A stretch of DNA of 64,000 nucleotides from Drechmeria coniospora (taxonomy: Eukaryota > Ascomycota > Sordariomycetes > Hypocreales > Ophiocordycipitaceae), in contig NC_054389.1 of the NCBI RefSeq assembly GCF_001625195.1, forward strand, positions 2,512,147-2,576,146, written 5' to 3'. This document shows positions 1 through 64,000 of the stretch, piece by piece; the stretch's first letter is position 1, and each line of letters begins with the position of its first letter. The notes below the pieces were generated by a model. That model worked only from the letters and a program-made list of their open reading frames with translations. It searched no databases and had not been told where the DNA came from. Made by a program: the position numbers and the translations under genes.

Positions 1-189
1 AGTACTACTTGTTGTACTTCCTGAAGCACTTCTGCTGTAAGTACTACTTACGGCAATTCCAGGAAATCAATTCAACTGCAGCATCCAGCTGCTAATACAA
101 CAAGTACTACTTGTGTAACTACTAGTACTACTAGTAGAAAGGTAAACCGAAAATCTAGTTACTAACTAGATTGTGTCTGTGTTTTCAAA
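1..189 (+). other. Copia-1 untranslated leader with palindromes
   Basis: This short non-coding leader holds several perfect odd palindromes centred on C. Examples are GTAAGTACTACTTAC near 38-52, ACAAGTACTACTTGT near 101-116, CTACTAGTACTACTAGTAG near 119-137 and a 21-nt palindrome at 152-172. The last one lies just before the gag ATG, and its 15-nt core is repeated at the same place in Copia-2 (22674-22688). No ORF is seen. Confidence 0.7.
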
Positions 190-1922
190 ATGGATTCCAC
201 CAAGGAAGGTCAGGCTACTAAAACACCCATTATGTCGGAACTTTGAGGCAATCATTCAAAGGCAACAACTGCAGTATGATGATCTTTCCAATCGGTTCAA
301 CCAACTTACGGAACAATTAAACAACACCATCATACCAATTCAAAAACGCCTCGACAAAATAGAGCCCGAACACACCCCTATCCAAGGAATCCCAACACAC
401 AGTAGTGGTACTACTACTACTGAAGTGACTGATTTAAGCTCCAATATTGAGCTATCCAAGAAGGTATTCTTATTCCCAGAGTATGCTAAGCTCAAAGATA
501 CCAAGAACTTTGACTTATGGGAACAATCACTTTCCATCCAACTTGGTTCCCTTCGTCTGGAGGAATTTCTGAAAAACCCATCAATTGCTATTAGTTACTC
601 ACATCACAATCAATGCTCCCTGCTCATACTACTTCGGGATAGCTGTTCTGAGGCCCGCGAGCATCAATTGCATGGATTCACAACCCAACAGATGCCTATC
701 TATCGCTAAAACAACAGTACTCAAAGGGCCAGGCAGCCCAACGTTGCAATCTCTACGATTCCTACCACAACCTTACACTCAAAGGGTACAAAGGAACACT
801 TGAGGCGTTTAATTCAGAATTCAACAGCTGCCTTACCCGACTTCAACTTACTGGAGTAAGTATTGACCCTTTGGATCAGGCAAATCGATATCTTACAACT
901 GTTGGTCCTGTTTTCTCACAATGGGCTGCAATACAACGCAACAATCTCCAAACCAATGCCGTCTTAGGGATTAATACAACATCCCTCAACCTGCAATATC
1001 TTCAGACTAACTTACTGGAAGAACATCAAAATCCTGATAGTCCCAGTTTCCAAGCATTCAGTCACAGGATAACTCAACTATCCAAAACACCAGACAATAG
1101 GTCTACTAGACCTAGTCAACCCAACCGACCCAACCGAACCAATCGACCCAATCGACCCAAATCACCCGACAACCGACCCAACCAACCCAATCAACCCAAT
1201 TCACCCAATCGACCCAACCGACCCAAACGATACAATCGAACCAAAAACTACACACCAGACAAGGGTACTACTAGTTTTCTGACTGGTGACTACAGCCTAT
1301 CAACTGGCTGTATGGGGTTACCTGATTCCTGTCAGGAATCAGATACCGACTCTGATTCCGAACAAGAATTAGTACTGTTACCCGATTTAGGTAATATTGG
1401 TATGACATATCGTGTTGATGACGACGATACGTACCGAATGGGCCTACTTTACGATACTGGCTCAACCTGTCATTTGGTCAACAACCGGCTTAAGTTTACG
1501 ACTTTCCGACCCATTGCGAAATCCCAAGCAAAACCAATTACAACAGGAGGTGGTCCAATTTATCCCAAAGGTATTGGCTGTGCTGAATTTACTGTACTAA
1601 TTCGCACCAATCCATCTGTCTACGGTACTCTTGTTTTACAAGAAGCACTGTACATTCCGAAATTGGAGGTCAGTATTGTTAGTGGAATTCGCCACTATGC
1701 GTCTGGAGGAACACTCATCAAGGAACATCTATACAACTCAAATCGACAGTTATGTGGACTCCTCAACTTCCAGAAACACGGCTTCTTCCTACAACAGCAA
1801 GGTCAACAAACGCCCTATCTGACGAAATCAGATACTTCCCACTCTAGCTACTACAGTAGCTACGGAATTATAGTCGAAATTCCCTCCCAACCCCCCCCCT
1901 GGGCTACCGAAGCAGAGGATTG

Positions 1923-2062
1923 GTCGGCACCTTCAACGGTGCCTCGGTCGGCACCTTCAACGGTGCCTCGGTCGGCACCTTCCCCAGTGCCTCGGTCGGC
2001 ACCTTCCCCAGTGCCTCGGTCGGCACCTTCCCCAGTACCTCGGTCGGCACCCAGATCGGTAC
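1923..2062 (+). repeat. 24-bp coding tandem repeat between protease and integrase
   Basis: About five to six 24-bp units encode a repeated RSAPSPVP or RSAPSTVP motif in the linker between protease and the integrase zinc finger. Copia-2 has a counterpart at 24487-24620 with a different consensus and copy number, so the linker tolerates repeat turnover. Confidence 0.85.
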
Positions 2063-3299
2063 CTAGCCCAACTGTCAGTTCGGCTACACCAAGGGACCTT
2101 ACTAAGGCTACCCTGTTCAAAGACCCTATAGAAGACCCAATTCCTATAGAGGCAACAGACCAACTAGTAGTCCCAACTACTAGTCTTGGGGAACAAGTTC
2201 TTCCAACTACTTGTTCGGAATCCAACAACCAGTCTTACCAAAGACTATTGCAACAAGCGGGCATTTGGCACATTCGACTGGGACACATCAGTCTCCCACT
2301 CTTGAAAAAGACCAGTAGTATTACTACTGGACTGCCTGACTTTTCGACTATTCAGGCTGCCGATTTCCAATGCCTTGCCTGTATTCAGGCCAAATCCACT
2401 AGACGCCAGTCTAGGGATCCCATCGACGATCCAGACCAAGTTCTTGATTCAATTGCGGGTGATACATTTGGGATTCGACCAGTATCCTATGATCGTAAGT
2501 CTGTGGGTCTTATACTAATTGATCGAAAATCCCGCTTCCGTTGGGTATTAATCTTACCCAACAAGGAGGGATCAACTGTTCTCCAGGCTATTCGGAATCT
2601 CTTCAAAAGCCTAAAACGACAGTACAACTGTTACCCAAAACAGTTATTTTTCGACGAGGGTACAGAAATCAACACATTGCTCCAGACTTGGTTGGGTAAG
2701 AAAGGAATTCTATTCGACACATCTTGCCCGTATACGCCCGAACAGAACGGACTTGCCGAACGGTCCATACGAGTCATCCTAGACCGACTACGTGCAACAA
2801 TGATCTGGGCAGGCCTTCCACTTTTCCTCTGGTCTGCCGTTCTTCCTGCTATAGTTAATCTTGTTAACTATACTGCAATTTCGAACCGGGATTTAAGTCC
2901 CTACCAATTACTGAAACAGGAATTACAGGGACTGAAAATGCCACCAAATCTCACGGCCTATAAGGCTATTGGTGCACATTGCGAAGTCCTAATTCCTCAT
3001 CAGAAACGGATTCAAAGTGCCAAACTGGCATCCCGAACAGAACCAGCAAGGCTACTAGCCACGCTAGGTTCAAAAACATACCTTGTGTATGTGCCTTCTA
3101 GGAGGTCGGTTACAAAAACTACCTTCCTAAAAATCCTAGAAGGTATTGGCCCTATCTCCCAAGGGCTTCCCCGACTACCAAGTCCTAGTGTTGAAGGACT
3201 AGAGTCAGAGGGGGAAATTGAGATAGTAGATTCAACTACTACTATCTCGCAAAGCAACTCCAGTCCCCTAACACCTAGGGAGACAGAGGGGGCTACTGG

Positions 3300-3618
3300 T
3301 CCTACTAGGACCAGTAGACCTACTAGTCCTGGTAGGACTAGTAGGTTGCAACTGGCCAACGGACCGACTAGTCCTACTAGGACTAGTAGGTTGCAACTGG
3401 CCAACGGACCGACTAGTCCTACTAGGACTAGTAGGTTGCAACTGGCCAACGGACCGACTAGTCCTACTAGGACTAGTAGGTTGCAACTGGCCAACGGACC
3501 GACTAGTCCTACTAGGACTAGCAGGTTGCAAGAGGCCAACGGACCGACTAGTTCTACTAGGACTAGTAGGTTGCAAGAGGCCAACGGACCGACTAGTCCT
3601 ACTAGGACTAGTACTACA
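3300..3618 (+). repeat. 45-bp coding tandem repeat between integrase and RT
   Basis: About six to seven 45-bp units encode SPTRTSRLQLANGPT-like repeats in the integrase-RT linker. Each unit contains the perfect palindrome ACTAGTCCTA-C-TAGGACTAGT. Copia-2 (26060-26310) and Copia-4 (35341-35515) carry related arrays with other unit arrangements. Confidence 0.88.
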
Positions 3619-5426
3619 GAGGGGGTCCTAGCCCAACCAACAGAGGATCTACCAGATACCTCTCTTCCAGATGAACCTGAATTAGAAGACAATTCTAATT
3701 CAGTGGATTTCAACCTGGCATACTGGATTAAGAACCTATGCTACCAAGCTAAGGCAAAGCAACTACTAGTTAGTAGCGAGCCTACTAGCTGGAAGCAGGT
3801 ACTTAAATCAGACAACAAAGACCAGTGGATAAGTGCTATATTCTCTGAATTTCAGCAACTTATCCTGGCAGGGGTATTCCATTTTATCCCACTTCAAGAA
3901 ATACCAACTGGTAGACGACTCCTCAAAAGCCGTCTTGTCCTACGAGTCAAAAAGGACCAGCAAAACAATCCCATTAAATTCAAGGCACGTTTAGTAGCCA
4001 AAGGATTTATGCAGATTGAAGGTCTTGACTACCTAGAGACCTTTGCAGCTACAAGCATTCCACCTACCTGGAGGATACTACTAGCTCTTGCTGCCCAGAA
4101 CAATTGGTACATTGAACAAATCGACTTCATTGGTGCTTTCCTCAACAGCGAGCTACCTGAAGTTAATTTCCTTGAAATGCCTGATGGACTGGAAGCATTT
4201 ATTAGTCTCAACAAGACTAATAACATGGGTAAGCAACTAGCCAAGCTAGGCTACAACCCAGCAGTCAAACAAGGCATTCTTTTGAAGAAAGCACTCTATG
4301 GTCTTAAACAAGGACCTAGAGAGTGGCAAGATGCACTTTCCAAACTGCTCCATCAATACGGATATCGACCTCTTGTATCCGATCCAGCTGTCTACTATAA
4401 TGGTACTGCCAGTACCTATATAGTTTGCCATGTTGACGACTGTTTGCTTATTGGGCCGAACCTTGTATACATCAACAAGTTGAAACAAAAACTACACAAG
4501 GTTTACCCAATTGAAGATCGCGGGCAGGCTGCGTTCTTCTTAGGCGTACAGATCAGCCGAACGACCAAGGGTATTACCCTTAGTCAAAAGGGGTATATCG
4601 AAGAAGCACTATTGCGATTTGGGCTAGAGGGGGCTAAGGCGGTAGCAATACCGTTACAGCCAGGTGTACTCAAACAAGCCACAACAACACCTCTTCCTCC
4701 CTTACCTGCAACCGATCAATTAGTATACCAACAGATAGTTGGGACCCTGATGTACCTGATGCTATTGACCCGACCAGATATAGCCTTTGCAATCCAATGG
4801 CTATCTCGGTATATGCATCAGGCTACTAGTCTCCAACTATCAACCGGTAAGAACCTTCTTCGATATCTGAAAGGAACTATAGACCTAGCTGTTTGCTATT
4901 GGTCTAAGTCCCCAGTACCCAGCCTGTCTGGATTTTCAGACAGCGACTTTGCAGGTAACTTAGATTCCTCTAAGTCTACCTATGGGTACCTCTTCACCCT
5001 AGCAGGTGGACCAATCTGCTGGAAGTCAAAAAGGGCAAGTACAATTGCTCTTTCAACTGTAGAGGCAGAATCGGATGCCCTACTGGAAGCAATTCGGGAA
5101 CTCAAATGGCTGGATGGTCTGTTTACAGAAATGGGTAAAAGTCTTCAAAAACCCATTCCACTTCTGTGTGATAACAATGGATCCATCTCCAATGCCAACA
5201 ACCCAAATCAGCACTCTCGTACCAAACACACCTTACTGAAGTTTCGGTACATTCGGCAAGAAGCAACAAGCGGCTTGGCTAAAATCAGCTATCTCGATAC
5301 CAAGTCAATGCCTACCGACGGTCTTACTAAGGCCCTTACTGCTGATCTCTTCCAACGATACCTTGGCCTACTAGGTCTTCAAAGGATTCCTATTTAGCAG
5401 TATCCTTACTAGCTAAATAGAGGGGG

Positions 5427-6361
5427 TGTTAAAATTACTGGTATTTATACTAGTAAGACTACCCAAATAGGATACTATCCTATGTGTTGCCATTTGCAAC
5501 ACCGGGCAGCAGTACTACTGTTTGCCCATATACTACCACTGTACTGCACGTACAGGTAGTATATCGAGTTGACGAATTGCACTTGCTATGCAAATTCTCC
5601 TCGCTCCGACTTAGTACAATTGATGGCAGTACTACTGCCCAGCCAATTTACTACTGTCGCACGTCACGTGCAAAGTGGTACTTGGTCAACCAAGCAAGAT
5701 CATTGATCGGGCCGTCAATTGACGCGCTCCCAACTACTACTAGTAGTTGCCCGCCAACAGTACTACTGTTGCGCGGAAGGACCCACCCAACTGCAACTAG
5801 CAGTTGCTTGCCAGCAGTACTACTACTGGCCCACTCGACTACTGCAGCACTGCTGCTGTACTGTCGCGACCGAACCCTAATACTGATCAACCCTGCTAGT
5901 TGCAACCAACTTGCAGTATGACTCAACCAGAGTATTTGGAGCTGCATTGAATGCAAGCAGATTGTTCGGAGATGCATTGTATGGAATCAGACAGAATTCC
6001 AACACGTGCACATTGCACTGATTGAGGTACTACCTCTCAGGTATAAAATGGTCCTCCCTTTCCTACACTCTTAGATAGTTAGGTACAACACACACACAAG
6101 ACGTACGCTGAACACACGCACGCGCGCAAGCAAGCACAAGAAACACAACAGTCTTTCTTTTCTGAATTGTCCCTTGGCACTACTATTTGACTTATTCAAA
6201 TCTGTATTCCCTGCCCAGTTACTAACTGGTGCACTTCCTGCTGTTACTAACAGCATCGATTGATATCCATTTTGGATAGTCCGTGCAACTGAACTTCCAC
6301 TGCGCACCCTTCCTATTTTACCCCTTTATTCCAAGAGGTATTTCCCCTTTTCATTTTAAGA
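5427..6361 (+). repeat. LTR-A, 3' LTR of Copia-1
   Basis: The 935-bp LTR starts TGTTAAAATT and ends CATTTTAAGA. Both ends were fixed by comparison with three solo copies that have 5-bp target duplications. A likely TATA box (TATAAAA) lies at 6042-6048. The 3' part has CCAGTTACTAACTGG (6215-6229) and GCTGTTACTAACAGC (6240-6254), shared with LTR-B and LTR-C. The upstream part is dense with hairpin-forming palindromes. Confidence 0.93.
5467..6254 (+). other. Palindrome array in LTR-A
   Basis: Perfect or near-perfect inverted repeats include: 5467-5483 (ATAGGATA-C-TATCCTAT), 5529-5563 (14-bp stem with a 2-nt bulge), 5625-5639 (GGCAGTA-C-TACTGCC), 5659-5671, 5681-5694, 5698-5708, 5714-5723, 5731-5749 (CAACTACTA-C-TAGTAGTTG), 5755-5771 (CAACAGTA-C-TACTGTTG), 5788-5806, 5810-5830 (one mismatch; perfect in the copy at 41168), 6024-6036 (GAGGTA-C-TACCTC), 6215-6229 and 6240-6254. 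Many have different stems around the same GTA-C-TAC or GTTA-C-TAAC core. Function unknown. Confidence 0.85.
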
Positions 6362-6759
6362 CCAGTAATACTAACGGTCGCTTTATTTTCGTCCCGCAAG
6401 AGTAACCCTATTGTTAACAATAGGTTTATATATTTCCTTACGTCCTAATTTCCTTTTCCCTTTATCTCGTTATCTTTGTTTTTGACTTAGTATAGATAGT
6501 AATGGCTTTAGGTTTATAGGTAGTCTAGGGGTTCTTGTTAGTATGTCTTTCCCTTCTTTTGCCCTAATGCTCTTTTTATCCTTAAACCGTCCTATAGTTT
6601 TCCTGCTCCCCCTTTGTGTAAGTAGCAACTTGTTGCTAGGTTAATTAATTCGGTTAGGAATTGGTGTGGAATCGGTAGGTTATCGGCGGGGTAACTATAT
6701 CTATACCCTATGTTTATTGCTGTACCCTTTTGTTTAGTCTTTTGTATAATCCCTTCCCT

Positions 6760-9700
6760 AGGCCTTTTTGTTAGAGGTAGGTTACTACTACTTTTAGTAT
6801 ATTCTCTATATCCTCTTCGTATACCTACTAATTGTATTCTACCGGCTAGCCCTTTTATTTTACAAGATATAGTCGGGCTCCCCCTAATTACTAGTAGTTG
6901 CGTATTTCTTTGACTTCCCATTTGCCCTCCTTGTCCAATAGGTCTAAAAGCAGTATATTGTCTATACTATTCCCTTTTTAGTCCCGCTCCTTCTAAGGTT
7001 CCAGTAAGCTAATATAGAATACGTTGTATAGGCGTGCGTATTTATTAGGGAGCGCTAAGCGGTATGCCTATCGGCCGATTTTTTCTAGAATCCGAAAGGG
7101 CCTAATATACTTTAGTACTAGTTTCCGTTTCTCCCCTTTAAGGTTAATGTTCCGTATGGATAGTAGTACTAGGTCGCCTATATTAAGGGATAGAGGATTG
7201 TACCTATAGTTATAGTACTTTGCCTATAACTCTATGGCTTTTCTCTAATGCTCCTTTAGTCGTTCCCTAATTTCTGCTAGTTTTGCTACTCTTACCTTTG
7301 CTTTTGGGACTACTACTATAAGCCCGCTATCCTCCTCTTTAGTATAGAACTATAGGTAGTAACCCAGTAGCGCTTGGTTCGGGGAGTAACCTATAGTTGC
7401 GTTAACTGTATTATTGCAGGCAAACTGGGCTACTTATAGTAGGTTGGCCTAGTTGGATTGGTCCTAACTAACGAAGTATTGTAGGTAGTACTTTAGTACC
7501 TGGTTTATTCTTTTGGTCTACCCGTCGGTTTGTAGGTAAAACGCTATCGATAGCCTCTTAGTTTTCTAGGAGTAGTAGTATAGTTCTAACTAAAATTAGC
7601 TTGTAAATACTAGCCCTCTATTGCTTACTACTCCCTCGGGCGTACTAAAATGGAGCTCTATTTTGTAATAGAATAGCTACGCTAGCTCGGCTGCGTTAAT
7701 TGTAGTTTGGTATAGGAGGAATACAGAATACTTAGTTATTCTATCTACTATTACTAAAATTATATCTACCTTCTTCCCCTTAAATTAAGTAGTAGGTAGC
7801 CCTATAACAAAGTCTATTATTACTTTAGCCTAGGGTCTGTTGGGAATCGGTAGCGACTGTAACTCTCTATAAGGGCGATACCTCCTTAAGGATACCCCCT
7901 AGTAGACTGGGTATATCTGTATATAGCGTTTTATATTTGCTAATAAGCCCTTTTAGTAAACTGCTCTTTGCAGTAACTGTATTGTCCTTTTGACTTTAAA
8001 GTAGCCCGTAAGAGGATCGTTATAGTATAGCCGTAAAAGCTCCTAGCGTACTGTAGCCTTGTTCGGGATATAGATGCATCCTTAGAAATATAGTATCCCT
8101 CTTAAGTCTACCGACCAGTCCTTATTAGGCGTACTATTTTAGCTATAGATCTTTATACCTTATAGCCTTTTTGTCTCTAGGTCTTTGCTCTAGATCTTGT
8201 AAAGGTAGTCCTTTAGTAACTTAGGGGTAGTATTGTATACTGTCCCCTCCTTTAGGTTCTCCTTAGCGGACCGTTAGGTAATAGGCTGTTTGCAATTAGC
8301 CTATTCCTTAGCCTATTGGGCTATTCGGGAGGGGTTCGGTACCTCTTTGGGTTTGCCTTTACCTTAATAAGGTCGGCCTTCTTTAGCTTGTAAGGACGTC
8401 TTGTTACCCTTATTCCCACTTAGAGCTTGGGACTTATTGTCCTATAAAGGTATTTTGCTACGCTCCTATGCGTATATATTTCCTTCCCCTACTATACCTA
8501 TAAGCCGCTTTTGTAGCGGTACTAGTAGGTAGGTATTACTTAGGGTCTCGCCCTTATAGGTAGTTCTTCTCAAGGGCCTATTTGCTGGGTTGGATTTCCT
8601 CGTTCTGTGTTTAATAATAAAATCGAAGGCCGCTAGGTCTATGCACTAGCGTGCTTGGCGCCTAATTAACCTTAGCCTGTTTATAAAGGTCTATAGGTTG
8701 TAGTAATTTGATAATACCTTTACTAGAACTGTTGCCCCCTTTGTATATTGTTGCTAGTATCTAAACGACTTAATAATAGCGAATATTTTGTGGTCCGGCG
8801 TCCTGTAGTTCCGTTCCGTATCCGAGAATTTCCTTAACCAAAATGCTACTGGGTACTAATGCCCTTAGTCGTTTGGTTGGGATAGGATGCTTGCTATTGC
8901 AAAACTTAATATATCTATCTCGATTCTAATAGGTCTTATTGGATTAAAATGGCGTAATAGCGGAGCCTTTCCAAATATATCTTTTAGCTCTTGGAAGGCC
9001 GCTAGTTCCTTTTTATTTAAGTAGACTTTTCCCGGCTTTTTCCTATTCTTACTTCCTTTAAGGAGTATATATAGGGGTACTGTAATTCCCGAATAGTTCT
9101 TAATAAATCTTCTATAGAAGTTACAGAACCCAAGAAATACTTAGATATCGTGGAACGAGGTAGGCTCTTCCTATTAGGTTATAGCCTATACCCTAGTTGG
9201 GTCTATTGCTATTTTATCTTTGGATAGGATAAATCCTAGGAACTTAACCGATTCTTAGTAGAATCTATACTTATCCGGATTAGCATATAACTCGGCTAAC
9301 CGTAACTGCCCTAGGATCTCCTTAAGATGTTTGGTGTATTCCTAGCGGTTTTTTGAGAAGATTAGGATATTATCTAGGTATACAATACAGATTGTATCTA
9401 TATACCCTTAGAGTGCTTGGTGGATATAGTGTTGGAAGGTAGCCGGTATATTGGTTAGCCCGAACGGTATTACTAAGTGTTAAAATTACTGGTATTTATA
9501 CTAGTAAGACTACCCAAATAGGATACTATCCTATGTGTTGCTATTTGCAATACCGGGCAGCAGTACTACTGTTTGCCCATATACTACCACTGTACTGCAC
9601 GTACAGGTAGTATATCGAGTTGACGAATTGCACTTGCTATGCAAATTCTCCTCGCTCCGACTTGGTACAATTGATGGCAGTACTACTGCCCAGCCAATTT

Positions 9701-11340
9701 ACTACTGTCGCACGTTACGTGCAAAGTAGTACTTGGTCAACCAAGCAAGATCATTGATCGGGCCGTCAATTGACGCGCTCCCAACTACTACTAGTAGTTG
9801 CCCGCCAACAGTACTACTGTTGCGCGGAAGGACCCACCCAACTGCAACTAGCAGTTGCTTGCCAGCAGTACTACTACTGGCCCACTCGACTACTGCAGCA
9901 CTGCTGCTGTACTGTCGCGACCGAACCCTAATACTGATCAACCCTGCTAGTTGCAACCAACTTGCAGTATAACTCAACCAGAGTATTTGGAGCTGCATTG
10001 AATGCAAGCAGATTGTTCGGAGATGCATTGTATGGAATCAGACAGAATTCCAACACGTGCACATTGCACTGATTGAGGTACTACCTCTCAGGTATAAAAT
10101 GGTCCTCCCTTTCCTACACTCTTAGATAGTTAGGTACAACACACACACAAGACGTACGCTAAACACACGCACGCGCGCAAGCAAGCACAAGAAACACAAC
10201 AGTCTTTCTTTTCTGAATTGTCCCTTGGCACTACTATTTGACTTGTTTAAATCTGTATTCCCTGCCCAGTTACTAACTGGTGCACTTCCTGCTGTTACTA
10301 ATAGCATCGATTGATATCCATTTTGGATAGTCCGTGCAACTGAACTTCTACTGCGTACCCTTCCTATTTTACCCCTTTATTCCAAGAGGTATTTCCCCTT
10401 TTCATTTTAAGACTAAGTATTCAAAATGCCTATAGCGTATTCTAAATGCTATTTTCTATTTATTGCCCTCCTTAATCCGGATTTAATAGTAAGCGTCCTT
10501 AACGTTAATCTTAGAGAATACTATAGCTCCCTAGTATCGGTCTATAATTTCGGATATTAGTAGGAGGGCGTATTGATTCTTTACCGAGACCTTATTAAGT
10601 CCCCGGTAATCTATATATAATTGGAGCGTACTATCCTTTTTTAGTACAAATAAGATAGGTAATCCTATAGGTAACTTTAAAGGGCGGATCCTATTAGCTC
10701 GTAGGTTCTTGTCTAGGTATTCTCTAAGCTCCTTTAGCTTTATTTAAGAGAGTGGGTAGATTAGTCCGTATAGTAGTAATGCATTTAGTTAGAGGTCGAT
10801 TGCATAATCCGTCTGTTTATATGCTAGTAGGATCTTTGCGCTATCTGTATTTAGGATGTCCTTAAACTCTTTTAGTTCCTGCGGGATCCCTTAGGGCTAT
10901 TCCCGACGACTCCCTAGTAGCTTGATAGGACTACCTTCTGTTCCTATTACTATAAAGATCTTTGCCTTATTCCTGTATTTAACTTAAAACTTCTCGGGTA
11001 CTAGTAGCTATACCTTTAACTAGTCCTACTGGAACTACTAACGCGCTCCTGTAGGGTCTAGGTGGATCCTTAGGTCGGCTAATGCTAGTATCCCTAGTAT
11101 AACCCGTATCCGGTCTGGAGTCGGTCCTATATCGACTCCGATACAGTAGCGGGTAAACTCCCTCTCTCCCCTTCTGCTATTTATTGTACGTATAGGTACT
11201 TCCTATATCCCGTAACTAGTAACTTGAAGACCCCCTATGGCCTGGAGGCTACTTCCGTTTGTTAAGACTTAGCGAAGTCCGTACTGCCTTACTGTTTATA
11301 TATTAATAAGGTCTATACTAGCGCAGCTGTCTAGTCCCGC
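6760..11340 (-). pseudogene. Gypsy-1 pol (PR-RT-RNase H-IN-chromodomain), decayed
   Basis: The conceptual minus-strand translation has many stops, but each domain is recognisable. The protease has a DSGAS-like site changed to DSCAS (about 11320). The RT active site is YLDN instead of YLDD (about 9390-9370), a G-to-A type change that would kill it. The integrase shows an HHCC zinc finger (about 8050-7880), a core with IIDFV and VDRITKYS, and a C-terminal part ending in NVFYISLLEP. The chromodomain reads GKWEVKEI followed by a YLVKxKG-like segment. The order IN before chromodomain identifies a chromovirus. Dead copy. Confidence 0.85.
9478..10412 (+). repeat. Solo LTR-A inserted in Gypsy-1 RT
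   Basis: This 935-bp copy is nearly identical to 5427-6361. It is flanked by the perfect 5-bp duplication ctaag (9473-9477 and 10413-10417). The uninterrupted target is seen in Gypsy-2 near 14601-14625, confirming both ends. No internal sequence is present, so it arose by LTR-LTR recombination. Confidence 0.96.
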
Positions 11341-11449
11341 CTTAACCTCTTGGGTAGTTCGTCCTAGAATTGTTATGTTGGCTGTAAACTGGAGTTGCGC
11401 TTTGCATTCCGCATTGCCGACTAAGGCGAGGGTAGCTACCTTAGTCGTT

Positions 11450-12560
11450 AGAAGTTTCCCTATTTCCGGGGTTTTAGGTATTCTCTTGCTCGGTAGCCTT
11501 CCTCTTAGTAGTTAAAACAGTAGTTATTCCCACTCTGCCTTAGCAGCGGTAGGCCTTTGCTGCTATAGGCCCTTTCCGAGCCTAGGGTTGTAGATTTTTG
11601 GAAGGATTCCCTACTATTGTACTAGGGTTGGTATACTCCCGTTTCCCTAGCGACTTTCCTTCGATAATTTGGGTTCTCCCCTTCTCTTATATCGGTTCTC
11701 CTTTTTAGTTGGTTTTCGGTAGAGTCCTAAAGTCGTTAGGCTAGTTGGACTATCTCTTCCTATATGCGCCCTTTAATGTTCTCGTACAGATTGATTTGGC
11801 TCTATAACTCTAGTAGTAACTTACTAAAGTAGGAGAAGGCCCGGTCGGGCTTTGGTACTCTACCGAAGTAGTTTTCGATTAAGTCCAGGTAGATACTAAA
11901 CTCTATTAAGGATTGGCCTTCTCGTTGTATTGCTTTTTGTCGTTACGCTACTAAGTAGGCTCGATAGTTAACCGAGTCTCTTAGCAGGGTAAGCGTTTAT
12001 TTTTAGAAATAATCCTAATCGTTTTCGGCTGCGGTTCGTTGGTCTTTCGGTAGTTCGTCTAAGTGCCTTTCCTAGCATACCCGGCCCTAGGCCTGTATAT
12101 AGTTAAGGGCCAGTAGGATTTTCCGGTAGTCCTTCTTAAACTTCCGCCTTACTCTATTAAAGGCGCGGTTTAGGTTAAGAAGCTACTCTTACCTTTTTTG
12201 TAGAGTTATAGGTTGCCTAAGTTCCGGTATGTTTTTTGCCTTAACTTCCTGGCCGCTTTCTAAGGAGGTATCCGACTCTCTTTGGGCCTATTTCTCTACC
12301 TTCTCTAGTTAATAGCTAGTACCTATCCCTAGGTGGGCGTAAATCTCTTTTTCCTTTTCCTTTAGCCTCTCTAACTCTTGCAGCTAAGCTAGCCGTTCTT
12401 GTACTACGGCTAGCGTTTCCGGAATAGAGGGTTCCCTTTAGGTACTCCCTAGTATTGTTTTAAGGGAACTTAGCGTACTTAGTATAGGGGATACTTTTAG
12501 TATTGTATTTGTCTTACCCCCTAGTAGGAGGTATAGTGTCTCTCTTATACTACGTATAGT
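11450..12560 (-). pseudogene. Gypsy-1 gag, decayed
   Basis: This region lies between the 5' LTR and the protease on the minus strand and is strongly similar in DNA to the corresponding parts of Gypsy-2 (about 15650-16720) and Gypsy-4 (about 29640-30800). No long open frame remains. The assignment as gag rests on position and on conservation among the three copies. Confidence 0.65.
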
Positions 12561-12603
12561 AGGCGCTATCTTACTTAGGTAACTGTAATAGAAGCTTTAG
12601 AAT

Positions 12604-12794
12604 TATAACGCGCGGATCGGTTAACGACAGTTAGGTAAGTAAGTAAGCCTTCTTTTAGAAATCGAGTAGTATTTAAGACTAAAGCTTGGCCCTTCTCGAG
12701 TTTTCGGGCTTACGTTCCTTTTGTAGCCGGGGCGTACCCTAGGCTGCCCTACCTTCCTGTCTACCCGGGCTTTACCCGTGCGCCTAGCCTTACA
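12604..12794 (-). repeat. 5' LTR of Gypsy-1
   Basis: On the minus strand it starts TGTAAGGCTAGGCGC and ends in a mutated GTTATA (GTTACA in Gypsy-4). It is 191 bp, shorter than the 220-bp LTRs of Gypsy-2 and Gypsy-4, because it has one copy of a 29-bp segment containing CTACCCGGGCTTTACCCG that they carry twice. Confidence 0.85.
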
Positions 12795-13019
12795 AAGAGT
12801 GCACAATTAGTAGTACCGAATTATACAAACGAATGCGATTATATTTCAAAAGAGAAACTATTCTAAGGGAATGGCTACTGCCTTATATAGGTGTAGAAAT
12901 ATAGTAAAGACTGTTCCAGCTTATTCCATAAGGTTCCAGCTTATTCCATAAGTAGGGTAAGCAACATTCCGACTTATTCCAAGGAGTTCCAGTACATTCC
13001 ATAAGTAGGGTAAGCAATA

Positions 13020-13618
13020 TGTAACACATATGGGGAGGTGTGCCCATATGGACAATAGACCAGTTAACCGTTCGACCAAATGGCCAAACTGTCAAAAGAT
13101 CCGCCAGTATCCGCACTTAGTGCGGGTACTGTACCTCACATTCGCTTATAAGGCCTATACGCCTATAGCGCGCCTTACAACTATCCCTTCTCCTAAACAA
13201 TGCGGTCCCTCGCATTGCTAGGTACCTCAGTTGGCTGAGGTTATGGGTCTAACGAATGCGAACCCCCAGGTTCTCAGGCAAATAGGCCGCGGCCCGGCCA
13301 GCGCGCCTATACCTTCCTTGTTCCTGTAAGCCTAACGTAGAGCCCGTCGCTGCAGTATTCTCTTTTTTTTTGGTATTGTAGCAGCGCTCTGGCTCGAACC
13401 TACAACCCTCGCTTGTACGCGCACGTGACCCAGAAGACCTACTAAGTGCGGATACAATTGTAACACATATGGGGAGGTGTGCCCATATGGACAATAGACC
13501 AGTTAACCGTTCGACCAAATGGCCAAACTGTCAAAAGATCCGCCAGTATCCGTACTTAGTGCGGGTACTGCACCTTACATTCGCTTATAAGGCCTATACG
13601 CCTATAGCGCGCCTTACA
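13020..13618 (-). mobile_element. TRIM-like miniature LTR retroelement
   Basis: Two 160-bp direct repeats (13020-13179 and 13459-13618), nearly identical, flank a 279-bp non-coding interior. On the minus strand the LTRs start TGTAAGGCGCGC and end GTGTTACA. A purine-rich tract (aggagaagggatag) precedes the left copy on that strand, which supports minus orientation. The LTR start TGTAAGGC is shared with the Gypsy-1 family, a possible mobilising partner (inference). No coding capacity for gag or pol. Confidence 0.8.
13372..13450 (-). other. tRNA-like pol III promoter inside the TRIM (tentative)
   Basis: On the minus strand GGTTCGAGCC fits the box B consensus GWTCRANNC, with a weaker box A-like segment (TAGGTCTTCTGGG) about 45 bp upstream and an A9 run shortly downstream, as in tRNA-derived SINEs. 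The T-stem does not pair well, so this is not a functional tRNA. A second tRNA-like D-arm (acctcagttggctgaggt) lies on the plus strand near 13225-13242. Confidence 0.35.
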
Positions 13619-13924
13619 TAACATTCCGACTTATTCCAAGGAGTTCCAGTACATTCTATAAGTGGGGTATGGAATATTCTAGAATATTCTAGAATGTTCT
13701 AGAGCATTCTGTACTATACCTAATTAGGCAAGTATCTTTAACAATAGTTTAGAGAAATAGTATGTTATATACTATTAGTCAGCTCTGTATACTTACTTAT
13801 ACTCTCAGTATAGTATAGTATATCTGCCAGCAGTAGTACTTCTGACAGTTGCTACTAGTAGTAGCAATAATAGGATAGTATCCTATTTGGGTAGTCTTAC
13901 TAGTATAAATCCTAGTATTTTAAC

Positions 13925-16900
13925 AGTTCGGTGTCCTATAGTTCCGTTCTGTATCCGAGAATTTCCTTAACTAAAATACTACTAGGTACTAACGCCCTTA
14001 GTCGTTTGGTTGGGATAGGATGCCTACTATTATAAAACTTAATATATCTATCTCGATTCTAATAGGTCTTATTAGGTTAAAATAGCGTAATAGCGGAGCC
14101 TTTCTAAATGCATCCTTTAGCTCTTAGAAGGCTACTAGTTCCTTTTTATCTAAGCAGACTTTTCCTAGCTTTTTCCTATTCTTACTTCCTTTAAGGAGTA
14201 TATATAGGGGTACTATAATTCCTAAATAGTTCTTAATAAATCTTCTATAAAAGTTATAGAACCCAAGAAATACTTAGATATTATAGAACGAGGTAGGCTC
14301 TTCCTATTGGGTTATAGCCTATACCCTAGTTAGGTCTATTGCTATTCTATTTTTAGATAGGATAAATTCTAGGAACTTAACCGATTCTTAGTAGAATCTA
14401 TACTTATCCAGATTAATATATAACTTAGCTAACCGTAACTGCCCTAGGATCTCCTTAAGATATTTAGTATATTCCTAGCGGTTTTTTAAGAAGATTAGGA
14501 TATTATCTAGGTATATAATATAGATTATATCTATATACCCTTAGAGTACTTAGTGGATATAGTATTAGAAGGTAGCCGGTACATTAGTTAGCCCGAACGG
14601 TATTACTAAGTATTTAAAATACCTATAGCGTATTCTAAATACTATCTTCTATTTATTGCCCTTCTTAATCCGGATTTAATAGTAAGCGTCCTTAACGTTA
14701 ATCTTAAAGAATACTATAGCTCCTTAGTATTAGTTTATAATCTTGGATATTAGTAGGAGGGCGTATCGATTCTTTACTAAGACCTTATTAAGTCCCCGGT
14801 AATCTATATATAATTAGAGCATACTGTCCTTTTCTAGTATAAATAGAATAGGCAATCCTATAGGTAACTTTAAAGGGCGGATCCTATTAGCTTATAGGTT
14901 CTTATCTAGGTATTCTCTAAGCTCCTTTAGCTCTATTTAAGAGAGTAGGTAAATTAGTCCGTATAGTAGTAATGTATTTAGTTAGAGGTTAATTATATAA
15001 TCCGTCTATTTATATATTAGTAGGATCTTTGCGCTATTTATATTTAGGATATCCTTAAACTCTTTTAGTTCCTGCAGGATCCCTTAGGGCTATTCCCAAT
15101 AACTCCCTAGTAGCTTAATAGGACTGCCTTTTGTTCCTATTACTATAAAGATCTTTACCTTATTCCTATATTTAACTTAAAACTTCTTAGGTACTAGTAG
15201 CTATACCTTTAACTAGCCCTACTAAAACTACTAACGCGCTCCTATAGGGTCTAGGTGGATCCTTAGGTCGGTTAATACTAGTATCCCTAGTATAACCCGT
15301 ATCCAGTCTGGAGTTGGTCCTATATTAACTCCAATATAGTAGCGGGTAAACTCCCTCTCTCCCCCTCTACTATCTATTATACATATAGGTACTTCCTATA
15401 TCCCGTAACTAGTAACTTAAAGACCCCCTATAGCCTGGAGGCTGCTTCCGTTTGTTAAGACTTAGTAAAGTCCGTACTGCCTTACTGTTTGTATATTAAT
15501 AAGGTCTATACTAGTATAGCTATTTAGTTCTACCTTAACCTTTTGGGTAGTTTATTCTAGAATTGTTATATTAGCTATAAACTAAGGTTACGCCCTGTAT
15601 TCCGCGTTACCGACTAAGGTAAGGGTAGCTACCTTAGTTATTAGAAGTTTCCCTATTTTTAGGGTTTTGGGCATTCTCTTGCTTAGTAGCCTTCTTTTTA
15701 GCAGTTAAAATAGCAGTTATTCCTACTCTACCTTAGTAACGGTAGGCCTTTGCTACTATAGGCCCTTTCCGAGCCTAGGGTTATAGATTTTTAGGAGGAT
15801 TCCCTACTATTATACTAGGGTCGGTATGCTCTTATTTCCCTAGCGACTTTCCTTTAATAATTTAGGTTCTCCCCTTCTCTTATATTAGTTCTCCTTTTTA
15901 GTTAGTTTTCGGTAGAGTCCTAAAGTCGTTAGGCTAATTGGACTATCTCTTCCCGTATACGCCCTTCGATATTCTTATATAGATTAATTTAGCTCTATAA
16001 CTCCGGTAGTAACTTACTAAAGTAGTTTTCGATTAAGTCTAGGTAGATACTAAACTCTATTAGGGATTGGCCTTCTTATTGTATTACTTTTTGTCGTTAT
16101 ACTACTAAGTAGGCTTAATAGTTAATTAAGTCTCTTAGTAGGGTAAGCGTTTATTCTTAGAAATAATCCTAATCGTTTTCGGCTATAGTTCGTTAGTCTT
16201 TCGGCAGTTCGTCTAGGTACCTTTCCTAGCGTACCCGGCCCTAGGCCTATATATAGTTAAGGGCCAGTAGGATTTTCCGGTAGTCCTTCTTAAACTTCCG
16301 CCTTACTCTATTAAAGGCGCGGTTTAGGTTATAAAGCTACTCTTGCTTTTTTTACAGAGTTATAGGTTGCCTAAATTCCGGTATATTTTTTACCTTAACT
16401 TCCTGGCCGCTCTCTAAGGAGGTATCCGACTCTCTTTAGGCCCGTTTCTCTACCTTCTTTAGTTAATAGCTAGTACCTATCCCTAGGCGGGTGTAAATCT
16501 CTTTTTCCTTTTCCTTTAGCCTCTCTAACTCTTATAGCTAAGCTAGCCGTTCTTATACTACGGCTAGTATTTCTGGAATAAAGGATTCCCTTTGGGTACT
16601 CCTTAGTATTATTTTAAGGGAACTTAGCGTACTTAGTACGGGGGATACTTTTGGTATTATATTTATTTTGCCCCCTAGTAGGAGGTATAGTATCTCTCTT
16701 ATACTATATATAGTAGGTGCTATCTTACTTAGGTAACTATAATAGAAGCTTTAGAATTATAATGCGCGGATCGGTTAACGATAGTTAGGTAAGTAAGTAA
16801 GCCTTCTTTTAGAAATCGAGTAGTATTTAAGACTAAAGCTTGGCCCTTCTTAAGTTTTCGGGCTTACGTTCCTTTTGTAGCCGGGGCGTACCCTAGGCTG

Positions 16901-16977
16901 CCCTACCTTCCTGTCTACCCGGGCTTTACCCGTACGCCCCTGTCTACCCGGGCTTTACCCGTGCGCCTAGCCTTACA
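13925..16977 (-). mobile_element. Gypsy-2: 5' half of a Gypsy-1 family element
   Basis: It is collinear with Gypsy-1 from the RNase H/RT boundary (equivalent to about 8792) through RT, protease (about 15200-15510) and gag (about 15650-16720) to the 5' LTR (16758-16977). It is more TA-rich than Gypsy-1, with many extra C-to-T and G-to-A differences, so it is an older or more strongly mutated copy. RNase H, integrase, chromodomain and 3' LTR are missing; the cut end abuts LTR-B. Confidence 0.88.
16758..16977 (-). repeat. 5' LTR of Gypsy-2
   Basis: This is a 220-bp LTR with the tandemly doubled 29-bp segment. The minus-strand start TGTAAGGCTAGG is at 16977, and the end is mutated to ATTATA. Confidence 0.85.
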
Positions 16978-17094
16978 TAGCGTATTGGATCCAGAACCTA
17001 TGCTATTAAGCTAAGGCCAAGTAACTACTAAATAGTAGCGAGCCTACTAGCTAGAAACAGGTACTTAAGTCAGATAACAAAGACCAGTAGATAA
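16978..17094 (+). pseudogene. Copia scrap (start of RT region)
   Basis: The 117 bp correspond to the Copia-2 segment around 26414-26524 (LAYWIQ to KDQW). Several Gln and Trp codons are now TAG or TAA. It is bounded by the Gypsy-2 LTR on the left and the Gypsy-3 3' LTR on the right. Copia-3 at 31055 begins about 60 bp further along the same gene, so the two may once have been one element. Confidence 0.8.
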
Positions 17095-17294
17095 TGTTAT
17101 GGAGTCACTAGTACTACCAGTATCTAGTGGTCGGAAATAGTTATTAAGAAACCTATGGAATACTAACTTAAGGTACTAGGCATTGGAGTACTTATACTCT
17201 AATGCCTGCTTAGTTATAGGATACGAGTTACGTACGGTAGTACGTAGCTCTATCCTAGGACGTAGCTCTATTAGGCAAAGCCTAATATTATAAT
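17095..17294 (-). repeat. 3' LTR of Gypsy-3 (LTR-E family), right edge approximate
   Basis: It starts TGTTATGGAGTCACTAG and ends near a palindromic ATTAGGC-AAA-GCCTAAT, positioned like ATCGGGC-TTA-GCCCGAT in the other LTR-E copies. The following attcccctccttccc (17296-17312) is the complement of a polypurine tract, fitting a minus-strand element. A T25 run at 17349-17373 lies just beyond. Confidence 0.6.
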
Positions 17295-17641
17295 ATATTC
17301 CCCTCCTTCCCTAATTCCTCCAGTAGTCCTTAATTAACCCAATAACTCTTTTTTTTTTTTTTTTTTTTTTTTTACCTCTATCCTATTCGCGGGTAGTTAT
17401 CGGGCGCGTATATTAACGCTTCTGTAGCTAAGGTTCTGTTGCGGCCTCGTTGCGCTGCCCCTCCGTATTTCTTATGTATTTATTGCGGGTAAGTTGCGTA
17501 TTTCCTCTTTCCTCCTTTATAATTGCTGCTTCCTTTAACGCCGCCGTTATAATTTCTTGCTTCCTCCCGCTCTCCTGCCTTCCTTACAGTACGTACCGTA
17601 CCGGGGTTCCTACTACTACTTGTTGCTAACTGCTTGCGTTA
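17295..17641. other. Gypsy-3 spacer with polypurine tract and T25 run
   Basis: No clear coding sequence is seen between the 3' LTR and the Cys-rich ORF. The notable items are the purine tract complement (17296-17312) and 25 consecutive T at 17349-17373. Base composition changes sharply to GC-rich after about 17395. Confidence 0.5.
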
Positions 17642-18730
17642 GTCGATTACTTACTTTCCTATTGCCGTACCGCTATATTTACTGCCGCTAATACTCCTCC
17701 TCCTCCTCCCAACAATAACAATAGCCCTAGTCGTAGCTACGCCTTAGATAAGGCGTTGGCCGTTCGGTCGATAGGCGGCTTTACCGTCCAGGGAGACTCC
17801 TCGGACGAGGAGTATAACGTCCCCGCCGCCAAGGCTTAGATATGCTTGCCCTATATCGAATGTCTAGTCCGTACCGGCGCCGCCTACTGCAAATATAGTA
17901 GCGGCAATAGCTATACTACCTGCGCCTCGGCTCGGTGCAGGTGCGAATAGATTCCGTACCTGCTAACGCCGTATCCGCGCCTCCGCCGTATCGTTTGCAA
18001 GCTTGTTCTTGCCGCTACCGAAGGCGACTATATTGTTTCGGCTGCTCGTGCTAAGACGGCTGAATTGCCCGGCCGCCGCGTTTACCTCTCCGCCCCATTT
18101 CGCCAGCTTGGCGATACCTAGCGTAAGCTCTATAATACCGCTAGGACGACTCCCGCCGACGTTATCCCCGCTACTCCCCTTACCCCTACCGGCGGTACTG
18201 CCCGTAGTACCGCCGCTGTAGCGCTACCCTTAACTTCCGGCAACCCTATGGGTGCCCTAGTACTGGCCTTGCAGGCCCTAACGCCGTTGCGCAGCGGTAG
18301 TATGCAGCAGCAGTAGCTATAGATACTAGTATACAGTTTTGCTAGCGCTGTATAAGGCCTGCGCGACTATTAGGGCGCGTAGGACGCCCGGCTTAACAGC
18401 TTTAAGCTAGTGCAACAGCAGTATTCGGGCCTTATGGCTGTAATTTACGAGGAGCTGGTTGCTACCCGCCGCGCCCGTAAGGCGGGTACGCCTCGTTCGC
18501 CCCGCCCCCCCCGTCGGGGACTACGGTCCCCCTCCTCCCCCTATTGCGCTACCGCCGACCGCTCCGGCCCGTCTCGTCTTACCGCTGCCTTACCCTCTAC
18601 CGCCCTTAGTAGAAGTCGCGCCCGCTACGTCCTATTTGCGGACGGCCTCCTAGCGCTAGCCCTACCCCTTTACCTTTCGTCCTTAGTCAAGGATAACTCG
18701 AGTAAGTTACCGCCTCCCCCCGGCCGTTAA
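17642..18730 (+). pseudogene. Cys-rich hypothetical protein, antisense to Gypsy-3
   Basis: One plus-strand frame (codons starting at 17642, 17711 and 18410) reads coherently for about 360 codons to a TAA at 18728-18730. The interruptions are mostly TAG or TAA where Trp or Gln fits (about 17837, 17949, 18120, 18315-18390). Order: Pro/Asn-rich segment, acidic patch (GDSSDEE, about 17790), a Cys cluster (five or more Cys between about 17840 and 17950, ending CRCE), then a helical-looking region and a basic Pro/Arg-rich tail. Cys clusters of this general kind occur in fungal mobile-element-associated proteins, but I cannot name a family. The true start is not clear. It is GC-rich, unlike its surroundings. 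Confidence 0.6.
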
Positions 18731-18950
18731 GGGCCCAACGCTTATGCGCTACGGCGCTAAAACTTTATCTTGCTTATAGCGCCCTAATTGGGGCTAGGAA
18801 TTCTTTAGGGCCGACCTAGGTCCTTTATTTTAAGACGTTCCGGTTTAGGACGGAGGAGTTATTTACGCCCCTTTCGGGCTAGTTAAATACAAGCCGTACC
18901 GACGCCGTTGTTGCAAGGAGATTAGTCCGTCGTAAGTAAGTACGCTACCC
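18731..18950. other. Gypsy-3 spacer between the two convergent reading frames
   Basis: No ORF, repeat or RNA gene is recognised in these 220 bp, which separate the plus-strand Cys-rich frame from the minus-strand chromodomain. Confidence 0.4.
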
Positions 18951-21478
18951 TATTTTTGCTTATAGTCTACTAGTACTTTAGTCTCCTATAGATTTTCCAG
19001 TAGTTCCTATATAGGTTAGTTATATCCGGCCTATTTAACTAGGATATTGTAGCGCTTACCTTACCCTCTTGCGTTCTTTGCAGCTAAGATTTCCTTTACA
19101 ATATACTCTTCCTATAGTATACCGTCCTTATCCTTTACTAAGAGCGGCCCTAGCTCTATATTTATTAAGGCTTAACTAGGTAGCGGATCTATTGCGGCCC
19201 GCTCTACTAGGTCTATATAAAAGGTAGGGTATATACTTTAGGGGATATCTAGTATAATAGTTAGGGGGGTCGGTACGGCTATAACTATATACTTAGCTAT
19301 TACCTAGTCTAGCTTCTTGGATAGGCATAGAGACTTTATATAGCGTAGACTTAGCTATACCTTATCCCCTACCTAGAAACGCTCCGCTAAGCGCCGGTAG
19401 GAGTTTAATTCTTCCTTTAAGCGTTGCTATATAAATGCAATTGCCGCTTGGGCTAGCTCGGTACCTTTGCGTAGGCGCTATGCAAATGCTACTACTTACC
19501 CTTTACCTGTAGTTACGCTTAGGGTAGGAGCTTTTTGTTAAAATACTGGTATTTATACTAGTAAGACTACCTAAATAGGATACTACCCTATTAGTATTAG
19601 TACTAGTACTACTAGTACGGATGCTATACTATACTGCGAGTATTAGTAAGCATATTGAGTTGACTAATAGTATACAACATACTACTTCTCCGAACCATGA
19701 CTCGGAGCGACGCACGGCAGTACTACTACCGACCAACTCACTACTGCAATGTGACCTACACATGTGGTAGCCAGTCGACCACTGGAGCCAATTGATCGGA
19801 ACGACAATTGCTGCTCTCCCAATCGCTACTAGCGCTTGCCAGCCCACAATACTAACTTGGGCCGGACCACCCATCCATTATGTGATGGAATCAGCCAAGC
19901 TAATGACTGAAACAATCCATCCAACCTTATGACGGAAGCAGTCAACTAACGAGTAACTGAAACAGTTATCCAACTGTATAATGGTTTCAGCCATTTAAGC
20001 CATAGTACGATGGCGCCTTTGATCCACGATGGAATCTCCGATAAAGCCGTTATTGGGGATTGTTCTGTAGATATAAATAGCCGCTCTTTTCCTGTACTGT
20101 AGCTAGAAGAAATAATCGCATTCGTTTGTATAATTTGGTACTACCAATTGTGCACTCTTGCCCAGTTACTAACTGGCACTTCCCTTATTGCTGTTACTAA
20201 CAGTATAATTGATTTACTAGTCCGTGCGATATACTTCCACTATCCCCTCCTCTTGCGCATCAATTGCAAGACTTTTACCCGTTGTACTATATTAACTTTA
20301 TATTCCAATAGGAGACTGTTCGGGCTTATACCGGTAACGGAAGAGTCCCTACCATTTAGCGCTAGCTAGTATACTACTAAATAGTCCGGCTAGTTAAATT
20401 GGTCGAATGCTATAAAGGTATGTAGGATTGCTTGGACTTCTTGGTTCGCTCGTTCCGTACCCCTATCTAACTGTAGGTAATATACTATAGACAGCCGCTA
20501 TTCGATCCCGACAATATGGTATAACGTTGCCTAGAACTGGCCGACCTAGTCTGATCCTCGGTCGGATATAATGTATTCCGGGAACCTACGGAAACGCTAC
20601 TAGTACTCCTTAAACCGTTCGGTATACGTTTCTACCGTTATAGATATTATAGCTTCCAGCTATATATACTTAGATAGTCTATTTGTAAGTACTATTATAT
20701 ACTATAGCGCTTATTCGTCTCGTGCGGGTAGCTCCGTTATAAAGTCTACGGAGATCTATTTCCAATATCTATCCGGCGGCTCTATTTACTACAGTAGGCC
20801 CTAGTAGTGCTACCTACTCTTATAGCTATAGTAGTAGTAGTAGTTCCGTATAAATTGCCCTACTGCTACCGATATATAATCCTAGTAGTAATTCCTCTTT
20901 AGCGCTATAAATATAGTATTACGTCCTAGGTACCCCGAGATAGGGGAGTTATAGACTTAGTGGATAATGCATATAGTTAGCGGTTCCTATAATAGTAGCT
21001 ATAGGCGCCCTTGGAACTATAGCGTACTGTGCGTATTAATAGTACAGTCGGCTACCTATTCCTATATATCTACTTTGTCCGGGAACTTATAGTCTTTGCA
21101 ACGTATAGTATTTAGGCGTACTGTATATATTTGGTCCTTAATAACTACCTAGTCCTATAGCTCCTGTAAGCTAGTATTATAGAATAGCCGTAATCCTAGT
21201 AGTAGGTTGCTAGACGGTTGCTCTACGGGCATACTGTAAGTGCTTAGCGAACTTCCGAAACTACTAATTAATATAGGTTGTAATACTTATATAGTTCGGG
21301 GTTAGTACTTTACGTCCTACTGCCTGTATAATAGTATATTTAGCCGTTGCGCTTAAGATCCGGGCCTATACTATAAATAAAAGTTAAACTGTAAGAGCTT
21401 TTTAGCCTACCGTACCTAGCGCTCCGAGATTTCCTGCGGTCGGGTAAAGTATTTTAGGTTCTTATAGTCGGTTAGAAC
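18951..21478 (-). pseudogene. Gypsy-3 RNase H, integrase and chromodomain, decayed
   Basis: The minus-strand conceptual translation shows RNase H (LTDYKNLKYFTR near 21470-21430, ending in a YRPG motif), an integrase core with TERANQEVQAIL (about 20470-20420) and an integrase C-terminal GDKV motif (about 19370). A chromodomain has EEYIVKEILAAKNARG (about 19110-19060) followed by GKRYNILVK. Stops replace Trp and Gln throughout. The solo LTR-C at 19536-20271 interrupts it. RT is absent because Copia-2's LTR begins at 21479. Confidence 0.82.
19536..20271 (+). repeat. Solo LTR-C inside Gypsy-3
   Basis: This 736-bp LTR starts TGTTAAAATACTGG and ends CAATTGCAAGA, flanked by a perfect ctttt duplication (19531-19535 and 20272-20276). 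It shares the first about 60 bp and the last about 200 bp with LTR-B but has a different U3. TATAAATAG near 20076 is a likely TATA box. No heat-shock-type GAA array is present. Confidence 0.93.
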
Positions 21479-21693
21479 TGTTAAAATACTAGGATTTATA
21501 CTAGTAAGACTACCCAAATAGGATACTATCCTATTATTGCTACTACCAGTAGCAACTGTCAGAAGTACTACTGCTGGCAGATATACTATACTATACTGAG
21601 AGTATAAGTAAGTATACAGAGCTGACTAATAGTATACAACATACTATTTCTCTAAACTATTGTTAAAGATACTTGCCTAATTAGGTATAGTAC

Positions 21694-21834
21694 AGAATGC
21701 TCTAGAACATTCTAGAATATTCTAGAATATTCCATACCCCACTTATGGAATGTACTGGAACTCCTTGGAATAAGTCGGAATGTTGCTTACCCTACTTATG
21801 GAATGTACTGGAAATCCTTGGAATAAGCTGGAAC
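21694..21834 (+). promoter_or_regulatory. Heat-shock-element array in LTR-B U3
   Basis: At 21704-21733 six contiguous pentamers alternate perfectly: aGAAc aTTCt aGAAt, then aTTCt aGAAt aTTCc. One more aGAAt unit lies in register at 21694-21698. Two further arrays have nGAAn every 10 bp: starts 21747, 21757, 21767, 21777, and 21800, 21810, 21820, 21830. These match the perfect and step-type sites bound by heat shock factor Hsf1 in fungi. Binding itself is inference. The core is also in other LTR-B copies (28347-28376, 34684-34713, 36556-36585, minus strand 13671-13711; one unit altered near 29151-29180). Confidence 0.85.
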
Positions 21835-21857
21835 AGTCTTTACTATATTCCTACACC

Positions 21858-21866
21858 TATATAAGG
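21858..21866 (+). promoter_or_regulatory. TATA box of LTR-B
   Basis: TATATAAGG lies about 24 bp after the last GAA unit and is conserved in the LTR-B copies that reach this part. It probably positions transcription start a few tens of bases downstream. Confidence 0.7.
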
Positions 21867-22062
21867 CAGTAGCCATTCCCTTAGAATAGTTTCTCTTTTG
21901 AAATAAAATCGCATTCGTTTGTATAATTTGGTACTACCAATTGTGCACTCTTGCCTAGTTACTAACTGGCACCCCTTATGCTGTTACTAACAGCTTGATT
22001 GATTCCCTGGTCCGTGCGATATACTTCCACTACCCCTCCTCTTGCGCACCCAAATTGCAAGA

Positions 22063-22074
22063 GGTTATGAGCCC
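22063..22074 (+). other. Primer-binding site of Copia-2 (half-tRNA type)
   Basis: GGTTATGAGCCC directly follows the LTR. It is complementary to GGGCTCATAACC in the anticodon arm of eukaryotic initiator tRNA-Met, not to a tRNA 3' end. That is the half-tRNA priming known from Drosophila copia and yeast Ty5. The mutated counterpart in Copia-5 is at 43789-43799 on the minus strand. Confidence 0.8.
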
Positions 22075-22691
22075 GGAAGGACTACAATCAATCCTCCGGA
22101 ATTGATCTGTGCAACTTACTAAGTCGCCTACCAGTACTACTGGTAAATCGTCCGGATCGATCTCTGTAACTTACTAAGTTACCTACCAGTACTACTGGTA
22201 AAGATTGATCGAATCCTGTAACTTACTAAGTTACCTACCAGTACTACTGGTAACGATTGATCGAATCCTGTGACTTACTAAGTCACCTACCAGTACGACT
22301 GGTAACTCTTGGTCGAATCTGTGACTTACTAAGTCACCTACCAGTACTACTGGTAACTCTTGGTCACCAAACGGCTCCCCCAACTACTAGTACTACTAGT
22401 ACGTTATCTACCAGTACTACTGGTAATCCCTGGTCGCCAAACGGCTCCCCCAACTACTAGTACTACTAGTACGTTATCTACCAGTACTACTGGTAATCCC
22501 TGGTCACCAAACGGCTCCCCTAACTACTAGTACTACTATACTACTAGTACGTTGCTTACTAGTACTACTGGTAACTGTTGGTCATCTAACTACAGCTTTA
22601 ACTCCTACTAGTACTACTAGTAGAAGACCTATTGCTAGTACTACTAGCTAGGTAGGTAAGGCAAAATCGGAATCTAGTTACTAACTAGAAA
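22075..22691 (+). repeat. Copia-2 leader: array of palindromic repeats
   Basis: The non-coding leader has about eight imperfect tandem units, each combining ACTTACTAAGT-like and TACCAGTA-C-TACTGGTA palindromes, separated by short spacers (gattgatcgaatcctg, ctcttggtc). Longer units near 22370-22560 add CTACTAGTACTACTAGTA. The same array, mutated, is present in Copia-5 (about 43430-43790, minus). A related leader starts the window. Confidence 0.85.
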
Positions 22692-24256
22692 ATGGATCCC
22701 ACCAATTAAGGTCAGGGAACTAACCTGTCGGAAATCGAAAAACGTCTACTGGTACAGCAAACGCAAATCGATGAACTTTTACAACAACATACTCAATCTA
22801 TGCAACAACTCAATACTGTTGTTCCACAGATACAAGATCGACTAAATACAATCGAGTTAACTCTTAGCAATCTCAGTAATAGTACTACTATTACAAAGAC
22901 AGAGGATTCTAACTCCAGCTACGAGTTAAACAAAAAAGTCTACCAATTCCCGGAATACGCAAAACTCAAAGGCACCGAGAATTACGAGCTATGGGAGCAA
23001 TCCCTATCAATTCAACTTCAAGCCCTGGACCTAGAAAGTTTTCTGGATAAACCTTCAATTGCATCTAACTTCTCAAGCAGAAATCAGGCCCGTTTACTTA
23101 TGCTATTACGGGATAGCTGTACGGAAGAAACCTTAGCATCTATTGCATGGATTAAAAACCTAACTGAGGTTTTCCTGTTATTGAAAAAACAATACTCCGA
23201 AGGCCACGAAGCCAAACGCTCTAACCTATACGACGCTTACTACACCCTTACATTTAAGGGGTACCAAGGAACACTCGAGGCATTTAATACTGAATTTAAC
23301 AGTCGACTTACTAGGCTACAACTAGCCGGAGTAACAATTGATCCACTGGATTAAGCCAACCGATACCTTGCAACAGTTAAGCCTGTTTTTCCACAATGGG
23401 TTGCTATGCAACGCAATACTATTCAGTCTTCCCGAGCCTTAGGACTTGAAACAGATACCCTAGGTCTACAATACCTTATGGTTAACCTTCTGGAAGAAAA
23501 TCGAAACTCCAGTACTACTGGATCGAATACATTCAGCCACAAGGTATCCCAAGTACCTAAGAAAAAGAAGAAAGGGAAATTCAATAAAAAGAAATCTGAC
23601 CAGTCGAGCCAAACTGATAAAAAGAACCAATCGACCAACCAACCAAAGGATACTACTAGTTTCCTAGTTGGTAACTACAGTCTAGCCGCTGGCTGTATGG
23701 ATTCATCTTATTCCTACCAGGAATCAGATACCGATTCTAACTGTACAGAAGAATTGGAAATATTACCTAACTTAGGTAATATTGGTACACTATACAACGT
23801 TACTAACGCTGATATATACCACATGGGCCTACTCTACGATACTGGCTCAACCTGCCATTTGGTAAATAATCGGTCTAAGTTTACAACCTTCCGACCAATT
23901 ACAAAATCCCAGGCACAACCAATTACAACTGGAGGTGGTCTAATCTACCCTAGTGGAATTGGAAATGCAGAATTTACGGTATTAATTAATACCGATCCAC
24001 CAACCTATAGTACTCTTGTACTACAAGATGCACTATATATTCCGAAAATGGAAGTCAATATTATCAGTGGAATCCGCCACTACGGATCAGGGGGAACTCT
24101 TATTAAGGAATCCCTATACAACTCGAACCGACAAGTATGTGGTCTACTCGACTTCCAGAGGCACGGCTTCTTCTTACAACAAGAAGGCCAAGATACGCCC
24201 TATCTGAGCAAATCAGACTCAGCCCACTTTAGCTATTACAGTAGCTACGGAATAAC

Positions 24257-24428
24257 TGTTATGGTATCGGGCTTAGCCCGATATAGGAGAACGAAGGGAA
24301 CCAAGGGACCCACTAGGAGGAACGCACACAACTAGAAGCCCTAGTTGCCAAGTAGTTTTCCTAGCCTTCAAGTCTTTTAATAAACATCATTGAGAGTCCT
24401 AGAGCAGTCGCCTAGCGACTCCGTAACA
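24257..24428 (+). repeat. Solo LTR-E in Copia-2
   Basis: It is a 172-bp sequence, TGTTATGGTATCGGG to GACTCCGTAACA, flanked by perfect ataac duplications (24252-24256 and 24429-24433). Removing it and one duplication restores the protein frame seen in Copia-1. The same LTR is at 40879-41048 next to Gypsy-5 gag, which identifies the family as Gypsy. Confidence 0.92.
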
Positions 24429-24486
24429 ATAACAGTGGAAATTCCTTCGCAACTACCTCCCTGGGCTAACGAGGCAGAAGACTGGA

Positions 24487-24620
24487 CGGCACCTAGATCG
24501 GTGCCTAGTCCGGCACCTAGATCGGTGCCTAGTCCGGCACCTAGATCGGTACCTAGTCCGGCACCTAGATCGGTGCCTAGTCCGGTGCCTAGATCTACAC
24601 CTAGGTCGGTACCTAGTCAA
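24487..24620 (+). repeat. 24-bp coding tandem repeat in Copia-2 linker
   Basis: Four to five units encode RSVPSPAP-like repeats, the counterpart of 1923-2062 in Copia-1 but with a different consensus. Confidence 0.8.
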
Positions 24621-25142
24621 GTACCTATACCAGGACTAGATCCTAGCCCAACTACTAGTTCGGCTGGATTAAGGGACCTTACTAAGGCTACCCTATACAA
24701 AGACCCTATAGAGGACCCAATCCCTATAGAGGCAACAGACCTACTGGCAGTCCCTACTGTTAGTACCGAGGAACAGGCTATTCCGACTACTAGTTCGGAA
24801 TCCAGCAACCAGTCTTACCAAGGACTATTGCAACAAGCAGGCATCTGGCACATCCGATTAGGACACATCAGTCTGCCACTTTTGAAAAAGACTAGTAAAA
24901 TTACTAGCGGGCTGCCTGACTTCTCGTCTATTAAGGCTACTGATTTTCAATGCATTACTTGCATACGGGCAAAATCTACCAGACGACAGTCAAAAGATCC
25001 AATCGAGGATCCAGACTGTGTACTTGATTCTATCGAAGGGGATACATTTGGGATTAAACCTATATCCTACGACCGAAAATCCATTGGACTAATACTTATC
25101 GATCGAAAATCCCGATTCCGTTGGGTATATATCTTACCTAAT

Positions 25143-25333
25143 TGTCACGATGCTGACTAGCAGGAAGGCAGTATGTGCAAAGACTATAGAATTTTCGAAC
25201 TAAGGAAGAAGAAAAGAGAAGGAAAACAGTGAGTGCGGGAAGGAAGGGGCCATATACATAGGTGGTCCGCGCATCACGTGATGAAGAGTGTAGGGTAGGC
25301 CAGAAGAAGAGTACGATATACGATATCGTCACA
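25143..25333 (+). repeat. Solo LTR-D in Copia-2 integrase
   Basis: It is a 191-bp sequence from TGTCACGATGC to ATATCGTCACA with perfect ctaat duplications (25138-25142 and 25334-25338). It contains the palindrome CATCACGTGATG. A second copy is at 45509-45701. The parent element is not in this window. Confidence 0.92.
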
Positions 25334-26059
25334 CTAATAAGGAAGGACCAACAGTTCTCCAGGCTATAAAGAACTTCTTCCAAAGCCTAAAAACACACTA
25401 TAACCGTTACCCAAAAAGGTTATTTTATGATGGAGGACCTGAAATCAACATATTGCTTTAGGACTGGTTGGGTACCAAAGGAATACTATTCGATACGTCT
25501 TGCCCGTACACCCCCGAACAAAACGGACTTGCCGAACGGTCTATACGAGTTATTCTGGACCGACTACGCGCAACAATAATCTGGGCCGGCCTCCCACTTT
25601 TCCTCTGGTCTGCTATACTTCCTGCTATAGTCAACCTAGTTAACTATACTGCAATTACCAATAGGGATTTAAGCCCCTACCAATTGCTTAAGCAGGAATT
25701 ACAAGGGCTAAAAACACCACCAAACCTTACAGCCTATAAGGCTATTGGTGCCCACTGCGAAGTCCTGATCCCACACCAGAAACGGATTCAAAGTGCTAAA
25801 TTAGCACAACGCACAGAACCAGCAAGGCTACTAGCAACGCTAGGTTCAAAAACATACCTTGTGTATATACCTTCTAGGAGGGCAGTTACAAAAACCACTT
25901 TCCTGAAAATCCTAGAAGGTATAGGCCCTATCTCCCAAGGACTTCAACGACTACCAAGTCCTAGTCTCCAAGAACTAAAGTCAGAGGGGGAAATTAAGAT
26001 AGAAGACTATATCTTGCAAAACACCTCTAGTCCTCTAACACCTAGGGAGACAGAGGGGG

Positions 26060-26310
26060 CCAACGGACCTACTAGTCCTACTAGGACTAGTAGACCTTCT
26101 AGTCCTACTAGGACCAGTAGGTTGCAAGGAACCAACGGACCTACTAGCCCTACTAGGGCTAGTAGACCTACTAGTCCTACTAGGACCAGTAGGTTGCAAG
26201 GAGCCAACGGACCTACTAGTCCTACTAGGACTAGTAGACCTACTAGTCCTACTAGGACCAGTAGGTTGCAAGGAGCCAACGGACCAACTAGTCCTACTAG
26301 GACTAGCACA
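26060..26310 (+). repeat. Coding tandem repeat in Copia-2 integrase-RT linker
   Basis: Units encode SPTRTSRP and SPTRTSRLQGANGPT motifs in alternation (72-bp composite period). The homologous array in Copia-1 has 45-bp units. Confidence 0.82.
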
Positions 26311-28121
26311 ACAGAGGGGGTCCTGGCCCAGCCAATAGAGGATCTACCAGATACCTCTCTTCCAGATGCACCAGAACCAGAAGACAACCCTAACCCAATG
26401 GATCTTAATCTAGCGTATTGGATCCAGGACCTATGCTACCAAGCTAAGGCCAAGCAACTACCAAATAGTAGCGAGCCTACTAGCTGGAAACAGGTACTTA
26501 AGTCAGACAACAAAGACCAGTGGATAAGTGCTATATTCTTGGAATTCCAGCAGCTTATCCAGGCAGGGGTATTTTATCTTATCCCCCTTCAAGAAATACC
26601 AACTGGCAGACGACTTCTGAAAAGCCGACTTGTACTACGAGTCAAAAAGGACCAGCAGAACAACCCCATCAAATTCAAGGCACGACTAGTAGCTAAGGGA
26701 TTTATGCAAATTGAAGGCCTCGATTACCTAGAGACTTTTGCAACTACTAGTATTCCACCTACCTGGAGGATACTACTAGCCCTAGCTGCCCAGAACAACT
26801 GGTACGTCGAACAGATTGACTTTATTGGTGCTTTCCTAAATAGTGAGCTACCTGAAGTCAATTATCTTGAAATCCCTGAGGGACTGGAAGCATTTATTAG
26901 TCTTAATAAGACTAATAATTTAGCTAAGCTACTAGCTAAGCTAGGCTACAATCCGGCAGTCAAATAAGGCATCCTTTTGAAAAAGGCACTCTACGGCCTA
27001 AAACAAGGACCTAGAGAATGGCAGGAGGCACTTGCCAAACTGCTACAACAATACGGATACAGCCCCCTTGTATCTGATCCGGCTATCTACTATAATAGTA
27101 CTACTAGTACTTACATAGTTAGCCATGTCGACGACTGCCTACTTATTGGACCAAACCTTACATACATTAACAAGTTAAAGCAACAACTACATAAGGTTTA
27201 CCCAATCGAAGACCGCGGACAGGCCGCCTTCTTCCTAGGCGTACAAATTAGTCGAACAACTAAGGGTATTACCCTTAGCCAAAAAGGGTATATTGAGGAA
27301 GCCCTATCCCGATTTGGGTTAAAGGAGGCCAAGGCAGTAGCAATACCGCTACAGCCAGGAGTACTTAAGCAGGCTACTACAACGCCTCTTACTCCCTTGT
27401 CCGCAACCGACCAACTGGTATACCAACAGATAGTAGGGACTCTAATGTACCTTATGCTACTGACCCGACCAGATATAGCCTTTGCAATCCAATGGCTATC
27501 TCGGTATATGCATCAGGCTACTAGTCTGCAGCTATCAGCCGGCAAGAACCTTCTTCGATATCTAAAAGGAACTACAGACCTAGCTATATGCTATTGGTCT
27601 AAGTCAACAACACCCAATCTATCAGGATATTCCGACAGCGACTTTGCAGGTGACTTAGATTTCTCTAAGTCTACCTATGGGTACCTCTTTACCCTAGCAG
27701 GCGGACCAATCTGCTGGAAATCAAAAAGGGCTAGTACTATTGCTCTTTCTACTGTAGAGGCAGAATCGGATGCCCTACTGGAAGCAATTCGGGAACTTAA
27801 ATGGCTAGACGGTCTATTTACAGAAATCGACAAAGGCCTTAAAAAACCTATACCACTTCTGTGCGATAACAACGGATCTATCTCTAACGCCAACAATCCC
27901 AATTAGCATAACCGAACAAAGCATACACTGCTAAAGTTCCGGTATATTCGGCAAGAAGCAACCAATGGGCTAGCCAAAATCAGTTACCTGAACACTAAGT
28001 CTATGCCTGCCGATGGTCTTACTAAGGCCCTTACCGCTGATCTCTTCCAACGCTACCTTAGCCTACTAGGTCTCCAAGGGATCCCTATTTAGCAGTAGTC
28101 ATACTAGCTAAATAGAGGGGG

Positions 28122-28705
28122 TATTAAAATACTAGGATTTATACTAGTAAGACTACCCAAATAGGATACTATCCTATTATTGCTACTACTAGTAGCAACT
28201 GTCAGAAGTACTACTGCTGGCAGATATACTATACTATACTGAGAGTATAAGTAAGTATACAGAGCTGACTAATAGTATACAACATACTATTTCTCTAAAC
28301 TATTGTCAAAGATACTTACCTAATTAGGTATAGTACAGAATGCTCTAGAACATTCTAGAATATTCTAGAATATTCCATACCCTACTTATGGAATGTACTG
28401 GAACTCCTTAGAATAAGTCGGAATGTTACTTACCCTACTTATGGAATGTACTGGAAATCCTTGGAATAAGCTGGAACAGTCTTTACTATATTCCTACACC
28501 TATATAAGGCAGTAGCCATTCCCTTAGAATAGTTTCTCTTTTGAAATAAAATCGCATTCGTTTGTATAATTTGGTACTACCAATTGTGCACTCTTGCCTA
28601 GTTACTAAATGGCACCCCTTATGCTATTACTAACAGCTTGATTGATTCCCTGGTCCGTGCGATATACTTCCACTACCCCTCCTCTTGCGCACCCAAATTG
28701 CAAGA
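28122..28705 (+). repeat. LTR-B, 3' LTR of Copia-2
   Basis: At 584 bp it is the same length as the 5' LTR. It starts TATTAAAAT (TG changed to TA) and ends TTGCAAGA. It keeps the heat-shock-element core at 28347-28376. Confidence 0.95.
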
Positions 28706-28924
28706 TAACCCGTATCCGGTCTGGAGTTAGTCCTATATCGACTCCGATATAGTAGCGGGTAAACTCCCTCTCTCCCCCTCTACTATCTATTGTACGTATA
28801 GGTACTTCCTATATCCCGTAACTAGTAACTTAAAGACCCCCTATGGCCTGGAGGCTGCTTCCGTTTGTTAAGACTTAGCGAAGTCTGTACTGCCTTACTG
28901 TTTGTATATTAATAAGGTCTATAC

Positions 28925-29544
28925 TGTTAAAATACTAGGATTTATACTAGTAAGACTACCCAAATAGGATACTATCCTATTATTGCTACTACCAGTAGCA
29001 ACTGTCAGAAGTACTACTGCTGGCAGATATACTATACTATACTGAGAGTATAAGTAAGTATACAGAGCTGACTAATAGTATACAACATACTATTTCTCTA
29101 AACTATTTGTCAGAGATACTTGCCTAATTAGGTATAGTACAGAATGCTCTAGAACATTTTAGAATATTCTAGAATATTCCATACCCTACTTATGGAATGT
29201 ACTGGAACCTCTGGGAATAAGCCGGAATGTTGCTTACCCTACTTATGGAATAAGCTGGAACCTCTTGGAATAAGCCGGAATGTTGCTTACCCTACTTATA
29301 GAATAAGCTGGAACAGTCCTTACTGCACTTCTACACCTATATAAGGCAGTAGCCATTCCCTTAGAATAGTTTCTCCTTTTTGAAATATAATCGCATTCGT
29401 TTGTATAATTTGGTACTACCAAGTTTGCACTCTTATCCAGTTACTAACTGGTTCCCTTTATGCTGTTACTAACAGCTTGATTGATTCCCTGGTCCGTGCG
29501 ATATACTTCCACTACCCCTCCTCTTGCGCACCCAAATTGCAAGA
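28925..29544 (+). repeat. Solo LTR-B in Gypsy-4 protease
   Basis: At 620 bp it is longer than the Copia-2 LTRs because it has an extra GAA-rich segment. It has perfect tatac duplications (28920-28924 and 29545-29549). The uninterrupted target is visible in Gypsy-1 near 11300-11330. One pentamer of the heat-shock core is changed. Confidence 0.95.
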
Positions 29545-30834
29545 TATACTAGTGCAGCTGTTTAGTCCTGCCTTAACCTCTTGGGTGGTTCGTCCTAGAA
29601 TCGTTATATTGGCTGTAAACTAGGGTCGCGCCCTGCATTCCGTATTGCCGACTAAGGTAAGGGTAGCTACCTTAGTCGTTGGAAGTTTCCCTATTTCCGG
29701 GGTTTTGGGCATTCTCTTGCTTGGTGGCCTTCCTCTTGGTAGTTAAAACAGCGGTTATTCCTACTTTGCCTTGGTAGCGGTAGGCCTTTGCTGCTGTAGG
29801 CCCTTTCCGAGCCTAGGGTTATAGATTTTTGGAAGGATTCCCTACTGTTATACTAGGGTCGGTATACTCCCGTTTCCCTAGCGACTTTCCTTCGATAATT
29901 TGGGTTCTCCCCTTCTCTTATATTAGTTCTCCTTTTCAGTCGGTTTTCGGTAGAGTCCCAAAGTCGTTGGGCTAGTTAGACTATCTCTTCCTATATACGC
30001 CCTTCGATATTTTTGTATAGATTGATTTAGCTCTGTAACTCCGGTAGTAACTTACCGAAGTAGGAGAAGGCCCGGTCGGGCTCTAGTACTCTACTAAAGT
30101 AGTTTTCGATTAAGTCTAGGTAGATATTAAACTCTATTAGGGATTGGCCTTCTCGTTGTATTACTTTTTGTCGTTACGCTACTAAGTAGGCTCGATAGTT
30201 AACCGAGTCTCTTAGCAGGGTAAGTATCTATTCTTGGAAATAATCCTAATCGTTTTCGGCTGTAGTTCGTTGGTCTTTCGGTAGTTCGTCCAGGTGCCTT
30301 TCCTAGCGTACCCGGCCCTAGGCCTATATATAGTTAAGGGCCAGTAGGATTTTCCGGTAGTCCTTCTTAAACTTCCGCCTTGCTCCATTAAAGGCGCGGT
30401 TTAGGTCATAAAGCTACTCTTACCTTTTTTGCGGAGTTATAGGTTACCTAAGTTCCGGTATGTTTTTTGCCTTAACTTTCCGGCCGCTCTCTAAGGAGGT
30501 ATCCGACTCTCTTCGGGCCCGTTTCTCTACCTTCTTTAGTTAATAGCTAGTACCTATCCCTAGGCGGGCGTAAATCTCTTTTTCCTTTTCCTTTAGCCTC
30601 TCTAACTCTTACAGCTAAGCCAGCCGTTCTCGTACTACGGCTAGCGTTTCCGGAATAGAGGGTTCCCTTTGGGTACTCCCTAGTATTGTTTCGAGGGAAC
30701 TTAGCGTACTTGGTACGGGGGATACTTTTAGTATCGTATTTATCTCGCCCCCTAGTAGGAGGTATAGTGTCTCTCTTATACTACGTATAGTAGGCGCTAT
30801 CTTACTTAGGTAACTGTAATAGAAGCTTTAGAAT

Positions 30835-31054
30835 TGTAACGTGCGGATCGGTTAACGACAGTTAGGTAAGTAAGTAAGCCTTCTTTTAGAAATCGAGTAG
30901 TATTTAAGACTAAAGCTTGGCCCTTCTCGAGTTTTCGGGCTTACGTTCCTTTTGTAGCTAGGGCGTACCCTAGGCTGCCCCACCTTCCTGTCTACCCGGG
31001 CTTTACCCGTGCGCCCCTGTCTACCCGGGCTTTACCCGTGCGCCTAGCCTTACA
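30835..31054 (-). repeat. 5' LTR of Gypsy-4
   Basis: This is the best preserved LTR of the Gypsy-1 family: 220 bp with TG...CA ends and two copies of the 29-bp segment (about 30985-31045). Confidence 0.88.
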
Positions 31055-31733
31055 CCCCCTTTAAGAAATACCATCTGGCAGACGACTTCTGAAAAGCCGA
31101 CTTGTACTACGAGTCAAAAAGGACTAGCAGAACAACCCTATTAAATTTAAGGTACAACTAGTAGCTAAGGGATTTATGCAAATTAAAGGCCTCGACTATA
31201 TAGAGACTTTTGCAACTACTAGTATTCTACCTACCTAGAGGATACTACTAGCCCTTACTGCTCAGAATAACTAGTATGTCGAACAGATTGACTTATTGGT
31301 GCTTTCCTAAATAGTAAGCTACCTAAAGTCAATTATCTTAAAATCCCTAAGGGACTGGAAGCATTTATTAGTCTTAATAAGACTAATAATCTAGCTAAGC
31401 TACTAGCTAAGCTAGGCTACAATCCGGCAGTTAAACAAGGCATCCTTTTAAAAAAGGCACTCTATGGCCTAAAACAAGGACCTAAAGAATAGCAGGAGGC
31501 ACTTACCAAACTGCTACAACAATACGGATACAGCCCCCTTGTATCTGATCCGGCTATCTACTATAACAGTACTACTAGTACTTATATAGTTAGCTATGTC
31601 GACGACTGCCTACTTATTGGACCAGACCTTATATATATTAACAAGTTGAAGCAACAACTATATAAGGTTTACCCAATCGAAGACCGCAGACAGGCCGCCT
31701 TTTTCCTAGGCGTACAAATCAGTCGAATAACTA

Positions 31734-33597
31734 AGTCGGACCCCCCCAAGATGGGCACCCCCCAAGATGGGCACCCCTCACAACGACAAGGCGGCAGACT
31801 TTAAAGCCGAAAAAAGCAGCATTTTCAGTACCGCAATATTAAAATAAAATATCTAGAGTATCTATTCAAGCTGCCATTCAAAGCAAAGGCTCTCAAATTC
31901 GTAACTAGACGTTAAGGCGGCTATTGGGGCCGGATCTAGCACCCGTTGCAGTCTTGCTTGAGTCTCAACGATCTGTTCAATCTATGCAAAGCGCTCGTTG
32001 GGATCTTGGGCTACTTTTTGCTTCTTTAGAGGCTTAAGTCGATAGACTTAATATTCCAATTGAGCGATTTTAGCCTGGGCCTCTGCAAGGGTGGTGTTTT
32101 GGGCATCAAGGCCCCGGCCAATCTTCCAAAACAGCCGCCTAGCAGCCCGATCAACTTGGCCGGGCGCGTATACCTTTGCAATAAGGACTTTAACGTCGTA
32201 CGATCTGTAGGGTGTTCGGAATGGATCGGATTCCTCCTCAAGCTGCCTTTTTAGGGCCTCGGCTTCTGGAACGGCTGGGGGGTCGGTCTGTAATAGAAGG
32301 CGGCTTATTAGAGGCTTTGCTATATTAACGGGCCACAACCCAGATCCCTTCCAGCCTCCCTTAATATTCCGTTCCGTAAGACCTTCCGTACGGGCCTTAT
32401 AATAGCATTGCAAAAAGGTAGCCTTGCCGATTGGCGTTGTATCGTTACTACTAGCTAAAAACGCAATAGCTTTAATAGCCCGGCGGTAGGCAGCCTTAAT
32501 GGGTGAAAAACACGATACATCGAGAGGCTGGAGGACGTATGAGGCGTGTGCCGGTAGGAATAGTAGGAAGATACCATTATCGAAGCATTCGTACATAAAA
32601 TCATCTGTCGTATGGCTTCCGTGCCCATTAATAATAAGTAGCCGTTTATTCGTTTTCGATGCCTTCGTTCCGGGGATAAAGACCTCTTTTAGCCACTTTA
32701 ATGCAATTGCATCGCTAGTCCAGCCCTTATCGGTTGCTGCAAAGCGCTATTGATCCAAATAGGCCAATTTCTCCGGAAACTATTGGTGTTGAAGGTCTTT
32801 ACCCTTAAAAAGGACCAGCGGCATTAGGGCCTGGCCCGTTGCAGAGACGCACTCTACAATTGTAGTCCAACAACGCGATCCAAGCCGTTTTTTTAGCTGT
32901 ATCTTCTTCTCTGAGCTCCCTAGTACAAGACCATTGCTGCCGAGGCCTTCTAGGATCCCTGTTTCGTCCATATTCCATCGGTGTTAGGGTAAGATAGCCT
33001 GCAGTGCCGGCAGCCTTAGTAAATTGAACCAGGACTGGATCCGAGGGATAGTAGCGCTATTTAAACGGGCGCATTCGATAGACTTGCCTCGTACGGTACT
33101 AACTTCTGGGTTACGACGCAAAAAGCCGGCAATCCAGTTCTTACCGAGAGGTTCAAGGTCTCCTCCAGCAACGAGGATCCGGGCGGCAAAGACCTTTAGT
33201 TGATAATGTGACGGCGGTAGCCCTAACGCGCCTTGGGCAAGGACCCAATCGCGTAGGTGCTTTTCTTGATTATTTGAGAGCCTCTGCGATATTTCTTTTG
33301 CATCTTTTATTGGAAGGCGGCCGCGTAATCGATGTTGGAGCGTAGCGAGTGGAATTCCATACTGTCGGGCAGCCTGGATTTGCGATAGCCCGTTTCGAAT
33401 AGCGTAGAGAGCTAACTGGACCGTTTCTTCGGAATAGGTAGGTAGCCTAGCCATTGAGAAAGCCGTATATAGCTTTTTTAATTGATTGTAGTTAAAATGC
33501 ACGAGAAAACGCGGTTGTAATATTGTAGGTTGATGTGGATGAAGGTGCTAAATAGGGTGCCCATCTTGGGGGGTGCCCATCTTGGGGGGGTCCGACT
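31734..33597 (-). mobile_element. Pogo/Fot1-like DNA transposon with TA target duplication
   Basis: The 1864-bp element has 43-bp perfect terminal inverted repeats (31734-31776 and 33555-33597). They start AGTCGGACCC and contain two copies of AAGATGGGCACCC. TA is duplicated on both sides (31732-31733 and 33598-33599), and removing the insert restores the Copia-3 sequence. One transposase gene lies on the minus strand. Confidence 0.95.
31862..33502 (-). pseudogene. Pogo-like transposase (HTH plus DDE_1), inactivated
   Basis: One minus-strand frame of 547 codons runs from 33502 to the stop at 31862; a second candidate start (MARLPTYSEE) is at 33454. N-terminal helix-turn-helix regions (psq and CENP-B types) cover about residues 15-150. 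The DDE domain begins at NMDETGI (about 32970). The second acidic residue lies in INGHGSH, where this family normally has DGHGSH; here it is Asn, probably lethal. LQPLD follows at about 32530. The C-terminus is coiled-coil-like. In-frame stops at about 32982, 32780, 32747, 32048 and 31990 fall where Gln or Trp fits, so RIP is the likely cause. Confidence 0.92.
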
Positions 33598-35340
33598 TAA
33601 GGGTATTACCCTTAGCCAAAAAGGGTATATTAAGTAAGCCCTATCCCGATTTGGGTTAAAGGAGTCCAAGGCAGTAGCAATACTGCTACAGCCAGGAGTA
33701 CTTAAGCAGGCTACTGCAACGCCTCTTACTCCCTTATCCGCAACCGACCAACTAGTATACCAACAGATAGTAGGGACTCTAATGTACCTTATGCTACTGA
33801 CCCGACCAGATATAGCCTTTGCAATCCAATGGCTATCTCGGTATATGTATTAGGCTACTAGTCTGCAGCTATCAGCCGGTAAGAACCTCCTTCGATATCT
33901 AAAAGGAACTACAGACCTAGCTATATACTATTGGTCTAAGTCAACAATACCCAATCTATCAGGATATTCCGACAGCAACTTTACAGGTAACTTGGATTCT
34001 TTTAAGTCTACCTATAGGTACCTCTTTACCCTAGCAGGCGGACCAATCTGCTGGAAATCAAAAAGGGCTAGTACTATTGCTCTTTCTACTATAGAGGCAG
34101 AATCGGATGCCCTACTAGAAGCGATTCGGGAACTTAAATAGCTAGACGGTCTATTTACAGAAATCGACAAAGGCCTTAAAAAACCCATCCCACTTTTGTA
34201 CGATAACAACGGATCTATCTCTAACGCCAACAACCCCAATTAGCATAACCGAACAAAGCATATACTGCTAAAGTTCCGGTATATTCGGCAAGAAGCAACC
34301 AATAGGCTAGCCAAAATCAATTACCTAAACACTAAGTCTATGCCTGCCGATAGTCTTACTAAGGCCCTTACCGCTAATCTCTTCCAATGCTACCTTGGCC
34401 TACTAGGTCTCTAAGGGATCCCTATTTAGCAGTAGTTATACTAGCTAAATAGAGGGGGGATTAAAATACTAGGATTTATACTAGTAAGACTACCTAAATA
34501 GGATACTATCCTATTATTGCTACTACTAGTAGCAACTGTCAGAAGTACTACTGCTGGCAGATATACTATACTATACTAAGAGTATAAGTAAGTATACAGA
34601 GCTAACTAATAGTATACAACATACTATTTCTCTAAACTATTGTTAAAGATACTTACCTAATTAGGTATAGTACAGAATGCTCTAGAACATTCTAGAATAT
34701 TCTAGAATATTCCATACCCTACTTATAGAATGTACTGGAACTCCTTGGAATAAGCCGGAATGTTGCTTACCCTACTTATGGAATAAGCTAGAACCTTATG
34801 GAATAAGCTGGAACAGTCTTTACTATACTTCTACACCTATATAAGGCAGTAGCTATTCCCTTAGAATAGTTTCTCTCTTTTTGAATATAATCGCATTCGT
34901 TTGTATAATTTGGTACTACTAAGTTTGCACTCTTACCCAGTTACTAACTGGTTCCCCTTATACTGTTACTAACAGCTTGATTGATTCCCTGGTCCGTGCG
35001 ATATACTTCCACTACCCCTCCTCTTGCGCACCCAAATTGCAAGACTAATCCCTTACCAGAAACGGATCCAAAGTGCCAAATTGGTACAACGCATAGAACC
35101 AGCAAGGCTACTAGTAACGCTAGGTTCAAAAACATACCTTGTATATATACCTTCCAGAAGGGCAGTTACAAAAACTACCTTCCTAAAAGTCCTAGAAGGT
35201 ATCGGCCCTATCTCCCAAGGACTTCAACGACTACCAAGTCCTAGTCTCCAAGGACTAGAGTCAGAGGGGGAAATTGAGATAGAAGACTATATCTCGCAAA
35301 ATACCTCTAGTCCCCTAACACCTAGGGAGACAGAGGGGGC

Positions 35341-35515
35341 CAACGGACCTACTAGTCCTACTAGGACTAGTAGACCTTCTAGTCCTACTAGGACCAGTAG
35401 GTTGCAAGGAACCAACGGACCTACTAGTCCTACTAGGACTAGTAGACCTACCAGTCCTACTAGGACCAGTAGGTTGCAAGGAGCCAACGGACCAACTAGT
35501 CCTACTAGGACTAGC
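35341..35515 (+). repeat. Coding tandem repeat in Copia-4 linker
   Basis: It has the same SPTRTSRP and SPTRTSRLQGANGPT composite as Copia-2, with fewer units. Confidence 0.8.
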
Positions 35516-36330
35516 GCAACAAAGGGGGTCCTGGCCCAGCCAATAGAGGATCTACCAGATACCTCTCTCCCAGATGCACCAGAACCAGAAGACAACCCTA
35601 ACCCAATGGATCTTAACTTAGCGTATTGGATCCAGGACCTATACTACCAAGCTAAGGCAAAGCAACTACTAAATAGTAGCGAGCCCACTAACTGGAAGCA
35701 GGTACTTAAGTCAGACAATAAAGACTAGTAGATAAGTGCTATATTCTCGGAATTCCAGCAACTTATCTAGGCAGGGGTATTTTATTTTATCCCCCTTCAA
35801 GAAATACCAACTAGCAGGCGACTTCTGAAAAGCCGACTTATACTACGAGTTAAAAAGGATCAGCAGAATAACCCTATTAAATTTAAGGCACGACTAGTAG
35901 CTAAGGGATTTATGCAAATTAAAGGCCTCAATTACCTAGAGACTTTTGCAACTACTAGTATTCCACCTACCTAGAGGATACTACTAGCCCTAGCTGCCCA
36001 GAACAACTGGTACGTCGAACAGATCGACTTTATTAGTGCTTTCCTAAACAGCAAGCTACCCAAAGTCAATTATCTTAAAATTCCCAAGGGACTAGAAGCA
36101 TTTATTAGTCTTAATAAGACTAATAATTTAGCTAAGCTACTAGCTAAGCTAGGCTACAATCTAGCAGTCAAACAAGGTATCCTTTTGAAAAAGGCACTCT
36201 ACGGCCTAAAACAAGGACCTAGAGAGTAGCAGGAGGCACTTACCAAACTACTATAACAATACGGATACAGCCCTCTTGTATCTGATCCGGCTATCTACTA
36301 TAATAGTACTACTAGTACTTATATAGTTAG

Positions 36331-36896
36331 TGTTAAAATACTAGGATTTATACTAGTAAGACTACCCAAATAGGATACTATCCTATTATTGCTACTACCA
36401 GTAGCAACTGTCAGAAGTACTACTGCTGGCAGATATACTATACTATACTGAGAGTATAAGTAAGTATACAGAGCTGACTAATAGTATACAACATACTATT
36501 TCTCTAAACTATTGTCAGAGATACTTGCCTAATTAGGTATAGTACAGAATGCTCTAGAACATTCTAGAATATTCTAGAATATTCCATACCCTACTTATGG
36601 AATAAGCTGGAACCTCTTGGAATAAGCCGGAATGTTGCTTACCCTACTTATGGAATAAGCTGGAACAGTCCTTACTGCACTTCTACACCTATATAAGGCA
36701 GTAGCCATTCCCTTAGAATAGTTTCTCCTTTTTGAAATATAATCGCATTCGTTTGTATAATTTGGTACTACCAAGTTTGCACTTTTATTCAGTTACTAAC
36801 TGGTTCCCCTTATGCTGTTACTAACAGCTTGATTGATTCCCTGGTCCGTGCGATATACTTCCACTACCCCTCCTCTTGCGCACCTAAATTGCAAGA
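36331..36896 (+). repeat. Solo LTR-B in Copia-4 RT
   Basis: 566 bp with perfect gttag duplications (36326-36330 and 36897-36901). The heat-shock core is intact at 36556-36585, with fewer step-type units than in Copia-2. Confidence 0.95.
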
Positions 36897-37900
36897 GTTA
36901 GCTATATCGACGACTGCCTACTTATTAGACTAAACCTTGTATATATTAACAAGTTAAAATAACAACTACATAAGGTATACCCAATTAAAGACTACGGACA
37001 GGCCGCCTTCTTCTTAGGCGTATAGATCAGTCGAACGACTAAGGGTATTACCCTTAGCCAAAAAGGGTATATTAAGGAAGCCCTAACCCGATTTAGGTTA
37101 AAGGAGGCTAAGGCAGTAGTAATACCGCTACAGCCAGGAGTACTTAAGCAGGCTATTACAATGCCCCTTACTCCCTTGTCCGCAACCGACCAACTGGTAT
37201 ACTAACAGATAGTAGGGACTTTAATATACCTTATGCTACTAACCCGACCAGATATAGCCTTTGCAATCCAATGGCTATCTCGGTATATACACCAGGCTAC
37301 TAGTCTACAGCAATCAGCTGGCAAGAACCTCCTTCGATATCTAAAAGGAACTATAGACCTAGCTATTTGCTATTGGCCTAAGTCCGCAGTACCTAACCTA
37401 CTTGGAGTTTCCAATAGCGACTTTGCAGGTAACTTAGATTCTTCTAAGTCTACCTATAGGTACCTCTTTACCCTAGTAGGTAGACCAATCTACTGGAAAT
37501 CAAAAAGGGCTAATACTATTGCTCTTTCTACTATAGAGGCAGAATCGGATGCCCTACTGGAAGCTATTCGGGAACTTAAATAGCTAGATAGTCTATTTAC
37601 AGAAATAGGCAAGGGTCTCAAGAAGCCTATTCTACTTTTGTGCGATAATAATGGATCTATCTCTAATGCCAATAACCCCAATCAGCATAACCGAACAAAG
37701 CATACATTGCTAAAGTTCCGGTATATTCGGCAAGAAGCAGCCAACGGACTAGCCAAAATCAGTTACCTGAACACTAAGTCTATGCCTGCCGACGGCCTTA
37801 CTAAGGCCCTTACCGCTGATCTCTTCTAACGCTACCTTGGCCTACTAGGTCTCTAAGGGATCCCTATTTAGTAGTAGTTATACTAGCTAAATAGAGGGGG

Positions 37901-38695
37901 TGTTAAAAATACTAGTATTTATACTAGTAAGACTACCTAAATAGGATACTATCCTATTGCTACTACTACCAGTAGTAACTGCTAGGAGTACTACTACTAG
38001 CAAATATGCTATACTATACTGCAAGTATTAGTATGCATATAGAGTTAACTAATAGTAAACAACATACTACTTCTCCGAACTACGACTCGGAGCGACTGCC
38101 GGCAGTACTACTGCCAGCCAACCCACTACTACAACCTGACCCACATATGTAGTAGTCAGTCGACTACTGGAGTTAATTGATCGGAACACCAATTGACATT
38201 CTCCCAACGGCTACCAGCCGTTGCTAGCCAAGAGTACTACTCTTGGCAATTTGAACTATAGTACAGGGATAACCAAGCCGGTGACTTACCGTATGAATAC
38301 GACCAAGCAGGTAACCTACTGCGCGGTATAATGGACTGGCTACCTAACTTAACAGGCTTGTATATGCGCACATTAGTATAGCAGTTATGGTCTCGACTTA
38401 GGTACACTAAGTTATCGCAGATCGTATATGCGCACATTAGTATGGCAGTCATGGTCTCGACCCAGGAACCTAAGGTTGTCGAGGTACTACCTCCAAGACA
38501 TAAATAGTCCTATTTCTCCTGTACTATACTTGATAGAATAATTGCATTCGTTTGTATAATTTGGTACTACCAAGTTTGCACTCTTACCCAGTTACTAACT
38601 GGCACCCATTTTGCTGTTACCAATAGCGTGATTGATTCCCTAGTCCGTGCGATATACTTCTACTACCCCTCTTCTTGCGCACCCAAATTGCAAGA
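37901..38695 (+). repeat. LTR-C, 3' LTR of Copia-4
   Basis: The 795-bp LTR runs from TGTTAAAAATACTAG to TTGCAAGA. Its pol is Copia-2-like, but U3 lacks the GAA arrays and resembles the solo LTR at 19536 instead. Confidence 0.88.
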
Positions 38696-40850
38696 ATTAG
38701 TACTGCTATAGCTAACGCGCTTGCCTATATCTATCCCTTATCTAGTAGGTCTGTAATCTGTTTGCGGACTTTAAGTAGTTAGTCTTATAGTATATTGTAT
38801 AGTAGGCCCTAGGGTAGCTATAGTATTTCTCCCTTGTTATTTTATTGTAGTTGGATGTAGTGGTCCTAGGAGCCCTAGTATAGTAGTAGGCCTAAGGCCT
38901 ATCCCTTATCGAAGAGATTAGTATAGTCCTAGAGGGCTACCGGAAGCATAAGTGGGGCTGTTGCTATAGTATTTGTACTTCCGAGTACTTATAGTATTGT
39001 TTCTTGTAATTTTATTGCTATTTCTTATAAGCTTGTTACTACTAGTACTCCCTATTGCTTTTGTAAAAAGGTTTGTATTAGTATAAGGTATACCTCCTAG
39101 GACCCGTTGGGAGGATAAATATTAATTACTTATACAATTTGGTTACCTACCGCCCCAATTATAAGGGTCCGATCTATTGTATTTAAGGTAACCCTTCGGT
39201 ATTCTATTTATAGTAGACCTAGTATAGCGTTTCGGCTTAGGCCTGGGATAATATATAGAAGTACTAGGCTCTCCTAGCTATTTATATCGATTGTTGTATA
39301 GACTATATTGGTTATTGTAGGGTAGGCGAGGGTATTGCCTGTATTCCGCCGAGACGTTATAATAGCCGTTTGGAGTAGCCGTTTTATTAGAAGAGGGATA
39401 AGCTTAAGTTATAGGCGTTAGGCTATCCTTTTGCTAATGGCCCTATAGTAGTTGTAACTGCTATCGATTTAAATATTAAGGAATCTTATAGAATTTATAA
39501 GTATAGTAATAAGAAAGGGTAGTCTATCTATCCTTAGTATAATTTTTTTAAACTTAGTCTTTTAATTCCCTTAGTTCCTTATAGTCCGCTTACCTATAAA
39601 CCCTTTGTACCTCTATATAAGACTTAGCTTGGAGGTACCTTGTTTCCTTCCTCTTCCTTAGTCTTTGGTTCTTTGCTAATATACTCTTCCCCCCGAGTAG
39701 TTTGGATACTTATCCCTAGTATATATAGGCTTACGGCTTGTTGTAGGTATTATTAAATATAGTGGCCTCCCTCCCTGTAGTAGATATATATACCGGCCGC
39801 CCTATGCCTATCTCTCTCTTCCTGTATAACCTATTTTGCTTGCTATTAGGGCCCGCCTTGGCCCCGGTTTGTTTTTGTTATCGGCCTAGTTGTAGCCGCT
39901 TTGGGCCCGGCCGTAGCCCTGGAGCCCGTTATATTGACCCCTGATATTGGGGTGTTGCCGTCCTTGTTGGGTCGGGGGGTTGCTTTGGCTGTCCCCTGGC
40001 CGGGCCCGCTCTGGTTCTTAATTTTATCCTCTATGTATTATAATTCCATTTCGGATGCAATTCGTTTGTATACATTAACCGCCTTATTGTAATTGTCTAT
40101 TGTAGTTCCCTGCTAGAGAATATAATTCCTTATTCTCTTAGTTAGCCTAATATGGAGCTTTATAAGTTTTACCTTACTAGGCTAATGTATCCCTCCTGCT
40201 AGTATAAGCTTCTCTTTGAAGCATATAAGGAACGCTAGGAACGATTCCGACGTCCCTTGCCTAATGTCCTCTAGTTCGATAACTATTAGTTGCTAGCGGT
40301 AGGGGTTACTGTAAGCCGATTCGAGGTACGTTAGGAATTGGAACGGGTCGTAACCAATACGGGTGCCTTCCTTAAAGTACGTTGTAACTTGTTGCTGGAC
40401 TTTGGCCGAAAGGTTTTGCTAGACGAAGATCCATTGGTCCTGGGCGGACCCGATAAAGTCCTTGTCTACCCGGAGCTTACGGTCTATGCAGAACTTTTAG
40501 GCTGTAAAGGTGCCCTTATTGCTGTTGTATGGGTTCCCGACCGGAATCGGTTTGCGTTTGATCTGGGCCCGTAGTGTACCCGACTTATCCCCGGTCCGTT
40601 CCTGCTGGGAGTCGATTGTTAAGGTGTCTATTGGCTGGGCCGACGAGTGCCCTGGGTCCTACTATACCTGTTGCTATCCATTCTTCTGTAGGGTTGAGAT
40701 TTGGATAGAGTACGTTTCCATTTGGGTGTGTATTTAGCCAAACTCCGTGTGGACTTTTGCCATAAAGTCCTTTATGACTTACTGGAGGTTAATTTCTTTG
40801 GGCTTCCCCTTATCTATTTTGACTTACGATAGTTAGGCTTTTCCTTCCTC
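38696..40850 (-). pseudogene. Gypsy-5 gag, protease region and RT start, decayed
   Basis: The conceptual minus-strand translation contains a retrotransposon gag domain around 40320-40040 (FLTYLESAYS, then IRQGTSESFLAFL) and a basic Pro/Gly-rich tail. A zinc knuckle near 39790-39730 has its cysteines changed to Tyr (IYIYYREGGHYI). RT-proximal sequence with a DKG-I motif is near 38730. Stops replace Gln and Trp; TGC-to-TAC at the knuckle also fits RIP. Confidence 0.75.
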
Positions 40851-40878
40851 CTAACCGGTATAAGTAAAGTCTTTTCAA

Positions 40879-41048
40879 TATTACGGAGTTACTAGGTAAC
40901 TGCTCTAGGGCTCTCAATAATGTTTATTAAAAGACTTAAAGGAGGGAAAACTACTTAACACTAGGGCTTCTAGTTATATGCGTTCCTCCTAGTGGGTCCC
41001 TTGGTTCCCTCCGTTCTCCTATATCGGGCTAAGCCCGATATCATAACA
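40879..41048 (-). repeat. LTR-E, 5' LTR of Gypsy-5
   Basis: 170 bp, matching the solo LTR-E at 24257-24428 along its full length on the opposite strand. The ends are TGTTATGATATC and CTCCGTAATA. No matching duplication is seen on its two sides, as expected for one LTR of a larger element. Confidence 0.85.
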
Positions 41049-43390
41049 GTAACGTATCCTACTAATAATATTAACTTCTAGTTTCGGAATATATAGTGCC
41101 TCCTTTAGTACAAGAGTACTATAGGTTGGTGGATTAGTATTAATTAATACTATAAATTCTATATTCCTGTTAAAATTACTGGTATTTATACTAGTAAGAC
41201 TACCCAAATAGGATACTATCCTATGTATTGCTATTTGCAATACCTGGCAGCAGTACTACTGCTTGCCTATATACTACTACTGTACTGCACGTACAGGTAG
41301 TATATCGAGTTAACGAATTGCACTTGCTATGCAAATTCTCCTCGCTCCGACTTGGTACAATTGATGGCAGTACTACTGCCCAGCCAATTTACTACTGTCG
41401 CACGTCAAGTGCAAGTGGTACTTGGTCGACCAAGCAAGATCATTGATCGGGCCGTCAATTGACGCGCTCCCAACTACTACTAATAGTTGCCCGCCAACAG
41501 TACTACTGTTGCGCGGAAGGACCCACCCAACTGCAACTAGCAGTTGCTTGCCAGTAGTACTACTACTGGCCCGCTCGACTACTGCAGTACTGCTGCTGTA
41601 CTGTTGCGACCGAACCCTAATACTGATCAACCCTGCTAGTTGCAACCAACTGGCAGTATGACTCAACCAGAGTATTTGGAGCTGCATTAAATGCAAGCAG
41701 ATTGTTCGGAGATGCATTGTATGGAATCAGACAGAATTCCAACACGTGCACATTGCACTGATTGAGGTACTACCTCTCAGGTATAAAATGGTCCTCCCTT
41801 TCCTACACTCTTAGATAGTTAGGATAGGATAACATACAAGGTGCACACGCTAAAAACACACACGCACGCGCGCAAGCAAAGCACAAGAAACACAACAGTC
41901 CTTCTTTTCTGAATCGTCCCTTGGCACTACTATTTGACTTGTTCAAATCTGTATTTCTTGCCCAGTTACTAACTGGTGCACTTCCTGCTGTTACTAACAG
42001 CCTTGATTGATATCCATTTTGGATAGCCCGTGCAACTGAACTTCCACTGCGTACCCTTCCTATTTTACCCCTTTATTCCAAGAGGTAATTCCCCTTTTAT
42101 TGCAAAAATTCCCAATTCTACTAGGGTAGATAGGACTACCTCCAGTTGTAATTAGTTTTGACTAGGATTTTACAATTGGTTGGAAGTTTAAAAACTTAGA
42201 CCGATTGTTTACTAAATAATAGGTTAAGCCAGTATTGTAGATTAGGCCCTTGTAGTATACATTAGTATTAGTAATACTATATAGTGTACCGATATTATCT
42301 AAGTTAGGTAATATCTCCAATTTTTATGTAGAATCAGTATCTGATTCTTAGTAGGAATTAGGTAAGTCCATACAGCTAACGGTTAGGCTATAATTACCAA
42401 CCAGGAAACTAGTAGTATCCTCCAATTGCTTAGTCGATTGGTTGGATTTATTTAATTTCTTGAATTGGTTCGATTTATTGGATTGGCTTATTTGGTTAGA
42501 TTTATTAGACTTATTTCCTTTCTTCTTTTTCTTGGGTCCTTGGGATATTTGGTAACTAAATATATTCGTTCCAGTAGTACTGGAGTTTTGATTTTCTTTT
42601 AGTAGGTTAGCTATAAGGTATTGTAGGTTAAAGATATCCGATTTAAGTCCTAGGGCTTTAGAAAATATAAGGGTATTTTCCTGAATAGCTGCCCATTGTA
42701 GAAATATAGGTTTAACTAATGCAAGATAATAATTGGTCTGGTCTAATGGATTAATTGTTGCGCCGGCTAGAAGTAGCCTAGTAAGTCGACTATTGAATTC
42801 AGTATTGAATGAATTTAGTGTTCCTTTGTACCCCTTAAATTTAAGATTATAGTAGGCTTTGTATAGGTTGGAACGTTTAGCTTTATAGCCTTTGCAGTAA
42901 TGCTTCTTCAGTAATAGATAAATTTAAGTTGGATTTTTAATATATACAGTTAATGCTGAGATTTCTTTCGAATAACTATCCCGTAGTAGCATAAGTACAT
43001 TGGCCTGATTCCTTTCTGAAAAGCTTAATGCAATTAAGGGCTTATCCAGGAAGCCTTCTAGATCAAGGGCTTAAAGTTGTATTGCTAGAGATTGCTCCTA
43101 TAGCTCGTAGTTCTTAGTACCTTTGAGTTTTGCATATTTAGGGAAGTCAAATGCCTTTTTATTCAACGCATAGTTAGAATAGGAATCCTCTACCCTATTG
43201 ATACTAGTAGTACTAGTACTAAGAGTAGATTCTATTAAATTTAGTTATTCTTGTATCCTTGGGACAATAGTATTGAGTTGCCGTAGCAGTTCGTTGATTT
43301 GCGTTTGTTGTTCCCGAAGATGTTTTTCAATTTCCAACAGGTTGGTATTCTGACCTTGGTTGTTAGGATCTATTTTCTAGTTAGTAACTA
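41049..43390 (-). pseudogene. Copia-5 gag-protease, decayed
   Basis: It is homologous to Copia-2 Gag. The start ATG is now ATA (about 43373), several Gln and Trp codons are stops, and the protease DTGST reads NTGLT, so its catalytic Asp is lost. A Lys/Asn-rich tract near 42430-42530 replaces the Gag zinc knuckle. Near the left end about 165 bp are deleted compared with Copia-2, just before the LTR-E junction. Confidence 0.82.
41168..42107 (+). repeat. Solo LTR-A in Copia-5 protease
   Basis: 940 bp with attcc duplications (41163-41167 and 42108-42112). Its last bases differ from other copies (TTGCAAAA instead of TTTTAAGA). The palindrome at 5810-5830, imperfect in Copia-1's LTR, is perfect here. 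Confidence 0.92.
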
Positions 43391-43799
43391 GATTCTAGTC
43401 ATACCTTGCTTACCTAGCTAGTAGTACTAGCAGTTAGATCTCCTACTAGTAGTACTAGTAGGAAGAGGAGCCATAGCTTGGAGACCAAGTGTTACCAGTA
43501 GTACTAGTAAGTAACGTACTAGTAGTACTAGTAGTTGGGGCAGTTCGACTAAGAATTACCAGTAGTACTGGTAAGTGACTTAGTAAGTTATAGGATTCGA
43601 TCAATCGTTACCAGTAGTACGGGTAGGTGACTTAGTAAGTCATAAAGTTCAACCAAGAATTACTAGTAGTACTGGTAGGTAACTTAGTAAGTTATAGAGG
43701 TCGTTCTTATACGATTTACCAGTAGTACTAGTAGGCGACTTAGTAAGTCGCACAGATCAATTCCGGGGGATTGATTGTAGTCCTTCCGAGCTTATAACC
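43391..43799 (-). repeat. Copia-5 leader hairpin array and primer-binding site
   Basis: It is the mutated counterpart of 22063-22691: repeated TACCAGTA-C-TACTGGTA and ACTTACTAAGT palindromes. The primer-binding site at 43799-43789 reads GGTTATAAGCT, with C-to-T type changes. Confidence 0.8.
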
Positions 43800-45463
43800 T
43801 CTTTGCAATTAATACGCAAGAGGAGGGGATAGTGGAAGTATATCGCACGGACTAGTGAATTAATTATACTGTTAGTAACAGCAATAAGGGGAGCCAGTTA
43901 GTAACTGGGCAAGAGTGCACAATTGGTAGTACCGAATTATACAAACGAATGCGATTATTTCTTCTAGCTACAGTATAGGAAAAGAGCAGCTATTTATATC
44001 TACAGAACAATCCCCAATAACGGCTTAATCGGAGATTCCATTGTGGATCAAAGGCTCCATCGTACTATGGCTTAATGGCTGAAACCATTATACAGTTGGA
44101 TGGCTGTTTCAGTTACTCGTTAGTTAACTGCTTCCGTTATAAGGTTAGATGGCTCGTTTCAGTAATTAGGTTGGCTGATTCCATTACATAATGATTGGGT
44201 GGTCCGGCCTATAATAGTATTGTGGGCTGGCAAGCGCTAGTAGCAATTAGGAGAGCTGCAATTGTCGTTCCGATCAATTGGCTCTAGTGGTTGACTGGCT
44301 ACTACCTGTGTGGGTCACATTGTAGTAGTGAGTTGGTTGGTAGTGGCACTACCGTATATCGCTCCGAGTTGTAGTTCGGAGAAGTAGTATATTGTATACT
44401 ATTGGTCAACTCAATATGCTTACCAATACTCGCAGTATAGTATAGCATTCGTACTAGTAGTACTAGTACTAATAGGATAGTATCCTATTTAGGTAGTCTT
44501 ACTCTTAAAATGAAAAGGGGAAATACCTCTTGGAATAAAGGGGTAAAATAGGAAGGGTGCGCAGTGGAAGTTCAGTTGCACGGACTATCCAAAATGGATA
44601 TCAATCGATGCCGTTAGTAACAGCAGGAAGTGCACCAGTTAGTAACTGGGCAGGGAATACAGATTTGAACAAGTCAAATAGTAGTGCCAAGGGACAATTC
44701 AGAAAAGAAAGACTGTTGTGTTTCTTGTGCTTGCTTGCGCGCGTACGTGTTTTCAGCGTACGTCTTGTGTGTGTGTACCTAACTATCTAAGAGTGTAGGA
44801 AAGGGAGGACCATTTTATACCTGAGAGGTAGTACCTCAATCAGTGCAATGTGCACGTGTTGGAATTCTGTCTGATTCCATACAATGCATCTCCGAACAAT
44901 CTGCTTGCATTCAATGCAGCTCCAAATACTCTGGTTGAGTCATACTGCCAGTTGGTTGCAACTAGCAGGGTTGATCAGTATTAGGGTTCGGTCGCGACAG
45001 TACAGCAGCAGTACTGCAGTAGTCGAGCGGGCCAGTAGTAGTACTGCTGGCAAGCAACTGCTAGTTGCAGTTGGGTGGGTCCTCCCGCGCAACAGTAGTA
45101 CTGTTGGCGGGCAACTACTAGTAGTAGTTGGGAGCGCGTCAATTGACGGCCCGATTAATGATCTTGCTTGGTCGACCAAGTACCACTTGCACGTAACGTG
45201 CGACAGTAGTAAATTGGCTGGGCAGTAGTACTGCCATCAATTGTACCAAGTCGGAGCGAGGAGAATTTGCATAGCAAGTGCAATTCGTCAACTCGATATA
45301 CTACCTGTACGTGCCGTACAGTGGTAGTATATAGGCAAGCAGTAGTACTGCTGCCCGGTGTTGCAAATGACAACACATAGGATAGTATCCTATTTGGGTA
45401 GTCTTACTAGTATAAATACCAGTAATTTTAACACTTACTAGTATAAATACTAGTATTTTAATA
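43800..45463 (-). repeat. LTR-C of Copia-5, interrupted by solo LTR-A
   Basis: About 725 bp of LTR remain after removing the insert. The minus-strand start is TATTAAAATACTAG at 45463 and the end is GCAAAGA at 43800. TATAAATAG lies near 43990-44000 on the minus strand. It resembles LTR-C at 19536 and 37901. Confidence 0.88.
44503..45433 (-). repeat. Solo LTR-A nested in the Copia-5 LTR
   Basis: 931 bp in minus orientation with perfect cttac duplications (44498-44502 and 45434-45438). Its insertion into an LTR of the same superfamily shows that LTR-A elements were active after Copia-5 arrived. Confidence 0.95.
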
Positions 45464-45508
45464 GATAAGACTAGTAGAAATCCTTAATTTGAGTAAAAGT
45501 ATAGGAGT

Positions 45509-45701
45509 TGTAACAATATTGTATATCGTACTCTTTTTCTGGCCTACCCTACACTCTGCATTACGTGATGCACGGACCACCCTATGTATATAGCCTCTTC
45601 CTTCCCCGCACTTACTGTTCTTCTTTTCTTTTCTTCCTCCTTAGTTCGAAAATTCTATAGTCTTTGCATATACTGCCTTCCTGCTAGTCTGCATCGTAAC
45701 A
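45509..45701 (-). repeat. Solo LTR-D in the Copia-6 3' LTR
   Basis: 193 bp, TGTTACGATGC to ATATTGTTACA on the minus strand, with perfect ggagt duplications (45504-45508 and 45702-45706). Second copy of the family at 25143. Confidence 0.93.
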
Positions 45702-45906
45702 GGAGTTATATCCCCTATATATACTATTATATAACCTTATTGTATAGGTACAGTCGTATAAGTTGGGTCTCCTCCTTTACTTATCTGTTTGACCTATATT
45801 AGTTGCTGTAACATGGCTGTAACTTTAACCGTATACTAGCTATTGGTAAGGTCTATCCAACATACCCCCCCAGGTTATGCTATAGTATAGATAGTATAAA
45901 CTGATG

Positions 45907-48050
45907 TTATCCTACCGTTGTTTGTAATACGTTAGTAATATCAATAAGTCCTAATTGCTTAATGAATATATGAAACTTCTGTCCTGGTAGGATTTTAGTT
46001 AAACCATCAGCGACCATATCGGCAATTAGTGTATAAATAATAGAAAATAAACCCTGCTGAAAAGATTGACGAGCCCAACAGTAATGTATATCCATATGTC
46101 GTAAGGCTGTACGTAACCGAGGAATATCTTGCGTAACTAAACGGATTGTTTGCATATTGTCGCACTGAATAATAGGTTTGCCGTCCAATTTTAAAGACAG
46201 TTGTTGGAATAGCCGAAACGTAGCTATGGCTTCTCGAACCGTATAAGTAATGTAAGGCTAGGCGCACGGGTAAAGCTCGGGTAGACAGGAAGGTGGGGTA
46301 GTCCCAGGAGTAGGGCACGCCCCGGCTACAAAAGGAGTGTAAGCACGGAAGCTTGAAAGGGGTTAAGCTTTAGTCTTGAATACTACTCGATTTCTGAAAG
46401 AAGGCTTATTTGCTTACCTAACTGTCTTCGAACTGGCCCGCCAATTACAAGTAAGTACTAGTAATTCTACCTCAGTAAATAACGATGTAACTGTATCTTG
46501 CTTTCCGGCTCTCCATATAATAAGTCCTCCAAATAGGGAAAGTAGGGTACCCTGGAACGAACGCCTGGTAGTTGTATCATCTGCAAAGCAGCATCCGAAG
46601 CATATACAAAATCGGTATAATGCTGTGTTTGTAAGGGCTGTGGGCCTGTATTATCTAAGTATTGGATAGCAAGAAATCTTGTTGCATATAAGCATTCGAT
46701 AATATTATTAACTAATTGAATATGATATTGGGACGGATTGGTAAGATATTCTGCTAACTTAGTAGTAGGTTTAGCTATATCCACCCTAGTAATTGCTGTA
46801 ATGTAGCTGATAGATCCGACTTTACTCTGGTATTGTTGAATATGATCGGGAGTGGCTTGGTCTGTATTAGGCTGTAGATCGTTTGTTGGAAACGGATTTC
46901 CTTTATAGTAATCCAGGCGGCGTAAATCGTACCGCTGAATTATACGTTCGATATAGCTGTCCTAACACAACCAAAGCTTCCTATTAATTCGATCCCTAAC
47001 AATAGTATACCAAGGAACCATTGTAGTTCTCCTTAATCGGTAAGAGCATATTTAATATGTAATGACTTAATAATGTGTACTGCTTTATCGGCATCTACAG
47101 CGCGATATAGTAACACTATATCATCGACATAGACGAATATAGTAAGCCAGTCATTCTGGAAGATACACAGTTCATCTGGGCATGGGGCTAGACTAAGTTT
47201 CTGTATAGTTTCAGTAAGGTCCTGTTGCCATAATAGGGGCGACCGACGGAGCCCGTATAAGGCACGTTCTAGTCATAAACTCCAACCCTGCTTACAGTAG
47301 CCATCAGGATACCGAACATATACCTCTTCATATTTATCTAGATGTGCGTTTGTAAATGCATTTACTGCATCTAGTTGACGGGTTTCAAGATCAAACTTTG
47401 TTGCAATAGCCATAAAGATACGGAATGATCTTATAGCTAGTGTAGCAGCATATGTATCCTTATCCCCAAGTTGTTGAAGATTACCACGTACACATAACCG
47501 GGCTAAATTTATACTTAGTAAGATATCCATGCTTATGGCACATATACTTAAATACCCAGGTTAGTGGTAAGGGCTTGTTGTTGCTTGTATTGCTAGGACT
47601 TGTCGGAAAGTACTCCTAGCCTGTAATGCATCCCATTCTACCTGTACTGCCTGTTTGAATTGATCACCAAAGCGATGTTGACCAAGAGACCTATAACTAG
47701 TAGGTTCTGAGAGTAGCGATCTATAGTGTAGGGATTCTTCCCTACCTTGAAAAAGGAGCTGTAAAAGGTATATTTGGGATTTGGTGTAGCCGTTCTTGTT
47801 GACCGACGTACTGGTACTTCCTGTATAGCACTAGGTATTTGGTTAGGAGTCGGAAGTTGCGTTTGTACGGAAATAGTGCGTTCTATACTATCTATACTAT
47901 TGTTGCGTATACTCCTTATAGGGCTACCACTATTAGTAGTATTGTTACTACTAGTAGGACCGTTATTACCAGTAGGACTGTTACTACTACTAGTAGTGTT
48001 ATTACTACCAGTAGGACCGTTACTACTACTAGTAGTGTTGTTACTAGTGG
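45907..48050 (-). pseudogene. Copia-6 RT-RNase H, decayed
   Basis: The translation shows a Ser/Asn/Thr-rich linker (about 48045-47800, imperfect repeats of about 42 bp) and RT with QLDAVNAFTNAHL (about 47370). YVDD is intact at about 47131-47120. RNase H follows, with an IQCDN motif (about 46170) and a C-terminal MVADGLTKILPG (about 46020). Stops and frameshifts are present between pieces. It is a different family from Copia-1 to -5 (YVDD, not HVDD). A solo Gypsy LTR interrupts RNase H. Confidence 0.85.
46251..46449 (+). repeat. Solo LTR of the Gypsy-1 family in Copia-6
   Basis: 199 bp, TGTAAGGCTAGGCGC to CCAATTACA, with perfect agtaa duplications (46246-46250 and 46450-46454). It confirms the LTR ends assumed for Gypsy-1, -2 and -4. 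Confidence 0.93.
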
Positions 48051-48146
48051 GTCTCCTCCTTTACCTATCTGTTTGACCTATATTGGTAGCTGTAACATGG
48101 TTGTAACCTTAACTGTATACTAGCTCTTGGTAAGGTCCATCCAACA

Positions 48147-48780
48147 GTGTTAATTTTACCAATGCTACCAACATCTGCGACAATAGCCCACGATAGTAAC
48201 CATAAATCAAATCGTACTAGCCATACTGCTGTACTATGATTTGATGCGATGGCGTTTGCAGTATGTGCCCACATCAAAATTCCAACCTCGGGAACGAATG
48301 CTCATTCACTAACAGTAAGTGTAGGATGAGGTACAAACACAGTACTGCCAACTTGACTATCGAAGGTTGGAGAACTTTGGTCCGAAAGACCGATTTGAAT
48401 AAACCAGATGTTTCCTTCCGTATTTTGCGCACCACCCGATGGCCCACCTAGAATATATACTGACTATCGGGAGAGATATCGCTAACGTCGCTAAACATGG
48501 GCACGATGATACCGGGAACAATGGGAGAGACACCCCCAGCTCCAATACAGATCAGTCTGGAGGGGTTTGTAATAGTATTTCCGTAATTGAAGTTATCCCT
48601 TATATTAAATCCAATAGCATTAATGGCTCCGCTGCCAGAAGCCACATTACCATTGATAAGAACTTGGGCACCTGTTGCTAAGTCCACACCGAAAGGTTTA
48701 TTCGCAGCAACAGGTAACGAATCATCGTATTGAAGAAGGAAACCAGAGTCGGAGCAATTAATTGGATATGGGAGGCGAGG
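48147..48780 (-). pseudogene. Decayed domain (DUF6923-like) downstream of the adhesin
   Basis: Directly after the adhesin stop, the same frame stays open for about 110 codons (48780 to 48451). It reads like the beta-propeller-like domain found in fungal secreted proteins: CSDSGFLLQ, VDLATGAQVL, INAIGFNIRDNFNYG. After a frameshift near 48455 the similarity continues (GNIWFIQIGL, AFVP, VWLVRFD), with a TGA near 48301 where Trp is expected. Copia-6 interrupts it at 48146. It may be the lost C-terminal part of the adhesin or the start of a dead neighbour. The family name is from memory. Confidence 0.65.
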
Positions 48781-51700
48781 CTAACAATTTTTCGGGTATA
48801 ATAGCCCCGGGTTATTAGAAGCAGCAGGCCCACCAGGAGGAGCGATGGTCATTGAGAAGGCTGAAAAAATCCCCCAATTTCCCATTACCACCCTGATTGG
48901 GTACATAGCACCTGCTTCCAAAGTAGCAAGACGACATCGAACAGGATTAATAAAATTTGCTCCAGAGATAGATTCAATTAATTGAGTACCGGAGACAGGG
49001 ACTCGACCCGTGTTACAGTCAAAAGCATCAGCGTGTCCAAGAAAGAGATAGACTCCATTGTCAGCCGAGACGCAGAAATTGTAATCTCCAGCGACGTTTG
49101 GACGAAAATATCCTTCATATACCAGGGTAAAGTTATTCGCGTCCGTTACGGTTAGACCACCGTTTACTTGTCTTGTATAACCTATAAAATAATAATCACC
49201 GTCAATGGTTATGGGGTTGGCTGGCGGAGCAGGGCCATCCTGGGGGAAGAAGGTCAGGTTTGTCCGACTGGACTGGATCGGTGACAAGCCAGAATCTATA
49301 TAGTAGTTTGGACCTGGCCCAGCAAATCCGGTGAACCCAGTGTATCTTGGTCTGAAATAATTTGCATAATATAAGATATCTAAGCCAGCAGGTGCACAGC
49401 TTGGACTTGGATTGCAGGAAATTGGAGATGCAGGCAAACAGGTTTTCGGGTATAATAGCCCCGGGTTATTAGAAGCAGCAGGCCCACCAGGAGGAGCGAT
49501 GGTCATTGAGAAGGCTGAAAAAATCCCCCAATTTCCCATTACCACCCTGATTGGGTACATAGCACCTGCTTCCAATGTAGTACGACCACATTGGACAGGA
49601 TTAATAAAATTTCCTCCAGCACCGGATTGAAGTAATTGAGTACCGGAGACAGGGACTCGACCCGAGTCACAGTCAAAAGCATCAGCGTGTCCAAGAAAAA
49701 AATAGACTCCATTGTCAGCCGAGATGCAGAAATTGTATTCTCCAGCGACGTTTGGACGAAAATATCCTTCATAGACTAGTGTAAAGTTATTCGCGTCCAT
49801 TACGGTTAGACCACCGTTTATTTGTCTTGTATAACCTATAAAATAAGAATCACCGTCAATGGTTATGGGGTTGGCTGGCGGAGCAGGGCCATCCTGGGGG
49901 AAGAAGGTCAGGTTTGTCCGACTGGACTGGATCGGTGACAAGCCAGAATCTATATAGTAGTTTGGACCCGGGCCATTAGGTCCAGTGAATGCACTATTTC
50001 TTGGCCTGAAATAATTTGCATAATGTAAGATATCTAAACCAGCAGGTGCACAGCTTGGAGTTGAAATGGCGCAAGAAGTTGGAGGTGGAAGTACGCACGA
50101 CGAACTTCCCATGCAAGGGTTTGGAGGAGTCATTGTAACAATAATGCTTGTTGTACAAGGACGAGTGCAATCTGCTGGAGGAGTTATAGTCAACGTTCCA
50201 ACGGTACTGCCAGTGATTGTAGTAGTCATAATGGTATTTGGAGTCAGCGCAGTAACTACAATCCGGGTAGGGCAAAATCCAGTACATCCAGAGGAAGGAG
50301 GAATTGTGCTTGTACCAGGCGTAGGCCCAAATGTGGTCTGGGTAGTAAAGCCACGGGTTGCGGTAACTACGATTCGGGTAGGGCAGAATCCAGTACATCC
50401 AGAAGAAGGAGCAATTGTGCTTGTACCAGGCGTAGGCCCGAATGTGGTCTGGGTAGTAAAGCCACCGGTTGCAGTAACTACAATCCGGGTAGGGCAGAAT
50501 CCAGTACATCCAGAAGAAGGAGCAATTGTGCTTGTACCAGGCGTAGGCCCGAATGTGTTCTCAGTAGTAAAGCCACCGGTTGCAGTAACTACAATCCGGG
50601 TAGGGCAGAATCCAGTACATCCAGAGGAAGGAGGAATTGTGCTTGTACCAGGCGTAGGCCCGAATGTGTTCTCAGTAGTAAATCCACCGGTTGCAGTAAC
50701 TACAATCCGGGTAGGGCAGAATCCAGTACATCCAGAAGAAGGAGGAATTGTGCTTGTACCAGGCGTAGGCCCGAATGTGTTCTCAGTAGTAAATCCACCG
50801 GTTGCAGTAACTACAATCCGGGTAGGGCAGAATCCAGTACATCCAGAAGAAGGAGGAATTGTGCTTGTACCAGGCGTAGGCCCGAATGTGTTCTCGGTAG
50901 TAAAGCCACCGGTTGCAGTAACTACAATCCGGGTAGGGCAGAATCCAGTACATCCAGAAGAAGGAGGAATTGTGCTTGTACCAGGCGTAGGCCCGAATGT
51001 GTTCTCAGTAGTAAATCCACCGGTTGCAGTAACTACAATCCGGGTAGGGCAGAATCCAGTACATCCAGAAGAAGGAGGAATTGTGCTTGTACCAGGCGTA
51101 GGCCCGAATGTGTTCTCAGTAGTAAATCCACCGGTTGCAGTAACTACAATCCGGGTAGGGCAGAATCCAATACATCCAGAAGAAGGAGCAATTGTGCTTG
51201 TACCAGGCGTAGGCCCGAATGTGTTCTCGGTAGTAAAACCACCGGTTGCAGTAACTACAATCCGGGTAGGGCAGAATCCAGTACATCCAGAAGAAGGAGC
51301 AATTGTGCTTGTACCAGGCGTAGGCCCGAATGTGTTCTCGGTAGTAAAGCCACCGGTTGCAGTAACCACAACCCGGGTAGGACAGAATCCAGTACATCCT
51401 GATGACGGAAATATTATGCTCGTGCCAGGCACTGGCCCGAAGGTAGTTTCCGTAGTGAAGCCGCCAGTTGGCGTTGCTTCTGTAACAATAACCCTAGTGG
51501 GACAGTATCCTGTACATCCTGACGACGGCAGAACGATACTTGTACCAGCGATTGGACCAAATGTTGTTTCTGTTATAAATCCACCAGTTGGCGTTGCTTC
51601 AGTAATAATAATCCTTGTCGGACAGTTGCCTATACACCCACTAGATGGGGGGACCGTACTTGTCCCGGGTGAAGGACCATAGGTAGTTTCAGTCGTGAAG

Positions 51701-54700
51701 CTACCAGTAACGGTAACAATAATTCTAGTAGGACAGTATCCAGTACATCCAGACGACGGCAATAATGTACTCGTGCCAGGCGCTGGTCCGAAGGTGCTTT
51801 CTGTGGTGAATCCACCAGTTAGAGTTGCTTCTGTAACAACAATCCTAGTGGGACAGTATCCTATACATCCAGACGACGGTGGTACGGTACTTGTACCAGC
51901 TGTTGGTCCAAACGTCGATTCTGTTGTAAACCCACCAGTTACAGTAACAATAATCCTAGTAGGACAGTATCCTGTACATCTAGATGACGGCAATACCGTA
52001 CTCGTGCCAGGCACTGGTCCAAAGGTACTTTCGGTAATAAACCCGCCAGTTGGAGGTGCTTCTGTAACAATAATCCTAGTGGGACAGTATCCTGTACACC
52101 CAGACGACGGCAGTATGGTACTGGTTCCAGCCGTTGGTCCGTACGTCGATTCGGTAGTTATACCGCCAGTAGGACCTACAGTAACAATAATTGTGGTAGG
52201 GCAGTTTCCAATACATCCAGAGGAAGGTAAAACAGTACTGGTTCCCGGTGTCGGTCCGAATGTGGATTCTGTCATAACACCAGTAGTACCGACAGTTATG
52301 ATAACTCTTGTAGGACAATTACCTGTACATCCGGGTGAAGGCGGTATCGTACTTGTACCAGCTGCCGGTCCGTATGTGGTTTCAAGAATAAGACCACTTG
52401 TACCGACGGTTATAATAATCCTTGTAGGGCAGTTACCGATACACCCGGAAGATGGAGGAATTGTACTAGTCCCGGCCGTTGGTCCGTATGTGGATTCCGT
52501 AATCGCATCTGTAGTACCGACGGTAACTAATACTCTCGTAGGACAGTTGCCAATACACCCGGAAGATGGTAGAATTGTACTGGTCCCGGCCGTTGGTCCG
52601 TATGTCGATTCGGTAGTTATACCGCCAGTAGGGCCTACAGTAACAATAATTCTGGTAGGGCAGTTTCCAATACATCCAGAAGAAGGTAAAACAGTACTGG
52701 TTCCCGGTGTCGGTCCAGTTGTGGATTCGGTCAGAACACCAGTAGTACCGACAGTTATGATAACTCTTGTAGGACAGTTACCTGTACATCCAGGTGAAGG
52801 CGGTATCGTACTTGTGCCAGGTGCCGGTCCGTATGTGGTTTCAAGAATAAGGCCACTAGTACCGACGGTTACAATAATCCTTGTAGGGCAGTTGCCGATA
52901 CACCCGGAAGATGGAGGAATTGTATTAGTCCCGGCCGTTGGTCCGTATGTGGATTGCGTAATCGCATCTGTAGTACCGACGGTAACTAATACTCTCGTAG
53001 GACAGTTGCCAATACACCCGGAAGATGGTAGAATTGTACTAGTCCCGGCCGTTGGTCCGTATGTGGATTCCGTAATCGCATCTGTAGTACCGACGGTAAC
53101 TAATACTCTCGTAGGACAGTTGCCAATACACCCGGAAGATGGTAGAATTGTACTGGTCCCAGCCGTTGGTCCATAGGTGGATTCTGTAATCGCATCTGTA
53201 GTACCGATAGTAACTATTACTCTCGTTGGACAGTTCCCAATACACCCTGCAGAAGGTGGAATGGTACTGGTCCCGGCCGTTGGTCCATAGGTGGATTCTG
53301 TAATCGCATCTGTAGTACCGATAGTAACTATTACTCTCGTTGGACAGTTCCCAATACACCCTGCAGAAGGTGGAATGGTACTGGTCCCGGCCGTTGGTCC
53401 GTATGTGGTTTCAAGAATAAGGCCACTTGTACCGACGGTTATAATAATCCTCGTAGGACAGTTGCCGATACACCCGGAAGATGGTGGAATTGTACTAGTC
53501 CCGGCCGTTGGTCCGTATGTCGATTCGGTAGTTACACCACCAGTAGGACCTACAGTAACAATAATTCTGGTAGGGCAGTTTCCAATACATCCAGAAGAAG
53601 GTAAAACAGTACTGGTTCCCGGTGTCGGTCCAGTTGTGGATTCTGTTAGAACACCAGTAGTACCGACAGTTATAATAACTCTTGTAGGACAGTTACCTGT
53701 ACACCCGGAAGATGGAGGAATTGTACTAGTCCCGGCCGTTGGTCCGTATGTGGATTCCGTAATCGCATCTGTAGTACCGACGGTAACTAATACTCTCGTA
53801 GGACAGTTGCCAATACACCCGGAAGATGGTAGAATTGTACTGGTCCCGGCCGTTGGTCCATAAGTGGATTCTGTAATCGCATCTGTAGTACCGATAGTAA
53901 CTATTACTCTCGTTGGACAGTTCCCAATACACCCGGAAGATGGTAGAATTGTACTGGTCCCGGCCGTTGGTCCATAGGTGGATTCTGTAATCGCATCTGT
54001 AGTACCGATAGTAACTATTACTCTCGTTGGACAGTTCCCAATACACCCTGCAGAAGGTGGAATGGTACTGGTCCCGGCCGTTGGTCCGTATGTGGTTTCA
54101 AGAATAAGGCCACTTGTACCGACGGTTATAATAATCCTCGTAGGACAGTTGCCGATACACCCGGAAGATGGTGGAATTGTACTAGTCCCGGCCGTTGGTC
54201 CATATGTCGATTCGGTAGTTACACCACCAGTAGGACCTACAGTAACAATAATTCTGGTAGGGCAGTTTCCAATACATCCAGAAGAAGGTAAAACAGTACT
54301 GGTTCCCGGTGTCGGTCCAGTTGTGGATTCTGTTAGAACACCAGTAGTACCGACAGTTATAATAACTCTTGTAGGACAGTTACCTGTACACCCGGAAGAT
54401 GGAGGAATTGTACTAGTCCCGGCCGTTGGTCCGTATGTGGATTCCGTAATCGCATCTGTAGTACCGACGGTAACTAATACTCTCGTTGGACAGTTCCCAA
54501 TACACCCGGAAGATGGTAGAATTGTACTGGTCCCGGCTGTTGGTCCATAGGTGGATTCTGTAATCGCATCTGTAGTACCGATAGTAACTATTACTCTCGT
54601 TGGACAGTTCCCAATACACCCTGCAGAAGGTGGAATGGTACTGGTCCCGGCCGTTGGTCCGTATGTGGTTTCAAGAATAAGGCCACTTGTACCGACGGTT

Positions 54701-57700
54701 ATAATAATCCTCGTAGGACAGTTGCCGATACACCCGGAAGATGGTGGAATTGTACTAGTCCCGGCCGTTGGTCCATATGTCGATTCGGTAGTTACACCAC
54801 CAGTAGGACCTACAGTAACAATAATTCTGGTAGGGCAGTTTCCAATACATCCAGAAGAAGGTAAAACAGTACTGGTTCCCGGTGTCGGTCCAGTTGTGGA
54901 TTCTGTTAGAACACCAGTAGTACCGACAGTTATAATAACTCTTGTAGGACAATTACCTGTACATCCGGGTGAAGGCGGTATCGTACTTGTGCCAGCTGCC
55001 GGTCCGTATGTGGTTTCAAGAATAAGGCCACTAGTACCGACGGTTACAATAATCCTTGTAGGGCAGTTGCCGATACACCCGGAAGATGGAGGAATTGTAC
55101 TAGTCCCGGCCGTTGGTCCGTATGTGGATTCCGTAATCGCATCTGTAGTACCGACGGTAACTAATACTCTCGTAGGACAGTTGCCAATACACCCGGAAGA
55201 TGGTAGAATTGTACTGGTCCCGGCCGTTGGTCCATAAGTGGATTCTGTAATCGCATCTGTAGTACCGATAGTAACTATTACTCTCGTTGGACAGTTCCCA
55301 ATACACCCTGCAGAAGGTGGAATGGTACTGGTCCCGGCCGTTGGTCCATATGTCGATTCGGTAGTTATACCGCCAGTAGGGCCTACAGTAACAATAATTC
55401 TGGTAGGGCAGTTTCCAATACATCCAGAAGAAGGTAAAACAGTACTGGTTCCCGGTGTCGGTCCAGTTGTGGATTCTGTCAGAATACCAGTAGTACCGAT
55501 AGTTATAATAACTCTTGTAGGACAATTACCTGTACATCCAGGTGAAGGCGGTATCGTACTTGTGCCAGCTGCCGGTCCGTATGTGGTTTCAAGAATAAGG
55601 CCACTAGTACTGACGGTTACAATAAGCCTTGTAGGGCAGTTGCCGATACACCCGGAAGATGGTGGAATTGTACTAGTCCCGGCCGTTGGTCCATATGTAG
55701 ATTCTATAATCGCATCTGTAGTACCGACGGTAACTATTACTCTCGTAGGACAGTTGCCAATACACCCGGAAGATGGTGTAATTATACTGGTCCCTGCCGT
55801 TGGTCCGTATGTCGATTCAGTAGTTATACCACCAGTAGGGCCTACGGTAACAATAATTCTAGTAGGGCAGTTTCCAATACATCCAGAGGAAGGTAATACA
55901 GTACTGGTTCCCGGTGTCGGTCCCGTTGTAGATTCTGTCAGAACACCAGTCGTACCGACAGTTATGATAACTCTTGTAGGACAATTACCTGTACATCCAG
56001 GTAAAGGCGGTATTGTACTTGTTCCAGCTGCCGGTCCGTATGTGGTTTCAAGAATAAGGCCAGTTGTACCGACGGTTATAATAATCCTTGTAGGACAGTT
56101 GCCGATACACCCGGAAGATGGTGGAATTGTACTAGTCCCGGCCGTTGGTCCATATGTCGATTCGGTAGTTACACCACCAGTAGGACCTACAGTAACAATA
56201 ATTCTGGTAGGGCAGTTTCCAATACATCCAGCGGAAGGTAATACAGTACTGGTTCCCGGTGTCGGTCCCGTTGTAGATTCTGTCAGAACACCAGTCGTAC
56301 CGACAGTTATGATAACTCTTGTAGGACAATTACCTGTACATCCAGGTGGAGGCGGTATTGTACTTGTTCCAGCTGCCGGTCCGTATGTGGTTTCAAGAAT
56401 AAGGCCACTTGTACCGACGGTTATAATAATCCTTGTAGGACAGTTGCCGATACACCCGGAAGATGGTGGAATTGTACTAGTCCCGGCCGTTGGTCCATAT
56501 GTCGATTCGGTAGTTACACCACCAGTAGGACCTACAGTAACAATAATTCTGGTAGGGCAGTTTCCAATACATCCAGCGGAAGGTAATACAGTACTGGTTC
56601 CCGGTGTCGGTCCCGTTGTAGATTCTGTCAGAACACCAGTCGTACCGACAGTTATGATAACTCTTGTAGGACAATTACCTGTACATCCAGGTGGAGGCGG
56701 TATTGTACTTGTTCCAGCTGCCGGTCCGTATGTGGTTTCAAGAATAAGGCCACTTGTACCGACGGTTATAATAATCCTTGTAGGACAGTTGCCGATACAC
56801 CCGGAAGATGGTGGAATTGTACTAGTCCCGGCCGTTGGTCCATATGTCGATTCGGTAGTTACACCACCAGTAGGACCTACAGTAACAATAATTCTGGTAG
56901 GGCAATTTCCAATACATCCAGAGGAAGGTAATACAGTACTGGTTCCCGGTGTCGGTCCCGTTGTAAATTCTGTCTGAACACCAGTAGTACCGACAGTTAT
57001 GATAACTCTTGTAGGACAATTACCTGTACATCCGGGTGAAGGCGGTATTGTACTTGTTCCAGCTGCCGGTCCGTATGTGGTTTCAAGAATAAGGCCACTT
57101 GTACCGACGGTTATAATAATCCTTGTAGGACAGTTGCCGATACACCCGGAAGATGGTGGAATTGTACTGCTCCCGGCCGTTGGTCCATATGTCGATTCGG
57201 TAGTTACACCACCAGTAGGACCTACAGTAACAATAATTCTAGTAGGGCAGTTTCCAATACATCCAGAGGAAGGTAAAACAGTACTAGTTCCCGGTGTCGG
57301 TCCAGTTGTGGATTCTGTCAGAACACCAGTAGTACCGACAGTTATGATAACTCTTGTAGGACAGTTACCTGTACATCCAGGTGAAGGCGGTATCGTACTT
57401 GTGCCAGGTGCCGGTCCGTATGTGGTTTCAAGAATAAGGCCACTAGTACCGACGGTTACAATAATCCTTGTAGGGCAGTTGCCGATACACCCGGAAGATG
57501 GTGGAATTGTACTAGTCCCCGCCGTTGGTCCATATGTGGATTCTATAATCGCATCTGTAGTACCGAAGGTAACTATTACTCTCGTAGGACAGTTGCCAAC
57601 ACATCCTGCAGAAGGTAGAATGGTACTGGTCCCGGCCGTTGGTCCGTATGTCGATTCGGTAGTTATACCGCCAGTAGGACCTACGGTAACAATAATTCTG

Positions 57701-60700
57701 GTAGGGCAGTTTCTAATGCATCCAGAGGAAGGTAAAACAGTACTGGTTCCCGGTGTCGGTCCCGTTGTGGATTCTGTCAGAACGCCAGTGGTACCGACAG
57801 TTATAATAACTCTTGTAGGACAATTACCTGTACAATCAGGTGAAGGCGGTATCGTACTTGTGCCAGCTGCCGGTCCGTATGTGGTTTCAAGAATAAGACC
57901 ACTTGTACCGACGGTTATAATAAGCCTTGTAGGGCAGTTGCCGATACACCCGGAAGATGGTGGAATTGTACTAGTCCCGGCCGTTGGTCCGTATGTGGAT
58001 TCTGTAATCGCATCTGTAGTACCGACGGTAACTAATACTCTCGTAGGACAGTTGCCAATACACCCGGAAGATGGTGGAATTGTACTAGTCCCGGCCGTTG
58101 GTCCATATGTGGATTCTGTAATTGCATCTGTTGTACCGACGGTAACTATTACTCTCGTAGGACAGTTGCCAATACATCCTGCAGATGGTGTAATTATACT
58201 GGTCCCTGCCGTTGGTCCATATGTCGATTCGGTAGTTATACCGCCAGTAGGACCTGCAGTAACAATAATTCTAGTAGGGCAGTTTCCAATACATCCAGAG
58301 GAAGGTAACACAGTACTGGTTCCCGGTATGGGTCCCGTTGTAAATTCTGTCTGAACACCAGTAGTACCGACAGTTATAATAACTCTTGTAGGACAATTAC
58401 CTGTACATCCAGGTGAAGGCGGTATCGTACTTGTACCAGCTGCCGGTCCGTATGTGGTTTCAAGAATAAGACCACTTGTACCGACGGTTACAATGATCCT
58501 TGTAGGACAGTTACCGATACACCCGGAAGATGGTGGAATTATACTAGTCCCAGCCGTTGGTCCATATGTGGATTCTGTAATTGCATCTGTAGTACCGACG
58601 GTAGCTATTACTCTCGTAGGACAGTTGCCAATACATTCTCCAGAAGGTGTAATTGTACTGGTCCCGGCCGTTGGTCCGTATGTCGATTCAGTAGTTATAC
58701 CGCCAATAGGACCTACGGTAACAATAATTCTTGTAGGGCAGTTTCCAATACATCCAGAGGAAGGTAAAACAGTACTGGTTCCCGGTGTCGGCCCCGTTGT
58801 AGATTCTGTCAGAATACCAGTAGTACCGACTGTAATAATAACTCTTGTAGGACAATTACCTGTACAATCAGGTGAAGGCGGTATCGTACTTGTGCCAGCT
58901 GCCGGTCCGTATGTGGTTTCAAGAATAAGACCACTTGTACCGACGGTTACAATAATCCTTGTAGGACAGTTGCCGAAACACCCGGAAGATGGTGGAATTG
59001 TACTGGTCCCGGCCGTTGGTCCGTATGTCGATTCGGTAGTTATACCGCCAGTAGGACCTACAGTAACAATAATTCTAGTAGGGCAATTTCCAATACATCC
59101 AGAGGAAGGTAAAACAGTACTGGTTCCCGGTGTTGGTCCAGTTGTGGATTCGGTCAAACCACCAGTAGTACCAATTGTTATAATAACTCTTGTAGGACAA
59201 TTACCTGTACATCCAGGTGATGGCGGTATCGTACTTGTTCCAGCTGTCGGTCCGTACGTGTTTTCAAGAATAAGGCCACTCGTACCGATGGTTACAATAA
59301 TCCTTGTAGGGCAGTTGCCGATACACCCGGAAGATGGAGGAATTGTACTAGTCCCGGCCGTTGGTCCATATGTGGATTCTATAATCGCATCTGTAATACC
59401 GACGGTAATTATTACTGTCGTAGGACAGTTGCCAATACACCCGGAAGATGGTAGAATTGTACTGGTCCCGGCCGTTGGTCCATATGTGGATTTTGTAATC
59501 GTATCTATAGTACCGACGGTAACTATTACTCTCGTAGGACAGCTCCCAATACATCCTGCAGAAGGTGGAATTGTACTGGTCCCTGCCATTGGTCCGTAGG
59601 TCGATTCAGTAGTTATACCACCAGTAGGACCTACAGTAACAATAATTCTGGTAGGGCAGTTTCCAATACATCCAGAGGAAGGTAACACAGTACTGGTTCC
59701 CGGTGTCGGTCCAGTTGTGGATTCTGTCAGAACACCGGTAATACCGACGGTTATAATAACTCTTGTCGGACAATTACCTGTACATCCAGGTGTAGGCGGT
59801 ATCGTACTTGTGCCAGGTGCCGGTCCGTATGTGGTTTCAAGAATAAGGCCACTAGTACCGACGGTTACAATAATCCTTGTAGGGCAGTTGCCGATACACC
59901 CGGAAGATGGTGGAATTGTACTGCTCCCGGCCGTTGGTCCATATGTGGATTCTATAATCGCATCTGTATTGCCGACGGTAACTATTATTCTGGTAGGGCA
60001 GTTGCCAATACATCCTGCAGAAGGTGGAATAGTACTGGTCCCGGCCGTTGGTCCATATGTCGATTCAGTAGTTATACCGCCAGTAGGACCTACGGTAACA
60101 ATAATTCTGGTAGGGCAGTTTCCAATACATCCAGAGGAAGGTAACACAGTACTGGTTCCCGGTGTCGGTCCCGTTGTGGATTCTATCAAAACACCAGTAG
60201 TACCGACAGTTATGATAACTCTTGTAGGACAGTTACCTGTACAATCAGGTGAAGGCGGTATCGTACTTGTGCCAGGTGCCGGTCCGTATGTGGTTTCAAG
60301 AATAAGGCCACTAGTACCGACGGTTACAATAATCCTTGTTGGGCAGTTGCCGATACACCCGGAAGATGGTGGAATTGTACTAGTCCCGGCCGTTGGTCCA
60401 TATGTGGATTCTATAATCGCATCTGTAGTACCGACGGTAACTATTACTCTCGTAGGACAGTTGCCAACACATGCTGCAGAAGGTATAATTGTACTAGTCC
60501 CGGCTGTTGGTCCATAAGTTGTTTCGGTAGTTGTACCCCCAGTAGGACCCAATGTAACAATAATTCTCGTAGGGCAATTTCCAATACATCCAGCGGAAGG
60601 TAAAATAGTACTCGTCCCAGGTATTGGTCCTGTAGTGGTTTCTATACTGGCATCTGTTGTACCGACCGTAACTATTACCCTGGTGGGACAGTAGCCAATA

Positions 60701-61173
60701 CACCCGGAAGATGGTAGTATTGTACTAGTCCCGGCCGTTGGTCCATAAGTTGATTCGGTAGTTGTACCCCCAGTTGGACCTAAGGTAACAATAATTCTCG
60801 TAGGGCAATTTCCAATACATCCAGCAGAAGGTAAAATAGTACTAGTCCCTGGTGTTGGTCCTGTAGTAGTTTCTATACTGGGATCCGTTCCAGTCCAGGC
60901 AATTGTCGTTGTATGGTAATCTTCAGGAGGCTGTGTAATGCAACTTATATATGTTCTGATGGGTCTGGTTATTATCTTTGCATCTTACTATAAGAATTTT
61001 AATCCAATAATATCTTACCGAGTGCTTGCATTTTGTAAAGTAGTTCCGGTACAAATATATTGAATTGGTAAGATTTCAATAACAGCAACACAAGTATTAT
61101 TAGCAAGGCTAATACTAGAGCCAATAGTATAAAAGCAGGGAGTTAATGCTAGTAAGCGCAAAATGTAGAACAT
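48781..61173 (-). CDS. Giant secreted GLEYA adhesin-like protein (two exons)
   Basis: Model: exon 1 61173-61019, intron 61018-60956 (GTAAGA ... TAATAAC ... CAG), exon 2 60955-48781, about 4109 residues. The acceptor at 60965 also keeps frame and cannot be excluded. Exon 1 gives a signal peptide (residues 1-24, hydrophobic core, cut near SISLA). Residues about 75-3660 are roughly 90 tandem units of 37-38 residues, consensus GPTAGTSTIPPSSGC then IGNCPTRIIVTVG, each with a Cys-x3-Cys pair and many Ser/Thr. Two GLEYA-like domains follow (about 3687-3890 and 3902-4106) with YEGYFRPNVAGEYNFC and DNGVYFFLGHADAF motifs. Such domains in yeast adhesins bind carbohydrates at the cell surface. There is no GPI signal; the protein ends YPKNC and may be truncated. 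Confidence 0.85.
48791..50060 (-). repeat. Tandem duplication of the GLEYA domain
   Basis: Two copies with a 654-bp period (218 codons) are nearly identical in DNA, including silent sites. They differ at a few residues (for example ISADNGVYFFLG versus VSADNGVYLFLG). This is a recent or gene-converted duplication. Confidence 0.9.
50230..60890 (-). repeat. Adhesin repeat array with higher-order structure
   Basis: The basic unit is about 114 bp. Four unit types, named by their variable part (TGGITTES, TTDAIIES, TSGLILET, TTGVLTES), recur in fixed order and form composite units. Three near-identical 345-bp (three-unit) copies lie near 56129, 56474 and 56819, and 687-bp (six-unit) copies near 53291 and 53978. 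The last dozen units before the GLEYA domains (50250-51450) are a separate homogenised 111-bp type (TATGGFTTENTFGPTPG). This pattern indicates repeated unequal exchange or slippage. Confidence 0.92.
60956..61018 (-). other. Predicted 63-nt intron of the adhesin gene
   Basis: The minus strand has GTAAGA at 61018, a branch-like TAATAAC about 14 nt from the end, and CAG at 60956. Splicing joins the signal-peptide exon to the repeat exon in frame with an Arg codon at the junction. Without splicing the frames are separated by stops. Confidence 0.65.
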
Positions 61174-61760
61174 CTTTAAGTATAAGAGTTCAACTTAATA
61201 TCTCTATTGGAATTTATCTTCTGTTAATACCGTTAGCAAAGTGTGCTCAATTGTATCAAACGGATTCAGTTATTTGTATAATCATTACAACTCACCAGGT
61301 GTATTCTCTGTTGACTTGATTGTATGAGGAGTTTAGAGCATGTTATTAAATATAGATGAGATTGTTGAAGGAGGTGTACTATATCGCCAATATATAGGCC
61401 AATTTGTTAATACTCTACCTGTTGCGCGATCCGTATTGTAACTATGTAGTATATACATAGGACACTTATAATAATATACTGCTTATACTTTAAACTGCAT
61501 TGATTAGCGGGGTATACGGGTAGACTCTTTGGTTTAAGTTGTTAACCTATTGCTATCTTGCATCTTTAAGGTTCCAAAGCAAGCTATCTGTAATATCTAA
61601 GAATATGACGTGTTCGATATGATAAAGTTAAAAAGCCACTAATAGAGCGACTAGAAATATAGGTACGACAACGAACAGTTCCACTGGGTACGGAACTTGT
61701 AACTAGAAGCAGTAGTACAAAGATCCTAACTCGTACAGTGCACAAAAAGTACAATTGTAA
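61174..61760. other. Upstream region of the adhesin gene
   Basis: AT-rich, no ORF recognised, no repeat shared with the elements to the left. The promoter of the adhesin must lie here, but I see no clear TATA box or factor site. Confidence 0.4.
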
Positions 61761-61767
61761 CCATAGC

Positions 61768-62015
61768 GCAAGGTAAATTTCCGGATTGTATTATTACACT
61801 AACAGTACTATGTAGAACAAAAGAAAACCTTTTGCTCCTTTGTGACTAGTCATTTGGACTTAGTTATAGAGTTATAGTTTCTATAATTAAAATCTTATTT
61901 TGAAGTAACTTTAAAACTATATAACTAAGTATAAATGACCAGTTAGTAAGCAGCAAAAGGTTTACTGCTATTTTACCCAATACTGTTAATGTAATAGTAG
62001 TTTCCCAAAGTTGGC
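61768..62015. repeat. Large imperfect inverted repeat
   Basis: Two arms of about 120 bp (about 61768-61890 and 61905-62015, reversed) share segments such as AAACCTTTTGCT, GTCATTT and ACTTAGTTATA around a short centre. A third copy, in direct orientation to the right arm and more diverged, lies about 242 bp further at about 62150-62262. No flanking duplication is evident. Confidence 0.65.
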
Positions 62016-62280
62016 CTTGAAATACTATATATATACTCTGTATTCGTATTTTTAGTAGTAGGGGCTGGAGACTTTTTTCTAATGACCCTTAGTGTATTTT
62101 ACTAATTAAAACAAAGCTCCCCTGCTTCATATCCTATTCCGTAATAAGATTCGAAACTATACAACTATAATATAGGACTAGTTAGTAATGAACAAAGAGA
62201 TTTTCTGCTGTTCTACCCTGTACTGTTAATGTATTAGTAGTATGCGGAATTTGGCCTTGAGTTGTAGTTGGTCAAGATTA

Positions 62281-63460
62281 TACTTTGTCGTACATGGATC
62301 CGTACAAGCTACCAGTGGAGTAATGGTTGACGTTCTATGACATGTCCCTGCGATTGTAGATATTATCGCCGCATCGGGTAGCCGACGAGAGTTTGTACTA
62401 TTACACTTGCTGTAAACGGATGTGTACTATCCACAGGAGGAATGGTACTCGTACCATTTCCCAATTTTTTAAGTTAGTGGTGCGAGGTCATCCGAGAACC
62501 ATAAAAGTAGGGAGGGGGGGGGGGGCGGGGGGGGATTCGAGTAGAGGTTCTTGGGGATATTCCTTTCTGCCAGTGTAGTTGTAACCGCTGAATCGATCGG
62601 CTGGCCAGGAGTTGTAATTACAATAATTGTTGTCGTATATTGATACGTATAATTTGTTGGAAGATTGGCTGTTACATAGTACATGAAGTATGAACGTATG
62701 TTGCACCAAACCAGCCACAAAAAATGGGCGCCACAGTCAATGTGGACATAGTAAGTGCTACATGATGCGACACACCCCCAGGTATTGCGCCGTAGGTTCT
62801 TTGTGCAATGCCTGATTTCTGGCATTTATACCACCTTTTGTGGCCTATAATGCAGCAAGACAAAGCTAGTGTGTACGTGCCACTGTAGTGTCCCCTGTAG
62901 GATAGCGGTCACGTCGTCTGTAACGTACTGTTCCTGCGATTGTAGATATTATCGCCGCATCGGGTAGCCGACGAGGGTTTGTACTAACTATTACACTTGC
63001 TGTATACGGATGTGCACTATCCACAGGAGGAATGGTACTCGTACCATTTCCCAATTTTTTAAGTTAGTGGTGCGAGGTCATCCGAGAACCATAAAAGTAG
63101 GGAGGGGGGGGGGTTCGAGTAGAGGTTCCTGGGGATATTCCTTTCTGCCAGTGTAGTTGTAACCGCTAAATCGATCGGCTGGCCAGGAGTTGTAATTACA
63201 ATAATTGTTGTTGTATATTGATACGTACAATTTGTTAGGAGATTAGCTGTTATACAGTATATTAAGTATGAATGTATGTTGCACCAAACCAACCACAAAA
63301 AATAGGCACCACAGTCAATATAGACATAGTAGGTGCTATATGATGCGACAATGTACCATAGTTAAACTGTAGTAGTTTTACTGTAGTAGGTTTACACTGG
63401 AAATAGTATAGTAGATACATTACCAGCCACATCGATCCCCCCACCAGCTAAAGCGGCTAA
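62281..63460 (-). pseudogene. Relics of an adhesin-like repeat gene, partly duplicated
   Basis: The minus-strand translation gives scattered adhesin-like pieces: GTSTIPPVDSAHPYTASVIV (about 63045-62985 and, diverged, 62455-62395), TSTITPLVACTDPCTTKYN (about 62330-62280) and YQYTTTIIVITTPGQPID (about 62650-62590 and 63235-63180). The segment from 62349 recurs at 62935 (offset 586 bp) over about 420 bp. Frames do not join. These are likely remnants of a paralog or of an older 5' part. Confidence 0.6.
62514..62534. repeat. Poly-G tract (G12-C-G8)
   Basis: A 21-base tract that is G except for one C. The duplicate copy has a shorter G10 run at 63104-63113. Such tracts are length-unstable and can form quadruplexes. 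Confidence 0.8.
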
Positions 63461-63640
63461 CGCAAGTTACAATAACCGGCCGACAACAGAAAGACTACTG
63501 CTAGACTAGATCAATAATTCAACAATATTGTTACCGACGTCGTTTAGTTATACTGGCATGGCAACTAACAACAAGATATTCACTTTCTAGAGCATAAATA
63601 AGACTGGTTTGAATCCTTGTCTTACTAAAATTGGTAGGAA
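63461..63640. other. Unassigned AT-rich spacer
   Basis: I see no gene or repeat in this stretch between the adhesin relics and the 93-bp tandem repeat. Confidence 0.4.
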
Positions 63641-63649
63641 TCGTATCTA

Positions 63650-64000
63650 CTGTGTATACTTCTAACTAATTGCTGGAACGTAGGCTATCCAACCTTATTC
63701 TATCCGTACGATCATATAAGATTTTCAAATCCTTCGTATCCCCTGTATATACTTCTAAATATTTTCTGGAATGTAGGCTATCCAACTTTATTCTATCCGT
63801 ACGATGATATAAGGTTTTCAAATCCTTTGCATCCCCTGTATATACTTCTAAATAATTGCTGGAATGTAGGCTATCCAACTTTATTCTATCCGTACGATGA
63901 TATAAGACTTTTATATCCTTCGTATCCACTTTGTATACTTCTAACTAATTGCTGGAATGTAGGCTATCCAACTTTATTCTATCCGTACGATGAAATAAGA
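63650..64000 (-). repeat. 93-bp coding-type tandem repeat, runs off the window
   Basis: At least four units (TAGGCTATCC at 63681, 63774, 63867 and 63960) have an exact 93-bp period. On the minus strand each encodes 31 residues, consensus LEVYTGDAKDLKTLYHRTDR then IKLDSLHSSNY. Two units three periods apart (63668-63666 and 63947-63945) have TAG in place of the Tyr codon TAT. The array is either the end of a repetitive protein gene or a decaying one; its start is beyond base 64000. Confidence 0.7.

Follow-up and report, generated by a model that had tools for sequence, protein, structure and literature searches.

The LTR-B element and its surroundings

The window, by which we mean the whole 64-kb stretch of DNA analyzed (C1:2512147-2576146), belongs to the genome of Drechmeria coniospora (32.8 Mb in 28 contigs). 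It contains a Copia element bounded by long terminal repeats (LTRs) of a family that we call LTR-B, with the following parts:

21479-22062 (+): 5' LTR of the LTR-B Copia element, 584 bp, TGTTAAAATAC...GCAAGA
21661-21898 (+): U3 segment specific to LTR-B, about 238 bp, missing in the sister families C and D, with both flanks common; borders accurate to a few bases
22063-22076 (+): GGTTATGAGCCCGG directly 3' of the 5' LTR, presumed primer binding site, read from the sequence
22710-27906 (+): gag-pol region with broken frames; Copia domains Pol_BBD, GAG-pre-integrase, SH3 and RVT_2 split over two frames
28122-28705 (+): 3' LTR, nine differences from the 5' LTR in 584 positions (575/584 agree), arrays retained

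The first-pass annotation had taken this repeat for a Copia LTR, an assignment borne out by an RVT_2 domain (split over two frames) between the LTRs of the pair at 21479-28705, by 5-bp target duplications in the LTR-B family, and by the sequence that adjoins the LTR. The latter, GGTTATGAGCCCGG, is complementary to the initiator tRNA, and we presume it to be the primer binding site; aaatagaggggg lies directly 5' of the 3' LTR. GAG-pre-integrase and SH3 matches precede RVT_2 in the element, and no rve match was detected in its broken frames, while a frame of the sister family A holds rve followed by RVT_2. Among the listed relatives of this sister-A reverse transcriptase, most come from the fungus Phyllachora maydis. 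A 5-bp target duplication is present in eight of ten LTR pairs, paired by position and orientation, as well as in several solo copies. Comparison by eye of the outer flanks of the pair at 21479-28705 revealed no target duplication, and this element may therefore be a recombinant.

At 22113-22622 and 26059-26306, the element contains tandem repeats (52, 70, and 72 bp) with many CTACTAGTAC-type words. Next to the transposon cluster, a 4067-aa open frame at 48781-60984 (-) encodes a giant adhesin-like protein; the frame includes tandem repeats of 114/117 bp and, toward its far end, a GLEYA/PA14 domain. The host is a nematode-killing fungus, and its spores stick to nematodes.

Heat shock element units upstream of a presumed TATA box

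The U3 of the 5' LTR carries the following elements:

21694-21698 (+): lone nGAAn unit that keeps the 5-bp register of the perfect array (script scoring)
21704-21733 (+): perfect heat shock element of six alternating nGAAn/nTTCn units, putative Hsf1 target (script scoring, pattern match)
21747-21781 (+): first step-type array, four nGAAn units at 10-bp steps (script scoring, pattern match)
21800-21834 (+): second step-type array, four nGAAn units at 10-bp steps, 53 bp downstream of the first (script scoring, pattern match)
21858-21864 (+): TATATAA, presumed TATA box (read from the sequence, putative function)

The nGAAn units start at 21694, 21704, 21714, 21724, 21747, 21757, 21767, 21777, 21800, 21810, 21820, and 21830, and the nTTCn units at 21709, 21719, and 21729, such that all arrays lie within 164 bp upstream of TATATAA. 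Direct reading and script scoring agree with the first-pass annotation in every coordinate it had given for the six-unit run, the single unit, both step arrays, and the TATA box. As it had proposed, the geometry of the arrays is that of the perfect and step types known for fungal Hsf1. By geometry, LTR-B falls among Hsf1-type heat shock elements, with at least three nGAAn units inverted or in 10-bp-step register. As in heat-responsive Copia elements, these HSF-type sites are located in the LTR ahead of the putative start site.

The first-pass annotation had suggested a comparison with dinucleotide-shuffled LTRs, and the arrays lie far beyond what 2000 shuffles of the 584-bp LTR, scored by script, produced. 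The longest perfect run among them was three units, reached in 3/2000 shuffles, against six observed, and the longest run at 10-bp steps was two, against four observed. A run of four at 10-bp steps, of which the LTR has three (one formed by the GAA units of the perfect block), occurred in 0/2000. Over the 64-kb window, there are five matches to the six-unit pattern and 18 to the four-step pattern, where 100 shuffles gave none, and by their coordinates all 23 matches fall in LTR-B copies. These shuffle statistics overstate the surprise, because the array units depend on one another. The perfect block consists of a 10-bp tandem repeat, and the first step block has a 90% duplicate 53 bp downstream, which forms the second.

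In view of this repetition within the blocks, we gave more weight to the comparison between blocks than to the shuffles. Across the 12 decamers of the three blocks, positions 2-4 read GAA in 12/12 and position 1 is always a purine; the rest vary, leaving GAA as the only invariant. Of the 64 triplets, GAA and the overlapping GGA and TGG are the only ones to recur at least three times at 10-bp steps within 21734-21840.

The arrays sit in a family-specific U3 cassette

Sister LTRs of families A, C, and D are present in the window at 5427-6366, 19536-20271, 37901-38695, and 41167-42108; they have common ends and different U3 middles. Two of them served as controls:

19536-20271 (+): sister LTR of family C, same ends, other U3 middle, no array
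37901-38695 (+): sister LTR of family D, same ends, other U3 middle, no array

Families C and D match LTR-B only at about LTR positions 1-182 and from about 420 to the end, with 90% identity there, and align to each other over their full length at 70%. What family A has in common with LTR-B is its first 152 bp and a portion of the 3' end. In the four sister LTRs that were scored (two A, one C, one D), the perfect run never exceeds one unit and the 10-bp run never exceeds two. The LTR-B segment of about 238 bp, which holds the arrays and the TATA box, occupies the place of a longer U3 middle in its relatives and ends about where R should begin; the predicted start site lies near this border, at about 21899. 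The arrays are missing from sister LTRs whose ends match those of LTR-B, and the heat shock elements therefore belong to a family-specific U3 cassette, which we infer was gained in the LTR-B lineage. Family C carries spaced GAAAC/GGAAG words of its own, and other U3 cassettes may carry the sites of other factors. At 43800-45462 (-), an A-type LTR is apparently nested in a C-type LTR, with GTAAG on both sides (by eye).

LTR-B copies in the window and in the genome

Further LTR-B copies are found in the window:

12795-13929 (-): split LTR-B copy, interrupted by about 600 bp of inserted sequence (similarity; six-unit pattern match)
28925-29544 (+): LTR-B copy with an extra 53-bp unit; perfect run of four rather than six, step arrays retained
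34459-35044 (+): LTR-B copy with all arrays (similarity, script scoring)
36331-36896 (+): solo LTR-B flanked on each side by GTTAG, its target duplication; 20 bp fewer in one step array

The core thus recurs in the other copies of the window, as the first-pass annotation had noted, with the qualification that in the copy at 28925 the perfect run is limited to four units. The insert of the split copy (13021-13619) contains a GGTTCGAGCC word and a run of A; this word resembles a tRNA B box, and the insert may be a SINE. An Rfam search of the split copy returned a single match, far below its gathering score, and a tRNA scan of the window with the bacterial code returned none.

A genome search with the LTR gave at least 41 full or nearly full matches, and 40 of 457 candidates were scored; 40 LTR-B loci were retrieved, 39 of which were aligned. 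The six-unit run is kept in 30 of these 39 copies, with five units in one, four in seven, and two in one. If the GAA units of the perfect block are counted, none of the 39 lacks a run of four GAA at 10-bp steps. Five LTR-B copies vary by 20 bp in array length without any break in the 10-bp register, and the third block occurs in forms that differ outside the core and keep their four GAA.

The six-unit pattern reads the same on both strands; it has 52 matches in the genome and none in a read-backwards control. Among the 50 matches listed of these 52, all lie in LTR-B copies: 30 in LTRs of the genome search, 19 in 18 further loci where BLAST covers the site, and one in the split copy. Two of the 50 overlap one another, in an LTR-B copy (L059, 574-611) where they make up eight contiguous units, so that the perfect block also varies in length. 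A host, non-LTR copy of the long array was sought and none was found among the 50 matches listed of 52. The six-unit array has no match in viral contigs. Four-unit sites with other linkers occur in the genome at 2 and 5 places, fewer than in the read-backwards control (14-15 and 18); TA-linked arrays are invisible to both of these patterns, and shorter TA-linked host arrays would therefore be missed. The four-step pattern gives 133 and 153 matches on the two strands, against 99 and 63 in the read-backwards control, a weaker kind of evidence because simple repeats match it too. A chance origin of the arrays is ruled out by the shuffles and the genome counts.

RIP, conservation, and recent activity

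The two genome papers of D. coniospora describe active RIP, count 193 TY1_Copia elements, and report that retrotransposons are enriched at centromeres and at the ends of chromosomes; a term search of their available text found no passage on heat-driven elements (PMC4792172, PMC4859500). In our ten LTR pairs, 194/202 differences are transitions, and in the aligned LTR-B copies, sites in RIP context (CpA/TpG) differ in 34-39% of cells. Outside this context, the A/T columns of the GAA/TTC core changed in 2/1002 cells, against 201/1905 for the other array columns (p=0.007 by columns), and the comparison with all non-core columns gives p=0.073. For the C/G core columns of these aligned copies, conservation does not exceed that of other columns (p=0.29 and 0.32). 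Column conservation gives moderate, not decisive, support to selection on the GAA/TTC core.

In the pair at C1:959627-966419, the two LTRs agree at all 584 positions, the AGATA duplication matches, and an open frame of 1482 aa with the joint best RVT_2 match of the genome lies between the LTRs, which together indicate that LTR-B was active recently; this identical and most recent pair carries the arrays. Most RVT_2 matches listed in the genome are interrupted by stops. The window also has an open sister-A frame of 1581 aa, from a family that lacks the arrays, and arrays are thus not a condition of activity.

Hsf1 and chaperone promoters of the host

The genome has three HSF-domain loci, one corresponding to Hsf1 and two further ones. 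The Hsf1 frame is 100% identical to Drechmeria coniospora Hsf1 and canonical, and the solved structures to which its domain aligns carry the names heat shock factor protein 1, 2, and 4.

As a yardstick, we used 31.5 kb upstream of 13 chaperone loci, partly coding, and defined a cluster as three in-phase units within 25 bp. Six such clusters are present in five of the 13 regions, one of them step-type and located 240 bp upstream of an SSA-like HSP70. By their motifs, locus L090 reads as a mitochondrial HSP70 and L091 as a cytosolic SSA. The other eight regions, including those of HSP90, Hsp104, and Hsp78, have no in-phase cluster, and neither do six other loci (41.3 kb) once the site by which each had been selected is removed. 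As most chaperone regions are devoid of clusters, the LTR-B layout is not the norm of the host. The host may use both geometries, and nothing examined there approaches LTR-B.

A candidate stress-inducible promoter and its alternatives

We consider it most probable that LTR-B is an Hsf1-driven, stress-inducible promoter LTR that works like the plant ONSEN. In this mechanism, trimers of the host Hsf1 would bind cooperatively to the heat shock element cassette that this Ty1/Copia family of D. coniospora carries in its U3, ahead of the TATA box. Activation of Hsf1 by heat or other protein-damaging stress would then raise transcription of the intact LTR-B copies, and amplification of the family would thereby be tied to host stress, as it is for ONSEN in Arabidopsis. 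Recognition of the arrays by Hsf1 is the very likely part; a clear heat induction of at least some LTR-B copies is a reasonable expectation, held with somewhat less assurance than the overall reading. In Brassicaceae COPIA elements, transcripts accumulated up to thousand-fold where four-unit arrays were present; gap and step types are described as mostly insufficient (PMC5059998). From these plant data, the perfect block should be the main driver of LTR-B. The step blocks may play an auxiliary part or may suit the Hsf1 of fungi. Step-type elements are known from S. cerevisiae, and Hsf1 peaks in C. albicans yielded a shorter form (PMC4894976).

The same sites might instead make a strong constitutive promoter, with Hsf1 bound in the absence of heat, expression in ordinary growth, and little added by heat. 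Fungal Hsf1 is reported to bind some promoters with and without heat shock (PMC4894976), and the LTR-B array is far denser than those at host chaperone genes. The counter-evidence is indirect, namely the strong heat induction that accompanied four-unit arrays in plant COPIA (PMC5059998), and on balance we regard this possibility as unlikely. We find it highly improbable that the sites are read by another factor, either a TEA-domain protein of the AbaA/Tec1 type (CATTCY) or a second HSF-type protein such as Skn7, which would place the element under developmental or oxidative control. Ty1 is a precedent for control by a TEA-domain factor, the genome has one TEA locus besides the two further HSF-domain loci, and the 824-bp sequence L014 contains six CATTCY sites, a number reached in 0/200 shuffles (mean 0.51). 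However, the count of CATTCY varies in the five copies checked (6, 4, 4, 4, and 1), and a TEA factor leaves the 5-bp/10-bp grid unexplained, GAATG being present in 4/12 decamers against 12/12 for GAA.

Lastly, tandem duplication in an AT-rich LTR could have produced the arrays as a side effect, without any function in regulation. The repeat structure of the blocks, the heavy RIP-type change of the copies, and the stops that interrupt most of the reverse-transcriptase matches listed in the genome all fit such an origin. It does not sit well with structurally different blocks that have only GAA and its spacing in common, with the placement of the arrays directly upstream of the TATA box, with a third block whose variant forms differ outside the core and keep four GAA, or with the presence of the arrays in the identical, most recent pair, and we consider it the least probable of these readings. 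Returning to the Hsf1-driven promoter, a more ambitious version can be offered only tentatively: the lineage would have swapped the middle of its U3 for a ready-made cassette at the U3/R border, bearing the longest perfect elements found in the host genome; LTR-B would be the first fungal transposon activated directly via the host Hsf1; and its solo LTRs could scatter heat-inducible promoters across the genome.

Relation to known systems and significance

The rice blast element MAGGY of Pyricularia (Magnaporthe), a Gypsy element, is said in the title of a 2001 article to be activated by heat shock, copper, and oxidative stress, which qualifies the suggestion of the first-pass annotation that the LTR-B layout may be undescribed. 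A further qualification comes from TCN12 and TCN3 of Cryptococcus, fungal LTR retrotransposons mobilized at 37 C with putative heat shock elements in their LTRs (PMC12810828). These differ from LTR-B in having one and two putative elements and basidiomycete hosts, and it is temperature-linked movement that is shown for them, not Hsf1 binding. Searches of open-licence PMC papers gave no report of the stacked layout itself, and no ascomycete LTR carrying such arrays among the papers listed. In the main text of a 2014 paper on heat and MAGGY-type elements, a term search returned neither heat shock element nor HSE (PMC3978060). According to a January 2026 paper, transposon activation by heat shock through host machinery is shown in plants and animals and undescribed in fungi (PMC12810828).

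ONSEN (COPIA78) of Arabidopsis and other heat-responsive Brassicaceae COPIA elements have nGAAn arrays in a Copia LTR, like LTR-B, and HSF binding and heat induction have been demonstrated for ONSEN (PMC3907296, PMC5059998). Their hosts are plants with many HSFs, and we make no claim that LTR-B descends from ONSEN. The strongest type described for Brassicaceae is 4P (at least four adjacent units), and a six-nGAAn cluster is mentioned for TERESTRA of A. lyrata; LTR-B in comparison combines a six-unit perfect run with one more unit and two step arrays. In Caenorhabditis, heat shock elements of Helitrons are often clustered and bound by HSF-1 on heat shock (PMC6927752); these are animal DNA transposons, and binding is shown there. 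Closer to LTR-B in its pattern of variation is crapaud, from the Podospora anserina complex: its subfamilies vary chiefly in the U3 ahead of the TATA box, and template-switch recombination is discussed for it (PMC10787394). That paper gives the promoter binding sites as unknown (PMC10787394), and LTR-B offers a candidate factor.

One genome holds a family with dense arrays together with sisters that have the same ends and no arrays, so that their response to heat can be compared within a single strain. For crapaud and other fungal LTR families in which the U3 varies, LTR-B also offers a way to read that variation in concrete regulatory terms. Heat mobilizes fungal transposons, and LTR-B makes the route through host machinery directly testable.
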